DNA of 64,000 nucleotides from Aquabacterium sp. (GTDB lineage: Bacteria; Pseudomonadota; Gammaproteobacteria; Burkholderiales; Burkholderiaceae_C): positions 33,597 through 97,596 of the forward strand of contig NZ_JAUSAR010000082.1 of assembly GCF_030652515.1 (NCBI RefSeq). Reading direction: 5' to 3'. A program made the position numbers and the translations under genes. A model generated the notes under the pieces. The model saw only the letters and a list, made by a program, of their open reading frames with translations, had not been told where the DNA came from and ran no database searches. Every line of letters begins with the position of its first letter. The stretch's first letter is position 1. Below are positions 1 through 64,000 of this stretch, piece by piece.

Positions 1-1935
1 TTCCTCCATCAACGCAGCACCAACGCCCATGGTCATCGCACCGATCACCTGGCTGCGCGCACTTTTGGGGTTCAGTATCCTGCCTGCGGCGCAAACGGCC
101 AGCATGCGCCGCACCCGGATCTCGCCAGTGACGGCATCAACGCCCACCTCCACGAAGTGCGCGCCAAAGGTCGATTGCTGGTACTTCTTGTCGAGGTCAC
201 CAAACTCAATGGCGTCTTCGACCACCAGTTCCGCCTCCCCCGCTGCCTGCGCCAGCGGGATCGCGCGGTCGCCGCTCTTGACCATGCCATCAGAAAACGC
301 CACATCGGGCGACGTGATGCCGAGCTTGTTCGCCACGGCTTCGCGCAGCTTCATGCAAGCCGCATAGACGCCGGAGGTCGAGCTGTTGGCGCCCCACTGG
401 CCACCAGAGCCGGCCGATACAGGGTCCGCCGAATCACCCAGTCGCACGGCCACCCTGTTCAATGGCACACCCATCACTTCAGCAGCGGTTTGGGCGATGA
501 CGGTGTAGGAGCCGGTGCCGATGTCCGTCATGTCGGTTTCCACCGTGATCAGGCCCTGCTTGTTCAGGCGAACGCGGGCACCCGATTTCATCACCATGTT
601 GTTGCGGAAGGCCGCTGCCACGCCCATGCCCACGAGCCACCGACCATCTCGGACCTGGCCCGGTTGGGCCTTGCGCTGGGCCCAGCCGAAACGCTCCGCG
701 CCTGTGCGCAGACACTCGACCAGGCGACGTTGCGAGAACGGGCGGCCAGGCTTTTCAGGATCGACCTGCGTGTCGTTCAGCACGCGAAACTCGATGGGGT
801 CAAGGCCCAGCATTTCCGCCATCTCGTCCATCGCGATTTCTAGCGCCATCATGCCGGGCGCTTCGCCAGGAGCGCGCATGGCATTGCCCTCGGGCAGGTC
901 GAGCACGGCCAGGCGGGTCGTCGTCAGGCGATTTGCGCCCGCGTACAGCAGACGGGTCTGGTTGACGGCAGTTTCGGCTTGGCCATTGGGCAAGTCGCCA
1001 GACCAACTCTCGTGGGCCATGGCGGTGATCTTGCCATCGCGCGTGGCACCGATGCGGATGCGCTGGATGGTGGCTGGACGGTGCGTGGTGTTGTTGGCCA
1101 TCAAGGGCCTCTGCAGCGCCACCTTGACAGGCCGCTGCGCTGCCCGCGCACCCAAGGCGGCCAGAAGTGCATCGGCCCGCACGAACAGCTTGCCGCCAAA
1201 GCCGCCACCAATGAAGGGTGAGACCAGGCGGACGTTGGCCTTGGGCACGCCCAAGGTCTTGGCCAAGTCGCCCACGCTCCAGGCGATCATCTGGTTGGAT
1301 GTCCAGACCGTGAGCTTGTCGCCTTTCCAGGCTGCGGTCGAAGCGTGCGGCTCCATCATGGCGTGGGACTGATCTGGCGTGGTGTAGGTTGCGTCGAACT
1401 GCACCGGCGCCCCCGCATGAGCGCCGACAAAGTCACCGACCTTGGATTCCGGCGGACCGGCAGAGGGCGTCGGCTTGGGTGGCCGTGCCGCCTCTTTTTC
1501 CTTGGCAAGGTCAAACTTGCCCGGCAAGCGCACGTAGTCGATCCGGATCAGTTGCGCTGCGGCGCGCGCCTGCTCAAAGGTGTCTGCCACCACCAGGGCC
1601 AACGCTTGGTGGTAGTGCTGGATTTCCGGTCCGCCCAGCAGCTTGGCGGTGTTGAAATCACCTTTGCCCAGCTTGCCAGCGTTGCGGGCGGTCACGATGG
1701 TGATCACGCCGGGTGCAGCACGGGCCGCGCTCAGGTCCATGGAAGCGATGCGTCCCTTTGCAATGCCAGCGCCCAGCACGCAGCCGTGAGCGGCCTGGGG
1801 CGCCACGTCGTGGCGCTCATAGGCGTAGGGCGCGCGTCCCGAGGTCTTCAGCGGTCCGTCGATGCGGTCCGTCGGCTTGCCGATGATTTTGAGTTGGTCG
1901 ATCGGATTGGTCGTGGCAGGCGTGTCGAATTTCAT
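1..1935 (-). CDS. paoC: PaoC-type aldehyde oxidoreductase, molybdenum-binding subunit (3' end cut by window)
   Basis: This is the large molybdenum-cofactor subunit of a xanthine oxidase-family periplasmic aldehyde oxidoreductase, which oxidises aromatic and other aldehydes to acids. The open frame runs from the ATG at 1935 to the window edge, giving 645 residues of a protein that is about 730 in E. coli PaoC. It is missing from the ORF track because no stop is reached. Visible family features include an N-terminal IDGPLKTSGRAPYA stretch, the cofactor-binding FIGGGFGGK loop near residue 250 and a GSAGSGGQWGANSS loop further on. The start lies 2 nt after the paoB stop, so the two are translationally linked. 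The C-terminal catalytic glutamate region, and any XdhC-like chaperone gene (paoD), would lie outside the window. Confidence 0.92.
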   Translation of the reverse strand, partial: MKFDTPATTNPIDQLKIIGKPTDRIDGPLKTSGRAPYAYERHDVAPQAAHGCVLGAGIAKGRIASMDLSAARAAPGVITIVTARNAGKLGKGDFNTAKLLGGPEIQHYHQALALVVADTFEQARAAAQLIRIDYVRLPGKFDLAKEKEAARPPKPTPSAGPPESKVGDFVGAHAGAPVQFDATYTTPDQSHAMMEPHASTAAWKGDKLTVWTSNQMIAWSVGDLAKTLGVPKANVRLVSPFIGGGFGGKLFVRADALLAALGARAAQRPVKVALQRPLMANNTTHRPATIQRIRIGATRDGKITAMAHESWSGDLPNGQAETAVNQTRLLYAGANRLTTTRLAVLDLPEGNAMRAPGEAPGMMALEIAMDEMAEMLGLDPIEFRVLNDTQVDPEKPGRPFSQRRLVECLRTGAERFGWAQRKAQPGQVRDGRWLVGMGVAAAFRNNMVMKSGARVRLNKQGLITVETDMTDIGTGSYTVIAQTAAEVMGVPLNRVAVRLGDSADPVSAGSGGQWGANSSTSGVYAACMKLREAVANKLGITSPDVAFSDGMVKSGDRAIPLAQAAGEAELVVEDAIEFGDLDKKYQQSTFGAHFVEVGVDAVTGEIRVRRMLAVCAAGRILNPKSARSQVIGAMTMGVGAALMEE

Positions 1936-1937
1936 GG

Positions 1938-2888
1938 TCAAGTCCTCGCTTGAAGCAAGGCGGCAGCGAGCGAGCGCTCCGCCAAGACCAGCTTGAATGC
2001 GTTGTCCTCGGTCGGCTGTGCCCCGGCCAGCAGTTGTGACATCACGGCCGGAGCACCTCGTGACATCGAGGTCTCTGCGGCTTCCACGCGCCATGGCTTG
2101 TGCGCCACGCCACCAAGCGCCACCCTGCCCGATCCATCGCGCTGCACGATCGCTGCCACGGACACCAGTGCAAACGCGTACGAGGCGCGATCACGCACTT
2201 TTCGATAAACGTGTGTGCCGCCCAGCGGCTTGGGCAACAAGACGGAAGTGATCAGTTCATCCCGCTCCAAAGTCGTTTCGATGTGAGGAGTGTCGCCCGG
2301 CAGGCGGTAGAAATCAGCGATGGGAATCACGCGCCTGGCACCGTCCGGCCGCACGGTCTCAATGGTCGCATCCAACACCCGCATGGCCACGGCCATGTCG
2401 CTTGGGTGGGTAGCAATGCAGGCCTTGCTGGCCCCGATCACCGCGTGCTGGCGCGTGACGCCACCGATGGCACTGCAGCCGCTGCCGGGCAATCGCTTGT
2501 TGCAGGGTTGGTCTGTGTCGTAGAAGTAAGCGCAACGCGTGCGCTGCAACAGGTTGCCCGCTGTGGTGGCCTTGTTGCGCAATTGGCCCGAGGCGCCGGA
2601 CAACAAGGCCCGAGACAGCACGGCGTGGTCGCGCCGCACACGCTGGTCGGCGGCCAAATCGGTGTTGCGCACCAGGGCGCCAATGCGCAAACCGCCCTCG
2701 GGCGTGGCTTCGATCTTGTCCAGGGCCAGGCCGTTGACGTCCACCAGGTGCGTCGGCACCTCGATTTGCAGCTTCATCAGGTCCAGCAAGTTGGTGCCCC
2801 CCGCGATGAACTTGGCACCGGGGTGCCTGGACACGGCCAAGGCGGCTTCGGCGGGAGATTTCACCTTCTCGTACGTGAACGGTTTCAT
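1938..2888 (-). CDS. paoB: PaoB-type aldehyde oxidoreductase, FAD-binding subunit
   Basis: This is the FAD-binding medium subunit (316 aa) of the PaoABC complex, carrying electrons between the 2Fe-2S subunit and the acceptor. The FAD_binding_5 fold is shown by [14 protein letters not shown] near residue 30 and by [13 protein letters not shown] near residue 110. The Cys cluster in [19 protein letters not shown], with a further Cys eight residues on, matches the extra 4Fe-4S binding insertion of E. coli PaoB. The CO_deh_flav_C region follows ([16 protein letters not shown]). Its ATG overlaps the paoA stop by 4 nt, and its stop is 2 nt before paoC. Length and sequence agree closely with E. coli YagS/PaoB from memory. 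Confidence 0.93.
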
Positions 2889-3535
2889 GCCTGGCCTCCA
2901 GCGACTTCGGTGATCGCATCGACGATGTTGGAATAAGCCCCGCAGCGACAGAGGTTGCCGCTCATGCGTTCGCGCAGCTCTTCAGCCGACAGGAGTGGCC
3001 TGGCGTTGAGGTCGGCGCTCACGTGGCTGGGAATGCCGCGCTTGATTTCCTCCAGCACGGCCACCGCCGAGCAGATCTGCCCTGGTGTGCAGTAACCGCA
3101 TTGGTAGCCATCATGTTTGACGAAAGCGGCCTGCATGGGGTGCAATCGCCGAGGATTGCCCAGCCCTTCGATGGTGGTGACTTGGGCGCCGTCGTGCATG
3201 ACGGCCAGCGTCAGGCATGAGTTGATGCGCTGGCCATCCAGGATCACGGTGCAGGCGCCGCATTGCCCGTGGTCGCAGCCCTTTTTGGTGCCAGTCAGGT
3301 GCAGGTGTTCACGCAGCGCGTCGAGCAAGGTTGTTCGCGTGTCGAGCGCCAGAGCATGGGTTTGGTCATTGATGGTCAGCGACACTTTTGCCAACGGCGT
3401 CGGTAAATTCGACACGCGCGCTGACGCTTCGGCTGCGCCGGCCGGCGGTGCCGCCACCGCAGCGGCAGAAGCCGCGCCCACGATGAGCAGGTCACGGCGA
3501 GAGATCGTCGCGTCCAGGTCTGAAGGGTCGTCCAT
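2885..3535 (-). CDS. paoA: PaoA-type aldehyde oxidoreductase, 2Fe-2S subunit with Tat signal
   Basis: This is the small iron-sulfur subunit (216 aa) of the PaoABC aldehyde oxidoreductase. An N-terminal twin-arginine signal is visible as [23 protein letters not shown], so the assembled complex should be exported to the periplasm. The plant-type 2Fe-2S domain carries [11 protein letters not shown] near residue 90, and the second all-helical 2Fe-2S domain carries CGYCTPGQ and [12 protein letters not shown]. It is the first gene of the paoABC operon, transcribed leftwards. The region to 3666 separates it from the divergent acyltransferase gene and should hold both promoters, although I see no clear -35/-10 boxes. 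Confidence 0.93.
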
Positions 3536-3669
3536 GTCGGCTCCTGTGACTCATGCCAGTGATAAACCGACAAAATGGCAATTGACGTGCCGCAGCTGGC
3601 CTCGTCATCGGCCAGATGGGCTCCATGCGAATGCCCTAGACTGCGCAAACGTCCACCCCACACCGAGTG

Positions 3670-4539
3670 ATGCCTGCCGCCTCATCGCCATTAATCGATA
3701 CGCTCACCGAGATCAACATCGTTGATTTGCTGGATTCGATCGGCCTGTTGCGTTTTCAGGGCACACCTTTGCGTCGGCTGTTCAGGCCTGCGGCACGCCG
3801 CTTTGCCCGCACGGCAAATGAATTTGACAACCGCGTGGGCGACCACGGCCTGGCGCAAGGCAGTGCTTGGCTGATGAGCCAGATGACGGCTGGCGTGTGC
3901 ACCACGGGCCTGGAGCACATCCCGGCTCAGGGCCCCGTGTTCATCCTGGCCAACCACCCGGGCATGACCGACACAGTGGCACTGTTTGCCAGCCTGGCAT
4001 CGCGCCCTGACTTGCGGGTGATTGCGCTGGATCGCCCCTTCCTGCGCGCCTTGCCCCATGTCGCTCGGCAATTGATCTTCCTGCCCGAGGAAGAATCCGG
4101 GCGCATGGCCGTGGTCCGCGCTGGCGCCAAACACCTGAAGGAAGGCGGCGCCCTGCTGACATTCCCGGCCGGAGAGATCGAGCCCGACCCCGCCACCTTC
4201 GGCACGCAGCGGGCAGTGGACTCATTGCGGAGCTGGTCCAGCAGCTATGCCTTGTTCGCCCGCATGGCGCCCCAAACACAGTTTGTACCGACGCTGGTGA
4301 GCCACGTCATCTCGCCCGCGGCCCAGCGGCATCCGCTCACCCTGTTGCGGCGCACGGCACGCCAGAAAGAAAAGCTGGCAACAGCGCTGCAGGTGGCTTT
4401 GCCACGCTACCGTGACCTGGTCGCGAGGGTGACCTTCGGCGCACCACTGAGCGCCGATCAAGGCGATGCAAAAGCGCTTGGCCACTGCGTCACAGCACAG
4501 ATGCGGCAACTCATCCTGGCCCATGGATCGGTGGCCTGA
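3670..4539 (+). CDS. PlsC-like acyltransferase (1-acyl-glycerol-3-phosphate acyltransferase fold)
   Basis: This is a probable membrane-associated acyltransferase that moves an acyl chain from acyl-CoA or acyl-ACP to a hydroxyl acceptor. The PlsC/LPLAT signature is present: NHPGMTD is the catalytic H-x4-D motif near residue 95, and FPAGEIEPDP near residue 165 matches the acceptor-binding motif III. There is no obvious transmembrane segment. I chose the ATG at 3670 over the GTG immediately before it at 3667. The stop abuts the ATG of the next gene with no gap, so it heads the six-gene operon that follows. The substrate cannot be told; in this context it could acylate the small-molecule product of the cluster rather than lysophosphatidate. 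Confidence 0.75.
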   Translation: MPAASSPLIDTLTEINIVDLLDSIGLLRFQGTPLRRLFRPAARRFARTANEFDNRVGDHGLAQGSAWLMSQMTAGVCTTGLEHIPAQGPVFILANHPGMTDTVALFASLASRPDLRVIALDRPFLRALPHVARQLIFLPEEESGRMAVVRAGAKHLKEGGALLTFPAGEIEPDPATFGTQRAVDSLRSWSSSYALFARMAPQTQFVPTLVSHVISPAAQRHPLTLLRRTARQKEKLATALQVALPRYRDLVARVTFGAPLSADQGDAKALGHCVTAQMRQLILAHGSVA

Positions 4540-5523
4540 ATGAGCGATACCCTTGCCCAGGCCTGTTGGCTGACCCAACCCGGCCACGCCGAGTTGCGCA
4601 CAGAAATCTTGCCGCAGCCGGGGCCCGATCAAGTGCTGGTCAAAGCCCTGCACAGCGGCATCAGCCGAGGCACGGAAACCCTGGTGTTTCGCGGCGAGGT
4701 GCCTGCCAGCGAGTTTGAGCGCATGCGCGCGCCGTTTCAGGCTGGCGACTTTCCAGCGCCAGTGAAGTATGGCTACAACAGCGTTGGCCTGGTCGAGCAA
4801 GGCCCCGCTCATCTGCTGGGGCAAACGGTGTTCTGCCTCTACCCGCATCAGACCCATTACGTGGTGCCCGCCACCGCCGTGCACCTGCTGCCCCCGGACG
4901 TGCCGCCAGCGCGGGCCGTGCTGGCCGCCAATGTGGAAACGGCCGTCAATGCCCTGTGGGATGCGGCACCGCGTGTGGGCGACCGCATCGCCGTGGTGGG
5001 TGGTGGTACCGTCGGCCTGCTGGTGGCCTGGCTGGCGGCGCGCTTGCCCGGCTGCCAGGTTCAATTGGTGGACACGCAAGAGGCCAGGCGTGCTGTCGCT
5101 GAGCGCCTTCATGTCGACTTCGCTTTGCCCGATGCTGCACGCGGCGAGGCCGACCTGGTGATCCATGCCAGCGGCCAATCCGAAGGCCTGGCCACGGCCC
5201 TGAACCTGGCCGCCTTCGAGGCCACCGTGCTGGAGCTGAGCTGGTATGGCGAACGCCCCGTGACCGTGCCGCTGGGCGGTGCCTTTCACGCGCGCAGGCT
5301 CATCCTCAAAAGCTCGCAAGTGGGCCAGGTGGCCACCGCGCAGCGCGCTCGGTGGAGCCACCGGCGGCGCTTCGAGCTGGCCTTGTCATTCCTGAATCAC
5401 CCAGCGCTGGACGCATTGATCACCGACGCCTCGCCGTTTGCCGCCTTGCCTGAAGTGCTCGCACGATTGGCAGCCTCCAGGCTTGACACCACCTTGTGTC
5501 ACCGCATCGACTATCCGCAGTGA
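4540..5523 (+). CDS. MDR-family (zinc-type alcohol dehydrogenase-like) oxidoreductase
   Basis: This is a medium-chain dehydrogenase/reductase of 327 aa. It has the N-terminal GroES-like domain ([14 protein letters not shown]) and a Rossmann domain with [16 protein letters not shown] near residue 150. The catalytic Cys that ligates zinc in true alcohol dehydrogenases is replaced (GISRGTE instead of a CGICGTD-like motif) and the structural Cys lobe is absent, so it probably acts without the usual zinc site. It starts directly after the acyltransferase stop and ends 8 nt before the RibD-like gene. From memory, this branch of MDR proteins is often found beside PTPS-fold and RibD-fold genes, which suggests a redox step on a pterin or pyrimidine intermediate. 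That role is inference. Confidence 0.75.
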
Positions 5524-5531
5524 GGCGCCAG

Positions 5532-6317
5532 ATGAGCACCACGCCCCTCCCTCACGAAGACGAAGCCGAATGGCTGGACTTGCTGCGGGGACAAGACCCG
5601 TGCGCGATGGGTGGCGGCTCGCACATCCACACACTTTACGGCCCGCTCTTCGCCACGAAGCAGCAGCAGGGCACTTTCGTGGTCGGCCACCTGGCGCAGA
5701 GCCTGGACGGGCGCATCGCCACCACTTGCGGCGCCTCTCGCTGGCTCAGCGGCCAGGAAGACCTGATCCACACCCACCGCATGCGTGCCATCGCAGACGC
5801 TGTCATCGTGGGCGCCAACACGGTCCTTCACGACAACCCGCAACTCACGGTGCGGCTTTGCGCGGGCAACCATCCGGTGCGGGTGATCATTGATCCGGAG
5901 CATCGGCTCGATGGCAGCCAACGCGTCTTCATCGATGACGGCGTGCCCACCCTCCTCCTCGTCGCCGCAGACCGCGAAGGGGCTGAGCGCCAGTGGGGGC
6001 ATGCCGAAATCATCCCCCTGCCGCGCGGCCAGCACGGCCTCGACCCCTTCGCGATCCGCCGGACACTGGCGCTGCGCGGGCTGTCGTGGCTGTTCGTGGA
6101 AGGCGGCGGCATCACGGTATCCCGCTTCCTCGCTGCAGGTGCCCTCGACCGCCTGCAGATCACCGTCGCACCGGTCATCCTGGGCTCGGGCCGTCCCAGC
6201 GTGGTGCTGCCAGAGATCCACGATCTGGCACACAGCCTGCGACCGCTCACCCGCCGATTCCTGCTGGGTCAGGACACCATGATCGAGTGCGACTTCAATC
6301 CTGGCACCAACCACTGA
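5532..6317 (+). CDS. RibD C-terminal-type (dihydrofolate reductase-like) reductase
   Basis: This 261-residue protein belongs to the RibD reductase family, which reduces the ribosyl moiety of aminopyrimidines with NADPH in riboflavin synthesis and has been recruited in other pathways. The RibD_C signature is clear: VVGHLAQSLDGRIAT near residue 47, ADAVIVGANTVLHDNPQLTVR near residue 90, LFVEGGGITVSRFL near residue 190 and APVILGSGRP after it. There is no deaminase domain, so it is not a complete RibD. I took the ATG at 5532 instead of the longer frame from 5496 because that extension overlaps the upstream gene. It sits between an MDR dehydrogenase and a PTPS-fold protein in one operon. Confidence 0.8.
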   Translation: MSTTPLPHEDEAEWLDLLRGQDPCAMGGGSHIHTLYGPLFATKQQQGTFVVGHLAQSLDGRIATTCGASRWLSGQEDLIHTHRMRAIADAVIVGANTVLHDNPQLTVRLCAGNHPVRVIIDPEHRLDGSQRVFIDDGVPTLLLVAADREGAERQWGHAEIIPLPRGQHGLDPFAIRRTLALRGLSWLFVEGGGITVSRFLAAGALDRLQITVAPVILGSGRPSVVLPEIHDLAHSLRPLTRRFLLGQDTMIECDFNPGTNH

Positions 6318-6329
6318 GAACTCATCAAC

Positions 6330-6734
6330 ATGTACAGCCTTGCCGTCTCGGATCATTTCATGATCGCCCACAGTTTCCGTGGCGAAGTTTTTGGCCCGGC
6401 CCAGCAACTCCACGGCGCGACCTACAACGTCGAAATCGATTTTCGCCGCCCGACGCTCGACCAGCATGGCCTGGTGTGCGACATCGGCCTGGCCTTGCAG
6501 CTGCTGCGTGAAGTGCTGGCGGAGTTCAATTACAAGAACCTCGATGAACTGCCTCAATTCCAAGGCCGCAACACCACCACTGAACTGCTCGCCGGTGAGA
6601 TCTTTGCCCGTGTGAAAGCCCGTGTGGCCGAAGGTGACGTGGGGCCCGGCACGGCTGGCGAGCTGGCATCACTGCGGGTGGTCTTGCGTGAATCGCCTGT
6701 CGCCTGGGCCAGCTTCGAGGGTGCGCTTCGCTGA
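6330..6734 (+). CDS. Divergent PTPS/QueD-fold protein lacking catalytic residues
   Basis: This is a 134-residue protein of the 6-pyruvoyl-tetrahydropterin synthase / 6-carboxytetrahydropterin synthase (QueD) family. The fold signatures are AHSFRG near residue 13, QLHGATYNVE near 26, RNTTTELLA near 80 and a conserved Glu in LRESPVAW. Aligned by eye with E. coli QueD, the catalytic Cys position is Ala24 and the third zinc ligand (HGH) is Ala30. The catalytic Asp-His pair (LDHHYLND) reads FNYKNLDE, giving Asn67-Tyr68. Only His14 and His28 of the zinc site remain. It therefore probably binds a pterin-like ligand or catalyses a different reaction. The stop overlaps the next ATG (ATGA). Confidence 0.78.
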   Translation: MYSLAVSDHFMIAHSFRGEVFGPAQQLHGATYNVEIDFRRPTLDQHGLVCDIGLALQLLREVLAEFNYKNLDELPQFQGRNTTTELLAGEIFARVKARVAEGDVGPGTAGELASLRVVLRESPVAWASFEGALR

Positions 6735-7783
6735 TGGCATTGGCTTTTCTGGTGCCCGGGCAACTTGATCAGCTCACGGGCGGCTACCTTTATGACCGCC
6801 ACATCGTTGAAGGCCTGCGCGCGCGTGGCCAAGCGGTCACTGTCGTGGAGCTGCCCGGGCAGTATCCGCAAGCCGATGCGCCCACCCGCGCGTCCGCCGC
6901 CGCCGCGCTCGCCCAACTGCCAGACCAAAGCATGGTCATCATCGATGGCCTGGCGCTGCCCGGCCTTGCCGACTGCCTGCAAGCACAGGCCAGCCGCTTG
7001 CACCTGGTGGGCATGATCCACCATCCACTGTCCCTGGAAACAGGGTTGGATGCGGACAGTGCATGCCACTACGCACAGCTCGAAGCCGAACTGTGGCCAC
7101 ACCTGCAAGGCGCCATCTGCCCCAGCGAGAACACTGCCCGCGCGCTTCTGGCCGCAGGCCTGGCAGCGGATCGCGTGGCCGTGGTCAGCCCGGGAACACA
7201 CCGCCCAGCGAGCATCCACCGAGCCACGAGCCATGCCCCATTGCAACTGCTGGCCGTCGGCACCATCACGCCGCGCAAAGGCCACCTGCTGTTGGTCGAC
7301 GCCCTGGCCCATCTACCTGAGCTCGATTGGCGACTGAGCTGCATCGGCAGCTTGACGAGAGACCCCGCCGCCACGACCGCGCTGCAAGAACGCATCACAG
7401 CCCATGGCCTGGGTGACCGCATTGCCCTGCTTGGCGAACAAACCCCCGAGCAGCTGGCCCAGGCCTACCGGCAAGCCGACCTCTTCGCACTGCCTTCCTA
7501 CCATGAGGGCTACGGCATGGTCTTCGCCGAAGCGCTCGCCCACGGGCTGCCCATTCTGGCAACCACCGCCGTGGCCCTGACGGACACCATACCGGCTGAC
7601 GCTTTGCTGCTCGTGTCACCGGGCGATTTGCCAGCCCTGCGCGATGCACTTGAGCGGGCCCTGTGCGATGGCGACCTGCGTGCACGCCTGAGGGCCGCGG
7701 CACTGCGAGCTGCCAGCACGCTGCCCGACTGGGACCGCACTGTGCAGGACTGGATGGCGGCCCTGGAGAAGGTGACCCGATGA
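6734..7783 (+). CDS. Glycosyltransferase family 4 (GT-B fold)
   Basis: This is a 349-residue GT-B glycosyltransferase that probably transfers a sugar from a nucleotide-sugar donor to the cluster's product. The C-terminal glycosyl_transf_1 domain shows LLAVGTITPRKGHLLLVDAL near residue 170 and the retaining-GT E-x7-E motif in SYHEGYGMVFAEALAHG near residue 260. The N-terminal acceptor domain begins with LVPGQLDQLTGGYLYDR. There is no signal peptide or transmembrane helix, so it is cytoplasmic. It overlaps the PTPS-like gene by 1 nt and the methyltransferase by 4 nt. Together they suggest glycosylation and methylation of one small molecule, not envelope polysaccharide synthesis, because no other polysaccharide genes are present. 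Confidence 0.85.
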   Translation: MALAFLVPGQLDQLTGGYLYDRHIVEGLRARGQAVTVVELPGQYPQADAPTRASAAAALAQLPDQSMVIIDGLALPGLADCLQAQASRLHLVGMIHHPLSLETGLDADSACHYAQLEAELWPHLQGAICPSENTARALLAAGLAADRVAVVSPGTHRPASIHRATSHAPLQLLAVGTITPRKGHLLLVDALAHLPELDWRLSCIGSLTRDPAATTALQERITAHGLGDRIALLGEQTPEQLAQAYRQADLFALPSYHEGYGMVFAEALAHGLPILATTAVALTDTIPADALLLVSPGDLPALRDALERALCDGDLRARLRAAALRAASTLPDWDRTVQDWMAALEKVTR

Positions 7784-8664
7784 CCGGATTTTCAGCTGAC
7801 TGGTTGCGCCAGCGCGAACCCTTCGACCTGGCCGCGCGCAGTCAAACGCTCGCCCTCCAGTTTCGGGCCGCGCTGGTACAACGTGCTCCCGATGCGAACT
7901 TGCGCGTCATCGACCTGGCCTGCGGATCTGGCGCGAACTTCCGGGCGTTGGCCCCCCTTTTGCAAGCCGACCAGGAGTGGCTCATGCTCGACCACGATCC
8001 TTTGCTGCTGGCAGCCCAGCGAGCCGAGATTGCCCGGTGGGCGGCCCGGCAAGGGTGGGCATGTCAGGATCACGCTGGCACGCTCTCGATCCATGTCGGC
8101 CCGACCCGCTGGCTTGTTCGTGGCCAACAACTGGACTTGGCCCGCGACCTCGAAGCCCTTGATCTGGCTTCATGCGACGGCCTCGTCACCACCGCGTTTC
8201 TGGATCTGGTGTCCACCAGCTGGCTGGACAGGCTGAGCACGCTGCTGACGCGGACCCGCCGCCCCTTGCTGGCGACCTTGAGCGTGGACGGCCGACGCAC
8301 CTGGTCTCCAGACCGACCGACCGACCAGCTGGTCGCTGATGCCTTCTTGTCCCATCAGGGCAGTGACAAGGGCTTCGGACCATCACTGGGGATTGGGGCC
8401 GCCGACTATCTGGCCGACAGTCTTGCCATGGCGAGCTACCAAGTCAGCACCCAGGCCAGCGATTGGGCCATTGGCCCGGAGCACCGCGAGATGCTGGTAA
8501 CCATGGCGCAGGAAGCGGCAGCCGTGGCCATTGAAGCGAACCCGGCCAACGCACCCGCCGTGTCCGACTGGCTGGCCCAACGTTTGGCCAGTGCGCAGCA
8601 AGGCTTGCTGTCGTTGGAGGTTGGGCACCTGGATTTATTGGCCGTGCCACCGACCGAAAACTGA
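7780..8664 (+). CDS. Class I SAM-dependent methyltransferase
   Basis: This is a probable SAM-dependent methyltransferase of 294 aa. Motif I is visible as VIDLACGSGANFRAL near residue 45, followed by an acidic strand end (EWLMLDHD) that should contact the SAM ribose. I placed the start at the ATG at 7780, which forms an ATGA overlap with the glycosyltransferase stop; the track's longer frame from 7663 lies inside that gene. It is the last gene of the acyltransferase-MDR-RibD-PTPS-GT4-methyltransferase operon. The acceptor is unknown. A role in maturing a glycosylated pterin-like product is inference from the context. Confidence 0.78.
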   Translation: MTGFSADWLRQREPFDLAARSQTLALQFRAALVQRAPDANLRVIDLACGSGANFRALAPLLQADQEWLMLDHDPLLLAAQRAEIARWAARQGWACQDHAGTLSIHVGPTRWLVRGQQLDLARDLEALDLASCDGLVTTAFLDLVSTSWLDRLSTLLTRTRRPLLATLSVDGRRTWSPDRPTDQLVADAFLSHQGSDKGFGPSLGIGAADYLADSLAMASYQVSTQASDWAIGPEHREMLVTMAQEAAAVAIEANPANAPAVSDWLAQRLASAQQGLLSLEVGHLDLLAVPPTEN

Positions 8665-8689
8665 GCCCGATACTTGGAGGTCAGCGAAA

Positions 8690-8945
8690 TGTTCGAACCT
8701 TGCGAGGATCTGAGCCGCCATGCCCTGATGCTCTCTTTGAAGAGCGGCATCGCAACGGCAATGCGAGCGGGGCGGGAGGCCTCGGTGATGCCTTGTATGG
8801 AGAACCACTGCCAGCCTCAACCCAGGTCGCTTGGATGGGGCCGATCGAACGATGACGATCCACGCGTCAGGGATCGCGGACGCCAACTGCTGGCCCAGCG
8901 GTACCAAGCCATTCGGGTAGTTCATGTCGTCAGGCTTGCACCGTT
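8690..8945 (-). pseudogene. Remnant of a YpfH-like serine esterase
   Basis: On the minus strand this otherwise empty stretch encodes two pieces of a phospholipase/carboxylesterase-family esterase. One frame gives GLVPLGQQLASAIPDAWIV. A second frame gives HPSDLG, a TGA stop, then WQWFSIQGITEASRPARI and AMPLFKESIRAW. These match in order the early strands and the WFSxxGIT region of YpfH-like esterases. The gene therefore carries at least one frameshift and one in-frame stop, and it lacks the HG oxyanion segment and the GFSQGG nucleophile region. The left end runs up to the methyltransferase stop and the right end overlaps the 3' end of the dioxygenase gene. No product is expected. Confidence 0.6.
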
Positions 8946-9719
8946 GTGAAAAACAAAGCCATCCATGGACAGCACACCATGGGTGATGCCGCCTTCGATG
9001 ACTGTGGCAGCCCATGGCTCGGCCGCTGCGCCTGCGGCCACCAGGAGCGGCAGGAAGTGTTCGGATGTCGGGTGGGCGCGGCGTGCATGGGGGGCGTCGA
9101 TCAGGGTGCGGCGCAGCCGTTCAGCATCGCCGCGAATGACCGCGTCGCTGACCCATGCCGAGAACTCACGCACGTAGGCTGCGTCATCCAGTGAGCGGTG
9201 CATGAACTCGGACAGGTTGTGCGTCAGGCTCCCCGAGCCAACAATCAGCACGCCTTCATCCGCCAAAGGCGCGAGTGCCTGACCGAAGGCCCAAGCGCCA
9301 TCGGCATCCAGCCGAGCTGGCAGCGACACCTGAAAGACGGGCACGTCGGCCGCCGGATACATGTAGCGCATCGGCACCCAGGCGCCATGGTCCAGTCCGC
9401 GCACATCATCGGCACGCGGTGACCACCCGGCCTGGCGGAGCACCTGGACCGTTCTGTTTGCCAACCCAGGGTGTCCGGGGGCTGCGTAATGGATCTGGTG
9501 CAAGGCGGGCCCAAAGCCGCCGAAATCGTGGATGGTTTCAGGGCGCGCGGCCAGGCTGACGGTGGGGGCCATCGTCATCCAGTGCGGCGACACCAGCAGC
9601 ACTGCTTGTGGGCGTGGCAGCTCCTGACCAAGCGCAGCCAAACGGGGACCAGCCATTTCCGGTTCCAGCGCGAACGTGGGGGCGCCATGCGAAAGGAATA
9701 CGGTGGGCAGTCGAGCCAT
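8922..9719 (-). CDS. ygiD: YgiD/DODA-type extradiol dioxygenase (LigB superfamily)
   Basis: This 265-residue protein belongs to the class III extradiol ring-cleavage dioxygenase family, close to E. coli YgiD, a 4,5-DOPA dioxygenase. Metal-site candidates are His in FLSHGAPT near residue 11, SPHWMT near residue 46 and HGAWVPM near residue 110, with GSGSLTHNL further on. I chose the ATG at 9719 (MARLPTVFLSHG) because the motif begins there; the track's upstream extension to 10019 carries no family signal. It is a single gene divergent from the histidine kinase, with a 313-nt region between them. The physiological substrate is unknown. Confidence 0.85.
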   Translation of the reverse strand: MARLPTVFLSHGAPTFALEPEMAGPRLAALGQELPRPQAVLLVSPHWMTMAPTVSLAARPETIHDFGGFGPALHQIHYAAPGHPGLANRTVQVLRQAGWSPRADDVRGLDHGAWVPMRYMYPAADVPVFQVSLPARLDADGAWAFGQALAPLADEGVLIVGSGSLTHNLSEFMHRSLDDAAYVREFSAWVSDAVIRGDAERLRRTLIDAPHARRAHPTSEHFLPLLVAAGAAAEPWAATVIEGGITHGVLSMDGFVFHNGASLTT

Positions 9720-10032
9720 GGTGATTCTCCTGGCGCCCTGCGGCAGGGCGATGGCGCAGCAACCTCGCTGCAATGACTGCACTCTAATGGTGGCAGACAA
9801 AGAGATAAACATCGCGAATCCAGATAGACCGATCCGGCAATCGGAACAATCTCTGGAGGTCCGACAAGGCATGCATCCCATGACCTCCGAAAACAGAAAC
9901 GCTGAATTGGTGCAGAGTCCACGGATCAATCCGGGTTGGCGGTCGTTACCGTCGTGACGATCAATGGCGCTTGCCTCACACTGGCAAAAGCGGGCGGACA
10001 AGACACGCGCCCCAGCCATTTCTCGCTACCCG

Positions 10033-11982
10033 ATGGAAGACTTTCGCCCCCACAACGCCGCAGGCTCCCCTGCCCCGATCGATACGACAATCGCCGACGC
10101 CCTCCAAGAACGCATCACCCATGCGCGCGTCCGGATGCTCTACGGCCACATGCCTGTCACCGCCTGGACGCTGGGTGGTTTCATCATCGTGATCGGTGGA
10201 TTGATCCACTTCACTCAGCCTGCACCGCTGACCCTGCCAACCTTGGCCTGGCTGACGCTGGCGCTGGTGCTGGCAGTCACCCGAGCCTTGCACGCGCAGT
10301 CGTATTTCCGTTCGGCCAACCGTCAGGCACCGTTCTGGCGGCGCAGCTACTACTGGCTGAGCTTGGTGTTCAGTGTGTGCTGGGGTGCGCTGCCCTGGGC
10401 ACTTCCCATCAGCCACGATCAGCAACTGGCGACTGCCATCATCGGCGTGATGATCGGCATGGCAGCCACGGGCGCCGCGCAGATCAGCAGCGACCGCGCC
10501 AATGTGCGTGCGTGGACGGTGCCCATTCTGGCGTCCTCCGCCATCTACTGCGCGAACACCGGCGGACCGCTGGGATGGTTCGGCTTCATCAGCATCATGG
10601 GTTTCCTGGTGATCCTGTGGCTGGAGGCGGACCGCGCACACCGCCGCATCAGCGAGATGCTGCGTCTGCGCTTCGAAAGCGAGGAGCTGGCGCATGCCCG
10701 CGCCCAGGCCCTGCACGAAGCCGAATCACTCAGCGCCGCCAAGGGCCGATTCCTGGCCACCATGAGCCACGAGATGCGCACGCCGCTGCACGGCATCCTT
10801 GGCCTGTCGCGCATGCTGCGGGCCCGACTGCGCCAGCCCGAGGACCTGTCCCAGATCGGCCTGCTGCACAACGCTGGCGAGCACCTGCTCGGCGTCATCA
10901 ACGATGTGCTGGACTTCTCTCGGCTCAAGGACCATGGGCTGCGCCTGAACGCCAGGCCTGTGCTGCTCAATGAGCTGGCGAGGCATGTGTGCGAGCTGTC
11001 CCAGGTCACGGCGCGCGACAAGTGCTTGGTGGTGATGCTGCGCTCCGAACTGCCTGACCACCTGTGGCTACAGGCTGACCCGGACCGCTTGCGCCAGGTG
11101 CTCACCAACCTGGTGGGCAACGCCGTCAAGTTCACTGCGCAGGGGCATGTCGTCGTTCGACTCGGACTGGACGGCGGCGACACCGCAGGGCCTGACGAAG
11201 GCGCTTGCCACGTCGTATTCGAGGTGCAGGACACGGGCAGAGGCATTCCCGAAGCGCACATCGAGAGGATATTCGACGCCTTTCACCAGGTCGAGGCCCA
11301 CGACGACTACCAGGTTGGCGGCACGGGGCTTGGCTTGAGCATCTCCCAGCAAATTTGCATGGCCATGGGCGGCAAGCTGCGCTGCGAAAGCCGTGTGGGC
11401 ATTGGCACGACGTTCTCGTTCAACTTGGCTTTGCCCCGAACGCATCGCCCATCGGATGAGGTGGCCAGTGCCGGCCTGCCGCATGACCTATTCAATGACG
11501 ATGACGGTGCCCCGCGACTGGCCGGGCGAGTGCTGGTGGTCGAGGACAACCTCGTCAACGCGCTGGTCGCAAAGGCCACGCTCGAAAGCCTGGGGCTGGA
11601 GGTCGTGGTGGCGGAAAATGGACTGCGTGCGCTCGAATGGCTGGCGGCGCATGAGGCAGATCTGGTGTTGATGGATTTCCACATGCCGGAGATGGGCGGC
11701 ATCGAAGCCACGCGTCGAATCCGCGAAATGGAGGTGCGCCAGGGCTGGTCGGCCATGCCGATCGTGGCCATGAGTGCTGGCGACCAGATTGATGACCATC
11801 GGCATTGCCTGGAGGTCGGCATGAACGACTACGTCAGCAAACCCTTCGTGCCGCGAGACATGAACCGCGTTCTGCGGAGCCATTTGCAAAACCTGGGGCC
11901 GCGGCGCGGCCTCGCGGCTGTGCAAGCACCCTGCGGCGCAAGCCATCCGGCTACGGCTGAGCCGCATCCGATGCAGGCATAA
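10033..11982 (+). CDS. Membrane-bound hybrid sensor histidine kinase / response regulator
   Basis: This 649-residue protein senses an unknown signal and phosphorylates its own receiver domain. The N-terminal third has about six hydrophobic segments (for example AWTLGGFIIVIGGLIHF and GFISIMGFLVILWL) that should form a membrane sensor. A short linker leads to the HisKA domain with the phospho-acceptor His in ATMSHEMRTPLHGILG near residue 244. The HATPase_c domain has NAVKFT, DTGRGIP and GGTGLGLSIS. The receiver domain has LVVEDNLVNALVA, the Asp in LVLMDFHMPEMGG near residue 546, and the conserved SKPF Lys. I preferred the ATG at 10033 to 9964. No response regulator with a DNA-binding domain is adjacent. 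Confidence 0.88.
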   Translation: MEDFRPHNAAGSPAPIDTTIADALQERITHARVRMLYGHMPVTAWTLGGFIIVIGGLIHFTQPAPLTLPTLAWLTLALVLAVTRALHAQSYFRSANRQAPFWRRSYYWLSLVFSVCWGALPWALPISHDQQLATAIIGVMIGMAATGAAQISSDRANVRAWTVPILASSAIYCANTGGPLGWFGFISIMGFLVILWLEADRAHRRISEMLRLRFESEELAHARAQALHEAESLSAAKGRFLATMSHEMRTPLHGILGLSRMLRARLRQPEDLSQIGLLHNAGEHLLGVINDVLDFSRLKDHGLRLNARPVLLNELARHVCELSQVTARDKCLVVMLRSELPDHLWLQADPDRLRQVLTNLVGNAVKFTAQGHVVVRLGLDGGDTAGPDEGACHVVFEVQDTGRGIPEAHIERIFDAFHQVEAHDDYQVGGTGLGLSISQQICMAMGGKLRCESRVGIGTTFSFNLALPRTHRPSDEVASAGLPHDLFNDDDGAPRLAGRVLVVEDNLVNALVAKATLESLGLEVVVAENGLRALEWLAAHEADLVLMDFHMPEMGGIEATRRIREMEVRQGWSAMPIVAMSAGDQIDDHRHCLEVGMNDYVSKPFVPRDMNRVLRSHLQNLGPRRGLAAVQAPCGASHPATAEPHPMQA

Positions 11983-12016
11983 GTCCGTGTTGTGGCCCGA
12001 TTCGGCAGCAATACAT

Positions 12017-12032
12017 GGTACAAACATGTACC
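12017..12032. promoter_or_regulatory. Palindromic operator GGTACA-N4-TGTACC upstream of hydrolase
   Basis: The sequence GGTACAAACATGTACC is a perfect inverted repeat with 6-bp arms and a 4-bp spacer, extended by one more pair (T...A). It lies 70 nt before the hydrolase ATG at 12102. The same palindrome with spacer AAAG occurs at 18466-18481 between the monooxygenase operon and its divergent TetR gene. The two sites are probably bound by the same TetR-family protein. Confidence 0.6.
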
Positions 12033-12101
12033 AATCACGACGCCACATGACTTTGAGATGCGCAAGTTCAACAACGAGCATGCTTGGCCCCAAGCAGTTC
12101 C

Positions 12102-13022
12102 ATGAAGATTCAACAAACGCGCACATCCATCACTGTGGACGACGCCAGCCTGTGCCTGCACCGGTTCAAGCGACCTGATGGTCACGGGCCAGCGGTGTTG
12201 ATGCTCCACGGCATGATGTCCAACGGGCGGGTCTTCTACAGCCGCTCAGGCAAGGGCCTGGCGCCGTGGCTGGCCGAGCGTGGCTACGATGTTTTTGTGG
12301 CGGACTTGCGTGGCAAAGGCGGCAGCATGCCCCTCATCGACCGGAATGCGCGGCACGGTCAGAGCGAAATGATTGGCGTCGACCTGCCGGCCTTGCACGC
12401 CGCCGTGCGGCACCAGGCGCAGGCCAGCCAGGTGCACTGGGTGTCTCATTCCTGGGGCGGCGTGGTGATGAACAGCTGCCTGCTGCGGCATCCCGCCCTC
12501 ATTGCCCAGGTGGCCAGTGTGGTGCACTTCGCCGCCAAGCGCAGCGTCAGGGTTCGCAACCTGCAGCGGAGGATAGAAATCGACCTGATGTGGAATCGGG
12601 TCCTGAAGCGGGTAACGCGTTGGATGGGCTATTTGCCGGCCAGGCAACTGCGCATCGGTTCAGACAACGAGACCCGCAAAACGCGGCGCCAGATTCAGGC
12701 GTGGGTCGAGGCTGACCGCTGGGTGGACGATGACGACGGCTTTGACTACGGCCGCGCTGCGCAGCAAGTCAAGCTGCCGCCCACCCTTTATTTGGCTGCC
12801 ATCGACGATCCGTGTCGCGGGCATCCCGAGGACGTGAAGCGCTTTCGTGCTGAGTCCGGCCCGCACTTCTCCCGGGTCCACGTCCTGTCAAAGCGGGGCG
12901 GCGCGATGCATGACTATGACCACGTCAGCATCGTGACCCACCCGGACGCCGGCAGTGACCAATTCAAGCTGGCTGAAGCATGGATGCAAGGCCGCCACGA
13001 TGCCGTGTCAGAGACTGGCTGA
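12102..13022 (+). CDS. Alpha/beta hydrolase (esterase/lipase-like)
   Basis: This 306-residue alpha/beta-hydrolase-fold enzyme probably cleaves an ester. It shows VLMLHGMMSNGRVFY (oxyanion HG) near residue 30, DVFVADLRGKG near 65, a nucleophile elbow reading SHSWGG near 115, and a late acidic/His region (MHDYDHVSI) near 275. I chose the ATG at 12102; the TTG at 12084 is a possible alternative. The gene converges with the SMP-30-like gene, leaving 2 nt between stops. Its promoter region carries the same palindrome as the monooxygenase operon. This suggests that it hydrolyses the ester made by the Baeyer-Villiger enzyme, or one released later, but that is inference. Confidence 0.78.
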   Translation: MKIQQTRTSITVDDASLCLHRFKRPDGHGPAVLMLHGMMSNGRVFYSRSGKGLAPWLAERGYDVFVADLRGKGGSMPLIDRNARHGQSEMIGVDLPALHAAVRHQAQASQVHWVSHSWGGVVMNSCLLRHPALIAQVASVVHFAAKRSVRVRNLQRRIEIDLMWNRVLKRVTRWMGYLPARQLRIGSDNETRKTRRQIQAWVEADRWVDDDDGFDYGRAAQQVKLPPTLYLAAIDDPCRGHPEDVKRFRAESGPHFSRVHVLSKRGGAMHDYDHVSIVTHPDAGSDQFKLAEAWMQGRHDAVSETG

Positions 13023-13024
13023 AA

Positions 13025-14152
13025 TCACTGGGGCAGCTCACCCGCTGCCACCTTGAGCATGCCGAACGCCGTTGCCACCAGGCTGTGGACATACAAGGTG
13101 CCTTCCACTTCCGTGATGCCGGTCACTTCCGGGTAGCGCCCGCTGGGGTCCTGCAGGTCTGCGAGGATATGGCCCTGCTCGTTGAAGGCCAGTGCGTGAC
13201 CATAGGGCTTGGGCACCGGCAACAAAAAATGGGGCAGGCGGAATGAAGCGGCACGCAAGAAGGGCCAGGGTGCGAGCGCATCGGCCAGCACACTGCGGGC
13301 TTTGGGCAGACCCACCCAGTAGCGGCCCGATTCGCCTTTGGTCAGGTTGTCGGGAAAGGCGGGCAGGTTGTCCAGAATCACGCGGGCCGTGTTGCCCGGC
13401 AAACGGATGTCGAGCTGCCTGGCTGACATGGGGATGCGCCAGATGCGATAGCGTCCGGTCTCCGCCACCAACAGCGATTGGCCATCCTCGGCCAGCACGA
13501 TGCCGTTGGCGAACACCAGCCCGGTAGCAATCACCTCGGTGGTGTGCGTGGCCGGGTCGTGCACCAGTACCCGCCCGTTGCCACGCTGCTCCAGGATCTC
13601 GGCCAGGCTCACTGCCATCGGGTCACCCCAGGGGCCGGGTTGAAAGCGGTGGCTGGCCTCGGTGAAATAGATGCGTCCATCCGGTGCGACGGCCACGGCG
13701 TCGGCGAAGACGATGGCATCGGTGTCCGACACCCGATCGGTGATCAGGCTGACTTGGCCCTTGGGCGTCACGCGAAGCAGGCCCTTGTAGGCATCGGCGG
13801 CGATGAGGTTGCCGTCGCGGTCGAAGTCGAAGCCCAACACGCGACCACCAGTGTCGGCCACGAGTTCAAGGTGGCTGCCATCGCGCTGCAGGCGCACGAT
13901 GTGGCCATTGTCCAGCGCGGTGTACATCAAACCGTCGGGGCCTTGGGCCACATGTTCGGGACCGCCCCCCGAGGTCAGTGGCAACAGGCGCAAGTCGGCC
14001 AAGCGCTCATTGCGTGTGTAGGGGCCACTGTAGCCCGGCGAAGGCTGAGGCTGCCAGGCCACCGGATGGACACCGGTCGGCCAGAAAAGCAGGTAGCCCG
14101 CCAGGGCAACGATGGCCAGTGCGGCAGATGTCAGGAGCGGCTTTGTCATCAT
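13025..14152 (-). CDS. SMP-30/gluconolactonase-like (strictosidine synthase/APMAP type) six-bladed propeller protein
   Basis: This 375-residue protein has an N-terminal hydrophobic segment (LLTSAALAIVALAGYLLFW) that would anchor or export it, then a beta-propeller. Signatures are GPEHVAQGPDGLMYTALDNG near residue 65, DFDRDGNLIAADAYKGL near 110, FADAVAVAPDGRIYFTEAS near 150 and VFANGIVLAEDGQSLLVAET near 215. These are typical of the strictosidine synthase/APMAP branch, which includes lactonases and arylesterases. It lies 27 nt after the SDR gene at 14180, so it is probably the last gene of the monooxygenase operon. A lactonase acting on a Baeyer-Villiger product is plausible. The catalytic calcium residues were not checked individually. 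Confidence 0.75.
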   Translation of the reverse strand: MMTKPLLTSAALAIVALAGYLLFWPTGVHPVAWQPQPSPGYSGPYTRNERLADLRLLPLTSGGGPEHVAQGPDGLMYTALDNGHIVRLQRDGSHLELVADTGGRVLGFDFDRDGNLIAADAYKGLLRVTPKGQVSLITDRVSDTDAIVFADAVAVAPDGRIYFTEASHRFQPGPWGDPMAVSLAEILEQRGNGRVLVHDPATHTTEVIATGLVFANGIVLAEDGQSLLVAETGRYRIWRIPMSARQLDIRLPGNTARVILDNLPAFPDNLTKGESGRYWVGLPKARSVLADALAPWPFLRAASFRLPHFLLPVPKPYGHALAFNEQGHILADLQDPSGRYPEVTGITEVEGTLYVHSLVATAFGMLKVAAGELPQ

Positions 14153-14179
14153 GTCATCGCAGGAGTGAAGTCGGTGTGA

Positions 14180-14995
14180 TCAAGTGGTGGCAACGCGTCG
14201 AACGATGCGTGTGACCAGGCTGGGGGCCAGGCGTTGAAGGCGCACCAACCAGCCTTCTTTGCCCGCGATCAGCAACCTGGGCTGGCGTTGAACGAGTCCG
14301 TCGACAATCGCCTGGGCCACGCGCTGCGGCGGCATGGCCTTGGACTGCCCTGGGTCCTGCTTGCCATGGGTGCCACCCTGCGCCGTGAGGGCATGCACCG
14401 AGATGTCCGTGTTCACGAAACCGGGGTAGGCCAGCATCACGTGCAGGCCTTGGTCCATGGTTTCGGTGCGCAGGGCTTCGAAAAAGCCGTGCATGGCATG
14501 CTTGGCGGCGATGTAGGCCGAGCGATGCGGCGTGGCGATCAGGCCCAGCACGCTGGCCACCGCCACAATGCTGCCGCGCCCGCGGCGGATCATGTCCGGC
14601 GCGACGAGCTTGGTCAGCTGCAGCGGCCCAAAGTAGTTCACCGCCATGATCTTTCGATCGACATCCAGGCTCGTTTCAAGGGCCATGGAGCGGTGCGTGA
14701 TGCCCGCGTTGTGCACCAGTACATCCACCTGCCATCCGCTTGACTTGATGCGGGCGTAGGCCTGCGCAACGTCTTCGCTGGAGGTGAGGTCGAAGGTCTC
14801 AAGGCGGTATTGGCCGTTGACGTTCAGGCGCTGGCACATGGCCAGCGTCTTGTCCAAACCGGGGCGCTCGGACTCGGGTGCGGACAGAATGAGTTGAGCG
14901 CCTTGCGCCGCAAACGTTTTGGCCAACTCGGCCCCGATGCCGCGAGAGGCCCCGGTGATCCAGACGACCTGGTTCTCAAATGAGCTGTGGGCCAT
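14180..14995 (-). CDS. Short-chain dehydrogenase/reductase
   Basis: This is a classical SDR of 271 aa. The NAD(P)-binding motif is ITGASRGIGAEL near residue 13, the NNAG-type motif is VHNAGITHR near 95, and the catalytic Ser-Tyr-Lys set falls in SVLGLIATPHRSAYIAAKHA near 148-168. There is a C-terminal extension with basic residues (LVRLQRLAPSLVTRIVRR), as seen in membrane-associated 3-ketosphinganine reductase-like SDRs. It begins 1 nt after the stop of the SDR at 14997, so the two are co-transcribed. It probably interconverts an alcohol and a ketone in the monooxygenase pathway. Confidence 0.8.
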   Translation of the reverse strand: MAHSSFENQVVWITGASRGIGAELAKTFAAQGAQLILSAPESERPGLDKTLAMCQRLNVNGQYRLETFDLTSSEDVAQAYARIKSSGWQVDVLVHNAGITHRSMALETSLDVDRKIMAVNYFGPLQLTKLVAPDMIRRGRGSIVAVASVLGLIATPHRSAYIAAKHAMHGFFEALRTETMDQGLHVMLAYPGFVNTDISVHALTAQGGTHGKQDPGQSKAMPPQRVAQAIVDGLVQRQPRLLIAGKEGWLVRLQRLAPSLVTRIVRRVATT

Positions 14996-14996
14996 G

Positions 14997-15887
14997 TCAG
15001 TCCTCTTTGTGCTTGGCCGTCAAGGCGTGGCCCATGCTGCTGGCGCCAAAAGAGCGGCCCATCGCCACAACTTCTGCTTCGACCTTCGGTACCGCGACAC
15101 GGGCCTTGCGTTTGACGAAGAACTCCCACACGGGGCTCATGAACAACTGGCGTATCGCGCCGACGGGGGCCAGCGCGGCAGGCACATAGGTTTTTCGTTG
15201 TCGCCGGTTCACGGCGTTGACCATGGAGCGGGAGCAATCCTCCACCGAAGTGACCACATTGAAGGGCCAGGGCAGTTGCTTGAGAGCATCGTTGAACGAG
15301 GCCAGTTCGCGTCGCTGGTCACGCACCAAGTCGGTGTCGATCCACGCGGGGTAGACCACCCCGACGTCCACACCTTTGTGGGCCACTTCCAGGCGCAGGG
15401 CGTTGGCGAAATGGTCCACCCCGCTCTTGGAGGCGGCATAGGCCGAAGTGCCAGGCATGGACTTGAGTGCTGCAGCCGACGAGACCAACAAAAAATAGCC
15501 TTGGCTGCTGGTGATGGCGGGCAAGGTGGCGCTCACCGTTCGGATGACGCCGATCAGATTGACCTCCACCGTCTTGACCAGGGCTTCGACAGGACTGACG
15601 GCCACCGTGCCATTGCTGGCAATGCCAGCGTTGGCGATCACCACATCGAACCCGCCCAGGTGGGCCAGGGCCGCCGTCACGGCACGCTGCACCGAGCCCT
15701 GATCGGTCACGTCGCATTCGGCCCAGCAGTGGCGGGGGCCCAGTTCCTTCGCGAGTGCGGCCAGCCGATCAGGCTCCAGGCCCACCAGGGCCAAGGTGGC
15801 GCCCTGCGCGGCGAGTTGTCGTGCAGTTTCTGCACCGATGCCTCGGGCTGCTCCCGTGATCAGCACGCGCTGTCCTTGTGGCTTCAT
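14997..15887 (-). CDS. Short-chain dehydrogenase/reductase
   Basis: This is a second classical SDR, 296 aa from the ATG at 15887 (MKPQGQRVLITGAARGIG). I rejected the longer track start at 15926 because it overlaps the upstream hydrolase gene. Motifs: TGAARGIGAE near residue 10, NAGIASNGT near 85, and the Ser and Tyr-x3-Lys in SSAAALKSMPGTSAYAASKSG near 135-155. The C-terminal tail beyond residue 240 is longer than in FabG-type enzymes. It starts 2 nt after the upstream hydrolase stop. It is most likely a dehydrogenase for an alcohol produced or consumed by the monooxygenase/esterase steps. Confidence 0.8.
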   Translation of the reverse strand: MKPQGQRVLITGAARGIGAETARQLAAQGATLALVGLEPDRLAALAKELGPRHCWAECDVTDQGSVQRAVTAALAHLGGFDVVIANAGIASNGTVAVSPVEALVKTVEVNLIGVIRTVSATLPAITSSQGYFLLVSSAAALKSMPGTSAYAASKSGVDHFANALRLEVAHKGVDVGVVYPAWIDTDLVRDQRRELASFNDALKQLPWPFNVVTSVEDCSRSMVNAVNRRQRKTYVPAALAPVGAIRQLFMSPVWEFFVKRKARVAVPKVEAEVVAMGRSFGASSMGHALTAKHKED

Positions 15888-15889
15888 GG

Positions 15890-16915
15890 TCAATTCCTTG
15901 GTGATTTCAATGCCAGCGCGCGCCATTGGCGGGCGATTTGCGCCACCGCTGTACGCGATTCCCGGTGGACGCTGGCCAAGTTGATGAAGGCATGGCCCAG
16001 GCGAGGAAAATGAAGGTGCTGAACGGGGGTATCTGCACGCCGGAGGTGGTGCACATAGGCCTGCCCTTCATCCTTCAGCATGTCGTAGCCAGCGGTGACG
16101 ACCAGCGCCGACGCCATCTCAAGCGGCACGCTGGCCAGCAGCGGGGACACCCGCGGGTCCGTGGCGAGCGCCCGGACGTCCCCCAGGTAAGCTCCGTAGA
16201 ACGTTTCTCTTTCAGCGCGGTCAAGGAAATAGCCAGCCCCGAACTGTGCGTGCGATGGCCGAGTCTGCGACAAGTCGGTTCCGGGGTAGATCAGCAGTTG
16301 CGCGACGACATGCTGCCCCTCCTGAGCGAGGCGCGCCGCCGCGACCGCGGCCAGGTTGGCGCCTGCGCTGTCTCCGCCCAATGCCAGGCCTGTCACCCCG
16401 AAGGCATCAAGCTGCTTGAGCGCCCAACGTGCGCTGGCCACTGCGTCGTCAACTGCGGCGGGAAACGGCGCCTCTGGTGCAAGTCGGTAGGCCACTGATA
16501 GCAAAGGCATGCCGCTGCCCTCACACAACAGTCGGCAAGCATCATCGTGGGTGTCCAGATCGCCCATGATGAACCCCCCGCCGTGGAAGAACACGGTCAG
16601 CGGCGCCAGGCTGGCAGGCGAACTGGGGTGATACAGCCGGGCGGCCAGCGATCCCTGATCGGTGGGGATGGACAGGTCTTGCGTGGAGCCAACGGCAAAG
16701 CCCGCTTGAAAGGCGACCATGTCTGCGCGAAAACGTTGGCGAGAAGCCATGGCCGAACCGTCTCGACGCCCCAAGCGTCGAAGGCAGCGCAGCACCTGAA
16801 GGAAGGGCGAGAGTTGATCGACCGCATGGGTATCCGGGCTGGCCGGGTGAGCGCCAGCATCCAGCATGCCGTCCAGGCCACGAAGGAAACGCCCTTTGAC
16901 GCGGGACGCACTCAC
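15890..16915 (-). CDS. Hormone-sensitive-lipase-family alpha/beta hydrolase
   Basis: This is an esterase of the HSL (type IV) family, about 341 aa. The oxyanion motif HGGGFIMGDLDTHDD and the nucleophile motif LGGDSAGANLA are both present. A late Asp (GYDMLKDEG) and His (LGHAFINL) complete the likely triad. I chose the GTG at 16915 because it overlaps the monooxygenase stop (GTGA) and leaves no gap; an internal ATG is possible. The gene is therefore translationally coupled to the Baeyer-Villiger monooxygenase. Hydrolysis of the ester formed by that enzyme is the natural reading of the pair. Confidence 0.82.
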   Translation of the reverse strand: MSASRVKGRFLRGLDGMLDAGAHPASPDTHAVDQLSPFLQVLRCLRRLGRRDGSAMASRQRFRADMVAFQAGFAVGSTQDLSIPTDQGSLAARLYHPSSPASLAPLTVFFHGGGFIMGDLDTHDDACRLLCEGSGMPLLSVAYRLAPEAPFPAAVDDAVASARWALKQLDAFGVTGLALGGDSAGANLAAVAAARLAQEGQHVVAQLLIYPGTDLSQTRPSHAQFGAGYFLDRAERETFYGAYLGDVRALATDPRVSPLLASVPLEMASALVVTAGYDMLKDEGQAYVHHLRRADTPVQHLHFPRLGHAFINLASVHRESRTAVAQIARQWRALALKSPRN

Positions 16916-18444
16916 GGGGAGACCTTGGTGGTGCTGGATGCTGGTCTCACTGGCGCAATGCGCCGCCACGCGTAATCCGTCTCAGTTACTTTGCTCGCCG
17001 CCCGCGCATAGCTGAACGTGAACCCCGGCCAGGTGCTGGAGTTGCGGCCAGTGTCGTCCAGATACCAACTTTCGCAGCCGCCAGCCACCCACACGGTGCC
17101 ACGCATCATTTTCTCGATCCGGGTCAGGAAGCGCTGCTGCGCCGATGCCGTGGGCTCCACCGCGTCGTAACCATTGGACCGCGCCAGTTTGATCACGCCC
17201 GCGATGTGCCGGGCCTGCGCTTCCAGCATGTACACCACGGAGGTGTGCCCCAAACCAATGTTGGGGCCGTGCAGCAGATACAGGTTGGGAAAGCCGTGCA
17301 CCGTGGTGCCCATGTAGGCCTGTGGACTGCCCTGCCAGGCCGATGCCAGCGTGCGCCCCTTTCCATCATGGATCAGGTGGGCAAAGGGCAAATCCTTGGT
17401 CTTGAAGCCGGTGCCGTAAATGATCGTGTCCACCGGTCTGAAAGCACCGTCCTGCCCGACGACGCCATCCGGCAGGACCTGTTTCACGCCGTCAGTGATG
17501 ACTTCGACGTTGGCTTGCGCCAGCGCTGGGTAATAGGTGTTCGAGATCAGAATCCGCTTGCACCCCAAGGTGTAGTCAGGTGTCAGCTTCTTGCGCAAGG
17601 CGGGGTCTCGCACCGCCGCATGCATGTGCCTGAGTGCCTTGGCTTGGGTACGCGCCATGAGCCGCGGGTGCAAGAAGCCCAGGGCCAAGGCTTCGCGATG
17701 GACATAGACCCGAGCACGCGCCAGTTGTTGCAGCCAAGGCAGCTTGCGAAACAGGCTCCGGGCGGTTGTTGAAATCGGCCCGTCATGGCGAGGCAAAACC
17801 CACGGTGGCGTGCGCTGGAACACGTGCATGTGCGCCACTTCCGGCTGGATGGCCGGAATGAACTGCAACGCAGACGCGCCAGTGCCCATGACCGCGATGC
17901 GCCTGCCTTTCGGGTTGAAACTTTTGGGCCAGTTGGCCGAATGGAAGACGTCACCCTTGAACGCGTCCAGGCCAGGAAGTTTCGGCATCAAAGGATCGCT
18001 CAGTGAGCCGAAAGCGCCCACCAGGTGCTGGGCGCGCACCTCACCTTGGCTGGTCTGAATGCACCAAGTGGCGCTGGACTCTTCCCATGCGGCTTGCTGG
18101 ACGTCGTGGTTCAGTCGCACGTGAGGCATCAGCCCCAGCTCCTGCACGCAGCGCTTCAGATAGCTCAGGATTTCGCCTTGAGGCGAAAAAGCCCGACTCC
18201 AGTCCGGATTGGGCGCGAAGGAGAACGAATACAGATGGGACTGCACATCGCAGGCGCACCCTGGGTAGCTGTTGTCGCGCCACACGCCACCCACGTCACT
18301 TGCACGCTCAAGGATGAGGAAGTCATGGAAACCTGCCTGCTTCAGGTAATGGGCTGCGGCCAATCCGCCGAAGCCTGAGCCGACGATGGCGACCTGAGTG
18401 GAAACACGACCGGTTGATGTGGGGCAAATGTTTTGCATAGCCAT
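16912..18444 (-). CDS. Flavin-containing Baeyer-Villiger monooxygenase
   Basis: This is an FAD- and NADPH-dependent monooxygenase of 510 aa that inserts oxygen beside a carbonyl. Two Rossmann motifs are visible: VAIVGSGFGGLAAAHYL near residue 20 and IAVMGTGASALQFIP near 190. Between them is the Baeyer-Villiger fingerprint F-x-G-x3-H-x3-W-P, read here as FKGDVFHSANWP near residue 170. Length is normal for type I enzymes of the short class. It is the first gene of a five-gene leftward operon with a hydrolase, two SDRs and an SMP-30-like protein. It is divergent from a TetR gene with a palindrome between them. The order monooxygenase, lipase-like hydrolase, SDR recalls the mycobacterial mymA operon. 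Confidence 0.87.
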   Translation of the reverse strand: MAMQNICPTSTGRVSTQVAIVGSGFGGLAAAHYLKQAGFHDFLILERASDVGGVWRDNSYPGCACDVQSHLYSFSFAPNPDWSRAFSPQGEILSYLKRCVQELGLMPHVRLNHDVQQAAWEESSATWCIQTSQGEVRAQHLVGAFGSLSDPLMPKLPGLDAFKGDVFHSANWPKSFNPKGRRIAVMGTGASALQFIPAIQPEVAHMHVFQRTPPWVLPRHDGPISTTARSLFRKLPWLQQLARARVYVHREALALGFLHPRLMARTQAKALRHMHAAVRDPALRKKLTPDYTLGCKRILISNTYYPALAQANVEVITDGVKQVLPDGVVGQDGAFRPVDTIIYGTGFKTKDLPFAHLIHDGKGRTLASAWQGSPQAYMGTTVHGFPNLYLLHGPNIGLGHTSVVYMLEAQARHIAGVIKLARSNGYDAVEPTASAQQRFLTRIEKMMRGTVWVAGGCESWYLDDTGRNSSTWPGFTFSYARAASKVTETDYAWRRIAPVRPASSTTKVSP

Positions 18445-18465
18445 GAAGCGACGACAGAGGAAAGT

Positions 18466-18481
18466 GGTACAAAAGTGTACC
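18466..18481. promoter_or_regulatory. Palindromic operator GGTACA-N4-TGTACC between monooxygenase and TetR genes
   Basis: GGTACAAAAGTGTACC is a perfect 6-bp-arm inverted repeat with a 4-bp spacer. It lies 22 nt upstream of the monooxygenase ATG (18444) and 43 nt upstream of the TetR ATG (18524), where it could control both. The same palindrome at 12017-12032 precedes a hydrolase gene. Confidence 0.65.
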
Positions 18482-18523
18482 GCAATAATCCAAAGATCGC
18501 TAAGGCGCTTTCACCGCTCACTC

Positions 18524-19126
18524 ATGGCCTTGACGAAAGATGGCATTTCTCCGCGCAGTCGCCTGATCGCTGGCATGGCCAAGGTGTTGGAGCAACGCTC
18601 ACTGTCCGAGCTCTACGCCGACGATGTGGTGAAAGAGGCTGGGGTATCCAAGCGGACCTTCTACCAGCACTTTGCCAACAAGGAAGACTGCTTCCTGGCG
18701 CTGTACCGCGAGAACAGTGCACGGGTGCTTGGCGTCCTCAAGGAGGCCTCCGGTACCGCCGGTCTCACTGCGCTGGAGCGCATCCAACTGGGGGCCAAGG
18801 CTTACCTGTCGTTCATGCAGGGACAGTCTGCGCTGATGAAGCGGCTGTACATCGACATCTTGTACCTGGGTACGGAAGGCATGAAGGCCAAGCGAGAGGT
18901 GCTGCAACAGTTCGCGGATGTGCTGCTGGCCGCGTATGACGCGGAACGCGCGCTGCAGCCATCGCTACCGCCCCTGGATCCCGAGTTGGTCCTGGCGATT
19001 GTGGCTGGCATCAACGAATTGATCCTGTTCAAGATCGAAGATGGGCAAGCCGACCGTTTGAGCGATCTGGAAAACGTCAGTCAGCGGCTGATCCTGGGCC
19101 AACTTCTCTTGAGCCAAACTGGCTGA
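18524..19126 (+). CDS. TetR/AcrR-family transcriptional regulator
   Basis: This 200-residue regulator has an N-terminal helix-turn-helix reading ADDVVKEAGVSKRTFYQHFANKEDCFLALY (residues about 32-62), followed by a helical ligand-binding domain. I chose the ATG at 18524; the longer track frame from 18398 would run through the palindrome and into the divergent gene. It is divergent from the Baeyer-Villiger monooxygenase operon and probably represses it and itself through the GGTACA-N4-TGTACC site. A second copy of that site near 12.0 kb would put the lone hydrolase gene under the same control. Confidence 0.85.
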   Translation: MALTKDGISPRSRLIAGMAKVLEQRSLSELYADDVVKEAGVSKRTFYQHFANKEDCFLALYRENSARVLGVLKEASGTAGLTALERIQLGAKAYLSFMQGQSALMKRLYIDILYLGTEGMKAKREVLQQFADVLLAAYDAERALQPSLPPLDPELVLAIVAGINELILFKIEDGQADRLSDLENVSQRLILGQLLLSQTG

Positions 19127-19156
19127 AACTGGTCAAGGGCGGGTAAGGCCATCCTC

Positions 19157-19387
19157 GATACCGGGAAAATAAGTGCGCTTCGCGATGGCGGTCTGTGCAG
19201 ATGCCGCCCCCCCGCTCAAAATGCGCGTCGTTTCCCTGGGACGATGGTCGTCGGATTGAGCACGATAGACGCGCTGAGAGTCTCCAATCACTCCCACTCG
19301 ATCATTTCCGGCGCCTTGAGAGCCGCATGAACACTGGGTTTCCGACGTACCAAGATTTCTTTCTACCGCCATTTTTACCGACGCCGG
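19157..19387. repeat. Dispersed repeat, copy 1 of 3
   Basis: This non-coding stretch matches 59276-59557 over most of its length and 37798-37933 over its right part. The shared core is CTCCCACTCGATCATTTCCG, then an AGAGCCGCATGAACACTGGG block, then CAAGATTTCTTTCTACCG. A ten-base segment inside the core differs in every copy (TCCGACGTAC here). The left part, GATACCGGGAAAAT through GGGACGATGGTCGTCGGATT, is shared only with copy 3. I do not recognise it as a named insertion sequence. Short frames through it (90 aa on the minus strand) have no family signal. Confidence 0.7.
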
Positions 19388-19418
19388 AAGCTGCGCCCTC
19401 ACCAAGTAAACGCGACCT

Positions 19419-19883
19419 TCAATCCGGCTCCGCGGTCAGTCGCACATTGGCTTTTCCCGGGCCGATCTCAGGCCTCGCCTCTCTCGGGCTCAGCACCTCG
19501 CCACACTCAGAGCAACTCAACTGTGCGGTGAAGTAGTGTTCGCACTTGACGTGCTTGTAAAGCATCGGCGCGCCCATGCCCTTGTCCAAATACTTGTCCC
19601 CCCAATTGACCATCGCCATGATCACCGGGTAAAGATCCAGGCCCTTGGCAGTCAGGCAGTACTCAAAGCGAGTCGGGCCTGCTTGATAAGCCGTCTTCTT
19701 GAGCACGCCCTCATCTACCAGCTTTTTCAGCCGCTCCGACAGCCGCTGCCTGGAGATGCCTAAGTCTTTCTGGAAGTCCTCGAACTTGCGGATACGCAAA
19801 AATGCGTCCCTCAGTATCAGCATCGTCCAGCGATCACCAATGACCGACAGCGTCCTGGCAATGGAGCAGTTCTCGTCCTGCAT
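19419..19883 (-). CDS. HxlR-family transcriptional regulator with C-terminal Cys pair
   Basis: This 154-residue regulator has the HxlR winged helix: CSIARTLSVIGDRWTMLILRDAFL near residue 6, then FQKDLGISRQRLSERLKKLVDEGVL near 38. The early Cys (DENCSIA) is the residue that acts as a redox or ligand sensor in several HxlR proteins. After about residue 105 there is an extension with HVKCEHYF and LSCSECGEVL that could bind a metal. It is divergent from the DUF2306 membrane gene, and an ATCCT-TTT-AGGAT palindrome lies between them, suggesting it controls that gene. Confidence 0.83.
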   Translation of the reverse strand: MQDENCSIARTLSVIGDRWTMLILRDAFLRIRKFEDFQKDLGISRQRLSERLKKLVDEGVLKKTAYQAGPTRFEYCLTAKGLDLYPVIMAMVNWGDKYLDKGMGAPMLYKHVKCEHYFTAQLSCSECGEVLSPREARPEIGPGKANVRLTAEPD

Positions 19884-20039
19884 CTGATCCTAGCGCATGA
19901 GCCAGACCTCCTTCTTGGCTGTCAGCCCCTCGTTCCGAGGCTCCCGACCTTCATTCAAGCTTCGGTTGGCCCTCGCCTTGAACATGGCGTTGGCAACCTT
20001 GGCCTTTGGAGCATGATCTTGGCGCCTCAGGTGAATTGC

Positions 20040-20052
20040 ATCCTTTTAGGAT
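20040..20052. promoter_or_regulatory. Small palindrome between HxlR and DUF2306 genes
   Basis: ATCCTTTTAGGAT has 5-bp arms and a 3-bp spacer. It lies 32 nt upstream of the DUF2306-like ATG in the 200-nt divergent region. It could be the HxlR operator, but it is short enough to occur by chance. Confidence 0.3.
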
Positions 20053-20083
20053 TCGGCATCTCTATCCGAGGGCATAGACTTCC

Positions 20084-21673
20084 ATGACTGCGACTGCTTA
20101 CATCCCCACGTCTTCCACGAGTAGTTTGCGCAAATGGCTTCTGAAGGCGCTGGCAGCACTGGGGGCTGCGGCCACGTTGCTTTACGGCTTGGCGGCCATC
20201 GACGCAGCTGTGGTCAACTACCGCTCTACCTACGATCCGACGATTGCTGAACAACGGCTGAGCATGCAGCGGGCTGCAGAAGCCGGACAAGACCTGGGGT
20301 CCCCGGGCGACATCGCCTCGCATTCAAATGTATTGGTGGCGATGATGGCCAGCGTCGGTACACCCTTGCACGCCTTTGGCAAGCAGGGGCTCAGTGAATC
20401 GTGGATTCACTACACCACCATGCCGCGGGCCAATATCGTTGCTATAGCGATGCACTCGATGTTGGCCGGTACGGCGATGCTGTTTGGCGCACTCCAGTTC
20501 TGGCCCGCCTTTCGGCGCAACTACCCGCGTTGGCACCGAGGCTTTGGCCTGGCCTACATGGTGCTCGTGCAGACAGCCATGATTGCGGCAGCCATCTATC
20601 TGTTGCGCACACCCGTGCATTTGATCTATGACCAACTCACCTTCTATGTCGGGCTGTGGGTCCTCGATGTTGGGGTGACCGTCACGCTCTGGCTGTCCAT
20701 CCATGCATTGGTCCGCAAGCGCATTGCTCAGCACCAGGCATGGATGGCCCTGAATTTCGGCATGCTGCTCACCGCGCCCATACAGCGATATGGCTGGATT
20801 GCATTTGCGGCAGTAGCCCCTGAGGGGATGCGCCAGTTGGAGGCCAACTACGCGGTCAGCGGCATGTTGATACCTTTGTCTTTCATGATCGGCTATGGCC
20901 TGTACACATTGAACCGGCTCCTGCAGGCTGATCAGCCCAAAGCACTGCTCACACGCGTTCACGCTTCGTTCCAGCCGCATGCACGTCTGGGGCGAGTGGT
21001 GGCCATGGTCATGCAGCTTGTTCTTGCGGCGTCCATGGTCACCACGGTGCAGCATTTCGTTTTCGATCTGGGACTCACGTCGGCAAGCAATTCCAATGCA
21101 TTGATTCCGCATTCAGTATTGCAGCTGGATCAGCAAATCATGGCTTCGGCTCCAGTGACCCGCTGGCTCTTTGTCTTGGGCACCTTGACCGGGCTGCTGA
21201 GCGCCATGGTGTGGTTATGGGGAACGACCTTCCGCTCAAATGGCGACATCACGAGTCGGGACACCGCCTGGGCAGGTTGGGCTCTGTCGCTTGGGACCGC
21301 CATGGTTGGACTTGCACTTTGGCAATGGGGTTTGCAGTGGGGCATGCCCAGCTTCACGGCCCAACATGGTGGCGCGCTCCATCTGTTTGGCGGCACCATG
21401 GCCTTGATTTTCGCCACCTTGCTGGCCACCGCCTTGGCAAGAGGGCAGGAGAACTGGGCCAAGGAGTGGTCGTGGTTCGCGATCGCCTGTTTGGTGGCCA
21501 CGCCGAGCTTCTTCTTGCTTCTGCCGATCATGGGCAACGTGGGCATGCCAGAACACTACGTGACAGCAGGCCACGCCTATCGACTGGCCGCCTATGGTCA
21601 ATGGACGAGCTTGGTGACCGCGTTCGTGGTGTCGGTTTACAGCCCGGCCACGCACGCCAAACTTGCCCGCTAA
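20084..21673 (+). CDS. DUF2306-like polytopic membrane protein
   Basis: This 529-residue inner-membrane protein has roughly ten hydrophobic segments. The first is near residues 17-42 (WLLKALAALGAAATLLYGLAA). The central part contains paired histidines and aromatic residues in membrane context (IAMHSMLAGTAMLFGALQFW, YPRWHRGFGLAYMVLVQTA, AQHQAWMALNFGMLL), the pattern of the DUF2306 family. That family has been suggested to bind haem or quinone, but its function is not established. The second half adds about five more segments. It is a single gene divergent from an HxlR regulator. I cannot assign a reaction. Confidence 0.65.
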   Translation: MTATAYIPTSSTSSLRKWLLKALAALGAAATLLYGLAAIDAAVVNYRSTYDPTIAEQRLSMQRAAEAGQDLGSPGDIASHSNVLVAMMASVGTPLHAFGKQGLSESWIHYTTMPRANIVAIAMHSMLAGTAMLFGALQFWPAFRRNYPRWHRGFGLAYMVLVQTAMIAAAIYLLRTPVHLIYDQLTFYVGLWVLDVGVTVTLWLSIHALVRKRIAQHQAWMALNFGMLLTAPIQRYGWIAFAAVAPEGMRQLEANYAVSGMLIPLSFMIGYGLYTLNRLLQADQPKALLTRVHASFQPHARLGRVVAMVMQLVLAASMVTTVQHFVFDLGLTSASNSNALIPHSVLQLDQQIMASAPVTRWLFVLGTLTGLLSAMVWLWGTTFRSNGDITSRDTAWAGWALSLGTAMVGLALWQWGLQWGMPSFTAQHGGALHLFGGTMALIFATLLATALARGQENWAKEWSWFAIACLVATPSFFLLLPIMGNVGMPEHYVTAGHAYRLAAYGQWTSLVTAFVVSVYSPATHAKLAR

Positions 21674-21737
21674 CCCCGGCCAAACGCCTGTGACTGAACA
21701 CGAGCCTTGAGGCTGGAGTTGACCCGGTTCCGTGGAC

Positions 21738-22012
21738 TTAAAAAACCAGGGCGCCGCCACCACCAGTGCCAGCGTGAATGTGACGGTGAACGCACCGAGC
21801 GCCACCCCGCGCCCTCGGGCGCGGTGAAGTGTGCCAGCCAGAACGGCGCCTGCGCGCTGCCAGCGGGCAAGACGGCCACGGTGTGGTTCGGGGCCTGGTC
21901 CTCGTACAAAGTACGCACCGGCCTGTCGGGCAAGGTGGCATGCAACACCGGCACGTTCGGGGGCGACCCGATCTGGTACCTCAGCAAGGCCTGCTATTAC
22001 GTCAGCAACTGA
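21738..22012 (+). pseudogene. C-terminal remnant of a secreted protein (Ig-like strand plus Cys-rich terminal domain)
   Basis: This stretch encodes the tail of a secreted protein in two frames. The first frame reads NQGAATTSASVNVTVNAP, typical of the last strand of a bacterial Ig-like domain. The second reads VKCASQNGACALPAGKTATV, WFGAWSSYKVRTGLSGKVAC and DPIWYLSKACYYVSN before a TGA at 22012. It resembles the small Cys-containing C-terminal domain found on secreted hydrolases of Burkholderiales. A frameshift separates the parts and no upstream catalytic region or start is present, so it is a decayed fragment. Confidence 0.55.
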
Positions 22013-22054
22013 GCGGGCGACCAGCGTTGTCCAGAGCGCTCAAGCGTGCTGGGC

Positions 22055-23788
22055 TTAGCCGCCCATCGACAAGACCTCCCGGCCAGAACTCATCGCCGCC
22101 TGGTGGGCGTGTGCCCTTGGCAGGATTCTGGCGAAATAAAAGGCGGCTGCGTTTTGCTTCGAGGCCAAGAAGATGGGGTCAAAGTCTTGCCCTGCTTCGG
22201 ATACAGCGTGCGCCGTGCGCAGCCAGAAATAGGCCAGGCAGACATAACCGGAGTACATCAGGAAGTCGTAGGCTGCGGCGCCCACCTCTTCGCGGTTGTC
22301 CATGGCCTTGACGCCGATTTGCTGAACGAGCTCAGGCCACGCTGTCACCCAGGGCAGCAGCTGTTGAGCCCAGGCCTTCACCTGCGCGGTGGCCGCAGTA
22401 TCTTGGTCGATGATCTCGCACAAGTGCCGGATGTCCTGGGTGAATGCCAGCAGTGTTTGGCCTTGATCGCCCAGCACCTTGCGTCCAAGCAAGTCCAGCG
22501 CCTGGATGCCAGTGGTGCCTTCGTACAGGGTGGCGATCCGGCCATCGCGGTAACTTTGCTCCACGCCGTTGTCCCTGATGTAGCCATGACCGCCATGCAC
22601 CTGGATGGCCAGGCTGGCCGATTCCAAGCCTGTTTCGGTCAAGAAGGCTTTGGCAATCGGTGTCAGCATCCCCAGCATTTTCTCTGCCGATTTGCCTTGC
22701 TCTCCTCCAGCATTGACTGTGTCCAACAGGAGGGCGCAATGGTGGCACAGGGCCCGGCCGCCCTCTGCAAAGACCTGCTGGGTCAGCAGCATGCGACGCA
22801 CGTCGGCGTGGCAGACCAGCGCATCCGCCTGGCCTTCTGATTGGTTCGCGCGGTCCAAAGCTTTGCCCTGTGTACGCGATGTGGCGTAATCAAAGCTTTG
22901 CTGAAAGGCACGTTCGCTCAAGCCCACCCCCTGCAGGGCCGCAACCAGGCGCATCTCGTTCATCATGGTGAACATGGCCTTCAGGCCCTCGTGGGGCTTG
23001 CCCAGCAACTGGCCCCGCGCCTGCTCGAAACTCAAGGTGCACGTGGGGTTGGCATGGATGCCCATCTTGTTTTCGATGCCCAGGCAATGCACGGCATTCG
23101 CAGCGCCGGAATGCGGCAGCCACTTGGGCACCACGAAGAGCGACAGGCCTTTGCTGCCTTCGGGCGCGCCTTTGATCCGAGCCAGGACCAGATGAACGAT
23201 GTTGGCGCTGCCATCGTGCTCACCCCCCGAGATGAAGATCTTGTTGCCGCTTATCGCGTAGTCGCCGTCCTCCACCTGCACAGCGGTGGTTTTGATGAGC
23301 CCCAGGTCGGAGCCGCAATGGGCCTCAGTCATGCACATCGTGCCTGTCCACTCTCCGGATGCCATCCTGGGCAAGTAGGTCTCTTTCAGGGCGTCAGAAC
23401 CAATGGCCAGAATGGTTTTGCAAGCTGACGTGGTGAGTGCAGCGAACATGCTCAAGGCAGGATTGGCGGCGCTGAGCACTTCGCCTGCGAAAGAGGCCAG
23501 TGTGGCAGACAGGGCCTGGCCACCCCAAGCTTCGGGCAGCGTCATGCCCAGCCAGCCGCCATCCAGGTAGCGCCGTAGCGCTGCCTTGACGCCTGGCGGC
23601 AAGCTGACCTGACCTTGCTGAAAGCTGCAGCCAACGGCATCGCCCGTGGCGTTCAATGGGGCCCATTGCTCCTGGGCAAAGGTGGCCAACTCGGAAAGCA
23701 CCTGCACGTCGGCATCAGCCTGTGTAGGCGGATGCTGCAACAGCAGGAGTCGCATGTCGGCGAGCGGTGCACGGTAGGGATGGGCCAT
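22055..23788 (-). CDS. DmdC-like long acyl-CoA dehydrogenase
   Basis: This flavoprotein of 577 aa oxidises acyl-CoA to enoyl-CoA. Its length and N-terminus (YRAPLADMRLLLLQ) place it with the long acyl-CoA dehydrogenases that include DmdC (3-methylmercaptopropionyl-CoA dehydrogenase), rather than the usual 380-residue type. FAD and substrate motifs: MCMTEAHCGSDLGLIKT near residue 155, ISGNKIFISGGEHD near 180 and QVHGGHGYIRDNGVEQSYRD near 400. The last is followed by the catalytic-base region YEGTTGIQALDLLGRK. I used the ATG at 23788; the track's 736-aa frame has an unrelated extension overlapping the divergent fadH remnant. The acyl substrate is not evident. Confidence 0.85.
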   Translation of the reverse strand: MAHPYRAPLADMRLLLLQHPPTQADADVQVLSELATFAQEQWAPLNATGDAVGCSFQQGQVSLPPGVKAALRRYLDGGWLGMTLPEAWGGQALSATLASFAGEVLSAANPALSMFAALTTSACKTILAIGSDALKETYLPRMASGEWTGTMCMTEAHCGSDLGLIKTTAVQVEDGDYAISGNKIFISGGEHDGSANIVHLVLARIKGAPEGSKGLSLFVVPKWLPHSGAANAVHCLGIENKMGIHANPTCTLSFEQARGQLLGKPHEGLKAMFTMMNEMRLVAALQGVGLSERAFQQSFDYATSRTQGKALDRANQSEGQADALVCHADVRRMLLTQQVFAEGGRALCHHCALLLDTVNAGGEQGKSAEKMLGMLTPIAKAFLTETGLESASLAIQVHGGHGYIRDNGVEQSYRDGRIATLYEGTTGIQALDLLGRKVLGDQGQTLLAFTQDIRHLCEIIDQDTAATAQVKAWAQQLLPWVTAWPELVQQIGVKAMDNREEVGAAAYDFLMYSGYVCLAYFWLRTAHAVSEAGQDFDPIFLASKQNAAAFYFARILPRAHAHQAAMSSGREVLSMGG

Positions 23789-23860
23789 GGCTGATGTCCG
23801 GTGTTGCATGAGGGCTGAATTGTTCCGTGTGGCCGCCAAGGACGCCTTAACAATGGATAA

Positions 23861-24993
<1,133 letters not shown>

Positions 24994-25010
24994 ACAGGGC
25001 TCCCCTTGAT

Positions 25011-25475
25011 TCAAGCAGCCTGTTCTGGCTGAATGCGTTCCAGTTGCGGCGGCACGTACTTGTGCCATGGCGTGCCGACCAGGAAGTCACGGCGCGCGCG
25101 GTCGGTCAGCTCGTTGGGCGGCACGCCCATCCTGACGATTCGGCCCGTGGCGTCCCGGCAATCCAGCCCCTGCCCATTAGGCAAGGAGATGTGGCCCGGT
25201 TGCATGATGGCTGTGACTTCGACCTGCGCCTGCAGCGATGCACGCCGCGTTCGCACGCGAACGGTATCGCCATTCCTCACGTTCAGCACCTGCGCGTCTT
25301 GTGGGCTGACGCGCAAGCTGAGGTAACCCCGCGAGACGGGGTGCGCGTCGTCACCAGGGATCTTGATGATACGACGGCCGTCTTCACCGCCGGCCTGCAC
25401 CTCCAGTCCGCAATTGACCGAGCAGAGGATGCACGCCGTCTTTATCCATTCAGGAGAGGATGTAGCCATGGTCAT
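25011..25475 (-). pseudogene. Molybdopterin oxidoreductase with the middle deleted in frame
   Basis: The first 50 residues are the N-terminal 4Fe-4S segment of a formate dehydrogenase/nitrate reductase-like molybdoenzyme: WIKTACILCSVNCGLEV, then HPVSRGY, where the fourth Cys (GYxC) should follow. The frame passes at once into the C-terminal molydop_binding domain: VSPQDAQVLNVRNGDTVRVR, VTAIMQPGHISLPNGQG and VGTPWHKYVPPQLERIQP. About 600 residues that hold the cofactor are absent and the fourth Cys is lost at the junction. The result is an open 154-codon frame. A full-length homologue lies at 33311-35671. It neighbours the similarly deleted fadH. Confidence 0.75.
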
Positions 25476-25715
25476 GTGCCTTGGTGTGTGTCAAGTCAAT
25501 AGCAAGGGCATTCATTCAATCGCCGGTCATGTTCACGAAGCGCATCACCTGAAGAGGTATCAACGCATCGGCCGAATGGGCTACAAGCCCGTGTCGGGGT
25601 GATTGGAGGTGCCATGGCGGTCCAACTTGCCCCTCAAAGTCATCCTTTGATAAGAGAGTTGGACATGACTTACACCACGCAGCAACTGACACATCCATGT
25701 GAACTCGTTCGGGAA

Positions 25716-28193
25716 TCAATCAGGGATATAAGTACGCAGTGCGGGCCAGCATTCGGCTGAAATGCCTTTAGCCAAAAAGTCATCGATTTGTTCTGGAAGA
25801 TAGCCTGCCTGCGTCAGGATGTCCACGCTGTGTTGCCCTGGCGCAGGCGCGTGGGCAATGCGCCTCTGTTGGGCATACGCGAAGCGCATCCACGTGGCAT
25901 CTGGGGCGAAATAAGACTCGCCCGCTGGATGACGGACCCGGACGATGCAGCCCGATACCTGGGTCGGATCAATGAGCGAGCCGCGACTCTCCGCCTCGAC
26001 AGCACTGCTGCGCAGATGGCGCGCCGACAGCACGGCCTGCGCCACAAGCCCGCGTCCGCGCGCCCAAGCAACAGCGGCCTCCACGTCTCGTTTGCTCATT
26101 TCGCGCGTCAGCCATGCCCGAGCCTGCTCAGGAGTGGTCGGCACATCAGGAGGCGCGCCGGCTGGACCAGCGTCAACGTGCACCCAGCCACCACGTGCAC
26201 GGTACAGGCGATCGAAGACCTCACCCCCCAGTGCTGCCAATCCCGTGGGCGTTGCTTGCTCAGGATTGCAGACCTGCGGCAGTTGTACCCAGCCCGCCGT
26301 GCGCACCAAGGATGTCCGCGCGACAAGACAGTGATCGCCTTGGCTGCGTGCGACCAATCCCAGCACCGCACCGAACGCCGCAGAGTACCCAGTGAAATAG
26401 TCGATGCAGGACGCAATGCCGTGCACCGCCGGAGCCTGCTCGCTGCCGAAGCGCTGCATGACGCCCGTCAGGGCCTGGATGACCGGATCGTAGGCGGGGC
26501 GGCCTTCCCAGCCGCCAGCTTGGGTGCCGCCATAAGCAGTCACGGCTGAGACCACCGTGCTCTCGTTGATCGCATGCACTTGCTCGGGGGCCACACCCAG
26601 GCGCCGAGCCTGATCAGGGAGCTTGTTGTAGAGCAGGACATCGGTCTCGGGCAGCAGGCTATGGATCGCTTCACGCCCTGACGGCTGGTGGAGGTCGAGC
26701 GCCAAGCTGCGCTTGCCCTGGTTGACTTCCATGCCCAGCAAGAGCGTCATCCTCGGCCCCATCCGGGGCGTGACGGCACACACGTGGATGACCTCAGCAC
26801 CCAGTTCTGCCAGTGTCCGGCCCGCCGCAGGGCCCGCGATGACATTGGCCAGGTCAAGGACACGCACACCCGCCAGGGGCGCTTGGCGCGCGCCATTTTT
26901 GTCGCCTGACTGGGCCACGGCCGAGAACGCTTTGGCCGTGGCCCAGCCTTGGGTCGACACCTTGCTCAGATCGTTGGCCAAAACCGCCTGAGTCGAGCAA
27001 CGCATGCCTTCGACATCGACCTGAGGCGCTGGCTGAATCATGGTCTTACCAGCCGCGGTGGTGCGTTTGACCAGAATCCCGCTGTCGTGCATCACAGGCA
27101 TCGACAACCAGTCCGGGAGGCTGCGCTGGCGGACCGCTGGTATGCCAGCGAGCGCCAGTCGTTCACCCCAATCATCGGCCGTGGCGGTGGCGAAGCGACG
27201 TTTCAGCAAGGTCCTGAGCGCCCTCCACTTGGCTGAGGTGCCGCGGTAGGCGGTGATGTTGTTGCGCGTCGGCGGCACGTCCAGCACGTGACCGAAGACG
27301 AAGCCAAGACGTTCGACTTCCTCGTGCATGCCCATCACGGCCACCAGCTTGGCGATGTGGTTGGCGTTGTCGATGGCACAGATGAAGAGTTGCTGACCGT
27401 CGCCGCACACATAGTTGCGGAACAGGGGAGGCATCATCCTCGCCACCAGGTCATGCGTCTTGGCCACCATGCCAGCCGGCAACCGGCGAAGGGAAACCCG
27501 ATCAAGCCACCGGCGTGAGACTGGTGGCGCGTTGTAGCGCGCCGGCTGATCGGCAATCTGGAAAATCACCCCTGCCGCCGCCGACATCGCGGCGTCCATC
27601 AGCGGCACTTCGATCCGGTCGCCGTGTCCATGAGATTGGCGCGCATAAAGCGCCGCCAGCGCGGAAATCGCGCCCCAAAGCCCGGCGTAAACGGAAGGCA
27701 GCGCCAATGGCGTGTAGATGGGAGGAAGATCAACCGCAGCGCCCCCGATGGCCAAATCGGTGTACAAACCGCTGGCCGCATTGACCGAGCCGTCCCACAC
27801 CGGCAGAGGTGCACGCGGATCGTGTCGGCTGTAACCCGGCATCGAGACATAGATGACGCCGGGATTCACGGCCGCAATGGCTTCGTAGCCCAGGCCCAGA
27901 CGCGCCATGACACCCGGCCGGAAGTTCTCCAGGATCACATCGCACTCAGAAGCAAGCGCGAATATTCGTTGCCGCTCAGCCATGTCTTTGAGATCAGCAT
28001 CGACACTGCGTTTGCCACGAGCAAGAGCGGCCTCGGTGTTGCTGTCCCACATTTTGGCGCGTGGATTCCTGACCTGAATCACCTCCGCGCCTTGGTCGGC
28101 AAGAAAGACGCCGGCCAGCGGGCCCGCAATGTAGTGGCCAAAATCCAGGACACGCAGCCCCGCCAACGGACCTTTCTTGATGGTCATGCACAT
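25716..28193 (-). CDS. Double-length CaiB/BaiF (family III) CoA-transferase
   Basis: This 825-residue protein contains two tandem family III CoA-transferase units. Unit one begins LAGLRVLDFGHYIAGPLAGVFL (residues about 9-30) and unit two LAGVRVLDLANVIAGPAAGRTL (about 430). Each carries a later NPGVIYVSMPGYSRHD- or TVVSAVTAYGGTQAGG-type block. Normal family members are about 400 aa and work as interlocked dimers, so this fusion may fold as a single-chain dimer. By eye, the position of the catalytic Asp (VDVS-type motif) reads IEVPLMDAA in unit one and LVARTSL in unit two, so neither has the usual Asp there. An alternative ATG is 6 nt downstream. It heads a leftward run towards the Crp/Fnr gene. 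Confidence 0.8.
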   Translation of the reverse strand: MCMTIKKGPLAGLRVLDFGHYIAGPLAGVFLADQGAEVIQVRNPRAKMWDSNTEAALARGKRSVDADLKDMAERQRIFALASECDVILENFRPGVMARLGLGYEAIAAVNPGVIYVSMPGYSRHDPRAPLPVWDGSVNAASGLYTDLAIGGAAVDLPPIYTPLALPSVYAGLWGAISALAALYARQSHGHGDRIEVPLMDAAMSAAAGVIFQIADQPARYNAPPVSRRWLDRVSLRRLPAGMVAKTHDLVARMMPPLFRNYVCGDGQQLFICAIDNANHIAKLVAVMGMHEEVERLGFVFGHVLDVPPTRNNITAYRGTSAKWRALRTLLKRRFATATADDWGERLALAGIPAVRQRSLPDWLSMPVMHDSGILVKRTTAAGKTMIQPAPQVDVEGMRCSTQAVLANDLSKVSTQGWATAKAFSAVAQSGDKNGARQAPLAGVRVLDLANVIAGPAAGRTLAELGAEVIHVCAVTPRMGPRMTLLLGMEVNQGKRSLALDLHQPSGREAIHSLLPETDVLLYNKLPDQARRLGVAPEQVHAINESTVVSAVTAYGGTQAGGWEGRPAYDPVIQALTGVMQRFGSEQAPAVHGIASCIDYFTGYSAAFGAVLGLVARSQGDHCLVARTSLVRTAGWVQLPQVCNPEQATPTGLAALGGEVFDRLYRARGGWVHVDAGPAGAPPDVPTTPEQARAWLTREMSKRDVEAAVAWARGRGLVAQAVLSARHLRSSAVEAESRGSLIDPTQVSGCIVRVRHPAGESYFAPDATWMRFAYAQQRRIAHAPAPGQHSVDILTQAGYLPEQIDDFLAKGISAECWPALRTYIPD

Positions 28194-28236
28194 CCTTTGA
28201 TTTCACTGGCGGTGCAGAGCTTGTCGGTGAAAGAAT

Positions 28237-29040
28237 TCAATCTCGGAAATAGACGATCTGGTGCGTGCTGGCCAGCAGTTGCCCCCCGTCACCCCAGACT
28301 TCAGCGCTCTGGTCATAGTACCCATTGCGGTAGTTCACCGCTCGAGCACACCCCAAGACATGACGGTCACCCTGCGCGGTCAGCATGGCAGCATCTGCGT
28401 GAAAGTACGTCGTGAGCGAGACGGTGCCAATGGGGGCCAGCACCCGACGCCGGATGAAGATGCGAGGGAAAAAGCAGTCGCAGATGGCCGCCAGCGAGGC
28501 AAAGTCAAGTGGCCGGGGCGGCTCGTCGCGCACCCACAGCTGGCTGTTCGAATTCGATTGTTCTTGCCCATCAAAGCGCATCTCGCCATTCACAAAGCGC
28601 ATGTCGTAGCAATGCACCCAAGGCAGACTGACCTCAACGGGTGTACAGATCAGATCCAAAGCTGAGGGCAGGTCTGAAGGCATCAACACCTCGGGGGCGG
28701 ACCAGGTCTCGCGTCGCACGGCGAACACGGCGGTGGCCGTGGCGGCCACGATGCCACCCTGCGTGAGTTGCAAGATCCAGTGCTGCGTCGAACGGTTGGT
28801 GCGCACTGGATTGGCCACGATCTCGAAGGAGCCGTCCACCAGCGGGCTGGCAAAGTTCACCGTCAAAGAAATGGGCGCCCCCAGCACGTCGGGATGCTGC
28901 AACGCAGCCTTCAGCAGAACGGCACTGGTCGTCCCACCAAAGGGGCCGACCATGTTTGCGTAGGACGGGCTCGTGGCACCCACAAAGCGGCCCGCCTCCA
29001 GGCTCTCAAGCTCAATCGCGGTATCCAAAGCATGCTGCAT
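28237..29040 (-). CDS. Acyl-CoA thioesterase (double hot-dog, TesB-like)
   Basis: This 267-residue protein fits the thioesterase-like/TesB-type acyl-CoA thioesterase superfamily, which hydrolyses acyl-CoA to free acid and CoA. Hot-dog features: YANMVGPFGGTTSAVLLKAA near residue 27 (helix), SLTVNFASPLVDGSFEIVA near 58, and in the second half RRRVLAPIGTVSLTTYFHAD near 200 with AVNYRNGYYDQSAEVWGDGG near the C-terminus. It lies 43 nt upstream of the CaiB/BaiF gene on the same strand and is probably co-transcribed, so both act on CoA esters. The catalytic residue was not identified. Confidence 0.75.
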   Translation of the reverse strand: MQHALDTAIELESLEAGRFVGATSPSYANMVGPFGGTTSAVLLKAALQHPDVLGAPISLTVNFASPLVDGSFEIVANPVRTNRSTQHWILQLTQGGIVAATATAVFAVRRETWSAPEVLMPSDLPSALDLICTPVEVSLPWVHCYDMRFVNGEMRFDGQEQSNSNSQLWVRDEPPRPLDFASLAAICDCFFPRIFIRRRVLAPIGTVSLTTYFHADAAMLTAQGDRHVLGCARAVNYRNGYYDQSAEVWGDGGQLLASTHQIVYFRD

Positions 29041-29077
29041 TCATCTCTCCAATCGGGTGGTTGCTATCGCCGATCCC

Positions 29078-29650
29078 TCAGTCACTTCGAGCTCTCGACC
29101 GGAGCAAAGCATCCACCTGCGCCCGATTCGCCCGGAGGATCTCGCGGCGCGTTGCGTCAGACTTGACCGAGCGAGCCAAGATGACCGCGCCGACGCATTG
29201 AGCGATGACCGCCCAGGCAGCGTTTTCGTCCTTGAGCTCGTCATTCCACACGGAATGCATGTCCTTGAGTCCGTCTTCGATGATGGATTTCACCTCGACA
29301 GGAATGCGTGCCAGCTCGGAGCCCAAGGCTGGCAGCACACAGCCAGCTTCAGGATGCTCGGCATGCGGAACACTCAAGTAGGCCTTGGTGCGTTGGTTCA
29401 AGGTTGAGCCACCGTCGGCCGGCTGTGGTTTGAGCATTGACAGGCTGTACTGCATTTCTTCCCGGATGACCTCTTCCAACAGAGCCTGCTTGGAGGGGAA
29501 ATGGCTGTAGAACGCCCCGGGCGTCAAGCCGATGGCGGACATCAAGGCCTCGACCCCTGTGGAGTCGAAACCACCCTTCTTGACCAGTGCGCGACTGCTG
29601 TCCAGCAGCTTGCGGCGGGTGTCTTCCTTGTGGCTTTTCGAGTAGCGCAT
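29078..29650 (-). CDS. TetR/AcrR-family transcriptional regulator
   Basis: This 190-residue regulator opens with basic residues and an HTH: ALVKKGGFDSTGVEALMSAIGLTPGAFYSHFPSKQALL (residues about 21-58). The remainder resembles the TetR C-terminal domain that carries an SVPHAEHPEAGCVLPAL block. I used the ATG at 29650 (MRYSKSHKE). It is divergent from fdxA-moaA. A pair of 15-bp tandem repeats sits in the shared upstream region and is its likely binding site. The start of the thioesterase gene lies 37 nt after its stop, so it may also head that operon. Confidence 0.84.
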   Translation of the reverse strand: MRYSKSHKEDTRRKLLDSSRALVKKGGFDSTGVEALMSAIGLTPGAFYSHFPSKQALLEEVIREEMQYSLSMLKPQPADGGSTLNQRTKAYLSVPHAEHPEAGCVLPALGSELARIPVEVKSIIEDGLKDMHSVWNDELKDENAAWAVIAQCVGAVILARSVKSDATRREILRANRAQVDALLRSRARSD

Positions 29651-29687
29651 ATGGCTCCTTGACAGAGGGTTCATCGTAACATAACAT

Positions 29688-29717
29688 TCATTTACTAAAC
29701 GATCATTTACTAAACGA
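29688..29717. repeat. Two adjacent 15-bp direct repeats, probable TetR operator
   Basis: TCATTTACTAAACGA occurs twice back to back. Each unit contains the near-palindrome TTTACTAAA. The repeats lie between the TetR gene (start 29650) and fdxA (start 29766), about 38 nt and 49 nt from the two starts. Binding of two regulator dimers is likely but not shown. Confidence 0.6.
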
Positions 29718-29765
29718 GAGCATCCATGTGTCTGCCTTGCAGCCCATTGAACCGAGGAAACATCC

Positions 29766-30104
29766 ATGACCTTTGTAGTGACCGATGCGTGCATTCAATG
29801 CAAATACACCGATTGCGTTGACGTCTGCCCCGTGGACTGCTTCATGGAGGGGCCCAACTTCCTGGTCATTGACCCCAGTGGCTGCATTGATTGCGCAGTG
29901 TGTGTTCCTGAATGCCCGGTAGAAGCCATCTATGCCGAAGAGGACCTTCCACCAGAGCAAGAACACTTTCTGAGGCTCAATGCGGAGATTGCTGCCGCAG
30001 GCAAGTGGCCTGTCATCAATGAGCGAAAGGATCCTTTGCCCGAGCATGCTCAGTTCAAGGACCTCAAGGGCAAGCTCCATTTGCTTGATGGCCATGGGAC
30101 TTGA
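29766..30104 (+). CDS. fdxA: Seven-iron ferredoxin, FdxA type
   Basis: This small electron carrier (112 aa) has a 3Fe-4S and a 4Fe-4S cluster, as in FdxA/FdI ferredoxins. Ligand patterns are [18 protein letters not shown] near residue 9 and [17 protein letters not shown] near 40. The C-terminal extension ([19 protein letters not shown]) is also typical of FdxA. Its 3' end overlaps moaA by 11 to 17 nt, so the two are coupled. It could supply electrons to the radical-SAM MoaA or to the molybdopterin enzyme downstream. The divergent TetR gene probably controls it. Confidence 0.93.
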
Positions 30105-31110
30105 ACCAGGGCTTGCTGCGCGAGCCGAGACCGACCAGCTGAAGGATGGTTTCAACCGCGTCATTGACTATCTGCGTGTGTCTGTGACCGATCGCTGTGA
30201 CATGCGCTGCGCCTATTGCATGCCCAAGGCATTCAAAGGATTTCAGGAGCCGGCCAACTGGCTCAGTCATCAAGAAACAGGCCGCCTCGTGAACTTGTTC
30301 GTCGGTCTGGGCATCAGCAAGGTGCGGCTCACAGGAGGGGAGCCTTTGCTGCGTCGGAACCTGCCTGATCTGGTCCGCAACCTGTCTTCTTTGCCCGGCT
30401 TGACAGACCTGTCACTCTCGACCAATGGCGCCCATCTTGTCGCGCACGCCCCTGCTCTGAAGGCCGCCGGTCTGCACCGCCTGAACGTGAGCCTGGACAC
30501 CTTGAAGCCGGCGAAATTCCACGAGATCACCCATCGGGATTGCCTGGAGGATGTGCTGGCGGGAATCCAGCTCGTGCTTGCGCTGGGCTTCAGTCCCATC
30601 AAGATCAACATGGTGGTGCAAGCCGGTGTCAATGACGATGAAGTCGATGACATGCTGCAGTTCGCGGTGGAGCATGGCTTGGTATTGCGTCTGATCGAAA
30701 CCATGCCGATCGGACACGCAGGCCTGGGAAAAACCGCCGTCGATTTGACGGCGCTGACCCGTAGGCTTGTCGAAAAGCACCGGCTCATACCGTACATCGA
30801 GCCAGCTAGAACAGGCCCTGCGCAAAATTGGCGCGTACCCAACAGTTCCGCCATGCTGGGTGTGATTACACCCATGTCTCAACATTTCTGCGCAGCGTGC
30901 AACAGGCTGAGGCTGGGTGTGGACGGAACGCTTTATCCATGCCTTGGCCATAACGACGCAACGCCCCTGGGTCGGATGATGAGGCGCGGTGCGTCGGACG
31001 CTGAATTGATAGAGGCGATCCTGTCGGCCGTGGCGCACAAGCCCGAACGGCACGAGTTTCACGAAAGACCGGAACGGGTTGTGCGGTTCATGTCGGCCAC
31101 GGGCGGCTGA
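30088..31110 (+). CDS. moaA: GTP 3',8-cyclase MoaA (molybdenum cofactor synthesis)
   Basis: This radical-SAM enzyme makes the first intermediate of molybdopterin from GTP, together with MoaC. The SAM-binding 4Fe-4S motif is [10 protein letters not shown] near residue 35, with [14 protein letters not shown] after it. The second cluster, which binds substrate, is [21 protein letters not shown] near residue 265. The protein ends in GG, as MoaA proteins do. I place the start at 30088 or 30094, inside the end of fdxA; the track's 29980 start is in the wrong context. No other Moco-synthesis gene is in the window, so this looks like an accessory copy placed with molybdoenzyme genes. Confidence 0.9.
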
Positions 31111-31249
31111 TGGGACGGCACAGGCATGGCACCCCATCGCGGATCGCCGCGGCCTTCTCATTCGATTGGCACATGCAGCATGAAGTTGGCGGCACGAATC
31201 AATCGAAAGCCGTTGTAATCAAATCGTTGAAGCAAAAGGACATCACATC

Positions 31250-32128
31250 ATGACCACGGAAATTGCAAGCGTCGAGATCAAGCCCCGCGAGCGGCTGGAC
31301 TTCAAGCTGGACACTGGATTGCCGCGCTTCTGGAATGGCGGTGATCCGTACAAGACACGCTTTTTCGATGCGATGTCCTTGACGTTTCCCATCGGAGAGC
31401 GCTATTTCATCAGCACGGTCCGGGCCTACCGCGATGACATCAAGGATCCGAAGCTGGCCGCGGAAGTGAAGGACTTCATTCGCCAGGAGGCGCAGCACGG
31501 CATGGTGCACGCCCAGTTCAATGACATGCTGGCCGAGCAAGGCATGGCGGTTCGCTGGACAGAACGCTTTCTTGAACGCAAGTTCAAATGGCAGAGCAGT
31601 CGTTGGTCCAAGGCTTTCAACCTGTCTTACACGGCCGCCGCAGAACACCTGACGGCCATGATGGGCACCACCTTCGTCCAGCGTCCCGAGATGTTCAAGA
31701 ACGCTGATCCGCGAATGGTCGCCATCTACGCCTGGCATTCGATCGAAGAGATCGAGCACAAGGCCGTGGCCTTCGATGTGCTGACGAAGGTCGCCAAGGC
31801 GAACTATTTCACACGCATCGCAGGCCTGATCTATTTCAGCATCGAGTATCCCATTGGCAACTGGTGGAGTGTGAATCAGATGCTGAAGGCCGATGGCTTT
31901 GGTGCATGGGCCCGCACCAAGATGCTGCTGAAGGGGGCCTGGTGGCTGTACAAGCCGGGCGGTGTATTCATGCCGGTCCTGGGCTATTACCTGTCGTACT
32001 TCAAGCCCGGATTCCATCCCTGGCAACACAAGGAGATGCCCGGCTACGAATCCTGGGTGCATACCTACGAAAAGACGGGCGACCCCATCAAGGCCTCCGA
32101 AGTGTTCCAGGGTCCCTTGACCACGTGA
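31250..32128 (+). CDS. Predicted metal-dependent hydrolase, PF10118 type (ferritin-like helices)
   Basis: This 292-residue protein belongs to the PF10118 predicted metal-dependent hydrolase family, which is helical and probably binds two metal ions. Candidate ligands are in FIRQEAQHGMVH near residue 79, TAAAEHLTAMM near 127 and HSIEEIEHKAVAFDV near 163, an E-x2-H spacing like di-iron proteins. Later hydrophobic stretches (IAGLIYFSIEYPIGNWW, GGVFMPVLGYYLSYF) suggest membrane association. The family's reaction is not established. It starts 140 nt after moaA and precedes an AraC gene on the same strand. Confidence 0.8.
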   Translation: MTTEIASVEIKPRERLDFKLDTGLPRFWNGGDPYKTRFFDAMSLTFPIGERYFISTVRAYRDDIKDPKLAAEVKDFIRQEAQHGMVHAQFNDMLAEQGMAVRWTERFLERKFKWQSSRWSKAFNLSYTAAAEHLTAMMGTTFVQRPEMFKNADPRMVAIYAWHSIEEIEHKAVAFDVLTKVAKANYFTRIAGLIYFSIEYPIGNWWSVNQMLKADGFGAWARTKMLLKGAWWLYKPGGVFMPVLGYYLSYFKPGFHPWQHKEMPGYESWVHTYEKTGDPIKASEVFQGPLTT

Positions 32129-32165
32129 TGCAGGGCTTCCCCCATACCGTAGAGGTGGTCAAGTC

Positions 32166-33236
32166 GTGTCCGAGCGCATTCTTAGAAATCTGACGTTCCC
32201 CGTGCAGTACCTGGAAATCGGCGAGTCCTTGGCCCGAGAGGGTGGACACGATCTTCAAGCACTGTACCGGTACTGCGGTATTGACCTGCCAACGCCCTTC
32301 ATGCCGTGGCAGACCATCAACGGCAAGCAAATGCAGCTGGCGTTGGCGTACTTCCTGAAAATGTGCCCCCCGGGTCGGCCTCCGCTGGTCACGTTCATGG
32401 AGCATTTTCCGTTGACGACCCACGGACCGATCGGCATGTTGGCCATCACTTCCGCCACCTTGGGAGAAGCCCTGCAGGGCGCGCTGACCTACGCGCCCTT
32501 GGTCATGCCCGCTTTCAGCATGCGACGCCAAGACCTGGGTGGCGAGGTGCACACGATCGTGGAACAGCAATGCGATTTCGGGGTCATCAATGACTTCTTC
32601 ACTGAAACGGTGGTGACAGCGCCTTTGAAGATCATGCCGTTCCTGACCGAGAAGATCACCGGCGCCTCGGTGCACCTCATGCATGGTCCCACGGGCGACC
32701 CAGCCGATTACGAAGCGGCCTTCGGGTTGAAGTTTTTCTTCAATGCGCGTCAGAACAAATTCGTCTTTCCCACGAAGGCCCTGGCCATTCCGCTCATCGC
32801 GCGCAGCCGGGCGTCGCATTTGCTGATGAAGGCCACGTTGGAGCAACAGTACGTGGCCGCTCATGGCCTGAAACCCTTGACGCAAGAAGTCAGGCGAATG
32901 CTGCATGCTGCCCTTGTCCAGAAGCAGGTGCTGGACGCCGACGGGTTGGCGCGAGCCTTGGCCATGTCACCACGCACCTTGAGCCGACGCATCAAAGCTG
33001 AGGGCTCGACGCTGCCACAGTTGCGCAGCGAGGTGGGCGTCGAATATGCCGAGATGCTGCTCCTGCAAACGGAAAAACCGATTGCTCAGATCGCACAGTC
33101 CGTCGGATTCGCCGATGCCGCCGCATTCACACGCGCTTTCAAGCGCACGACGGGACAGACCCCATCGCTTTGGCGACTGAGCCGCAAGGCCACCGAGATC
33201 CGCACGGCCCCGGCCTTGCTGACCCAGGTCGAATGA
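32166..33236 (+). CDS. AraC-family regulator with arabinose-binding-like N-terminus (OruR type)
   Basis: This 356-residue regulator starts at a GTG (32166). Residues about 15-210 form the Arabinose_bd-type domain (PVQYLEIGESLAREGG, PFMPWQTINGKQMQLAL). The AraC helix-turn-helix pair is at the C-terminus: DADGLARALAMSPRTLSRRIKAEG near 260 and PIAQIAQSVGFADAAAFTRAFKR near 312. It lies 37 nt after the PF10118 gene and 74 nt before the molybdopterin oxidoreductase, all rightward. It probably responds to a compound handled by these enzymes. The ligand is unknown. Confidence 0.87.
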   Translation: MSERILRNLTFPVQYLEIGESLAREGGHDLQALYRYCGIDLPTPFMPWQTINGKQMQLALAYFLKMCPPGRPPLVTFMEHFPLTTHGPIGMLAITSATLGEALQGALTYAPLVMPAFSMRRQDLGGEVHTIVEQQCDFGVINDFFTETVVTAPLKIMPFLTEKITGASVHLMHGPTGDPADYEAAFGLKFFFNARQNKFVFPTKALAIPLIARSRASHLLMKATLEQQYVAAHGLKPLTQEVRRMLHAALVQKQVLDADGLARALAMSPRTLSRRIKAEGSTLPQLRSEVGVEYAEMLLLQTEKPIAQIAQSVGFADAAAFTRAFKRTTGQTPSLWRLSRKATEIRTAPALLTQVE

Positions 33237-33310
33237 ACAGCGATGTCCAAGCATGGAATGCCATGCATGGCTCGCTGAAACCCTTTTGAGATGCTGCAAA
33301 GGCCAACCCT

Positions 33311-35671
33311 ATGTCCGAGACGAGAACCATCATCAACGGTCCAGCCAGCGTGCCAGCCAACGCGAAGGACGTGCCGACGGTCTGTGTATTCTGTACCCAC
33401 AATTGCAGCTTGACGGTCGATGTCAAAGACAATGTGATCACAGCCATCAGGGGTGATGAACGCAACCCCAACACTGGTGGCTACATGTGCAACAAGGCGC
33501 AGGCCATTCCCAATTACGTCAGGCACGTGCAGCGGCTGGAGCATCCGCTCAAGCGCATGCCCGATGGGCAATACCAGAGAATTTCCTGGGACCAGGCCAT
33601 CGGTGAAATTTCGGCGAAGCTCAACGCCATCCGCAAGAAGCACGCGCCACGCGCCATCGCCATGTTCGGCCTGGGCGGCCAGGGCAATCACATGGATGCT
33701 TTCGGCGCCTTGCCGTTCATGTTCAGCATCAACTCTCCCGTGTTCTTCAATGCGCTGGGCCAAGAGAAGACGCAGCACGCCCTGGTGTGGCGTCACATGT
33801 ACCGCGCAGGGCCGGACATCTATCTACCTGCGGATGAGGCAAAGTCTGACTACGTGCTGGTGATGGGCACGAACCCGCTCATCAGCAACCGGGGCCTGAA
33901 GCCGGTCGATGAGTACAAGAAGCTGACCTCTGATGCTGGCCGAAAGCTCGTGGTGATCGACCCGAGAATATCGGAAACGGCCAAAAGGGCAGACCGCCAC
34001 ATCCGCGTGAAGCCGGGAGGCGACGCGTACCTGCTGATGGGGTTCGTGGCCACCATCCTTCAAGAGGGACTGCAGAACAAGGCCTTCATTGAAAGCCGCG
34101 TCAACGGCTTCGAGGATTTGGCCGAAGGTTTCAAGGGTGTGGATCCCCAGAAGATGGCAGAGTATGCCGGCGTGAGTCAAGAGGACCTTGTCCTCACCGC
34201 TCGGGAGTTCGCTGCCGCCCCATCGGCGTGCATCGCCTGGGACCTGGGCGTGGAACACACCGTCAACTCGACCTTGAACTCCTACCTCATCAATGTGATG
34301 TTGTTGATCACGGGCAATGCGGGTCGAGAGAAGGGCAATCTGTTTGTCCAACAATTTGGACCAAGAGGCCGCTATCTGGAGACGCAGGCCAAGGCCCTGG
34401 TATCCGGCATCGAGGCGATTCCCTTCATCCTGCCCATAGGCATGTTTTCGCCCAACCTGGTGGCCGAAGAAATCCAGAACAAGCACCCAGACCGCATCCG
34501 TGCGTTGATCGTGGATTCCACGAATCCATTGGTGAGCTACGCCGACACCAAGGCCTTGAAGGCCGCGTTCGAAGAACTCGAGCTGATGGTGGTGATCGAA
34601 GTCGCCATGACTGAAACGGCGCGAGTGGCTGACTATGTGTTGCCCGCACCCGTGGGGTATGAGAAGTGGGAATATGCGACGTTCCCCCACATGCACTTCA
34701 CACCGCAACTGCGTCCGCCTGTTGTGAAAGGGCCGGACGAAGCCTTGCCTGAGCAAGAAATTTATTACCGCCTCACGCGTGCCATGGGCTTGGTTCCCAA
34801 AGCTCCGCGCATATTGCACATGCTTGCCAAGAAGGCAAGGTCACCTTTGGGCGCGCCTTTGTACTTGGGGACGCTGGCTGCGTTGGCCGCTGTGCGAGGT
34901 GGCGGCCTCTATCCAATCCTCGGTCGCATCATGACGTGGTTGTACGAAACCTTGGGTCAGACCTTGCCTTCGCCCGCGTTGGCGCCTTTGTGGCTCATCT
35001 GCCAAGGCTATGCGTTGACGCACCGCAAAGCACTCAATAAGGCGATTCCGGAAGCCCGCACGCACAAGAACCCATTTGCCGTCGGCGAGCTTGTTTTTGA
35101 AAAGTTGCTGGCACACCCCGAAGGATTCTTGGCTGGGGAGCTACCGCTTGAAGACAATTTCAAAGTGGGCTGCCGTCACCGGGATCGAAAGGCCCGGATC
35201 TACCATGCAGAATGGATGGCAGACATCAAGAAGCTTGCGCTGACCTCTCCTTCGCAACGAGACCCGTCCTATCCTTTCGTTCTCAACGGGGGGCTTCGCA
35301 CCGGTTGGACCGCCAACACCATTGTCAGAGACCCGGCATGGCGCAAAGGAAAGGGCCCGCATTGCGCTGTGTGGATGCATCCCAGCGATGCAGCCTCGCT
35401 GGGGGTTGGTGACGGCGACATGGTGCGATTGGAAACCAGGCGGGGCTTTTTGGAGGGTCCCGCGAAATTCGATGTCAATACGGCCATCGGGCATCTTCAA
35501 ATTCCAAACGGGTTCGGTCTGGAGTATCCAGACCCGGTCACAGGCAAGCTTAAATCCGTTGGCATGCTCGTCAATTCGATCGTGGATATCCGAGACCGCG
35601 ATCCATACACAGGAATTCCGCATACCAAATACATTCAATGTCGTGTTATTGCCGCCGATGTGTCGGTGTAA
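33311..35671 (+). CDS. Molybdopterin-dependent oxidoreductase (DMSO reductase superfamily)
   Basis: This is a full-length 786-residue molybdoenzyme. The N-terminal 4Fe-4S motif is CVFCTHNC followed by GGYMCNKAQ. The central molybdopterin domain shows MFGLGGQGNHMDAFG near residue 118 and YVLVMGTNPLISNRGL near 180. The C-terminal molydop_binding domain shows VGDGDMVRLETRRGFLEGPA near 697 and LQIPNGFGLEYPDP near 725. No Tat signal is present, so it should be cytoplasmic. It resembles the stand-alone anaerobic-dehydrogenase-like proteins of aerobic bacteria, whose substrates are unknown. Its neighbours fdxA and moaA offer an electron carrier and cofactor supply. A shrunken relative lies at 25011-25475. 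Confidence 0.87.
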   Translation: MSETRTIINGPASVPANAKDVPTVCVFCTHNCSLTVDVKDNVITAIRGDERNPNTGGYMCNKAQAIPNYVRHVQRLEHPLKRMPDGQYQRISWDQAIGEISAKLNAIRKKHAPRAIAMFGLGGQGNHMDAFGALPFMFSINSPVFFNALGQEKTQHALVWRHMYRAGPDIYLPADEAKSDYVLVMGTNPLISNRGLKPVDEYKKLTSDAGRKLVVIDPRISETAKRADRHIRVKPGGDAYLLMGFVATILQEGLQNKAFIESRVNGFEDLAEGFKGVDPQKMAEYAGVSQEDLVLTAREFAAAPSACIAWDLGVEHTVNSTLNSYLINVMLLITGNAGREKGNLFVQQFGPRGRYLETQAKALVSGIEAIPFILPIGMFSPNLVAEEIQNKHPDRIRALIVDSTNPLVSYADTKALKAAFEELELMVVIEVAMTETARVADYVLPAPVGYEKWEYATFPHMHFTPQLRPPVVKGPDEALPEQEIYYRLTRAMGLVPKAPRILHMLAKKARSPLGAPLYLGTLAALAAVRGGGLYPILGRIMTWLYETLGQTLPSPALAPLWLICQGYALTHRKALNKAIPEARTHKNPFAVGELVFEKLLAHPEGFLAGELPLEDNFKVGCRHRDRKARIYHAEWMADIKKLALTSPSQRDPSYPFVLNGGLRTGWTANTIVRDPAWRKGKGPHCAVWMHPSDAASLGVGDGDMVRLETRRGFLEGPAKFDVNTAIGHLQIPNGFGLEYPDPVTGKLKSVGMLVNSIVDIRDRDPYTGIPHTKYIQCRVIAADVSV

Positions 35672-36199
35672 TGGTAGCGGTGCAAGAGGGCTGACCTACC
35701 GCGGGGTGGATGCCTGGGCTGGATTGCCGAATGGGTCGACCTCTTCTTGTTGCCGCACGCGCCTTGATTTGGTAACGCTGGCGCTGAATCGGCACGCACC
35801 GCGCAACCTGGAAGAGTTGGGGGAGGACGGGGCAAGATTGGTCGCAGATCGAAATCTTCCTGATTGCATCCAGGGATACCTTCGTTGTAAAGGTCGTGGA
35901 AGGCTTGCACCAGCATTTCGTGAATGCCACCGTTCAGGCATTGTGAATCGCCCCGGATTTAGTGGACGCGGCTTGACTTAAGTCAGTCCACCACCGCTGC
36001 GCAACCAAAGGTGGCTTCATCATGGCTAGCTCCATCTGATCGGCTTGTGAAACGCCGGACAGGGAACCAAGTATCAGAGCCACCATGTCCACGGTATCGC
36101 TTCAATACCGTTCGGCTGACGGGAATCCCGACCAGATCGCGGGTTTAGCCCTCGCCGCGAACTCTCGAACATCATGTGCTCCACCACCCCATATTGACA
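35672..36199. other. Non-coding stretch between molybdoenzyme and ParD genes
   Basis: About 530 nt without a convincing gene. Short frames on both strands (up to 94 aa) show no family signal and their composition is unlike the neighbours. The only recognisable item is a possible IS3-type end at 35944. The region probably marks an old insertion or deletion scar. Confidence 0.5.
35944..35969 (+). mobile_element. Possible lone IS3-family terminal repeat
   Basis: TGAATCGCCCCGGATTTAGTGGACGC resembles, from memory, the TGAAxCGCCCCGG-TTT-x-TGGAC ends of many IS3-family elements. No transposase and no second end are found nearby, so at most it is a remnant. Confidence 0.3.
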
Positions 36200-36211
36200 A
36201 CTATTGATAGT
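36200..36211. promoter_or_regulatory. Palindrome upstream of parD
   Basis: ACTATTGATAGT has 5-bp arms with a 2-bp spacer and lies 18-30 nt before the possible ParD starts. ParD antitoxins autoregulate through such sites, so this is a reasonable operator candidate. A TTGACA hexamer ends at 36199, immediately beside it. Confidence 0.4.
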
Positions 36212-36229
36212 GGCGCGATGATTAGAGCC

Positions 36230-36475
36230 ATGAGCAAGAACACCATGAGTTTCGCCCTGCCCGATGCCTTGCGCGCCTACATTGACCAGCGTGTCCAGTC
36301 GGGCCAGTACGGCAACACCAGCGAGTACCTTCGGGAACTGGTCCGTCGTGACCAGGACGAACAAGCCAGGAAGCGCCTGCGCGACTTGATCGAAGAAGGC
36401 TTGAACTCTGGCGTCGGCCGCACCTTCACACCTGAGGTGGCCATGGAACTGAGGCAACGGGCCCTGGGCAATTGA
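36230..36475 (+). CDS. parD: ParD-type antitoxin
   Basis: This 81-residue antitoxin is of the ParD/CC2985 type. It has an N-terminal ribbon-helix-helix (MSFALPDALRAYIDQRVQSG, GNTSEYLRELVRRDQD) and a C-terminal acidic/helical tail that should wrap the toxin (LRDLIEEGLNSG). The ATG at 36230 fits the family best; 36218 is an alternative. Its stop overlaps the toxin start, so the pair is translationally coupled. It should neutralise the ParE-like toxin and repress the operon through the palindrome at 36200. Confidence 0.85.
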   Translation: MSKNTMSFALPDALRAYIDQRVQSGQYGNTSEYLRELVRRDQDEQARKRLRDLIEEGLNSGVGRTFTPEVAMELRQRALGN

Positions 36476-36795
36476 CGTTGAAGCCCGCCAAACTGCGCCC
36501 GCAGGCGGAACAGGATCTTGTCGATACCGCGCGCTACTACGTACAAGTCGGCGGTCACGCGCTCGGCGCAAAGATGTTCGATGCGGGACTGGCCGCTCTT
36601 GAAACCATCCAGCATGAATCGAGCATCGGCTCACCACGGATTGGCCAGTTGTGCGACATTCCTGGCCTTCGCTCCTGGCGTGTTTCCGGCTTTCCTGCTC
36701 AGTGGCTCTACTTCGAGACTGATAGTCATCTGGATGTCGTTCGTTTGCTCGGTGATCGCCAGGACATCGCGGCCATCCTCACTGATGAAAATTAG
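36472..36795 (+). CDS. parE: ParE-type toxin (RelE/ParE superfamily)
   Basis: This 107-residue toxin is of the ParE type, a group that poisons DNA gyrase. It has the small RelE fold: LRPQAEQDLVDTARYYVQVG near residue 8, IPGLRSWRVSGFPAQWLYFE near 63 and VVRLLGDRQDIAAIL near the end. The start is probably the TTG at 36472, which overlaps the parD TGA; a second TTG follows at 36478. No frameshift is seen, so the pair looks intact. It sits beside a decayed gene, which fits a role as a stabilising module in a region undergoing deletion. Confidence 0.83.
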   Translation: MTLKPAKLRPQAEQDLVDTARYYVQVGGHALGAKMFDAGLAALETIQHESSIGSPRIGQLCDIPGLRSWRVSGFPAQWLYFETDSHLDVVRLLGDRQDIAAILTDEN

Positions 36796-36804
36796 ACGCT
36801 GATC

Positions 36805-37250
36805 ATGGTCACACAAGCAAAAGCACCGACCACCGCGTGGGCGTTTCGCACCCGTTTCCGCCGTTCAGCTTTCGGCTGGGCGGGATCCAAACTCGCGATC
36901 AGCCAAATCGATGAAGCCTTGGCAGAAATCCATGCCCCGTCGCTCGCCACGATCAAACAGATGCTGCTGAAGGTGCCGTGCTGTTGCTGGAAAAGATCTC
37001 ACCGGCACTGTGCCAGGTCGACAGTTCATCGGAAGCACTGGGCAACGCCACCTACTCGGATGTGGAGACGCTGGTGCCGTTCATCGCCGACGCCCAGGTT
37101 GACGATGCTGTGCGTGTCAATTGGCTGGGGAGACTATTCGCCGACATACAAGACGACGATCCGCCATACATCGAGTCGCTGGGAGAGCACTGGGGTGAGC
37201 TGTGCGTCTCCCATTGAAATCGCGTCGCGGTGGGCTGACACCCTTGTGCC
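36805..37250 (+). pseudogene. Frameshifted DUF6880-like gene
   Basis: The first frame reads TTAWAFRTRFRRSAFGWAGS followed by ISQIDEALAEIHA. The sense then continues in another frame as AEGAVLLLEKISPALCQVDS, ALGNATYSDVETLVPFIADA and DDDPPYIESLGEHWGELC, and a third change leads to IEIASRWADTLVPL. The pieces in order resemble a bacterial DUF6880-type hypothetical protein. At least two frameshifts and loss of the 3' half make it a pseudogene. It directly follows the ParDE pair. The original function is unknown. Confidence 0.55.
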
Positions 37251-37797
37251 CTTGCTAAAGCCAACAAGCATTCGCCACCGAAGCTACTCTGGCCGCTTTG
37301 CATTGGATATCAATGGGGCATGGCCATGACCTGACAGCCATGGATGCACGTGAGGCCTATCGGTTTGCCCTGGACGCGACAAGAACGCCGACCACAACCA
37401 GCCGACCGAGAGCCGGGTCAGGCAAATGTTGTCTGAGGACCGCCCGATGACGCCATGTCGGAGGCAAGCGCTGGGCATGGCGGCCATGGCGCCTTGATTG
37501 TTCTGCCCGCGATGGACTGCGTTCGCTGATCGCAAAAGCCCCACCAAAAAGCAAAGATTCAGGCGAGACACACAGATTCTCCAGACCTATCCTTGCGTCA
37601 CATGCTCAGCCTGAAGTTGCCTCGCGGTATCACACCCATTGCCTCTGATCGCACCCGCCTGATACCGACCGCGATACAGTGAAAGTCATTGGGCTTGCAT
37701 GACACGACAAGGAAAAAAATCGACGCTAACTGACTGATTTGTCGAAATATTTCAACCCTTTGGGACGACATGAGACGTCATGAGACTTGCTGGGCCT
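37251..37797. other. Stretch with no recognisable gene
   Basis: About 550 nt after the DUF6880-like remnant. It contains a short frame with AMDAREAYRFALDATRTP but no intact gene, RNA or repeat that I recognise. It is probably decayed coding DNA. Confidence 0.45.
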
Positions 37798-37933
37798 ACT
37801 CCCACTCGATCATTTCCGGCGCCTTGAGAGCCGCATGAACACTGGGTTCTTGATGTTTCAAGATTTCTTTCTACCGTCACTGAAAGGTGGTGATTGCAAC
37901 GATGGTTGCCGGCTAGCCGACAGCCATAACGCA
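37798..37933. repeat. Dispersed repeat, copy 2 of 3
   Basis: This copy contains the shared core from CTCCCACTCGATCATTTCCG to CAAGATTTCTTTCTACCGTC, and then GGTGATTGCAACGATGGTTG, which is shared with copy 3 only. The ten-base variable segment reads CTTGATGTTT. It lacks the left part found in copies 1 and 3. The DNA on to 38290 (about 350 nt) holds nothing I recognise. Confidence 0.7.
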
Positions 37934-38290
37934 CCACTTAGTGTCCAGGGCGAGCCAGAAAATGTGCGTTGATCGAATCCACGGGTTGATGAGTGCAAGC
38001 ACGTCGGGGCTCGATAACCTCGCGGTTGAAAGGCTACCTTGAGTGGGGCTCGTCTACAAGAAGGCGCGGCAGTGGTTAGCTGGCACAGCATCGGCACAGA
38101 TAAGCAGCGTGCGCCCAGCCTGCCTGCCAGACCGATGATGCTCCTGCGGGTTCAGTCGTCCACCGGCGTAAATCGCATGACCACCGTTTTGAACTCAGTG
38201 GTCGGAGCCCAACCTTATGAGGATCAAGCAGGCCCGCGCCAGCGACTCCTTGTTCGTTTGAGCGCGGACCGGCGCCTTCGGAATGCTTGA

Positions 38291-39457
38291 TCAAACCGAC
38301 AGAGCCTTCATCTCAGCGAACAGATCGGCCTTGCCTTCAAAGCCGATCCCGTCCAGATCGGGCATGCTGACAAAGCCGTTTTCGACCTTGACGCCGTCCG
38401 GAAACCCTCCGAAGGGCTGGAAAAGGTCCGGGTAGCTCTCGTTGCCACCCAAGCCCAGTCCAGCGGCGATGTTCAAGGACATCTGGTGCCCCCCGTGTGG
38501 TATGCAGCGGCTGGCCGACCAGCCATGCTCCTTGAGCATGTCCAGGATGCGCAGGTACTCGACCAGACCATAGCTCAGTGCGCAATCAAACTGCAGCCAG
38601 TCACGGTCAGGGCGCATGCCTCCGTAGCGGATCAGGTTGCGGGCGTCCTGCATCGAGAACAAATCTTCACCGGTTGCCATGGGGTTCTTGTAGAACTGGC
38701 GCAGCGTGGCCTGAAGCTCGAAGTCCAGGGGGTCTCCTGGCTCTTCGTACCAGAACAGGTCGTACTGGGACAGGGCCTTGGCGTAGGCGATGGCCGTCTC
38801 CAGGTCAAAGCGACCGTTCGCATCTACGCACAGCTTCTGACCATCTTGCAGCACACTCAGGATGGAGTCGATGCGACGCAAGTCTTCATCAAGCGACGCA
38901 CCACCGATCTTCTTCTTGACCACGGTGTAGCCACGGTCAATGTAGCTTCGCATCTCATCCTTGAGCTTGTTGTGGTCTTGCCCCGGATAGTAGTAACCGC
39001 CTGCTGCGTAGACAAAGATCTTGCGGTTGGGACTGCCGTTGCCGTACCGATCGGCCAACAACTGGAACAAGGGTTTGCCTTCAATCTTGGCCACAGCATC
39101 CCACACGGCCATGTCGATGGTGCCGATGGCGACCGAGCGCTCACCATGGCCACCCGGCTTCTCGTTGGTGAACATGGTGTTCCAGATCTTGTGTGGATCC
39201 AGGTTCGTGCCACGATCGTTCAACAGCGATTCAGGTCCCGCCTCCATGATGCGAGGGATGAAGCGCTCGCGCATGAGCTTGCCTTGACCGTAGCGGCCAT
39301 TGGAGTTGAAGCCATAGCCCACCACCGGCTTGCCGTCGCGGATCACATCGGTGCTGACCGCCACCAGGCTCAGAGTCATCTTGCTGAAGTCAATGTAGGC
39401 GTTGCGGATGGGGGAACTGATCGGGATGGTCTTTTCCCGGATTTCGACGATCTTCAT
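38291..39457 (-). CDS. tarD: D-tartrate dehydratase-like enolase-superfamily enzyme
   Basis: This 388-residue protein is of the mandelate racemase/muconate lactonising branch of the enolase superfamily. It closely resembles D-tartrate dehydratase (TarD), which dehydrates D-tartrate to oxaloacetate. Active-site candidates in order: the Lys cluster in VVKKKIGGASLDEDL near 183, metal ligands in LCVDANGRFDL near 211, WYEEPGDPLD near 237 and ATGEDLFSMQDARN near 263, and the catalytic His in CIPHGGHQMSLNIAAG near 320. Length matches the family. I chose the ATG at 39457. A LysR gene lies 119 nt upstream on the same strand. Confidence 0.82.
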   Translation of the reverse strand: MKIVEIREKTIPISSPIRNAYIDFSKMTLSLVAVSTDVIRDGKPVVGYGFNSNGRYGQGKLMRERFIPRIMEAGPESLLNDRGTNLDPHKIWNTMFTNEKPGGHGERSVAIGTIDMAVWDAVAKIEGKPLFQLLADRYGNGSPNRKIFVYAAGGYYYPGQDHNKLKDEMRSYIDRGYTVVKKKIGGASLDEDLRRIDSILSVLQDGQKLCVDANGRFDLETAIAYAKALSQYDLFWYEEPGDPLDFELQATLRQFYKNPMATGEDLFSMQDARNLIRYGGMRPDRDWLQFDCALSYGLVEYLRILDMLKEHGWSASRCIPHGGHQMSLNIAAGLGLGGNESYPDLFQPFGGFPDGVKVENGFVSMPDLDGIGFEGKADLFAEMKALSV

Positions 39458-39576
39458 GATCTGTGCCTCTTGGGGTTGGGGAACACAGGGCAAATGATCG
39501 TCAATGGCCGCTCACATGGCCAATGCCCATTTTCTCTGCTTTGATGCTTTCAAAGCACCAGCGCCTGTCGAACTGG

Positions 39577-40491
39577 TCAGGACGTGGCCTTGGACACGGC
39601 CACCCAAAATGCTTCCGCGGCCTGCCCCAGAGAGAAACGGTCTCGATAAAGGCGAATATCCATGTCGACTCGCCAGTCCGGCGGAGCGGCTTCGACCAAT
39701 CGCCCGGAGCGCAAGTCCTCATCGATCAAGGATTGCGGCAGCCATGCCATGCCCCGCCCATCCAGGGTCATCGTGCGCAACACAGAAGCCAGGTGAGCCT
39801 GAAAGGCGCTCTGAACCTGACAACGCTCCAGGGCCAGCCCTCGCACATCCCTGAGGATTCGACCCATACCCGAATCCATGCTGTAGTTGAGCACCTGCAC
39901 CGGTGCGTCGGCATTGGGCGCCAGCAACTCGTGCTGTGGTCGGCCATCGGCCGCAGGCACAGACACCGGAATCAGCGTGTCTTCGCCTATGCAGATGAAG
40001 GGGTACTCCTGCGCCTGAAGTTCGCTGCCTGACTGCGGGTGCGAATGACTAAGCACAAATTGCACCTGACTTTGCAGCATCAGCGCCTCGCATCGTACAA
40101 ACACGTCGGACACCAGGTTGACCGGGCCCAAGCTGATGTGCGACTCCAGGCCACGCAGCCAGTTGGGCATGAAGGTGAACGACAGCGCATGTGTGGCAGC
40201 GAAGCGAAGCGTCGTGCTGTTCGCTTCTGCCACGGCTTTGGCTTCGCCAGGCAGACGCGCCACCCGCCCCAATTGGTCGCGGGCCGCGTTGCGGAACCAC
40301 TCACCTGCCGCAGTCAAACGCGCTGGCTGGCTGCTGCGGTCAAACAGGTCGGTGCCCAGCCATTCTTCCAGCGCCCGAATGCGCCTGCTGAATGCAGGCT
40401 GTGTCATGTGCCTCTCTTGTGCAGCACGAGAAAAATTGCCGCAGGCCGCGAGCGCCAAGAAATCATCAAGCCATGACAGGTTCAGTGACAT
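39577..40491 (-). CDS. LysR-family transcriptional regulator
   Basis: This 304-residue LysR regulator starts at the ATG at 40491 (MSLNLSWLDDFLALA). The N-terminal winged helix is GNFSRAAQERHMTQPAFSRRIRALEEWLGTDLFDR (residues about 17-52), and the remainder is the periplasmic-binding-protein-like effector domain. It is divergent from the valine degradation operon across 252 nt, and it also lies just upstream of the tarD-like gene in the same direction, so either could be its target. The divergent position favours the valine operon by the usual LysR arrangement; no clear T-N11-A box was picked out. Confidence 0.86.
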   Translation of the reverse strand: MSLNLSWLDDFLALAACGNFSRAAQERHMTQPAFSRRIRALEEWLGTDLFDRSSQPARLTAAGEWFRNAARDQLGRVARLPGEAKAVAEANSTTLRFAATHALSFTFMPNWLRGLESHISLGPVNLVSDVFVRCEALMLQSQVQFVLSHSHPQSGSELQAQEYPFICIGEDTLIPVSVPAADGRPQHELLAPNADAPVQVLNYSMDSGMGRILRDVRGLALERCQVQSAFQAHLASVLRTMTLDGRGMAWLPQSLIDEDLRSGRLVEAAPPDWRVDMDIRLYRDRFSLGQAAEAFWVAVSKATS

Positions 40492-40743
40492 TGAGGTGCC
40501 TCTTTCAGGACGATGTTCAAGCCATTGGGCGGAGGAACGCACCAATCACGAAAATGCCAGCCGACAACCCGTCAGATTGTAAAGCGGGACGGCAAGCTGC
40601 CCCTCACAACACAAGAGGGCCGGCTCCGCAGTTGGCGTGCCAGGATTGATCGAAATGCTCAGTCGGCACGTCAAAAATGGTCATCGACAAAGCCGGTTCG
40701 TGTTCATAGGATTGCGCGCAGTCCATCAACTGCAGCATGACCC

Positions 40744-41910
40744 ATGAGCCCATCTGATACCGTCCTCACTGAGGACCAACGCACCATACGAGACGCGGCA
40801 CGATCGTTCGTCCGCAAAGCGCTGGCACCTCATGCAAGTGAATGGGACCAAGCTGGTGCGCTGCCCGACATGGCCGTGCAGCAGATGGGTGAGTTGGGTT
40901 TGCTCGGACTGCAAGTGCCCACTGAATGGGGCGGCAGCAAGACGGACGATCTCGCATATGCCCTGTGCATCGAAGAGGTGGCTGCAGGCTGCGCATCATC
41001 CTCAACGTTGATGAGCGTGCACAACTCGGTGGGGTGTGTCCCCATTCTCAAGTTCGGCACCGAGCATCAAAAGCGCGAATGGCTGCCGAGGATGGCCACG
41101 GGCGAGGTCATCGGGGCGTTCTGCCTGACAGAGCCCCAAGCGGGTTCACAGGCCGATGCGATCAAGACGCGCGCAGTCCGGGATGGCGACGCCTGGGCGC
41201 TGAACGGCGCCAAACAGTTCGTGACGAACGGCGCGCGTGCAGGCGTGGCGATCGTGTTCGCCGTGACAGCCCCGTCTGCAGGCAAGAAGGGCATCTCGGC
41301 CTTCCTGGTGCCGACCGACACACCAGGCTTTGAGGTGGGCCGACCCGAGAAAAAGATGGGCATCCGGGCATCAGACACCTGCCCCATCTCTCTGGTCGAC
41401 TGCCGCATTCCCACTGAGAACCTGCTTGGCCAGGAGGGCGAAGGTCTGAAGATCGCCTTGTCCAACCTGGAAGGGGGCCGCATTGGCATCGCCGCTCAGG
41501 CTGTTGGCATTGCGCGCGCCAGCTTGGAGGCCGCCACTCGATACGCCAATGAGCGGATTCAGTTTGGCCAGGCGATCGCACAGCACCAAGCTGTCGGTCA
41601 CACATTGGCAGACATGCAGACCAGGCTGAGCGCCGCACGCTTGCTCGTTCATCACGCCGCGCGCTTGCGCTCAGCGGGCGTGCCGTGCATTTCAGAGGCC
41701 TCCCAAGCCAAGCTGTTCGCCTCAGAGGCGGCGGAGTGGATCTGCTCGAAGGCCATCCAGATCCATGGAGGCTACGGCTACCTGCAGGACTACGCCGTCG
41801 AACGCCACTACCGCGACGCGCGCATCACCCAGATTTACGAAGGGACCAGCGAGATACAAAAACTCGTCATCTCCCGCCAACTGTTGATCGACACACAGGA
41901 CCACTCATGA
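40744..41910 (+). CDS. Acyl-CoA dehydrogenase, probably isobutyryl-CoA dehydrogenase
   Basis: This 388-residue FAD acyl-CoA dehydrogenase has the standard order of domains. [20 protein letters not shown] near residue 122 contacts [23 protein letters not shown] follows near 148, [19 protein letters not shown] near 270 and [20 protein letters not shown] near 335. The catalytic Glu lies in [15 protein letters not shown] near the end. It is the first gene of the valine operon, and its stop overlaps the mmsA start (ATGA). In this setting the most likely substrate is isobutyryl-CoA, giving methacrylyl-CoA. Substrate choice is inferred from context. Confidence 0.86.
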
Positions 41911-43430
41911 ACATCACCGCTTCGCTTTACACCGATGACCGAACCATCCGCCTGCTCATCAACGGTGAACTCGTCGCTTCACGCGCAAGTGAACGTCGTC
42001 CGATCGTCAACCCAGCCACCCAGGAAGTGCTGGCATACACCCCCTTCGCCACAGCAGATGAGATCAATGCCGCAGTGGCTTCCGCCAAAGCGGCCTTCGG
42101 CACGTGGCGGAACACTCCGATAGCCACGCGTATGCGGGTGATGCTGAGACTGCAGGCGCTGCTTCGCGAAAATTTGCCACGGATCGCTCGGGTGCTCACA
42201 GAGGAGCAAGGCAAGACTTTGGCCGACGCCGAAGGGGACATCATCCGAGGATTGGAAGTGGTCGAGCACGCCTGCTCGGTGGGAACGCTGCAACTGGGTG
42301 AGTTCGCCGAGAACGTGGCCGGCGGCGTAGATACCTACTCCTTGCGCCAGCCTATCGGCGTGTGCGCAGGCATCACGCCCTTCAACTTTCCCGCCATGAT
42401 TCCGCTGTGGATGTTCCCCATGGCGATAGCATGCGGCAATACCTTTGTGCTCAAGCCCTCGGAGCAGGACCCCATGAGCACCATGGAGATCGTGCGACTG
42501 GCCCTGGAAGCTGGCGTGCCACCGGGCGTACTGAACGTGGTGCATGGCGGCAAAGAGGTCGTAGATGCCCTGTGCACCCACCCGGATGTGGTGGCCTTGT
42601 CGTTCGTCGGATCCACGGCAGTCGGCACGCATGTGTACGACCTGGCTGGTCGGCACGGCAAGCGGGTGCAGAGCATGATGGGCGCGAAAAACCATGCGGT
42701 GGTCATGCCCGACGCCAACAAGGAGCACACGCTCAATGCCTTGGCGGGCGCGGCTTTCGGTGCGGCGGGTCAGCGCTGCATGGCCGCTTCGGTGGCAGTC
42801 TTTGTGGGTGAGTCAAGCCAGTGGTTGCCGGAATTGGCGCAACGTGCGAAGGCACTGAAGGTCAATGCAGGGGGCGAGCCAAGTACAGACATTGGGCCAG
42901 TCATCTCGGTGAACGCGAAAGCCCGCATCGAAGCACTGATCGCCAGCGGCGTGAGTGAAGGCGCCCAACTGCTTCTGGACGGACGGCAAGTGAAGGTACC
43001 AGGCTACGAGTCTGGCAATTTCGTGGGTCCCACCGTGTTCGGTGGTGTCAAGACCACCATGCGCATCTATACAGAAGAAATCTTCGGCCCCGTGCTGGTC
43101 TGCCTGGAGGTCACAACCCTGGCCGATGCCATTGCGCTGGTCAACGCCAACCCCTATGGCAACGGGGTCGCGCTGTTCACCCAGAGCGGCGCGGTCGCCA
43201 GGCGTTTCCAGAATGAAATCGACGTTGGGCAGGTAGGCATCAACGTGCCCATTCCTGTGCCCGTGCCGATGTTCAGTTTCACGGGCTCACGCGGATCCAA
43301 ACTCGGCGACTTGGGGCCATACGGCAAGCAGGTCGTGCAGTTCTACACGCAGACGAAGACCGTCACCGCGCGGTGGTTTGACGACGATGCTGTCTCCACA
43401 GGCGTGAACACCACCATCAGCCTGAAATGA
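41907..43430 (+). CDS. mmsA: Methylmalonate-semialdehyde dehydrogenase (CoA-acylating)
   Basis: This 507-residue aldehyde dehydrogenase converts methylmalonate semialdehyde to propionyl-CoA, the last step of valine breakdown. Family marks: [20 protein letters not shown] near residue 14, [20 protein letters not shown] near 155, the NAD-binding [14 protein letters not shown] near 232 and the catalytic Cys in [15 protein letters not shown] near 288. [19 protein letters not shown] near 450 is also typical of MmsA. I placed the start at the ATG at 41907. It is coupled to the genes on both sides by 4-nt overlaps. Confidence 0.92.
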
Positions 43431-44380
43431 ACAAGGAACAAGCCATGGAGATCGCGTTCATCGGATTGGGCAACATGGGCGCCCCCATGGCCCTCAACCT
43501 TCTCAAGGCAGGTCATGCGCTGGCGGTGCACGACCTCAACGGGCAGGCCGTAGAGCGACTGGTGACCGAGGGCGCCCGCCCCTGCCAGTCACCGGCCGAA
43601 GCAGTGGGCAACGCCGATCTGGTGTTGACCATGCTGCCCGCGCCGCAACATGTGGACAAGGTGCTCACCGGAGATCAAGGCGTACTCGGCGCCATCCGAC
43701 GCGGCGTGCCGATCGTGGACTGCAGCACAATCGATCCAGCCTCCGTCAGGCGGTTAGCCGAACTGGCCCTGGCCCAAGGCAACGATCTTGCCGATGCCCC
43801 GGTCTCAGGCGGCACCGCTGGCGCTGCAGCTGGCACGCTGACCTTCATGGTCGGGGCACCTGCAGGCTTGTTCGCTCGCATCGAGCCCATCCTCCAAGGC
43901 ATGGGTCGGCGCATCGTTCACTGCGGTGACGTGGGCAACGGCCAGGTCGCGAAGATTTGCAACAACCTGGTCCTGGGCATTTCGATGATTGCGGTGTCCG
44001 AGGCGATGGCACTGGGCGTCAAGGAAGGCATCGATGCCAAGGTGCTGGCCGACATCATCAATGCATCATCTGGCCGCTGCTGGAGTTCGGAGGTCTACAA
44101 CCCCTATCCCGGCATCGTCGAGACCGCGCCAGCCTCACATGGCTACCAAGGTGGTTTCGGCGTGGACCTCATGCTCAAAGACCTGGGCCTGGCGACCGAA
44201 GCGGCCCGTCAAGGCAAACAGCCGTTGCCCATGGGCGCGCTGGCGCAACAGCTGTACCAAGTGTGGAGCCAGCGCGGCGCTGGCCACCTGGATTTTTCCT
44301 CCATCATCCAGCTGCTGAGCAATCCGAACGTGGACAAGCCTCGTTCAATCACACCTCTCAACACCACACACACACCATGA
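43427..44380 (+). CDS. mmsB: 3-hydroxyisobutyrate dehydrogenase
   Basis: This 317-residue NAD-dependent enzyme oxidises 3-hydroxyisobutyrate to methylmalonate semialdehyde. The nucleotide-binding motif is [22 protein letters not shown] near residue 9, the substrate motif is [21 protein letters not shown] near 125, and the catalytic Lys is in [16 protein letters not shown] near 170. Start 43427 overlaps the mmsA stop; the ATG at 43445 (MEIAFIG) is an equally good start. Its stop overlaps the enoyl-CoA hydratase ATG. Confidence 0.92.
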
Positions 44381-45141
44381 TCGAGCTTGAACTTCAAGGC
44401 AATACCGCCCTCGTGACCCTGAGCCGCCCTCCGGCGAACGCCTTCAGCCTGGAAGGCTTGCGTCAGCTGCGGCAAACCATCCATGACTTGAATGCCAACG
44501 CCGCTGTGCGCGCCTTGGTCATCACCGGCAGTGGCCCCAAGTTTTTCAGCGCGGGCGCAGACCTCAACACTTTTGCAGACGGCGACCGCGCCAAGGCGCT
44601 GGACATGATCCAGGCCTTCGGGGCCGCCTTCGAAGCGCTGGCCAATTCGCGGCTGGTCACCGTGGCGGCCATCAATGGCTATGCCATGGGTGGGGGGCTG
44701 GAATGCGCGCTGGCCACTGATATACGAGTCGCCGAACAGCACGCCCAGCTCGCTTTGCCTGAGGCCAGCGTCGGGCTGCTGCCTGGCGGAACCGGCACAC
44801 AGACGCTGCCTTGGCTCGTCGGCGAAGCCTGGGCCAAACGCATGATCTTGCTGGGCGAGCGCGTGGACGCCGCCACAGCCCTGCGCATTGGCCTGGTCGA
44901 AGAAGTGGTGGACAGCGGCAAGGCACTGGAGCGGGCCCTGGCACTGGCCGAGCGTGTCGGCAGCCAAAGCCCAGACAGCGTGCTGGCATGCAAGGACCTG
45001 ATACACGCGGCCCGCAATGGTGTGCCGCGTGCAGCAGCCCTGGCTCAAGAGCGAGAGCGATTCATGGGCCTGTTCAACCACCCCAATCAGCTTGAAGGGG
45101 TCAACGCTTTCCTCCAAAAGCGCAAGGCGACATGGCAATGA
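44377..45141 (+). CDS. Enoyl-CoA hydratase/isomerase family protein
   Basis: This 254-residue crotonase-fold protein probably hydrates methacrylyl-CoA to 3-hydroxyisobutyryl-CoA in this operon. The oxyanion-hole residues fall in FFSAGADLNTFADGD near residue 60 and INGYAMGGGLECALATDIR near 105. The Glu pair of hydratases is represented by LPEASVGLLPGGTGTQTLP near 128. The true start is the ATG at 44377, which overlaps the mmsB stop. Its 3' end overlaps the next gene by 10 nt. Confidence 0.87.
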   Translation: MIELELQGNTALVTLSRPPANAFSLEGLRQLRQTIHDLNANAAVRALVITGSGPKFFSAGADLNTFADGDRAKALDMIQAFGAAFEALANSRLVTVAAINGYAMGGGLECALATDIRVAEQHAQLALPEASVGLLPGGTGTQTLPWLVGEAWAKRMILLGERVDAATALRIGLVEEVVDSGKALERALALAERVGSQSPDSVLACKDLIHAARNGVPRAAALAQERERFMGLFNHPNQLEGVNAFLQKRKATWQ

Positions 45142-46229
45142 GCGAAGACCAAGGCGCCGTTCACTGCGACCTCATCAACGAGGTTGCGCTGATCACGCTG
45201 GATCGGCCGCGAGCGCTCAATGCGCTGTCGCATGCCATGGTGCTGCGCTTGCAAGCATTGCTGGACGAGGTCGATGGCAACCCGAGCGTGCGCGCCGTGG
45301 TGATGCGAGGGGCTGGGCCCAAAGCATTCTGCGCGGGCGGTGATGTCATCGCGCTGGTCCATAGCGTGCGCGATGCAACCGCTTTGCACCAGACCTTCTT
45401 CATCGACGAGTACAAGCTGGACTTGAGGATCCACACCTTCCGCAAGCCTGTCGTGGCCTTCATGCACGGCATCGTGATGGGAGGCGGCATGGGCTTGGCA
45501 CAAGGTGCCGCACTGAGGCTGGTGACAGACCATGTGCGCATGGCCATGCCCGAAACACGCATTGGTCTGATACCGGATGTGGGTGCCTCGTTCTTCTTCT
45601 CGAAGATGCCTGCGCCTGTGGCCGCCTACCTGGCGCTGACCGGCGCGAACATCAACGCCGCAGATGCCATCTTCTGCAATCTGGCGGATGCGCGCAGCCG
45701 AGTCAACAATCCCGAGGAGCTGCCTTCTTTGCTGAGCGACATCGCGTGGCCAGCGCAGAACGACGTCGACACGATTGAGTTGCTGCGCAAGGCACTGGCC
45801 GCCGAGACCAGCGCGACGCACATCGAAGGCTCTCGGCTGGCCGAGCTTTGCCCGTTGATCTACCAGCACTTTGATCTGGCCAGCCCCATCCAGGCGATCG
45901 TGGCCGCGCTGGCCGAGAGCCCCAACGAATGGGCCAGGGCCACAGCACAGACCTTGCGCAGTCACTCACCACTGATGATGGCCTTGACCCTGGCGGCTTT
46001 GCGTCGAGGCAGGCACCTCAGCCTGCCTGCGTGCTTCAGCATGGAATATGACCTGGTCCAACATGCCATGTCGTGCGGGGAGTTCGCCGAGGGTGTTCGC
46101 GCGCACCTCGTAGACAAGGACCACACGCCGTCCTGGACCGTTCCAAGCATGGAGGCCCTGACCGACAGCGTGGTTGCCAGCGTCCTGGCCGCAGCCGTTG
46201 ACCAGCCCATCAAGCCGTGGCTTCACTGA
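45132..46229 (+). CDS. 3-hydroxyisobutyryl-CoA hydrolase
   Basis: This 365-residue crotonase-superfamily protein hydrolyses 3-hydroxyisobutyryl-CoA to the free acid, avoiding build-up of reactive methacrylyl-CoA. The HIBCH-type marks are FCAGGDVIALVH near residue 66, FMHGIVMGGGMGLAQGAALR near 112 and MPETRIGLIPDVGASFFFSK near 140, with a long C-terminal region (YDLVQHAMSCGEFAEGVRAH) that simple hydratases lack. The ATG at 45138 is an alternative start. The last codons overlap the convergent AraC gene by 7 nt. It completes the acd-mmsA-mmsB-ech-hibch valine operon. Confidence 0.9.
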   Translation: MAMSEDQGAVHCDLINEVALITLDRPRALNALSHAMVLRLQALLDEVDGNPSVRAVVMRGAGPKAFCAGGDVIALVHSVRDATALHQTFFIDEYKLDLRIHTFRKPVVAFMHGIVMGGGMGLAQGAALRLVTDHVRMAMPETRIGLIPDVGASFFFSKMPAPVAAYLALTGANINAADAIFCNLADARSRVNNPEELPSLLSDIAWPAQNDVDTIELLRKALAAETSATHIEGSRLAELCPLIYQHFDLASPIQAIVAALAESPNEWARATAQTLRSHSPLMMALTLAALRRGRHLSLPACFSMEYDLVQHAMSCGEFAEGVRAHLVDKDHTPSWTVPSMEALTDSVVASVLAAAVDQPIKPWLH

Positions 46230-47257
46230 ATGCCCCGAGGGTTTGGCAGCACGCCTCTACGGTAGTCGGATGGCCGCATGCCGGTCCATTTCACAAAGGC
46301 CCGATGGAAGGCCGAAGCCTCCGTAAAGCCCAGGGCCTGAGCCAGCTGTTCAATGGACAAGGCCTCGTCCCGCAAAGAGCTGATGGCCATGTCGCGGCGC
46401 AGCTCGTTCTTGATCGCTTGGAAGGTCGTGCCCTCGGCGTCCAGCCGACGGCGGAAGGTGGACGAGGCAAGCCCGAGGTGCGAAGCCATGGTCTGAAGGC
46501 ATGGCCAATCAGGCGGCGAGACAGCGCGCAGCCTTGCGCGTACGTGCGCCGCCAAGCTATCGGTGTTGCGGTACTTGACAAGGAAGACGTCGGGCGCACG
46601 CCGCAAGAATGGCCTCAAGGTGTCGCGGGTCTGGACCACGGGCTGAGACAACATCGAGGAGGGCATGACCAGGGCCCCTTCTGCCTCGCCAAAGCGGATG
46701 TGTTCGCAGAACATCACGCGGTACTCGGCCTCGAAGTCCGGCGCACGCCCGGCCAGTTGGCATTGGAGTATGGGGATGCGCCGAGCGATCAACCAACACG
46801 CCAAGCCGTAGGCCACCATGAAGTAAGTGGCATGCGCAAAAGGACTTGACCGCGAACGGGCATCTCGCAGGCGCAGCGTGGCGGTATCGCCTGTCACCTC
46901 CAGCGTGACGCGCATGCCATCGAGGACCACTGACGTGTAGCGGCACAGATACCGAAGCGCCGCGCGCAGGTCTGCACATCCCAAAAGGCCTTGACAGAGC
47001 AAGGCGTAGGCACCTGGTCTGGCCGGGTGCGCATCCAGCGCAAAGAACTCGTCTTGAAGGTCGCGCGCCAGTGTGCGCCACAGCACACCAAACTGCTCTG
47101 GCGACACGCGGGCCAGCGGTTCATCCAGAAACCTGGCTGGAATGGCTGCGCGCCGAAGCACGGCGTCTTTGGACGCCCCCGTCCCCGCCACGGCCTCCAA
47201 GGCCTCGCGAACGAAGTGGATGGAGATGGTCCGTGGCTCGACCGACCTGCGTGACAT
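46223..47257 (-). CDS. AraC-family regulator (Arabinose_bd/OruR type)
   Basis: This 344-residue regulator has an N-terminal arabinose-binding-like domain (VSPEQFGVLWRTLARDLQDE, GLACWLIARRIPILQCQ) and the C-terminal AraC HTH pair (LQTMASHLGLASSTFRRRLDAEG and SIEQLAQALGFTEASAFHRAF). It begins 10 nt after the SDR gene at 47268, so it is probably the last gene of the leftward acyl-CoA dehydrogenase/thiolase operon. It ends inside the valine operon's last gene on the other strand, with no room for a terminator between the two operons. Confidence 0.87.
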   Translation of the reverse strand: MSRRSVEPRTISIHFVREALEAVAGTGASKDAVLRRAAIPARFLDEPLARVSPEQFGVLWRTLARDLQDEFFALDAHPARPGAYALLCQGLLGCADLRAALRYLCRYTSVVLDGMRVTLEVTGDTATLRLRDARSRSSPFAHATYFMVAYGLACWLIARRIPILQCQLAGRAPDFEAEYRVMFCEHIRFGEAEGALVMPSSMLSQPVVQTRDTLRPFLRRAPDVFLVKYRNTDSLAAHVRARLRAVSPPDWPCLQTMASHLGLASSTFRRRLDAEGTTFQAIKNELRRDMAISSLRDEALSIEQLAQALGFTEASAFHRAFVKWTGMRPSDYRRGVLPNPRGIQ

Positions 47258-47267
47258 CTTGTTGATG

Positions 47268-48044
47268 TCAGCGAGGCGTCATGCGCAGCGCGCCATCCAG
47301 TCGGATGACCTCACCATTCAAGTACTCATTGCCCACCATGGCCTGAACCAATGACGCGTACTCTGCGGGGCGACCCAGCCGTGCTGGATGCGGCACGGTG
47401 GCGCTCAGCGAGTCCTGAACCTCTTGCGGCAAACCCATCAGCATCGGCGTTTCGAAGATACCCGGCGCAATGGTCAACACGCGGATGCGTTCCCGGGCCA
47501 GGTCTCGCGCAGCAGGCAAGGTCATGGCGACCACGCCCCCTTTGGATGCGGCGTAGGCGGTCTGCCCAACCTGGCCATCAAATGCAGCCACCGAAGCCGT
47601 GTTGATGACGACACCCTGGGATGCTGTGGCATCACTGACGTCACCAGGTGCCTGGCTGGCAATCATCGCTGGCACCGCCAGACGCATCATGTTGAACGTG
47701 CCAATCAGGTTCACCTGGATGACTTTGGAGAACGTGTCCAGGCGGTGTGGCCCATTCTTGCCGTGGAGCTTCTCGGCCGGGCCGATGCCCGCCGCATTGA
47801 CCAGCACGTCCAGCCGACCGAAACGGTCCACCGCAGTCTGGACGGCTGCTTTGCCGCTCTCCTCATGCGAGACATCGGTGCGCACCCACGTCATGTGGTC
47901 GTGCGGGGGCAGCACATCGGGCCGAGGCTCGGTCAGATCGGCCACCACGACACGGGCACCTGCCGCCAAGGCCATGCGCACGGTGGCCGCACCCAGGCCT
48001 GAACTGCCGCCGGTGATGAGAAATACGCTGCTAGAAATGTCCAT
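47268..48044 (-). CDS. 3-hydroxyacyl-CoA dehydrogenase, SDR type (HSD17B10-like)
   Basis: This 258-residue SDR resembles type II 3-hydroxyacyl-CoA dehydrogenase/HSD17B10, which acts on 3-hydroxy-2-methylbutyryl-CoA in isoleucine degradation. It shows FLITGGSSGLGAATVRM near residue 8, VNAAGIGPAEKLHGKNGPH near 82 and NTASVAAFDGQVGQTAYAASK (Ser, Tyr, Lys) near 150. IAPGIFETPMLMGLP comes near 192, and the C-terminal NGEVIRLDGALRM is typical of the group. It lies 25 nt after the upstream thiolase stop. With two thiolases and an acyl-CoA dehydrogenase upstream it forms most of a beta-oxidation spiral. Confidence 0.87.
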   Translation of the reverse strand: MDISSSVFLITGGSSGLGAATVRMALAAGARVVVADLTEPRPDVLPPHDHMTWVRTDVSHEESGKAAVQTAVDRFGRLDVLVNAAGIGPAEKLHGKNGPHRLDTFSKVIQVNLIGTFNMMRLAVPAMIASQAPGDVSDATASQGVVINTASVAAFDGQVGQTAYAASKGGVVAMTLPAARDLARERIRVLTIAPGIFETPMLMGLPQEVQDSLSATVPHPARLGRPAEYASLVQAMVGNEYLNGEVIRLDGALRMTPR

Positions 48045-48069
48045 GTCTTGCTCCTCGGTATGGGTCTGT

Positions 48070-49278
48070 TCAAATCATCTCGATGGCCACGGCCGTGGCT
48101 TCACCGCCGCCAATGCACAAGGTGGCGACACCGCGTCGCAAACCACGGTGTTTCAATGCGCCTAGCAAGGTCACAAGCAGCCGAGCGCCCGTCGCCCCAA
48201 TGGGGTGACCCAGTGCACAAGCCCCACCATTCACGTTGACCTGCTCATGCGGTAATGCCAACTCATGCATGGCAGCCATCGCCACCACGGCGAAGGCCTC
48301 GTTGATTTCCCACAGGTCGACATCGGTGGTTTGCCACCCCACCTGCGTCAGCAGCTTGCGCACGGCGCCGGCCGGTGCGGTGGTGAACAGGCGCGGCTCT
48401 TGCGCAAAACTGGCGTGCCCCAGCACGCGGGCCAAAGGCGTCAGGCCCAAGGACGAAGCCGTGGAAGCGCGCATCAGCAGCAGCGCAGCGGCCCCGTCTG
48501 AGATCGAACTGGCATTGGCCGCCGTCACCGTGCCGTCGGGCTTGAAAGCAGGCTTGAGCGTGGGGATCTTGTCGAGTTGCGCCTTCAGGGGCTGCTCGTC
48601 CTGGTCAAACACCGTTTCGCGCCCACGCACCACCTCTCGCACAGGCGTGATCTCCCAAGCAAAGGCGCCCTGCTGGATGGCAGCTTGCGCGCGGGTGGTC
48701 GAGGCCACAGCGTATTGGTCTTGCGCCTCGCGGGTGAACCCGAACTGCGACGCGCATTCTTCTGCGAACTGGCCCATCAGCTGGCCCCGTGTCTCAGGTG
48801 CATAGGCATCTTCCAGACCATCCAGGAACATGTGGTCCATGACCCGCCCGTGCCCCAGACGCAGACCGGCGCGCGCCTTGGGCAGGAGGTATGGCGCATT
48901 GCTCATCGACTCCATCCCGCCTGCCAACACGACCTTCGCGCTGCCAGCCACGATCGCATCGTGCGCCACCATGACGGCCTTCATGCCAGAGCCGCAAACC
49001 TTGCTCACCGTGGTGCATGGCGCGGCCATGGGCAGCCCTGCGGTCAGTGCGGCCTGACGCGCAGGCGCTTGACCAAGCCCCGCGGGCAGCACGCAACCCA
49101 TGTAGACCTCGTCCACCTGGTCTGGCGCAAGCTTGGCACGTTCGATGACGGCGCGAAGCGCCATGGCGCCAAGGGCTGGTGCAGTGAGTTGCGACAAGCC
49201 GCCCTGAAAGCCCCCCAGCGGCGTGCGAGCGGCCGAAACAATCACAACCGGATCTTGAAGATGCATGTGTGAAGCCAT
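48070..49278 (-). CDS. Acetyl-CoA C-acyltransferase (thiolase)
   Basis: This 402-residue thiolase cleaves 3-ketoacyl-CoA or condenses acetyl-CoA. The acylated Cys is in VSKVCGSGMKAVMVAHD near residue 95. The His motif is NGGACALGHPIGATGARLLV near 355 and the second Cys is in VATLCIGGGEATAVAIE at the end. The ATG at 49266 (MHLQDPVVIVSAARTP) is a credible alternative start. It lies 7 nt after the next thiolase's stop. It resembles acetoacetyl-CoA or 2-methylacetoacetyl-CoA thiolases, which fits the SDR next to it. Confidence 0.89.
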   Translation of the reverse strand: MASHMHLQDPVVIVSAARTPLGGFQGGLSQLTAPALGAMALRAVIERAKLAPDQVDEVYMGCVLPAGLGQAPARQAALTAGLPMAAPCTTVSKVCGSGMKAVMVAHDAIVAGSAKVVLAGGMESMSNAPYLLPKARAGLRLGHGRVMDHMFLDGLEDAYAPETRGQLMGQFAEECASQFGFTREAQDQYAVASTTRAQAAIQQGAFAWEITPVREVVRGRETVFDQDEQPLKAQLDKIPTLKPAFKPDGTVTAANASSISDGAAALLLMRASTASSLGLTPLARVLGHASFAQEPRLFTTAPAGAVRKLLTQVGWQTTDVDLWEINEAFAVVAMAAMHELALPHEQVNVNGGACALGHPIGATGARLLVTLLGALKHRGLRRGVATLCIGGGEATAVAIEMI

Positions 49279-49285
49279 GGTGTGA

Positions 49286-50472
49286 TCAATTCAAACGCTG
49301 AACAATGGTGGCAGTGGCCATGCCATGGCCGATGCACATGACCTGAAGACCGAAGGTGCCGTCCGTGGCTTTCAAGCCCGACAGCATCTTCGCCATCAAA
49401 CCCGCACCCGTGCCGCCCAATGGGTGACCGTGCGCGATGGCACCGCCCCAAGGGTTGAGCTTGTCCATGTCAGGCTCAAACTCGCGGGCCCAGGCCAGCG
49501 CTACCGTCGCGAATGCTTCGTTGAGCTCGATCCAATCGATGTCAGCGAGACTGAGCCCTGCCTTTTGCAAAACCAAATGTGTTGCAGGCATTACCCCAGT
49601 TAACTGCATCACGGGATCGGAGCCCACCACGACACGGGCCAGGATGCGGGCTTGGGGCTTCAACCCGAGGCGCTGCGCGGCTGCGCGGCTTGCCAGCACC
49701 ACGGCGGCACTGCCGTCCGACATCTGACTGGCGTTCGCCGCGGTGACAACGCCGCTGCTCGCATCGCGAAACACCGGAGCCATCGCCACCATTTTCTCGT
49801 GGTCGAGCGTGGCGCGCACCCCCTCGTCGTGGTCCAACACGATGGCGGCACCGGCCTTGTCAACGCCAGGCACGGGCACGATCTCCTGATGCAGATGGGC
49901 TGTTCGGGCGGCATGGGCGCGTCGGTGGCTTTCCTTGGCAAACGCATCGCAATCGGCACGGCTGATGCCCCAGTGGTCACCAATGCGCTCCGCACTTTCC
50001 ACTTGATGAGGGATGTCGTAACGCGCGGTCAACTGGGGATGCAGCTGATCAAAGCCTTTGAAGTCGCCCCGCCCCAACGTGAGGTCGAGGAACATCGGCA
50101 CACGGCTCATGCTTTCGACCCCGCAACCGATGGCGAAGTCAACATCACCTGCGGCAATGGCCTGAGCGGCCGCATGCACGGCGTATTGGCTGGAGCCACA
50201 CATGCGGTTGAGCGTGACAGCCGGAACCTCGAATGGCAACCCCGCCAGCAAAACCGCTTGCCTCGCGATGTTGGCGCCCTGCTCACCGGCCTGGCTCACG
50301 CAACCGGCCACGACATCGCCAACATGATCGGCGGGCACGCCCGAACGGCTCAAGGCCGCCATGATGGCCTTGGCAAGCAACTCGTCCGGACGCACCTCTC
50401 TCAAAGCGCCTTGGCGACGGCCAAAGGGTGTGCGAACGGCCGAGAGGATGAGCGGCTCAAGCGGGCTGCCGT

Positions 50473-50476
<4 letters not shown>
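49286..50476 (-). CDS. Thiolase-family acyltransferase
   Basis: This is a second thiolase, 396 aa from the ATG at 50476 (MNGSPLEPLILSAVRTPFG). The nucleophile is in LNRMCGSSQYAVHAAAQAI near residue 90, the His motif is GGAIAHGHPLGGTGAGLMAK near 350, and the last Cys is in QVMCIGHGMATATIV. It belongs to the FadA/PcaF-like branch, different from its neighbour, so the two probably act on different chain types. Its ATG overlaps the acyl-CoA dehydrogenase stop (ATGA). I rejected the longer track frame from 50629. Confidence 0.89.
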
Positions 50477-51606
<1,130 letters not shown>

Positions 51607-51825
51607 GCTGTCTCCTTCGGTAGCAGATTCATTAACATTTCTAGCCACATGCACACACCCATCGGCTCGGCCGCCGATACTGGCGCCAGCGAGCAAGATC
51701 CCATCCGCGCAGGGGCTTTACGTCTTAAAGCGCCAGAATTCTAGGAAGATGGCACCACAAATCGCTTGCCAGATCCGCCCATTTATTTGCAAAATCCGCC
51801 AAGCCGCTTCGCCTCACCGCGTCAG

Positions 51826-52839
51826 ATGAATCACCCTTTGACCACCGTCCCCATCGACTTTGTGCGGCAACTGCTGGACAGACCCAACCTTGACGAGCAC
51901 ACACAACGGGCCTGCCTCACGCACGCGGGGATTCCGTTCGACCTGCTTGCATCGCCGCAAGCGCGCGCAACCACCGAACAATTTGCAGCGCTGTACAGAT
52001 TGGTCGCTGTACGCACGCAGGACGAGAGCCCGGGCATGTTCTCCAGACCGCTGAAGCCCGGTACCCTGAAGTTCCTGGCGCTGAGCGTGGTGCAGGCTCG
52101 CACCTTGATGATTGCCCTTTACCGGCTCACTCAGTTCTTCCGATTGGTGCTGGACGACTTGCATTTCGACCTGCGGTCAAGCGAGAACCGGGTCAGCATC
52201 GTATTGATGCCACAAACTAGCGTCGTGAGCGAACAGCGCTTCACCCAAGAGGTCATGCTCAAGCTCGTTCATGGGATCGCCTCATGGCTGGCAGGCCAGA
52301 AGATCCCATTGGCTGGCATTGACCTGGCATTCAGCCCGCCTACTTACGCGACAGACTACGTCTACCTCTACCCTGGCCCGGCTCAATTCAACAAAGACCT
52401 CAGCGCGATTCACTTTGACCGGCACTGGTTGGAGGGGCCTGTCCGTCAGCATGCAGGAACCATCCGCTCATTCTTGTCGCGGGCGCCAGCAGACTGGATG
52501 TTCGTGTCGTTTGCAGAGCGTCTGGTCAGTCACCGCGTTCGGCAGCACCTGGATGTTCGACTCGTAAGCACCATCCACATTGACGATGTGGCAAAAGCAT
52601 TGCTGATGTCTTCGCGGACCTTGACACGTCGACTGGATGAAGAAGGCACCAGCTTTCAAGTAATCAAAGATGAACTGCGTCGCGATGTGGCCATCCAGTT
52701 GCTGGCACAAAGCACCCTGCCACCACAAGAGATTGGCGCAAGAGTCGGCTTTGAAGACCCGACAACCTTTTACCGCGCCTTCAAACGTTGGACAGGCTGC
52801 TCACCAGGCGTCTACCGACAAGTCCGCGTCAAAAATTAA
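51826..52839 (+). CDS. AraC-family regulator
   Basis: This 337-residue regulator starts at the ATG at 51826 (MNHPLTTVPIDFVRQLLD). It has an OruR-like N-terminal domain (QFAALYRLVAVRTQDESPGM, QEVMLKLVHGIASWLAGQKI) and the AraC HTH pair at the end (IDDVAKALLMSSRTLTRRLDEEG, PPQEIGARVGFEDPTTFYRAFKR). It is divergent from the acyl-CoA dehydrogenase operon across 219 nt and is its most likely activator. The related AraC gene at the tail of that operon shares the same architecture, so the two may have overlapping roles. Confidence 0.88.
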   Translation: MNHPLTTVPIDFVRQLLDRPNLDEHTQRACLTHAGIPFDLLASPQARATTEQFAALYRLVAVRTQDESPGMFSRPLKPGTLKFLALSVVQARTLMIALYRLTQFFRLVLDDLHFDLRSSENRVSIVLMPQTSVVSEQRFTQEVMLKLVHGIASWLAGQKIPLAGIDLAFSPPTYATDYVYLYPGPAQFNKDLSAIHFDRHWLEGPVRQHAGTIRSFLSRAPADWMFVSFAERLVSHRVRQHLDVRLVSTIHIDDVAKALLMSSRTLTRRLDEEGTSFQVIKDELRRDVAIQLLAQSTLPPQEIGARVGFEDPTTFYRAFKRWTGCSPGVYRQVRVKN

Positions 52840-52972
52840 ACATCCCTCAGGCTCAATTGACATCCTCACTTCCATTCAATTGGTACGGCTGTGAGGGGGC
52901 AGGTCAGAGTCCTTCTTTGATCAACTGCATCGACTTTGCTCACGTATCGGCGAGACATGGCACTGGGCATGA

Positions 52973-53644
52973 TCACTGTCGCCCAAGCTGCAGGATGCCA
53001 CCCACCACGAAGCAGACCATGTCCTTGTAGTGATTGGAAAAGTCGGAAGATTGTTCGAGGCCACCCGACAGAACGTCGATACGACCAGTGTCTGCAAAAA
53101 TTGCCATGGCTGACGAGACCATCAGTTGGTAGGCATTCAATTTCTGTCGGCGAGTCAAATGAGGCAGGATCTTTCCAATTCTGTCGATGAATATCTCCCC
53201 GATTGGATTGAACTCATCAGCGATCAAAAGAAGCACATGCGACCTTGTATTGGTCAGTTGAGCCAGCAGCCGCAGGTAATTCCTCCACTCCGCGCCCTGG
53301 AGGCTTCGCTCAAGCAACGGTGAGGCAAACGCCTCCACCAGCGATTGAAGCTCCGCCGCCTTGCCCCGAGACCTCGGTAGGCTGGCCAGCAATGCAAGTC
53401 GATCAGCATTGATCAAGCGAGCACGTCTGGCAATGACCTCTTGGAACAAGGCCTCCTTGCTTCCAAAATGATCATTGATGTTGGCCAGCCGCGTACCTGC
53501 CTTGCTGGTGATCTCTCGCATAGGGGCGCCATGGAAGCCATGATCCGCAAACAAAGCCTCAGCGGCGTCCAAAAGGCGCTCGCGGACACTCATCCCTGGC
53601 GCAACTCGCTTAGCCCCACCTTCCATTTTTTCGATCGACTGCAT
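52973..53644 (-). CDS. TetR/AcrR-family transcriptional regulator
   Basis: This 223-residue regulator has its HTH at residues about 20-60 (ERLLDAAEALFADHGFHGAP, MREITSKAGTRLANINDHFGSKEALF) and a C-terminal domain of the CecR/YbiH-like kind (LLAQLTNTRSHVLLLIADEF). I prefer the ATG at 53644; the GTG at 53677 would place the coding start within its own operator. It is divergent from the FAH-MBL-amidohydrolase operon, with two GGAACA-N2-TGTTCC sites in the gap, so it most likely represses that operon and itself. Confidence 0.85.
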   Translation of the reverse strand: MQSIEKMEGGAKRVAPGMSVRERLLDAAEALFADHGFHGAPMREITSKAGTRLANINDHFGSKEALFQEVIARRARLINADRLALLASLPRSRGKAAELQSLVEAFASPLLERSLQGAEWRNYLRLLAQLTNTRSHVLLLIADEFNPIGEIFIDRIGKILPHLTRRQKLNAYQLMVSSAMAIFADTGRIDVLSGGLEQSSDFSNHYKDMVCFVVGGILQLGRQ

Positions 53645-53670
53645 CTGCGTCACACTCCGCGCAACCAATT

Positions 53671-53716
53671 GGAACACTTGTTCCGGATGTGGTAGTCTAT
53701 CCGGAACAGATGTTCC
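53671..53716. promoter_or_regulatory. Paired TetR operators GGAACA-N2-TGTTCC
   Basis: Two perfect palindromes, GGAACACTTGTTCC (53671-53684) and GGAACAGATGTTCC (53703-53716), have centres 32 bp apart, about three helical turns. They also form a larger inverted repeat (TGTTCCGGAT ... ATCCGGAACA, 10-bp arms). They lie between a TetR gene and a divergent catabolic operon and overlap the region where both promoters must be. Confidence 0.75.
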
Positions 53717-53731
53717 AGATTGGGTGAAAAA

Positions 53732-54619
53732 ATGAAGTTCCGTCGCATACGTACAGCTGACTCAGAGCAACTGAGCCCCCAGGCTCTCTTGGGTGCAAAC
53801 TGGGAAGATCTGGCTGTGCCCCCCGACTTCTGCCTGCCGGCATTGGACATCCATCGATCACCAGCGACTGGCCTCGCACTGCCCTTTCAGCCCAGGTCAT
53901 TCCGGGACTTCATGCTGTATGAGCAACATGTGATCGATGCCTCTCGTGGCCTGGCCCGCCGCTTCCTGCCAACTGCTTATCGGGCAGCAAGACTGGTCGA
54001 AGGAATCACGGGAAGGACGTTCCCCGCTTTCAAACCCCGCCCTCTTTGGTACAAGCAGCCCATCTATTACTTTGGGAATCACTTGAATTTTGTACCGAGC
54101 GGCACGCCCATTCGAAGTCCATCGTATAGCCACGCATTGGACTACGAACTCGAGCTCGGTTTCGTGCTCAGCAAGCCGCTCTTCAACGCCACCGTAGACG
54201 AGGCGCTCAATGCCATTGGCGCATTCGTCGTGCTCAATGACCTGAGCGCAAGAGACGTACGGCGTGCAGAGATGGCCAGCGGCTTTGGCCCGCAGAAGTC
54301 GAAGCACTTCTTGAGTTCCATGTCAGAACTGGCTGTGACGGCAGACGAGTTGTTGGAAGACGCCGCCGACCTCAAAGCCAGTATTTTGATCAACGGCAAA
54401 GAGATCTGTTCGACGACAACCGCCGGCATGCGCTACTCCATTGGCGAGGTGCTTTCACACGCATCAAAAGATGAACAGCTCTACCCCGGCGAACTGTTTG
54501 GCACTGGCACATTGCCAGGCGGATCCGGAATGGAGAACGGCCACTGGCTTGAGCCCGGCGACCTCCTGCAACTTCGCATCGACCGCATCGGTGAAATTCA
54601 GCACCAGGTGCTGGCATGA
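53732..54619 (+). CDS. Fumarylacetoacetate hydrolase (FAH) family protein
   Basis: This 295-residue FAH-superfamily protein starts at the ATG at 53732 (MKFRRIRTADSEQL). Members hydrolyse C-C bonds in 1,3-diketones or act on acylpyruvates, using a divalent metal. Metal-site candidates are the two Glu and Asp of LDYELELGFVLSKPL near residue 143 and FVVLNDLSARDVRRAEMASG near 170. The GxG region is GELFGTGTLPGGSGMENG near 250, followed by LEPGDLLQLRIDRIG as in the family. The residues before 90 match the longer FAH-family members that have an extra N-terminal domain. Its stop overlaps the MBL gene. The substrate is not evident. Confidence 0.82.
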   Translation: MKFRRIRTADSEQLSPQALLGANWEDLAVPPDFCLPALDIHRSPATGLALPFQPRSFRDFMLYEQHVIDASRGLARRFLPTAYRAARLVEGITGRTFPAFKPRPLWYKQPIYYFGNHLNFVPSGTPIRSPSYSHALDYELELGFVLSKPLFNATVDEALNAIGAFVVLNDLSARDVRRAEMASGFGPQKSKHFLSSMSELAVTADELLEDAADLKASILINGKEICSTTTAGMRYSIGEVLSHASKDEQLYPGELFGTGTLPGGSGMENGHWLEPGDLLQLRIDRIGEIQHQVLA

Positions 54620-55719
54620 AGGGCGCAAAACTGATCTCCGCGACAGGTAGACAGTTAACCCGCATGGGCGCCCGCCCCCTTTTTGATGAGGGCTTATATG
54701 AACTAGGACGAGACTCCTACGCATGGCTGGTTCCAAACGGCAGCTGGGGTGAAACCAATATCGGTCTCGTCAGATGCGGTGACCAAACCGTACTCATCGA
54801 CACCTGCTGGGACTTGCCCCATACACGTGAGATGCTCGGCCATGCGGATCAGTTCTTGAGAGACGCTCCGGTTCACGCCATCATCAACACCCATGCCGAT
54901 GGCGACCACTGTTGGGGCAATCAGCTTTTCGCGGGGCGCCCCATTTACTCCACACGAGCGTGCGCCGATCAGATTCATCATCACAAGCCCATTCAATTGA
55001 CTGCGCTTCAGTGGAGCAGCAAAATTTTCAGCGGTATTCCCACCAATGGTGTTGATGCACTAGGCCGCTACATGGGGGCCATGTTGAAGCCGTACAGATT
55101 TTCAGGCATCAAGGTTTTGGGCGCCAGCCAGACGTTTTCTGGAGAGATGCCCCTGGAGATTGGCAATGTGAAATTCCACTTGCTTGAGTTGGGCCCAGGA
55201 CACACCGACGGCGACTGCATCGTCCACATCCCGGAGCGGCGGATTTTGTTCGCTGGCGACCTTCTATTTGTCGGCGTGACGCCTGTTGCCTGGGCAGGCC
55301 CTGTATCGAACATCATCAAGGCATTGAAGCGCATTCAGGCCTTCGATGTGGATGTCATCGTTCCTGGGCATGGGCCGCTTGCCACGCAGGAAGATGTTCA
55401 GCAACAGATCGACTATTGGGAGTGGCTGCAGTCGGAACTTGCGCCCTTGGCGGCCAAAGGCGTCAACGTCGATGAGGCAGCCCAGCTTTGCCTTTCCTCC
55501 ATGGGCTTTCGCAACGCTCCTTTTGCCAAGTGGGCTGATACAGAGAGACTGTTCACATCGGCTTGCACCCTGTACCGTGAATGGGGAATAGAGACCGCAA
55601 AGTACCGTGGCCCGCTTGGCCAACTGGATCACTTCAGACGTCAGGCATTGCTCGGCTCAGTCACCGTCGGCCCGGAATCCGCAACAGATACCTTTGAGTC
55701 CCCAAGGAAACGCCCATGA
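54616..55719 (+). CDS. Metallo-beta-lactamase-fold hydrolase
   Basis: This 367-residue MBL-fold hydrolase carries the metal-binding motif H-x-D-x-D-H as NTHADGDHCWGNQLF near residue 95. A later His is in LLELGPGHTDGDCIVHIP near 195, an Asp in RRILFAGDLLFVGVTP near 215, and the last His in VIVPGHGPLATQEDV near 252. The first strand reads NIGLVRCGDQTVLIDTCWD. Such enzymes hydrolyse esters, lactones, thioesters or amides. It overlaps the FAH gene and the amidohydrolase gene by 4 nt at each end, so the three are one translational unit. Confidence 0.85.
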   Translation: MKGAKLISATGRQLTRMGARPLFDEGLYELGRDSYAWLVPNGSWGETNIGLVRCGDQTVLIDTCWDLPHTREMLGHADQFLRDAPVHAIINTHADGDHCWGNQLFAGRPIYSTRACADQIHHHKPIQLTALQWSSKIFSGIPTNGVDALGRYMGAMLKPYRFSGIKVLGASQTFSGEMPLEIGNVKFHLLELGPGHTDGDCIVHIPERRILFAGDLLFVGVTPVAWAGPVSNIIKALKRIQAFDVDVIVPGHGPLATQEDVQQQIDYWEWLQSELAPLAAKGVNVDEAAQLCLSSMGFRNAPFAKWADTERLFTSACTLYREWGIETAKYRGPLGQLDHFRRQALLGSVTVGPESATDTFESPRKRP

Positions 55720-57248
55720 TCAAGCAAGCATTTTTGATCCGTGGAGGGCACCTCCTGACAATGGACAGTCAGCTGGGAGAAATGCCCAAGGCAGATATCC
55801 TGATCAGAGATGGCCGCATCACAGAAATTGCGCCCAGCATTGTTGCCGACGATGCCCGGAGCATCGATGGCTCAGACTGCATCGTTCTGCCAGGCTTTGT
55901 CGACGCCCATAGACACATGTGGCAAACACAGATGCGGGCAAGGATGGGCAATGGGACGCTGCTGGACTACAGCGCGGAAATCAGATCGGTTTTCAGTGCA
56001 TGTTATGACCCCGATGACGTCTACATTGGCATCTTGATGGGCTATTTGGATGCGCTCAATGCCGGATGCACCACCTTGATTGATCACTGCCACATCATGA
56101 ACAGCCTTGAACACGCTGAGCAGGCGGTTCAAGCCTTCAAGGACTCCAGGGCGCGCGGGGTCTTCTGCTATGGTTTTTTCCAGAACCCGGAGATGCACAA
56201 ACCCGATGATCTTCAGCGACTGCTCTCCACACCAACTCGCATGGTTCAAGAGGCCCGCACCATTAGAACCAAGCACTTCACGGAATCTGGCCGAATCCGA
56301 TTCGGCACTGCATTGACAGAGCTGGAGTGGTTCCCGATTGAATATACGTTGCGCGAACTCCAGCTCGCTCGAGAGCTTGGATCGCACAAGGTCAGCATTC
56401 ACGCGGGCTTGGGGTCGTCAAGTCAGTACACCCGATTTGTCGAGAGGCTTGCGAAGGCCAACGCGCTGGCACCGGATCTGCACTTCGTTCATGGTTGGGG
56501 GCTCAACGACAAAGAGTTGCGTCTTCTCAGCGACGCAGGCAGTTCGTTGGCGGCAACGCCCGAAACAGAACTCCAAATGGCCATGGGCTTTCCTGTGATA
56601 GGGCGCTTCCGTCGTGCTGGTGGACGAGCATCACTGGGCATCGACATCGTATCGAACAACAGCTCTGACATGTTCACGCAGATGAGACTGGCCCTGCAAG
56701 TTGTCCGCGGCCTTGAAAACGAGGCCTGTGCCAAGAGAAGGCTCTTTCCGGACGCCCTGAGCTGGACGACAGAAGACATCTTGCGTGCTGCAACGATCGA
56801 TGGCGCGCGCGCCTTGAACCTGGACGGTGAGGTCGGTAGTCTGTCCGTTGGAAAACGGGCGGATATCCAGATGATTCGCAAGAGTGACATCAACATGGTG
56901 CCCGTTGTGAACGCGGTCAATGCCGTGGTTCTTTCTGCCAATGTCAGCAACATTGACACGGTCATGGTGGACGGTGAGATCGTCAAGTCGGGCGGGCGCT
57001 TGGTCCGAAATGACCTTGCCGTGTTGACGGAAATGCTGAAGGCATCTAGCGCGCGGATCCACGAACGTGCGCAGTCATTTGACATTCCGACCATTCGCAG
57101 CGCATTGCAAACGGTCTTTCCAATCTCCCACAAGGAATCAATGGAACAACGATTCGCGTCAGCAATCTTCAATGGTCCATCCAAGCGCTTGCACGACTGG
57201 CTGATGAAGATTGCGGTAAAGAAAGCAAATGGCCATCGTGCCCGCTGA
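55716..57248 (+). CDS. Amidohydrolase (ATZ/TRZ, cytosine-deaminase-like)
   Basis: This 510-residue amidohydrolase is of the ATZ/TRZ group, which includes triazine hydrolases and S-adenosylhomocysteine/methylthioadenosine deaminases. Metal ligands: the H-x-H in LPGFVDAHRHMWQTQMRARM near residue 65, SIHAGLGSSSQYT near 230, LHFVHGWGLNDKE near 258 and the Asp in ASLGIDIVSNNSSDMFTQMR near 310. The C-terminal composite domain is DGEVGSLSVGKRADIQMIRK. The residues beyond 440 extend further than in most relatives. It is the last gene of the operon and ends about 55 nt before the jetA remnant. The substrate is unknown; a cyclic amide or aminated ring is the family's usual choice. Confidence 0.84.
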   Translation: MIKQAFLIRGGHLLTMDSQLGEMPKADILIRDGRITEIAPSIVADDARSIDGSDCIVLPGFVDAHRHMWQTQMRARMGNGTLLDYSAEIRSVFSACYDPDDVYIGILMGYLDALNAGCTTLIDHCHIMNSLEHAEQAVQAFKDSRARGVFCYGFFQNPEMHKPDDLQRLLSTPTRMVQEARTIRTKHFTESGRIRFGTALTELEWFPIEYTLRELQLARELGSHKVSIHAGLGSSSQYTRFVERLAKANALAPDLHFVHGWGLNDKELRLLSDAGSSLAATPETELQMAMGFPVIGRFRRAGGRASLGIDIVSNNSSDMFTQMRLALQVVRGLENEACAKRRLFPDALSWTTEDILRAATIDGARALNLDGEVGSLSVGKRADIQMIRKSDINMVPVVNAVNAVVLSANVSNIDTVMVDGEIVKSGGRLVRNDLAVLTEMLKASSARIHERAQSFDIPTIRSALQTVFPISHKESMEQRFASAIFNGPSKRLHDWLMKIAVKKANGHRAR

Positions 57249-57303
57249 TTGTTGACCCACAGTTCGTGGAGCGTGCGTTGCGTGTGTACACGCCGCACTG
57301 GAT

Positions 57304-57470
57304 GTGATCAGATCGCGCACCCGGCGGTCCAGCGTACGAAAATTTTGCTCTACCTTGCGAAAGTCAGCCAGCAGTTCCCTGGCCACCAGCGCGGCGGACT
57401 CGGCCACGAGCAAGCGTCAGGCAGGGTGCTGGCGGCGCAAGGCTTCAAGCGTGTCGATGTCGAGTTGCAT
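57304..57470 (-). pseudogene. Wadjet jetA (DUF3375) remnant
   Basis: From an ATG at 57470 the minus strand reads MQLDIDTLEALRRQHPA, then a TGA, then RLL in the same frame. This is the start of a DUF3375 protein, where Trp is expected in place of the stop. It passes directly into RELLADFRKVEQNFRTLDRR, a later block of the same family. The gene thus has a nonsense change at codon 18 and has lost most of the segment between and everything after. DUF3375 is JetA of the Wadjet plasmid-defence system. It begins 3 nt after the fic stop on the same strand. No jetB, jetC or jetD is seen. Confidence 0.6.
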
Positions 57471-57473
57471 CGC

Positions 57474-59033
57474 TCAAGGCGTCTCATCATCCTCGAACAC
57501 GGCCTTCACGGCCGCCACGATCTGCTCGTGCCTGGCGTACAAAGCGCCGTCTTCAGAGAACACCTGAGGTAGAGCCTTGCGCAGCTTGTTGCTAACCTGC
57601 CAGTGCCCTTCTCTTAAAGATCGGATGATGCGGTCCGCGTCCTGATCGGGCATCTCCACCAGGTTCTTGATCGCCGCTCGGGCATTGTCGTACTGGCGCA
57701 GCACCAGGGCCTCCGCAGCCATCTCGTGCTCCACCGTCTGGCGCAGCACGCCGCTCAGATACCTGGCGTGCTCGGTCAGATCAAGGTATCGCCATGCGTG
57801 TTGGGCGTCATCAGAGTGCAGGAACTCGAAGTTCGTTTCAACCCCGTCAGGGCAGGTGCGCACGGTGCTGAAGCGATAGCCGTCGGCATAGCGCTGCATG
57901 AAAGGGCGAGAGAAAACTTCCAGGGTTTGGTCGTATTCCGCGCGGCCCTTGGCCGACCCGGCGATGGTGGCTGACACCGGGATGATGATGTTGGCTGGCA
58001 CCACCTTGTCCGCGGCCAGCAGGTGGTTCACCAAGAAGCGATGGATACGTCCATTGCCATCGACGAGCGGGTGCAGGTAGACGAAGGCGAATGACAGCGC
58101 GGCCGCTCTGACCACGGTATTGGCGCCGTGGGTGCGCGCCTCAAAGCTGCGCAAGGCGTCGAGCATCTCATCAACCAGATCTTCCGATGGCCCAACATAG
58201 TGGACAATGTTCGTGGTGAAGGTGCTTTCTCCAACGAACACGGGCGAACGCCGTATGCCGACGCGCAACGCCGCCTCACCCAGCACGGCCCGCTGCAGCG
58301 TCAGCAGGTGCTCGGGTGACATGGGATCGTTCAGGCGACCACTGTAAGCACTGATGGCCCCGGCGAAGCGATTCACCCGTTCCTGCTTGTCTGCTTCATG
58401 CTCAATGGCAAAGCTGGCGCGGGATTCTTTGAAGGTCAGCCAGGCCGCGCTGCGCAAGAGCAACTCGGGGCCATAGGTATCGTCGAGTGCCTGTACGCCT
58501 GCGGCCACATCGTAGATCCAATCGCGCTGGTCCACAGGGCCGAGGAAAACCATCGGACAGAAGTGGCGCGGCCCTGGCAGATTGTTGTTCACGCGCCAGC
58601 GCCGCGCGCGCTCGGGCCTTTGACTCACCAGATACAGACCGGCATCGATCGCGTCGATGTAACCCACATTGGGGGCCGTGTCTGGGACGTCCAGCACCCG
58701 ACCCGTGAACCATTCATAGAAGAAGGCCGCACGCCGCGCGTAGCTGCCTGTAGGCTCGGCCCTCACCCAGGACGCCACAGCCTCCGGGTCGATCTCGTGA
58801 AACAATCGAGAGAAGAACTCGAAGTTCAGCCGCTCGTACTTCAAGCCAAACTCGAAGTGCCCTCGGAAATCATCGGTGGGTTGATACTGGACGGGCCAGG
58901 TTCTGATTTCTTGCCCATCAAGCGTCTCGCGCTGGCGCACCGGGCCCAGGCGGCTGCGGGTGAACAGCGCCTGCACCAGCCGGATGCCATGTTGCTCGGC
59001 AAGCCGATGAAAGCCCAAAAGGGTGTCTGACAT
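57474..59033 (-). CDS. Fic-family protein (probable AMP-transferase)
   Basis: This 519-residue Fic protein should transfer AMP, or another nucleotide part, to a hydroxyl of a target protein. The catalytic loop HPLVDGNGRIHR is complete near residue 321. About 115 residues earlier lies TFKESRASFAIEHEAD, which resembles the inhibitory (S/T)xxxE(G/N) helix except that the last position is His, so inhibition may be weaker or altered. Residues 1-190 are a helical N-terminal region (FGLKYERLNFEFFSRLFHEI). The C-terminal part, from about residue 400, includes possible helix-turn-helix elements (NLVEMPDQDADRIIRSL). It is followed at once by the jetA remnant. It may be a stand-alone toxin or a regulator. 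Confidence 0.85.
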   Translation of the reverse strand: MSDTLLGFHRLAEQHGIRLVQALFTRSRLGPVRQRETLDGQEIRTWPVQYQPTDDFRGHFEFGLKYERLNFEFFSRLFHEIDPEAVASWVRAEPTGSYARRAAFFYEWFTGRVLDVPDTAPNVGYIDAIDAGLYLVSQRPERARRWRVNNNLPGPRHFCPMVFLGPVDQRDWIYDVAAGVQALDDTYGPELLLRSAAWLTFKESRASFAIEHEADKQERVNRFAGAISAYSGRLNDPMSPEHLLTLQRAVLGEAALRVGIRRSPVFVGESTFTTNIVHYVGPSEDLVDEMLDALRSFEARTHGANTVVRAAALSFAFVYLHPLVDGNGRIHRFLVNHLLAADKVVPANIIIPVSATIAGSAKGRAEYDQTLEVFSRPFMQRYADGYRFSTVRTCPDGVETNFEFLHSDDAQHAWRYLDLTEHARYLSGVLRQTVEHEMAAEALVLRQYDNARAAIKNLVEMPDQDADRIIRSLREGHWQVSNKLRKALPQVFSEDGALYARHEQIVAAVKAVFEDDETP

Positions 59034-59047
59034 AGGCTGATTTTAGC

Positions 59048-59100
59048 TATAGGATCTTCTATTTCGCTATAAAAAGAAGAAAAAATGACAAAATCCTATA
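59048..59100. promoter_or_regulatory. AT-rich region with inverted repeat upstream of fic
   Basis: TATAGGAT (59048-59055) and ATCCTATA (59093-59100) are perfect 8-bp arms in a very AT-rich stretch that contrasts with the GC-rich surroundings. It begins 15 nt upstream of the fic ATG and should hold the promoter; the repeat may be an operator. Confidence 0.45.
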
Positions 59101-59275
59101 ATTAAGCCTACTGGATCCGCTCATACACACTGACGCTGCGCCAGTTCTACGATGCCTGGCGACGATGATGGGTGATTCGCCACCGCCAAGTCGCTCAAGC
59201 GCTCTCCCGATACGGCAACACCGCTCCCGGTATCGCGAACAGCTGCCCTGCTCACCTTGGCTTGATACCGATCAA

Positions 59276-59557
59276 GATACCGGGAAAATCAGCTGGCTTG
59301 CCTTGTTCGGCCAACAGGCTGATGCCGAAACCCCACTCCATTACGCGTCATTTTCCTGGGACGACGGCCATCGGATTCAGCACAATAAACGTATTGAGAG
59401 CTCCCCTCACTCCCACTCGATCATTTCCGGCACCTTGAGAGCCGCATGAACACTAGGTTTTTGGAGTTCCAAGATTTCTTTCTACCGTCATTTTTACCGA
59501 CGCTAAAAGGCGGTGATTGCAACGATGGTTGCCGGTCAAACGACAGCCATAACGCAA
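59276..59557. repeat. Dispersed repeat, copy 3 of 3
   Basis: This is the longest copy. It shares the left part GATACCGGGAAAAT and GACGGCCATCGGATT with copy 1, and the right part GGTGATTGCAACGATGGTTG with copy 2. The core CTCCCACTCGATCATTTCCG through CAAGATTTCTTTCTACCGTC is common to all three. The ten-base variable segment is TTTGGAGTTC. It lies between the Fic and ABC-3C genes. The neighbouring DNA 59105-59275 has no recognised content. Confidence 0.72.
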
Positions 59558-59639
59558 TGTGAAGTGTACACGGCGAGCCTGTTTTGCAGGGCGGCAAAGG
59601 GGTGGAGCAATGCTCCGTAGCCCTCTTCCTACTGCCACC

Positions 59640-61586
59640 TTAGGCATCTGGCCAGTTCTCTGGCACCAACGCTGGCGGCTTGGACCATGGTTGCTCGACC
59701 AAGGCATCTTGAAACCACTTATCGCGGAGGTTCGCGTGCTCGGTAACGATGAGTTGAAAGCCTGGAACATCCTCTTGAGTGAACTTCAACAACAATTCGA
59801 ACAGTCGGCGTACCGCCACCAAGTCAGCATCGGCCTCTGTCTTTTGAACTGACCCGTCAGCCTCTTGATAGACCTTTTCCGATGGAAAGTAGACCTGAGT
59901 AGGTTGATCAATCAGCAGGAAACGTGGAATTGGCCGATTGTTCTTCGCTGCGAAAAGATGCAGGGCAAGCAAGGCTGACAAGTGGTACGCCAAATGGTTC
60001 TCACCGCCGCCTGTTCGACTCATAGGAACGGGCCGATCTGGGCGGTCAAAGACGATGGTTAAGTGGCTAAGGTCTAGCCGTGCAGGGAACGTGCTGAACT
60101 CCGCCTCAAAGGTGCGGATGAACTGCGACACCTGCGTCGAGATGTTGTTGAGAATGGAAATCAGCCGCTCGTTGCTGTCGTCTGCACCGATCTTCTTTTC
60201 CAACTCTTCGACCTTAAACTTGAGCCTCTTGTGGTCAGCCTCACGCAAAGCAAGCTCCGCATTGGGGACCAAGCCTTCCAAGAACAAGCTAATCCGGCCC
60301 ACAACGCGCGCAGCCGCGTGGTTTCGCGCACCCATTTGGGCCATGATCTCACTTGCTGCAATCGCGGCGGAGAGTTCGGCTTCCTTGTTCTTTATTGAGC
60401 CAACGATCTCTTGTACTTTGACATCGAGCTCGGCCAAGTAAGCATCCAGTTTGGGCCGCTGCTCAACCACGATGCTCATTTCTGCATCCAGCGACGCCAA
60501 CTCATTGAGCAACAACTTGGCAACAGGAGTCTCCAAACCCAAGTTTGGCTCGCAGAACGGCCACTGCCACTCTCCAGTTTTTGGATTTTTTGGGAACGCC
60601 TTGATCGATGCCAATCGATCTTTTTGCTCGGCCGCTTCATGCTCAAATCCAACGGCCTTCCTGGCGAAATGACGGGCCGAATCGATTCGAGATTGAACAT
60701 CTCTGCGATCCTGACGCAGCTTGCTGAGGTCATCTTCGAGCCGTGAAATCCTGCTGCCGTCGTCCTCAGGGATAGCAGACGGTTTCCAAAGCAATGCGGC
60801 GCGCAAAGCATCCGTCATCCCGTCAGCGCTGGCTTGCTGATGGATCGCATCAAGGATACCAACGGCCTTCGCTTCAGAGAAGAGGCTGATGCCCTTTTGC
60901 TGCGCGGTGTCAATGGCATCTCGCGCTTGTTCAAGGAGCTTCGAGTTGATTTTCAACTCTCGCTGAGCCGCGCGTAGTCTTGCTTCAAGCTCGTATCGAT
61001 CGCCGGACGAAACTCCAAGCAGAATCGGCAACGTATCTTTGATTGCTTGAGGCTGGAAACTTTCGTTCTGTCGATAGAAGAGCTGGTCTTTGTTGGCGAC
61101 CAAGCCTTGCTTTTGAAATAGATAGTAGTACGTGTGCTTGACGTTAGCGTCAAAGCTCACTCTGCTGTTGTCGATTGCGACTTCGGTCCGATTCTCTGGT
61201 ATGCCTAGCAGACGAGACAACAACACGACGACGGCATCGTCATCCGTGTTCACAACCAAATCTTTGAAGTCTGGCGGCGCTAGCTGTGCACCTCTCCGCT
61301 GCATTACAAGACCGCAACTCGTACCGCCATCGGTAGGTGTCGGCTTGGCAATCAACACTTGTTCTTGGGGAAACTGATAGATCACGCCGAACCATGACAC
61401 CTTATCGCGGATGATCCCTTCCGGAACATTGAATGTCGAGCGCCCCATGCAGTACTCGATGATCTCCGAGAGCGCCGATTTACCAGTAGATGATCTACCG
61501 GTTATGACATTGAGCCCATCTACTTTGAATTGGAGATCTCGACGTTGGCCATCATGGCTGTAAACGTGTATGGATTTAATTTTCAT
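59640..61586 (-). CDS. ABC-three-component system ATPase, DUF3732 type (SMC-like)
   Basis: This 648-residue ATPase is related to SMC/Rad50 proteins. The Walker A motif is VITGRSSTGKSALSE near residue 30. The middle (residues about 200-470) is helical with coiled-coil character (LEARLRAAQRELKINSKLLE). The C-terminal DUF3732 lobe has RTGGGENHLAYHLSALLALH in place of the ABC signature, Walker B as FLLIDQPTQVYFPS with Gln where Glu is usual, and the switch His in LIVTEHANLRD. It is the last gene of a three-gene operon, overlapping the middle component by 4 nt. In the ABC-3C scheme such ATPases are proposed to sense foreign DNA and trigger the effector. That role here is by family inference. Confidence 0.85.
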   Translation of the reverse strand: MKIKSIHVYSHDGQRRDLQFKVDGLNVITGRSSTGKSALSEIIEYCMGRSTFNVPEGIIRDKVSWFGVIYQFPQEQVLIAKPTPTDGGTSCGLVMQRRGAQLAPPDFKDLVVNTDDDAVVVLLSRLLGIPENRTEVAIDNSRVSFDANVKHTYYYLFQKQGLVANKDQLFYRQNESFQPQAIKDTLPILLGVSSGDRYELEARLRAAQRELKINSKLLEQARDAIDTAQQKGISLFSEAKAVGILDAIHQQASADGMTDALRAALLWKPSAIPEDDGSRISRLEDDLSKLRQDRRDVQSRIDSARHFARKAVGFEHEAAEQKDRLASIKAFPKNPKTGEWQWPFCEPNLGLETPVAKLLLNELASLDAEMSIVVEQRPKLDAYLAELDVKVQEIVGSIKNKEAELSAAIAASEIMAQMGARNHAAARVVGRISLFLEGLVPNAELALREADHKRLKFKVEELEKKIGADDSNERLISILNNISTQVSQFIRTFEAEFSTFPARLDLSHLTIVFDRPDRPVPMSRTGGGENHLAYHLSALLALHLFAAKNNRPIPRFLLIDQPTQVYFPSEKVYQEADGSVQKTEADADLVAVRRLFELLLKFTQEDVPGFQLIVTEHANLRDKWFQDALVEQPWSKPPALVPENWPDA

Positions 61587-62071
61587 GGCCGAACACCAAA
61601 GGTCGTATACACAGTCACACGGTCCGCGATGCGTGCAAATTCTTTACCGACAAAGCGAGCCACACGTTGGCATGAGACAGACTCGGCTGTACCAGTGACA
61701 GACTTTCGCATCTTTTCAGGCACGGTCTTCAACCTACCATCAGGCGACACCGTAAAACAACCCCGTTCCGCCAACAGGCCGAATGCCTCCAGTGAAAACG
61801 GCATCAAATCACTTGCCCGGGCGGCGAATCCGACCAGTAACTGAGGATTATTTTCAACCGTCTTTAAAAGATAGCTGCGCGAGTTATCAGCGAGAACAAG
61901 GCGAGAGTCCTTGTGCAAACAAAGTGGTAATACCAGCAGTGCAAGAGAATATGGCATCCCATCAGGATTCTCCTCTTCGTACCCCAGCAACGCCTTGAAC
62001 AACACCAGCCCACAAAAAGCGGGATTAAAAAGGTTGCGTACCTCGAAGGGTCGGTGATCCCATCGCTTCAT
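61583..62071 (-). CDS. ABC-three-component system middle component
   Basis: This 162-residue protein fits the small middle component of ABC-3C systems. Its start reads RPFEVRNLFNPAFCGLVLFK, and the LFNPAF motif is characteristic of the family. A hydrophobic, mostly helical middle (YSLALLVLPLCLHKD, ARASDLMPFSLEAFGLLAER) leads to a basic end (VARFVGKEFARI). It has no recognised catalytic motif and probably bridges the ATPase and the effector/CTD protein. It overlaps both neighbours by 4 nt, so the three proteins should be made together. Confidence 0.75.
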   Translation of the reverse strand: MKRWDHRPFEVRNLFNPAFCGLVLFKALLGYEEENPDGMPYSLALLVLPLCLHKDSRLVLADNSRSYLLKTVENNPQLLVGFAARASDLMPFSLEAFGLLAERGCFTVSPDGRLKTVPEKMRKSVTGTAESVSCQRVARFVGKEFARIADRVTVYTTFGVRP

Positions 62072-63288
62072 TCGGTAGCCCCCACCACAGCCCCTATTCG
62101 ACTAAGGAAGCGCGGATGCCAATAAACACGAGGCAATGGACGCGAATTGGCCAAGATATGAAATCCTCCACGCACGACATACGGCTCAGTGACGCCTTCC
62201 CTGATCCGAAGTGCACTGATATTGCCGCTTTCCATGTCAGCCCATCGGTATAGTGCCTTTCCTGCGGCCAGAAGGACGTCATCAGCGCTTTCGTCATGAA
62301 GGTCCTCAAATACGACATCCTTGTAGCGCCCCCACTCGTCGACAAGGCGATCTTCATAGGACTCCAATTCACCTGCAACTAACAGGTTCTCACGAGCCCA
62401 TGAAGAACGCTGTTCAAATGCTCTGTAGTAGTCCAAGATCGCATTGCGGATCCTGTTTGAGGCTATACCTATTTCCCTCAATTGAACGACAAAGAGCCGT
62501 GGATCGTTGTCCGCATCAATCTCACCGGCGGGTGTTTTCCCTCTAAATGTGATTGGCAGGTTGTCTGATTTGTACTCGTCAGCAAACGCAGAAAGCTTGT
62601 CCGACACCTCGTAACCAAAAATTGGTTCCGTCCGCTGTCCGGTTAGTAGTTTCACCGCAAGGTCATTCCACCAGCCTTCAAGTCGTTCGAATACGGCATC
62701 TCTGAACTCTCGCCGAACGCTACGCATGCGTTCATCTTTGATGATCGTCGGCACATCGGCGATTCGGGGCGATCCATCAAAAATTGTGATGCGCGAAAGA
62801 AAGTCTTCCTGCTCTTCAGGATTGAGGTCGTGGAACTCTTTCGCAATTCCATTGATGAGCTTTGACCCAGACTTAGACAGCGCGTCTGCTGCAAGTTGCG
62901 ACAGCGCTTCTTGCTCGTCGTCCGCAACATGACCATCCAAAACGTGGCGAAGAAACGATGTATCAGAAACTGTTCCAGTCGTGAAGAGGAAAAACTGAAG
63001 GCTGGCATCGCTACGCCCGTCACGGTTGTAACGTGCCAACCAGATGCGGACGGACTTCCAGAAGTCTGTAGACAGATCCGTAAGTCGATCCCCTACCGCC
63101 TTGTGCTTGAGGGAGGCGAGTGTCTTGACGCCATCCTTATCCACGAAATCAAGATCGTCGTCTTTCTCGATCAAGACAGAGGTGCTCTCAGGCAACTGTA
63201 GAAGCTTAAGCAGTGCGAATCGCGGCTGGTAAATGTATCCAAGCCCTTGCTCGCCCGCCGAGTACTGATCATTGGATGCCCCAGACAT
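62068..63288 (-). CDS. ABC-three-component system effector/CTD protein with nuclease-like N-terminus
   Basis: This 406-residue protein starts at the ATG at 63288 (MSGASNDQYSAGEQGLGY). The first 150 residues resemble the restriction-endonuclease-like domain of Cap4/DUF4297 effectors. A Glu and Asp in LIEKDDDLDFVDKDG near residue 42 and the Ser-Leu-Lys of LASLKHKA near 60 could form the PD-(D/E)xK site. The C-terminal third matches the ABC-3C C-terminal domain: FVVQLREIGIASNRIRNAIL near 265 and EPYVVRGGFHILANSRPLP near 370, followed by VYWHPRFL. It is the first gene of the operon. DNA cleavage as the outcome of activation is inferred. Confidence 0.75.
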   Translation of the reverse strand: MSGASNDQYSAGEQGLGYIYQPRFALLKLLQLPESTSVLIEKDDDLDFVDKDGVKTLASLKHKAVGDRLTDLSTDFWKSVRIWLARYNRDGRSDASLQFFLFTTGTVSDTSFLRHVLDGHVADDEQEALSQLAADALSKSGSKLINGIAKEFHDLNPEEQEDFLSRITIFDGSPRIADVPTIIKDERMRSVRREFRDAVFERLEGWWNDLAVKLLTGQRTEPIFGYEVSDKLSAFADEYKSDNLPITFRGKTPAGEIDADNDPRLFVVQLREIGIASNRIRNAILDYYRAFEQRSSWARENLLVAGELESYEDRLVDEWGRYKDVVFEDLHDESADDVLLAAGKALYRWADMESGNISALRIREGVTEPYVVRGGFHILANSRPLPRVYWHPRFLSRIGAVVGATE

Positions 63289-63490
63289 GCTCACGCTCCT
63301 GCATTGAACGCGTAAGACAGCCATGCGGCGGTGTTCTCGCCCGAAGCGGACACAATGCTGGTCAATGGCCCAAGGTCAGATACCGTCATTTCCACATCCC
63401 CTGAATTGCTTGGTCGCACGTTGAACGCGCGACCGGCTATTTTTCGCAATGGTAACAAACGATTTCAGGGGCGTGACGGGAGCAAACCAC
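63289..63490. other. Upstream region of the ABC-3C operon
   Basis: About 200 nt between the effector gene and the partition genes. An AT-richer patch (GGCTATTTTTCGCAATGGTA) could contain the operon promoter. I see no gene or clear repeat in it. Confidence 0.35.
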
Positions 63491-63757
63491 TCATTCGCCG
63501 GTCGGTGGGCCAAACAGATCGTTGGTGATCATTGAGCCACCTGTCTCGGCCACCAGTTCCGGATGACTTGAACCTCCGGGCACCAAGTGCCCGCATTGGG
63601 CGAGCAAGCCATCATAAGCAAGCACCCGCAGTCGATTGATCCTCTTGGTGCCCTTGGGGAACTGGATCAGATCGTCGTACAGCCTGGGGTGATCGGCACG
63701 CGCCAGTTCAAACACCAGCCGGATCGGTTCGCCACTGGCCTTGGCGTTGGCATTCAT
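63491..63757 (-). CDS. Small ParR/StbB-like partition adaptor candidate
   Basis: This 88-residue protein directly follows the ParM-like gene with a 4-nt overlap, the usual place for the DNA-binding adaptor of an actin-type partition system. Its sequence (RLVFELARADHPRLYDDLIQ, then KRINRLRVLAYDGLLAQCG) has a strand followed by helices compatible with a ribbon-helix-helix, but the family match is weak and made by eye. If correct, it binds the centromere-like repeats and couples them to the actin filament. The C-terminus is polar and probably disordered. Confidence 0.5.
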   Translation of the reverse strand: MNANAKASGEPIRLVFELARADHPRLYDDLIQFPKGTKRINRLRVLAYDGLLAQCGHLVPGGSSHPELVAETGGSMITNDLFGPPTGE

Positions 63758-64000
63758 GGCTTGCTCCCAGATGGCGTCGCACCTTGATCGGCCCGTGGCG
63801 CGGCCATCACCGTCCGCGCATAGTTCTGCCCTGCCAGTTGAAAGCCCCGCACATTGGCAAACATGGGTTCCTTGACCTCATGGATCTTGTGATTCGGAAA
63901 CGCCGCCTTCACCGCCTTCTTGAACAGGAAGGCACCGCCGCCGACCAGGATGATGTTCTGCAAGCTATGTGGCGATTCGATGTACTGCTTCATCGCCGAC
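63754..64000 (-). CDS. ParM/StbA-like actin-type partition ATPase (5' part outside window)
   Basis: The frame is open to the window edge, so only the last 81 or so residues are visible. LQNIILVGGGAFLFKKAVKA is the second phosphate-binding region of actin/Hsp70-fold ATPases, and KEPMFANVRGFQLAGQNYA is the C-terminal part seen in ParM, Alp7A and PRTRC-type actin homologues. It is expected to form filaments that move plasmid or island DNA. The ATG at 63993 in the track is internal. It marks this end of the window as plasmid or integrated-element DNA. Confidence 0.7.
   Translation of the reverse strand, partial: SAMKQYIESPHSLQNIILVGGGAFLFKKAVKAAFPNHKIHEVKEPMFANVRGFQLAGQNYARTVMAAPRADQGATPSGSKP

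Follow-up and report, generated by a model that had tools for sequence, protein, structure and literature searches.

The PTPS-IV subfamily of COG0720 includes SCO6650 of Streptomyces coelicolor (PDB 3D7J), and a genomic neighborhood in which PTPS-IV occurs with PF00925 and PF01872 was published in 2017 (PMC5445326). The portion of that paper considered here labels PF00925 as "FolE2/GTP cyclohydrolase I", whereas PF00925 is GTP cyclohydrolase II (GCH II), and it does not describe the MDR dehydrogenase, the GT4 glycosyltransferase, the methyltransferase, or the three membrane modules reported below. Glycosylated pterins are themselves established, in that cyanobacteria and Chlorobium form pteridine glycosides via a pteridine glycosyltransferase (PMC5683033). 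A pterin carrying a sugar attached by a GT4/GT1-like enzyme would fall in the same broad product class, but the known pteridine glycosides start from tetrahydrobiopterin (GCH I and a true PTPS). To our knowledge, the pteridine glycoside systems contain no RibD-like, MDR, PTPS-IV, or membrane module component. Finally, monapterin/PruA-PruR signaling provides a case of a redox-active pterin acting outside the cytoplasm, and the review describing it states that how this pterin crosses the membrane is not known (PMC13259868). That system is FolE-derived and has no homologous gene set, and RibD does not appear in the text of the review.

Results

The locus studied here lies in a window (the whole 64,000-nt stretch of Aquabacterium sp. 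DNA that was analyzed) and comprises six co-directional + strand open reading frames at positions 3670 to 8664, all of which were confirmed. Based on Pfam and NCBIfam profiles and, for the last gene, a fold match, they encode a PlsC-like acyltransferase (AT, 3670 to 4539), a non-zinc, BchC-like MDR dehydrogenase (4540 to 5523), a RibD_C-type reductase lacking the deaminase domain (RibD-like, 5532 to 6317), a T-fold protein of the PTPS-IV subfamily (6330 to 6734), a GT4-family glycosyltransferase (6734 to 7783), and a divergent class I SAM-dependent methyltransferase (MT, 7780 to 8664). The tightly packed six-gene operon of the original prediction, with gaps of at most 12 nt, is borne out by junctions of 0 nt (AT/MDR, TGAATG), 8 nt (MDR/RibD-like), 12 nt (RibD-like/PTPS-IV), -1 nt (PTPS-IV/GT4, TGATG), and -4 nt (GT4/MT, ATGA). 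The ATG of the AT at 3670 directly follows a GTG at 3667. Upstream, a divergent intergenic region of 134 bp (3536 to 3669) separates the operon from a molybdenum hydroxylase operon on the - strand and, judging by this layout, presumably holds the promoter. A scan of 3400 to 9000 for the sigma-70 consensus gave no match, and scans for consensus promoters and terminators gave nothing exceeding shuffled sequences.

The PTPS-IV protein matches PF01242 at 86 bits and SCO6650/3D7J at 140 bits, and shares with the latter both the FGPAQ motif and the loss of the catalytic triad; by these sequence features it is a member of the catalytically altered, already named PTPS-IV subfamily. When aligned to 1B66 and 4NTK, FGPAQxxHGA and NYKNLD replace the PTPS/QueD motifs, and the catalytic Cys, Asp, and His are all missing, as is one zinc ligand. 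The FGPAQ motif occupies residues 21 to 25, of which F21, G22, and A24 are invariant among 26 relatives and P23 and Q25 are conserved in at least 90%. E121, the predicted pterin-anchoring Glu, is invariant across seven phyla. The main branch of PTPS-IV has lost zinc ligands, whereas an HGH branch retains the full zinc site. The score against the QueD model (44 bits) is below its cutoff of 89, and assignments to QueD (PTPS-I), PTPS-II, and PTPS-III were rejected, since the CxxxHGH, CxxxxxHGH, or ExxHGH motif with an Asp-His pair is not present.

The RibD-like protein (about 260 aa) scores 126.6 bits against PF01872 (RibD_C; cutoff 24.1) and belongs to a family with the signature (G/A)(H/Q)(L/F)(A/G)QSLDGR, in which D58, R84, R107, and E189 are invariant and the putative phosphoribose-type residues R84, R107, D100, and E189 are retained. 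It shares the RibD_C fold, the phosphoribose-type Arg, and the catalytic Glu with the RibD/Rib7 pyrimidine reductases of riboflavin synthesis. Riboflavin RibD, however, has a fused deaminase domain and a Lys at a position occupied here by His52 (His in 40, Gln in 10, and Val in 1 of 51 sequences); the genome's own riboflavin RibD has Lys at this position. According to the paper on the BsRibG complex, in bacterial RibD this position reportedly confers selection for the deaminated substrate, so His or Gln in its place suggests that the substrate of the RibD-like family is undeaminated. A riboflavin RibD identity was rejected, as both the deaminase domain and the Lys are absent.

For the MDR protein, the closest named relative is BchC of bacteriochlorophyll synthesis (61.6 bits, E 6.5e-17), but the score is far under the BchC equivalog cutoff of 291, and there is no bacteriochlorophyll context at the operon. 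It also falls below the ADH_zinc_N cutoff, with Ser42 and Tyr/Asn at the Cys and His/Glu positions of zinc MDRs. The glycosyltransferase (PF00534, Glycos_transf_1, 90 bits) has GT4 structures, 3c48 and 6kih among them, as relatives. The MT lies below every Pfam cutoff (Methyltransf_25, 19 bits), and its AlphaFold model (pLDDT 96) has a class I methyltransferase fold, matching 3mgg (E 7.7e-12, TM 0.57).

The cluster recurs widely. Of 108 loci of PTPS-IV relatives, which come from Haloarcula (haloarchaea) and no fewer than seven bacterial phyla, the MDR gene is found at 104, GT4 at 95, the RibD-like gene at 80, and MT at 71, in agreement with the mention in the original prediction of similar neighborhoods in other phyla. 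In an unbiased sample comprising 18 Pseudomonadota genomes, the counts are MDR 18/18, GT4 18/18, RibD-like 16/18, MT 12/18, and GCH II 7/18, and the pairwise distances of the cluster genes are congruent (Mantel r 0.83 to 0.94, p 0.001). Since the genes co-occur in many phyla with congruent distances, chance adjacency is ruled out. The pathway occurs in 19 of 299 sampled Pseudomonadota genomes (about 6%) and, by strong matches, in at least 7 of 199 from Actinomycetota (at least 3.5%); from the actinobacterial set, two loci (L138 and L140) encoding ordinary QueD-like proteins with Cys were left out. Our literature search found no characterized product for this gene set, as had been anticipated.

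The acyltransferase, which the original prediction counted among the six genes of the set, is not a core gene and turns out to be one of three alternative membrane modules. The AT at this locus matches PF01553 at 27 bits (cutoff 23) and carries the HX4D motif as NHPGMTD, with N96, H97, P98, G99, and D102 invariant in eight relatives. Among the 108 loci, a PlsC-type acyltransferase flanks the cluster at 16, a CDP-alcohol phosphatidyltransferase at 29, and an MdoH-like glycosyltransferase at 33, while 30 have none of the three within 9 kb; no locus has two modules, although relatedness is not fully accounted for in these counts. Along the tree, six or more switches of module type are seen. This mutual exclusivity is new here. 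Envelope-type partners at the loci also include flippase-like and sulfatase-like proteins, and an additional family linked to MdoH (c12b) gave no PDB match in a fold search.

Of the published PTPS-IV neighbors, the operon contains RibD_C; it lacks GCH II and has a PlsC-type acyltransferase. The original prediction described a complete tailoring pathway without a cyclohydrolase, and indeed no GTP cyclohydrolase is found among the six genes. However, this absence is local: GCH II neighbors PTPS-IV at 31 of 108 loci, and in the sister species A. soli a GCH II adjoins the operon in addition to RibA and RibBA. Elsewhere in the window's genome, GCH II genes are present on contigs C40, C176, and C9, GCH I on C54, a complete riboflavin RibD on C176, and a separate PTPS paralog on C77. 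Given that the operon has no GCH II of its own, housekeeping RibA probably supplies its precursor. Apart from GCH II, rib, fol, and que genes were not seen to follow the cluster. In Streptomyces fungicidicus, GCH II adjoins a creatininase-family gene, and Haloarcula has a creatininase gene within its cluster.

Discussion

From the observed gene set, conservation, altered active sites, and module exclusivity we infer a set of reactions, their order, and a product. Our main reading, to which we assign a probability of roughly 0.5, is that the operon is the acyltransferase-type version, with its precursor enzyme missing, of a widespread pathway from GTP to a pterin-like compound that is glycosylated, usually methylated, and associated with the membrane. 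RibA (the GCH II on contig C40) would convert GTP to 2,5-diamino-6-(5-phosphoribosylamino)pyrimidin-4-one; the BrbF formamidase, a creatininase-family enzyme, makes the same diaminopyrimidine phosphate (PMC9478397). The RibD-like reductase would then act on the sugar, giving the ribityl form with no deamination beforehand, and PTPS-IV, its conserved Glu anchoring the 2-amino-4-oxo-pyrimidine, may carry out a zinc-free ring closure or rearrangement to a pterin-like bicycle. The MDR protein may alter the oxidation state of the side chain, with glycosylation by GT4 and methylation by MT to follow. Acylation by the PlsC-like enzyme would then lodge the product in the membrane, a role that in other lineages may fall to the CDP-alcohol phosphatidyltransferase accompanied by a flippase-like protein, or to the MdoH-like membrane glycosyltransferase. 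The GTP-derived heterocycle of the original prediction gains support as a substrate class (a 2-amino-4-oxo-pyrimidine or pterin). Against this reading, MT is missing from many loci, Streptomyces-type and Arthrobacter-type genomes are without the dedicated RibD-like subfamily, such that its step is not universal, and 30 of the 108 loci are without any of the three modules in the 9 kb covered.

The loci of Streptomyces, which keep GCH II and PTPS-IV where RibD-like is absent, would also suit a split bypass of GCH I, an explanation that we regard as improbable though worth weighing. Here, PTPS-IV would perform an Amadori rearrangement and ring closure on the GCH II product to give dihydroneopterin phosphate, and the RibD-like protein would be a DHFR-like dihydropterin reductase, followed by glycosylation and methylation. 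PTPS-IV is a T-fold protein like GCH I, with the Glu kept and zinc ligands lost in the main branch, and the step assigned to it corresponds to a zinc-free half of GCH I chemistry. RibD_C and DHFR have a common fold, which likewise accords with the bypass. However, the RibD-like family retains the Arg residues thought to hold a ribose phosphate, so that ribosyl reduction fits better; moreover, the genome already has a GCH I on contig C54, and the HGH branch of PTPS-IV has a full zinc site. It is unlikely, to a somewhat greater degree, that the cluster primarily makes a membrane glycolipid or cell-surface glycan, with the proteins of PTPS and RibD fold co-opted for a different ligand and pterin formation not involved. 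The GT4, MT, acyltransferase, CDP-alcohol phosphatidyltransferase, flippase-like, sulfatase-like, and MdoH-like partners are typical of envelope pathways, yet lipid synthesis has no use for the GCH II and creatininase-type genes that recur with the cluster, and the predicted pterin-anchoring Glu and phosphoribose residues are invariant over seven phyla.

Automatic names such as "6-carboxytetrahydropterin synthase" and "RibD family protein" would make these redundant riboflavin, folate, or queuosine genes; for riboflavin and queuosine, this is the case that the original prediction had set against itself. This is very improbable: the genome has a separate RibD, RibBA, RibA, FolE, and PTPS paralog, the operon proteins differ in their catalytic residues (the PTPS-IV protein is without those of QueD), and GCH II is the sole gene of these pathways seen tracking the cluster. 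A role for PTPS-IV in coenzyme F420 synthesis, suggested in an unpublished remark (PMC5041015), seems more remote still. The window's genome lacks the marker CofH, as do 18 of 19 Pseudomonadota genomes with PTPS-IV, whereas the same search detects it in control organisms, and F420 membership is rejected for this lineage.

Returning to the pterin-like pathway, its genes carry misleading names that suggest queuosine and riboflavin, and the full gene set with its three module types replaces a vague "PTPS homologue of unknown function" with a pathway that can be tested and whose precursor is predicted. Should the product prove to be a membrane pterin, it would represent a new class of cofactor or pigment and have implications for the action of pterins beyond the cytoplasm. 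More tentatively, the cluster may specify a new class of molecule in haloarchaea and no fewer than seven bacterial phyla, a redox cofactor or pigment that is pterin-like, glycosylated, and anchored in the membrane, with anchoring interchangeably by O-acylation, CDP-alcohol phosphodiester transfer, or an MdoH-type membrane glycosyltransferase. Cytochrome b561 is encoded near 24 of the 108 loci, which hints at trans-membrane electron transfer.

A conserved cluster around a PTPS-IV protein

Our analysis upholds the six-gene layout of the original prediction (window 3670-8664, + strand), with junctions of 0, 8, 12, -1 and -4 nt, and domain searches bear out the families assigned to the acyltransferase, RibD_C, PTPS and GT4 proteins. 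The dehydrogenase is a BchC-like MDR without zinc ligands, and the methyltransferase, too divergent for Pfam recognition, is confidently modeled by AlphaFold with a predicted class I methyltransferase fold. The genome, 5.4 Mb and Aquabacterium-like, has its closest PTPS relatives (93-97% identical) in Aquabacterium and Leptothrix records.

A first scan with the PTPS-like protein as sole query gave 67 loci, which record titles (those of MAGs may err) place in Pseudomonadota, Myxococcota, Actinomycetota, Bacteroidota, Planctomycetota, Verrucomicrobiota, and Gemmatimonadota; further PTPS-like loci lie on plasmid records of Thiodictyon, Streptomyces, Agrobacterium, Microbacterium, Methylosinus, and Haloarcula. 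So that loci were not chosen by their neighbors, we also searched 299 Pseudomonadota genomes with a PTPS profile, which returned 19 matches at E < 1e-50, cleanly separated from the next at 1e-18. Within 9 kb of the PTPS gene in the 18 genomes other than the window's, MDR and GT4 were each found in 18, RibD-like in 16, the methyltransferase in 12, and GTP cyclohydrolase II (GCH II) in 7; across all loci, the counts were 104/108, 95/108, 80/108, 71/108, and 31/108 for MDR, GT4, RibD, the methyltransferase, and GCH II. Distance matrices are concordant from one core gene to another (Mantel r 0.83-0.94). Given these counts and this agreement, the cluster idea withstands the refuting case set out in the original prediction, in which the partners would only rarely accompany the PTPS gene. 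No RibD-like gene occurs in genomes of the Streptomyces or Arthrobacter type, and many loci have no methyltransferase gene.

Catalytic residues and candidate pathways

The sequence of the operon's PTPS protein places it in the PTPS-IV subfamily, defined by FGPAQ in PMC5445326. Alignment to true PTPS and QueD structures puts FGPAQ in place of the catalytic Cys and Asn-Tyr (NYKNLD) in place of the catalytic Asp-His pair; the third zinc His is mostly Ala in PTPS-IV (HGA, 94%), and H14, H28, D51, T83, and the pterin-anchoring Glu121 are kept. The protein matches SCO6650 (PDB 3D7J) at 140 bits, which reportedly lacks zinc, the triad, and PTPS activity. An actinobacterial PTPS-IV-like branch (L130-L137, genomes of ~3-4 Mb, order AT-RibD-MDR-PTPS-GT4) keeps the HGH zinc motif, with the triad likewise absent. 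The other PTPS paralog of the window's genome (contig C77) has SRRIHGH, neither CxxxHGH nor ExxHGH, and keeps LDHHFLD.

The RibD-like protein is a reductase domain alone, distinct from the genome's riboflavin RibD, with R84, R107, E189, and D58 invariant. Its substrate may be an undeaminated, 2-amino compound, because His or Gln (50/51) stands at the position of the substrate-selecting Lys of bacterial RibD, a Lys that the genome's housekeeping enzyme keeps; the roles of this Lys and of the Arg residues are taken from RibG structures.

Membership in F420 synthesis was rejected, as CofH is missing in 18 of 19 genomes, and so were riboflavin, folate, and queuosine synthesis, for which the window's genome has separate genes and the residues differ. 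The literature searched yielded no characterized product of the cluster, and a 2026 review of bacterial pterins does not mention RibD or 6-pyruvoyl enzymes (PMC13259868); the enzymatic steps and the product are all as we infer them.

As for precursor supply, the account of the PTPS-IV neighborhood in PMC5445326 labels PF00925 as FolE2/GCH I; contrary to that label, PF00925 is GTP_cyclohydro2, i.e. GCH II. In Streptomyces fungicidicus, GCH II adjoins a creatininase-family gene, and the Haloarcula cluster includes a creatininase gene; the creatininase-family BrbF of Sinorhizobium deformylates the same intermediate, a formamidase step that yields the diaminopyrimidine phosphate (PMC9478397). The sister species A. 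soli has GCH II in the cluster on top of RibA and RibBA. Such an extra RibA-type gene is absent from one acyltransferase-type sister genome and from the window's genome, so RibA on another contig (C40) would feed the operon.

Exchange of membrane modules

The acyltransferase is the local answer to a step solved otherwise in other lineages, making the window's cluster a module swap. The core is flanked by one of three kinds of gene: a PlsC-like acyltransferase in 16 loci (the window's clade, three myxobacterial records, and eight actinobacterial loci); a CDP-alcohol phosphatidyltransferase in 29, commonly accompanied by flippase-like and sulfatase-like genes; or an MdoH-like membrane glycosyltransferase in 33, where cytochrome b561 is a common companion. 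This reading follows from two observations: none of the 108 loci has two modules, and module labels switch at least six times on the MDR tree (104 rows), where the window's acyltransferase clade (support 100) branches within a different part of the tree from the myxobacterial/actinobacterial one. Exclusion between the phosphatidyltransferase and MdoH modules in the first 93 loci has p 3.7e-6, uncorrected for relatedness. No known module lies within 9 kb in 30/108 loci, partly due to contig ends. The modules may share a role, either anchoring the product in the membrane or carrying it there.

In marine Bacteroidota and Glaciecola (L060, L064, L065, L066), two or three extra methyltransferases, one PEMT-type, lie between the phosphatidyltransferase and the sulfatase-like gene. 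A conserved ~300-aa protein, c12b, found near MdoH-type clusters (L009:5161-6102, L037:3371-4264, and 16 further loci), matches nothing in Pfam or NCBIfam, and its all-beta AlphaFold model (pLDDT 86) has no significant PDB match.

Other genes of the window

Divergent from the operon, a molybdenum hydroxylase trio (MoCoBD, FAD_binding_5, and Tat-signaled 2Fe-2S subunits) occupies window 1-3535 on the - strand, with a possible link to pterin oxidation. Two other loci (L004, L005) carry the trio on the operon's other side, after the methyltransferase; the adjacency therefore outlasted a rearrangement. Window 29980-35671 encodes a MoaA-like radical SAM protein and a molybdopterin oxidoreductase, so use of the molybdenum cofactor is a frequent theme in this region. 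From 52 kb on, GC is lower (0.52-0.57), possibly because the segment was acquired laterally, and a 648-aa DUF3732 protein is encoded there (59640-61586, - strand).
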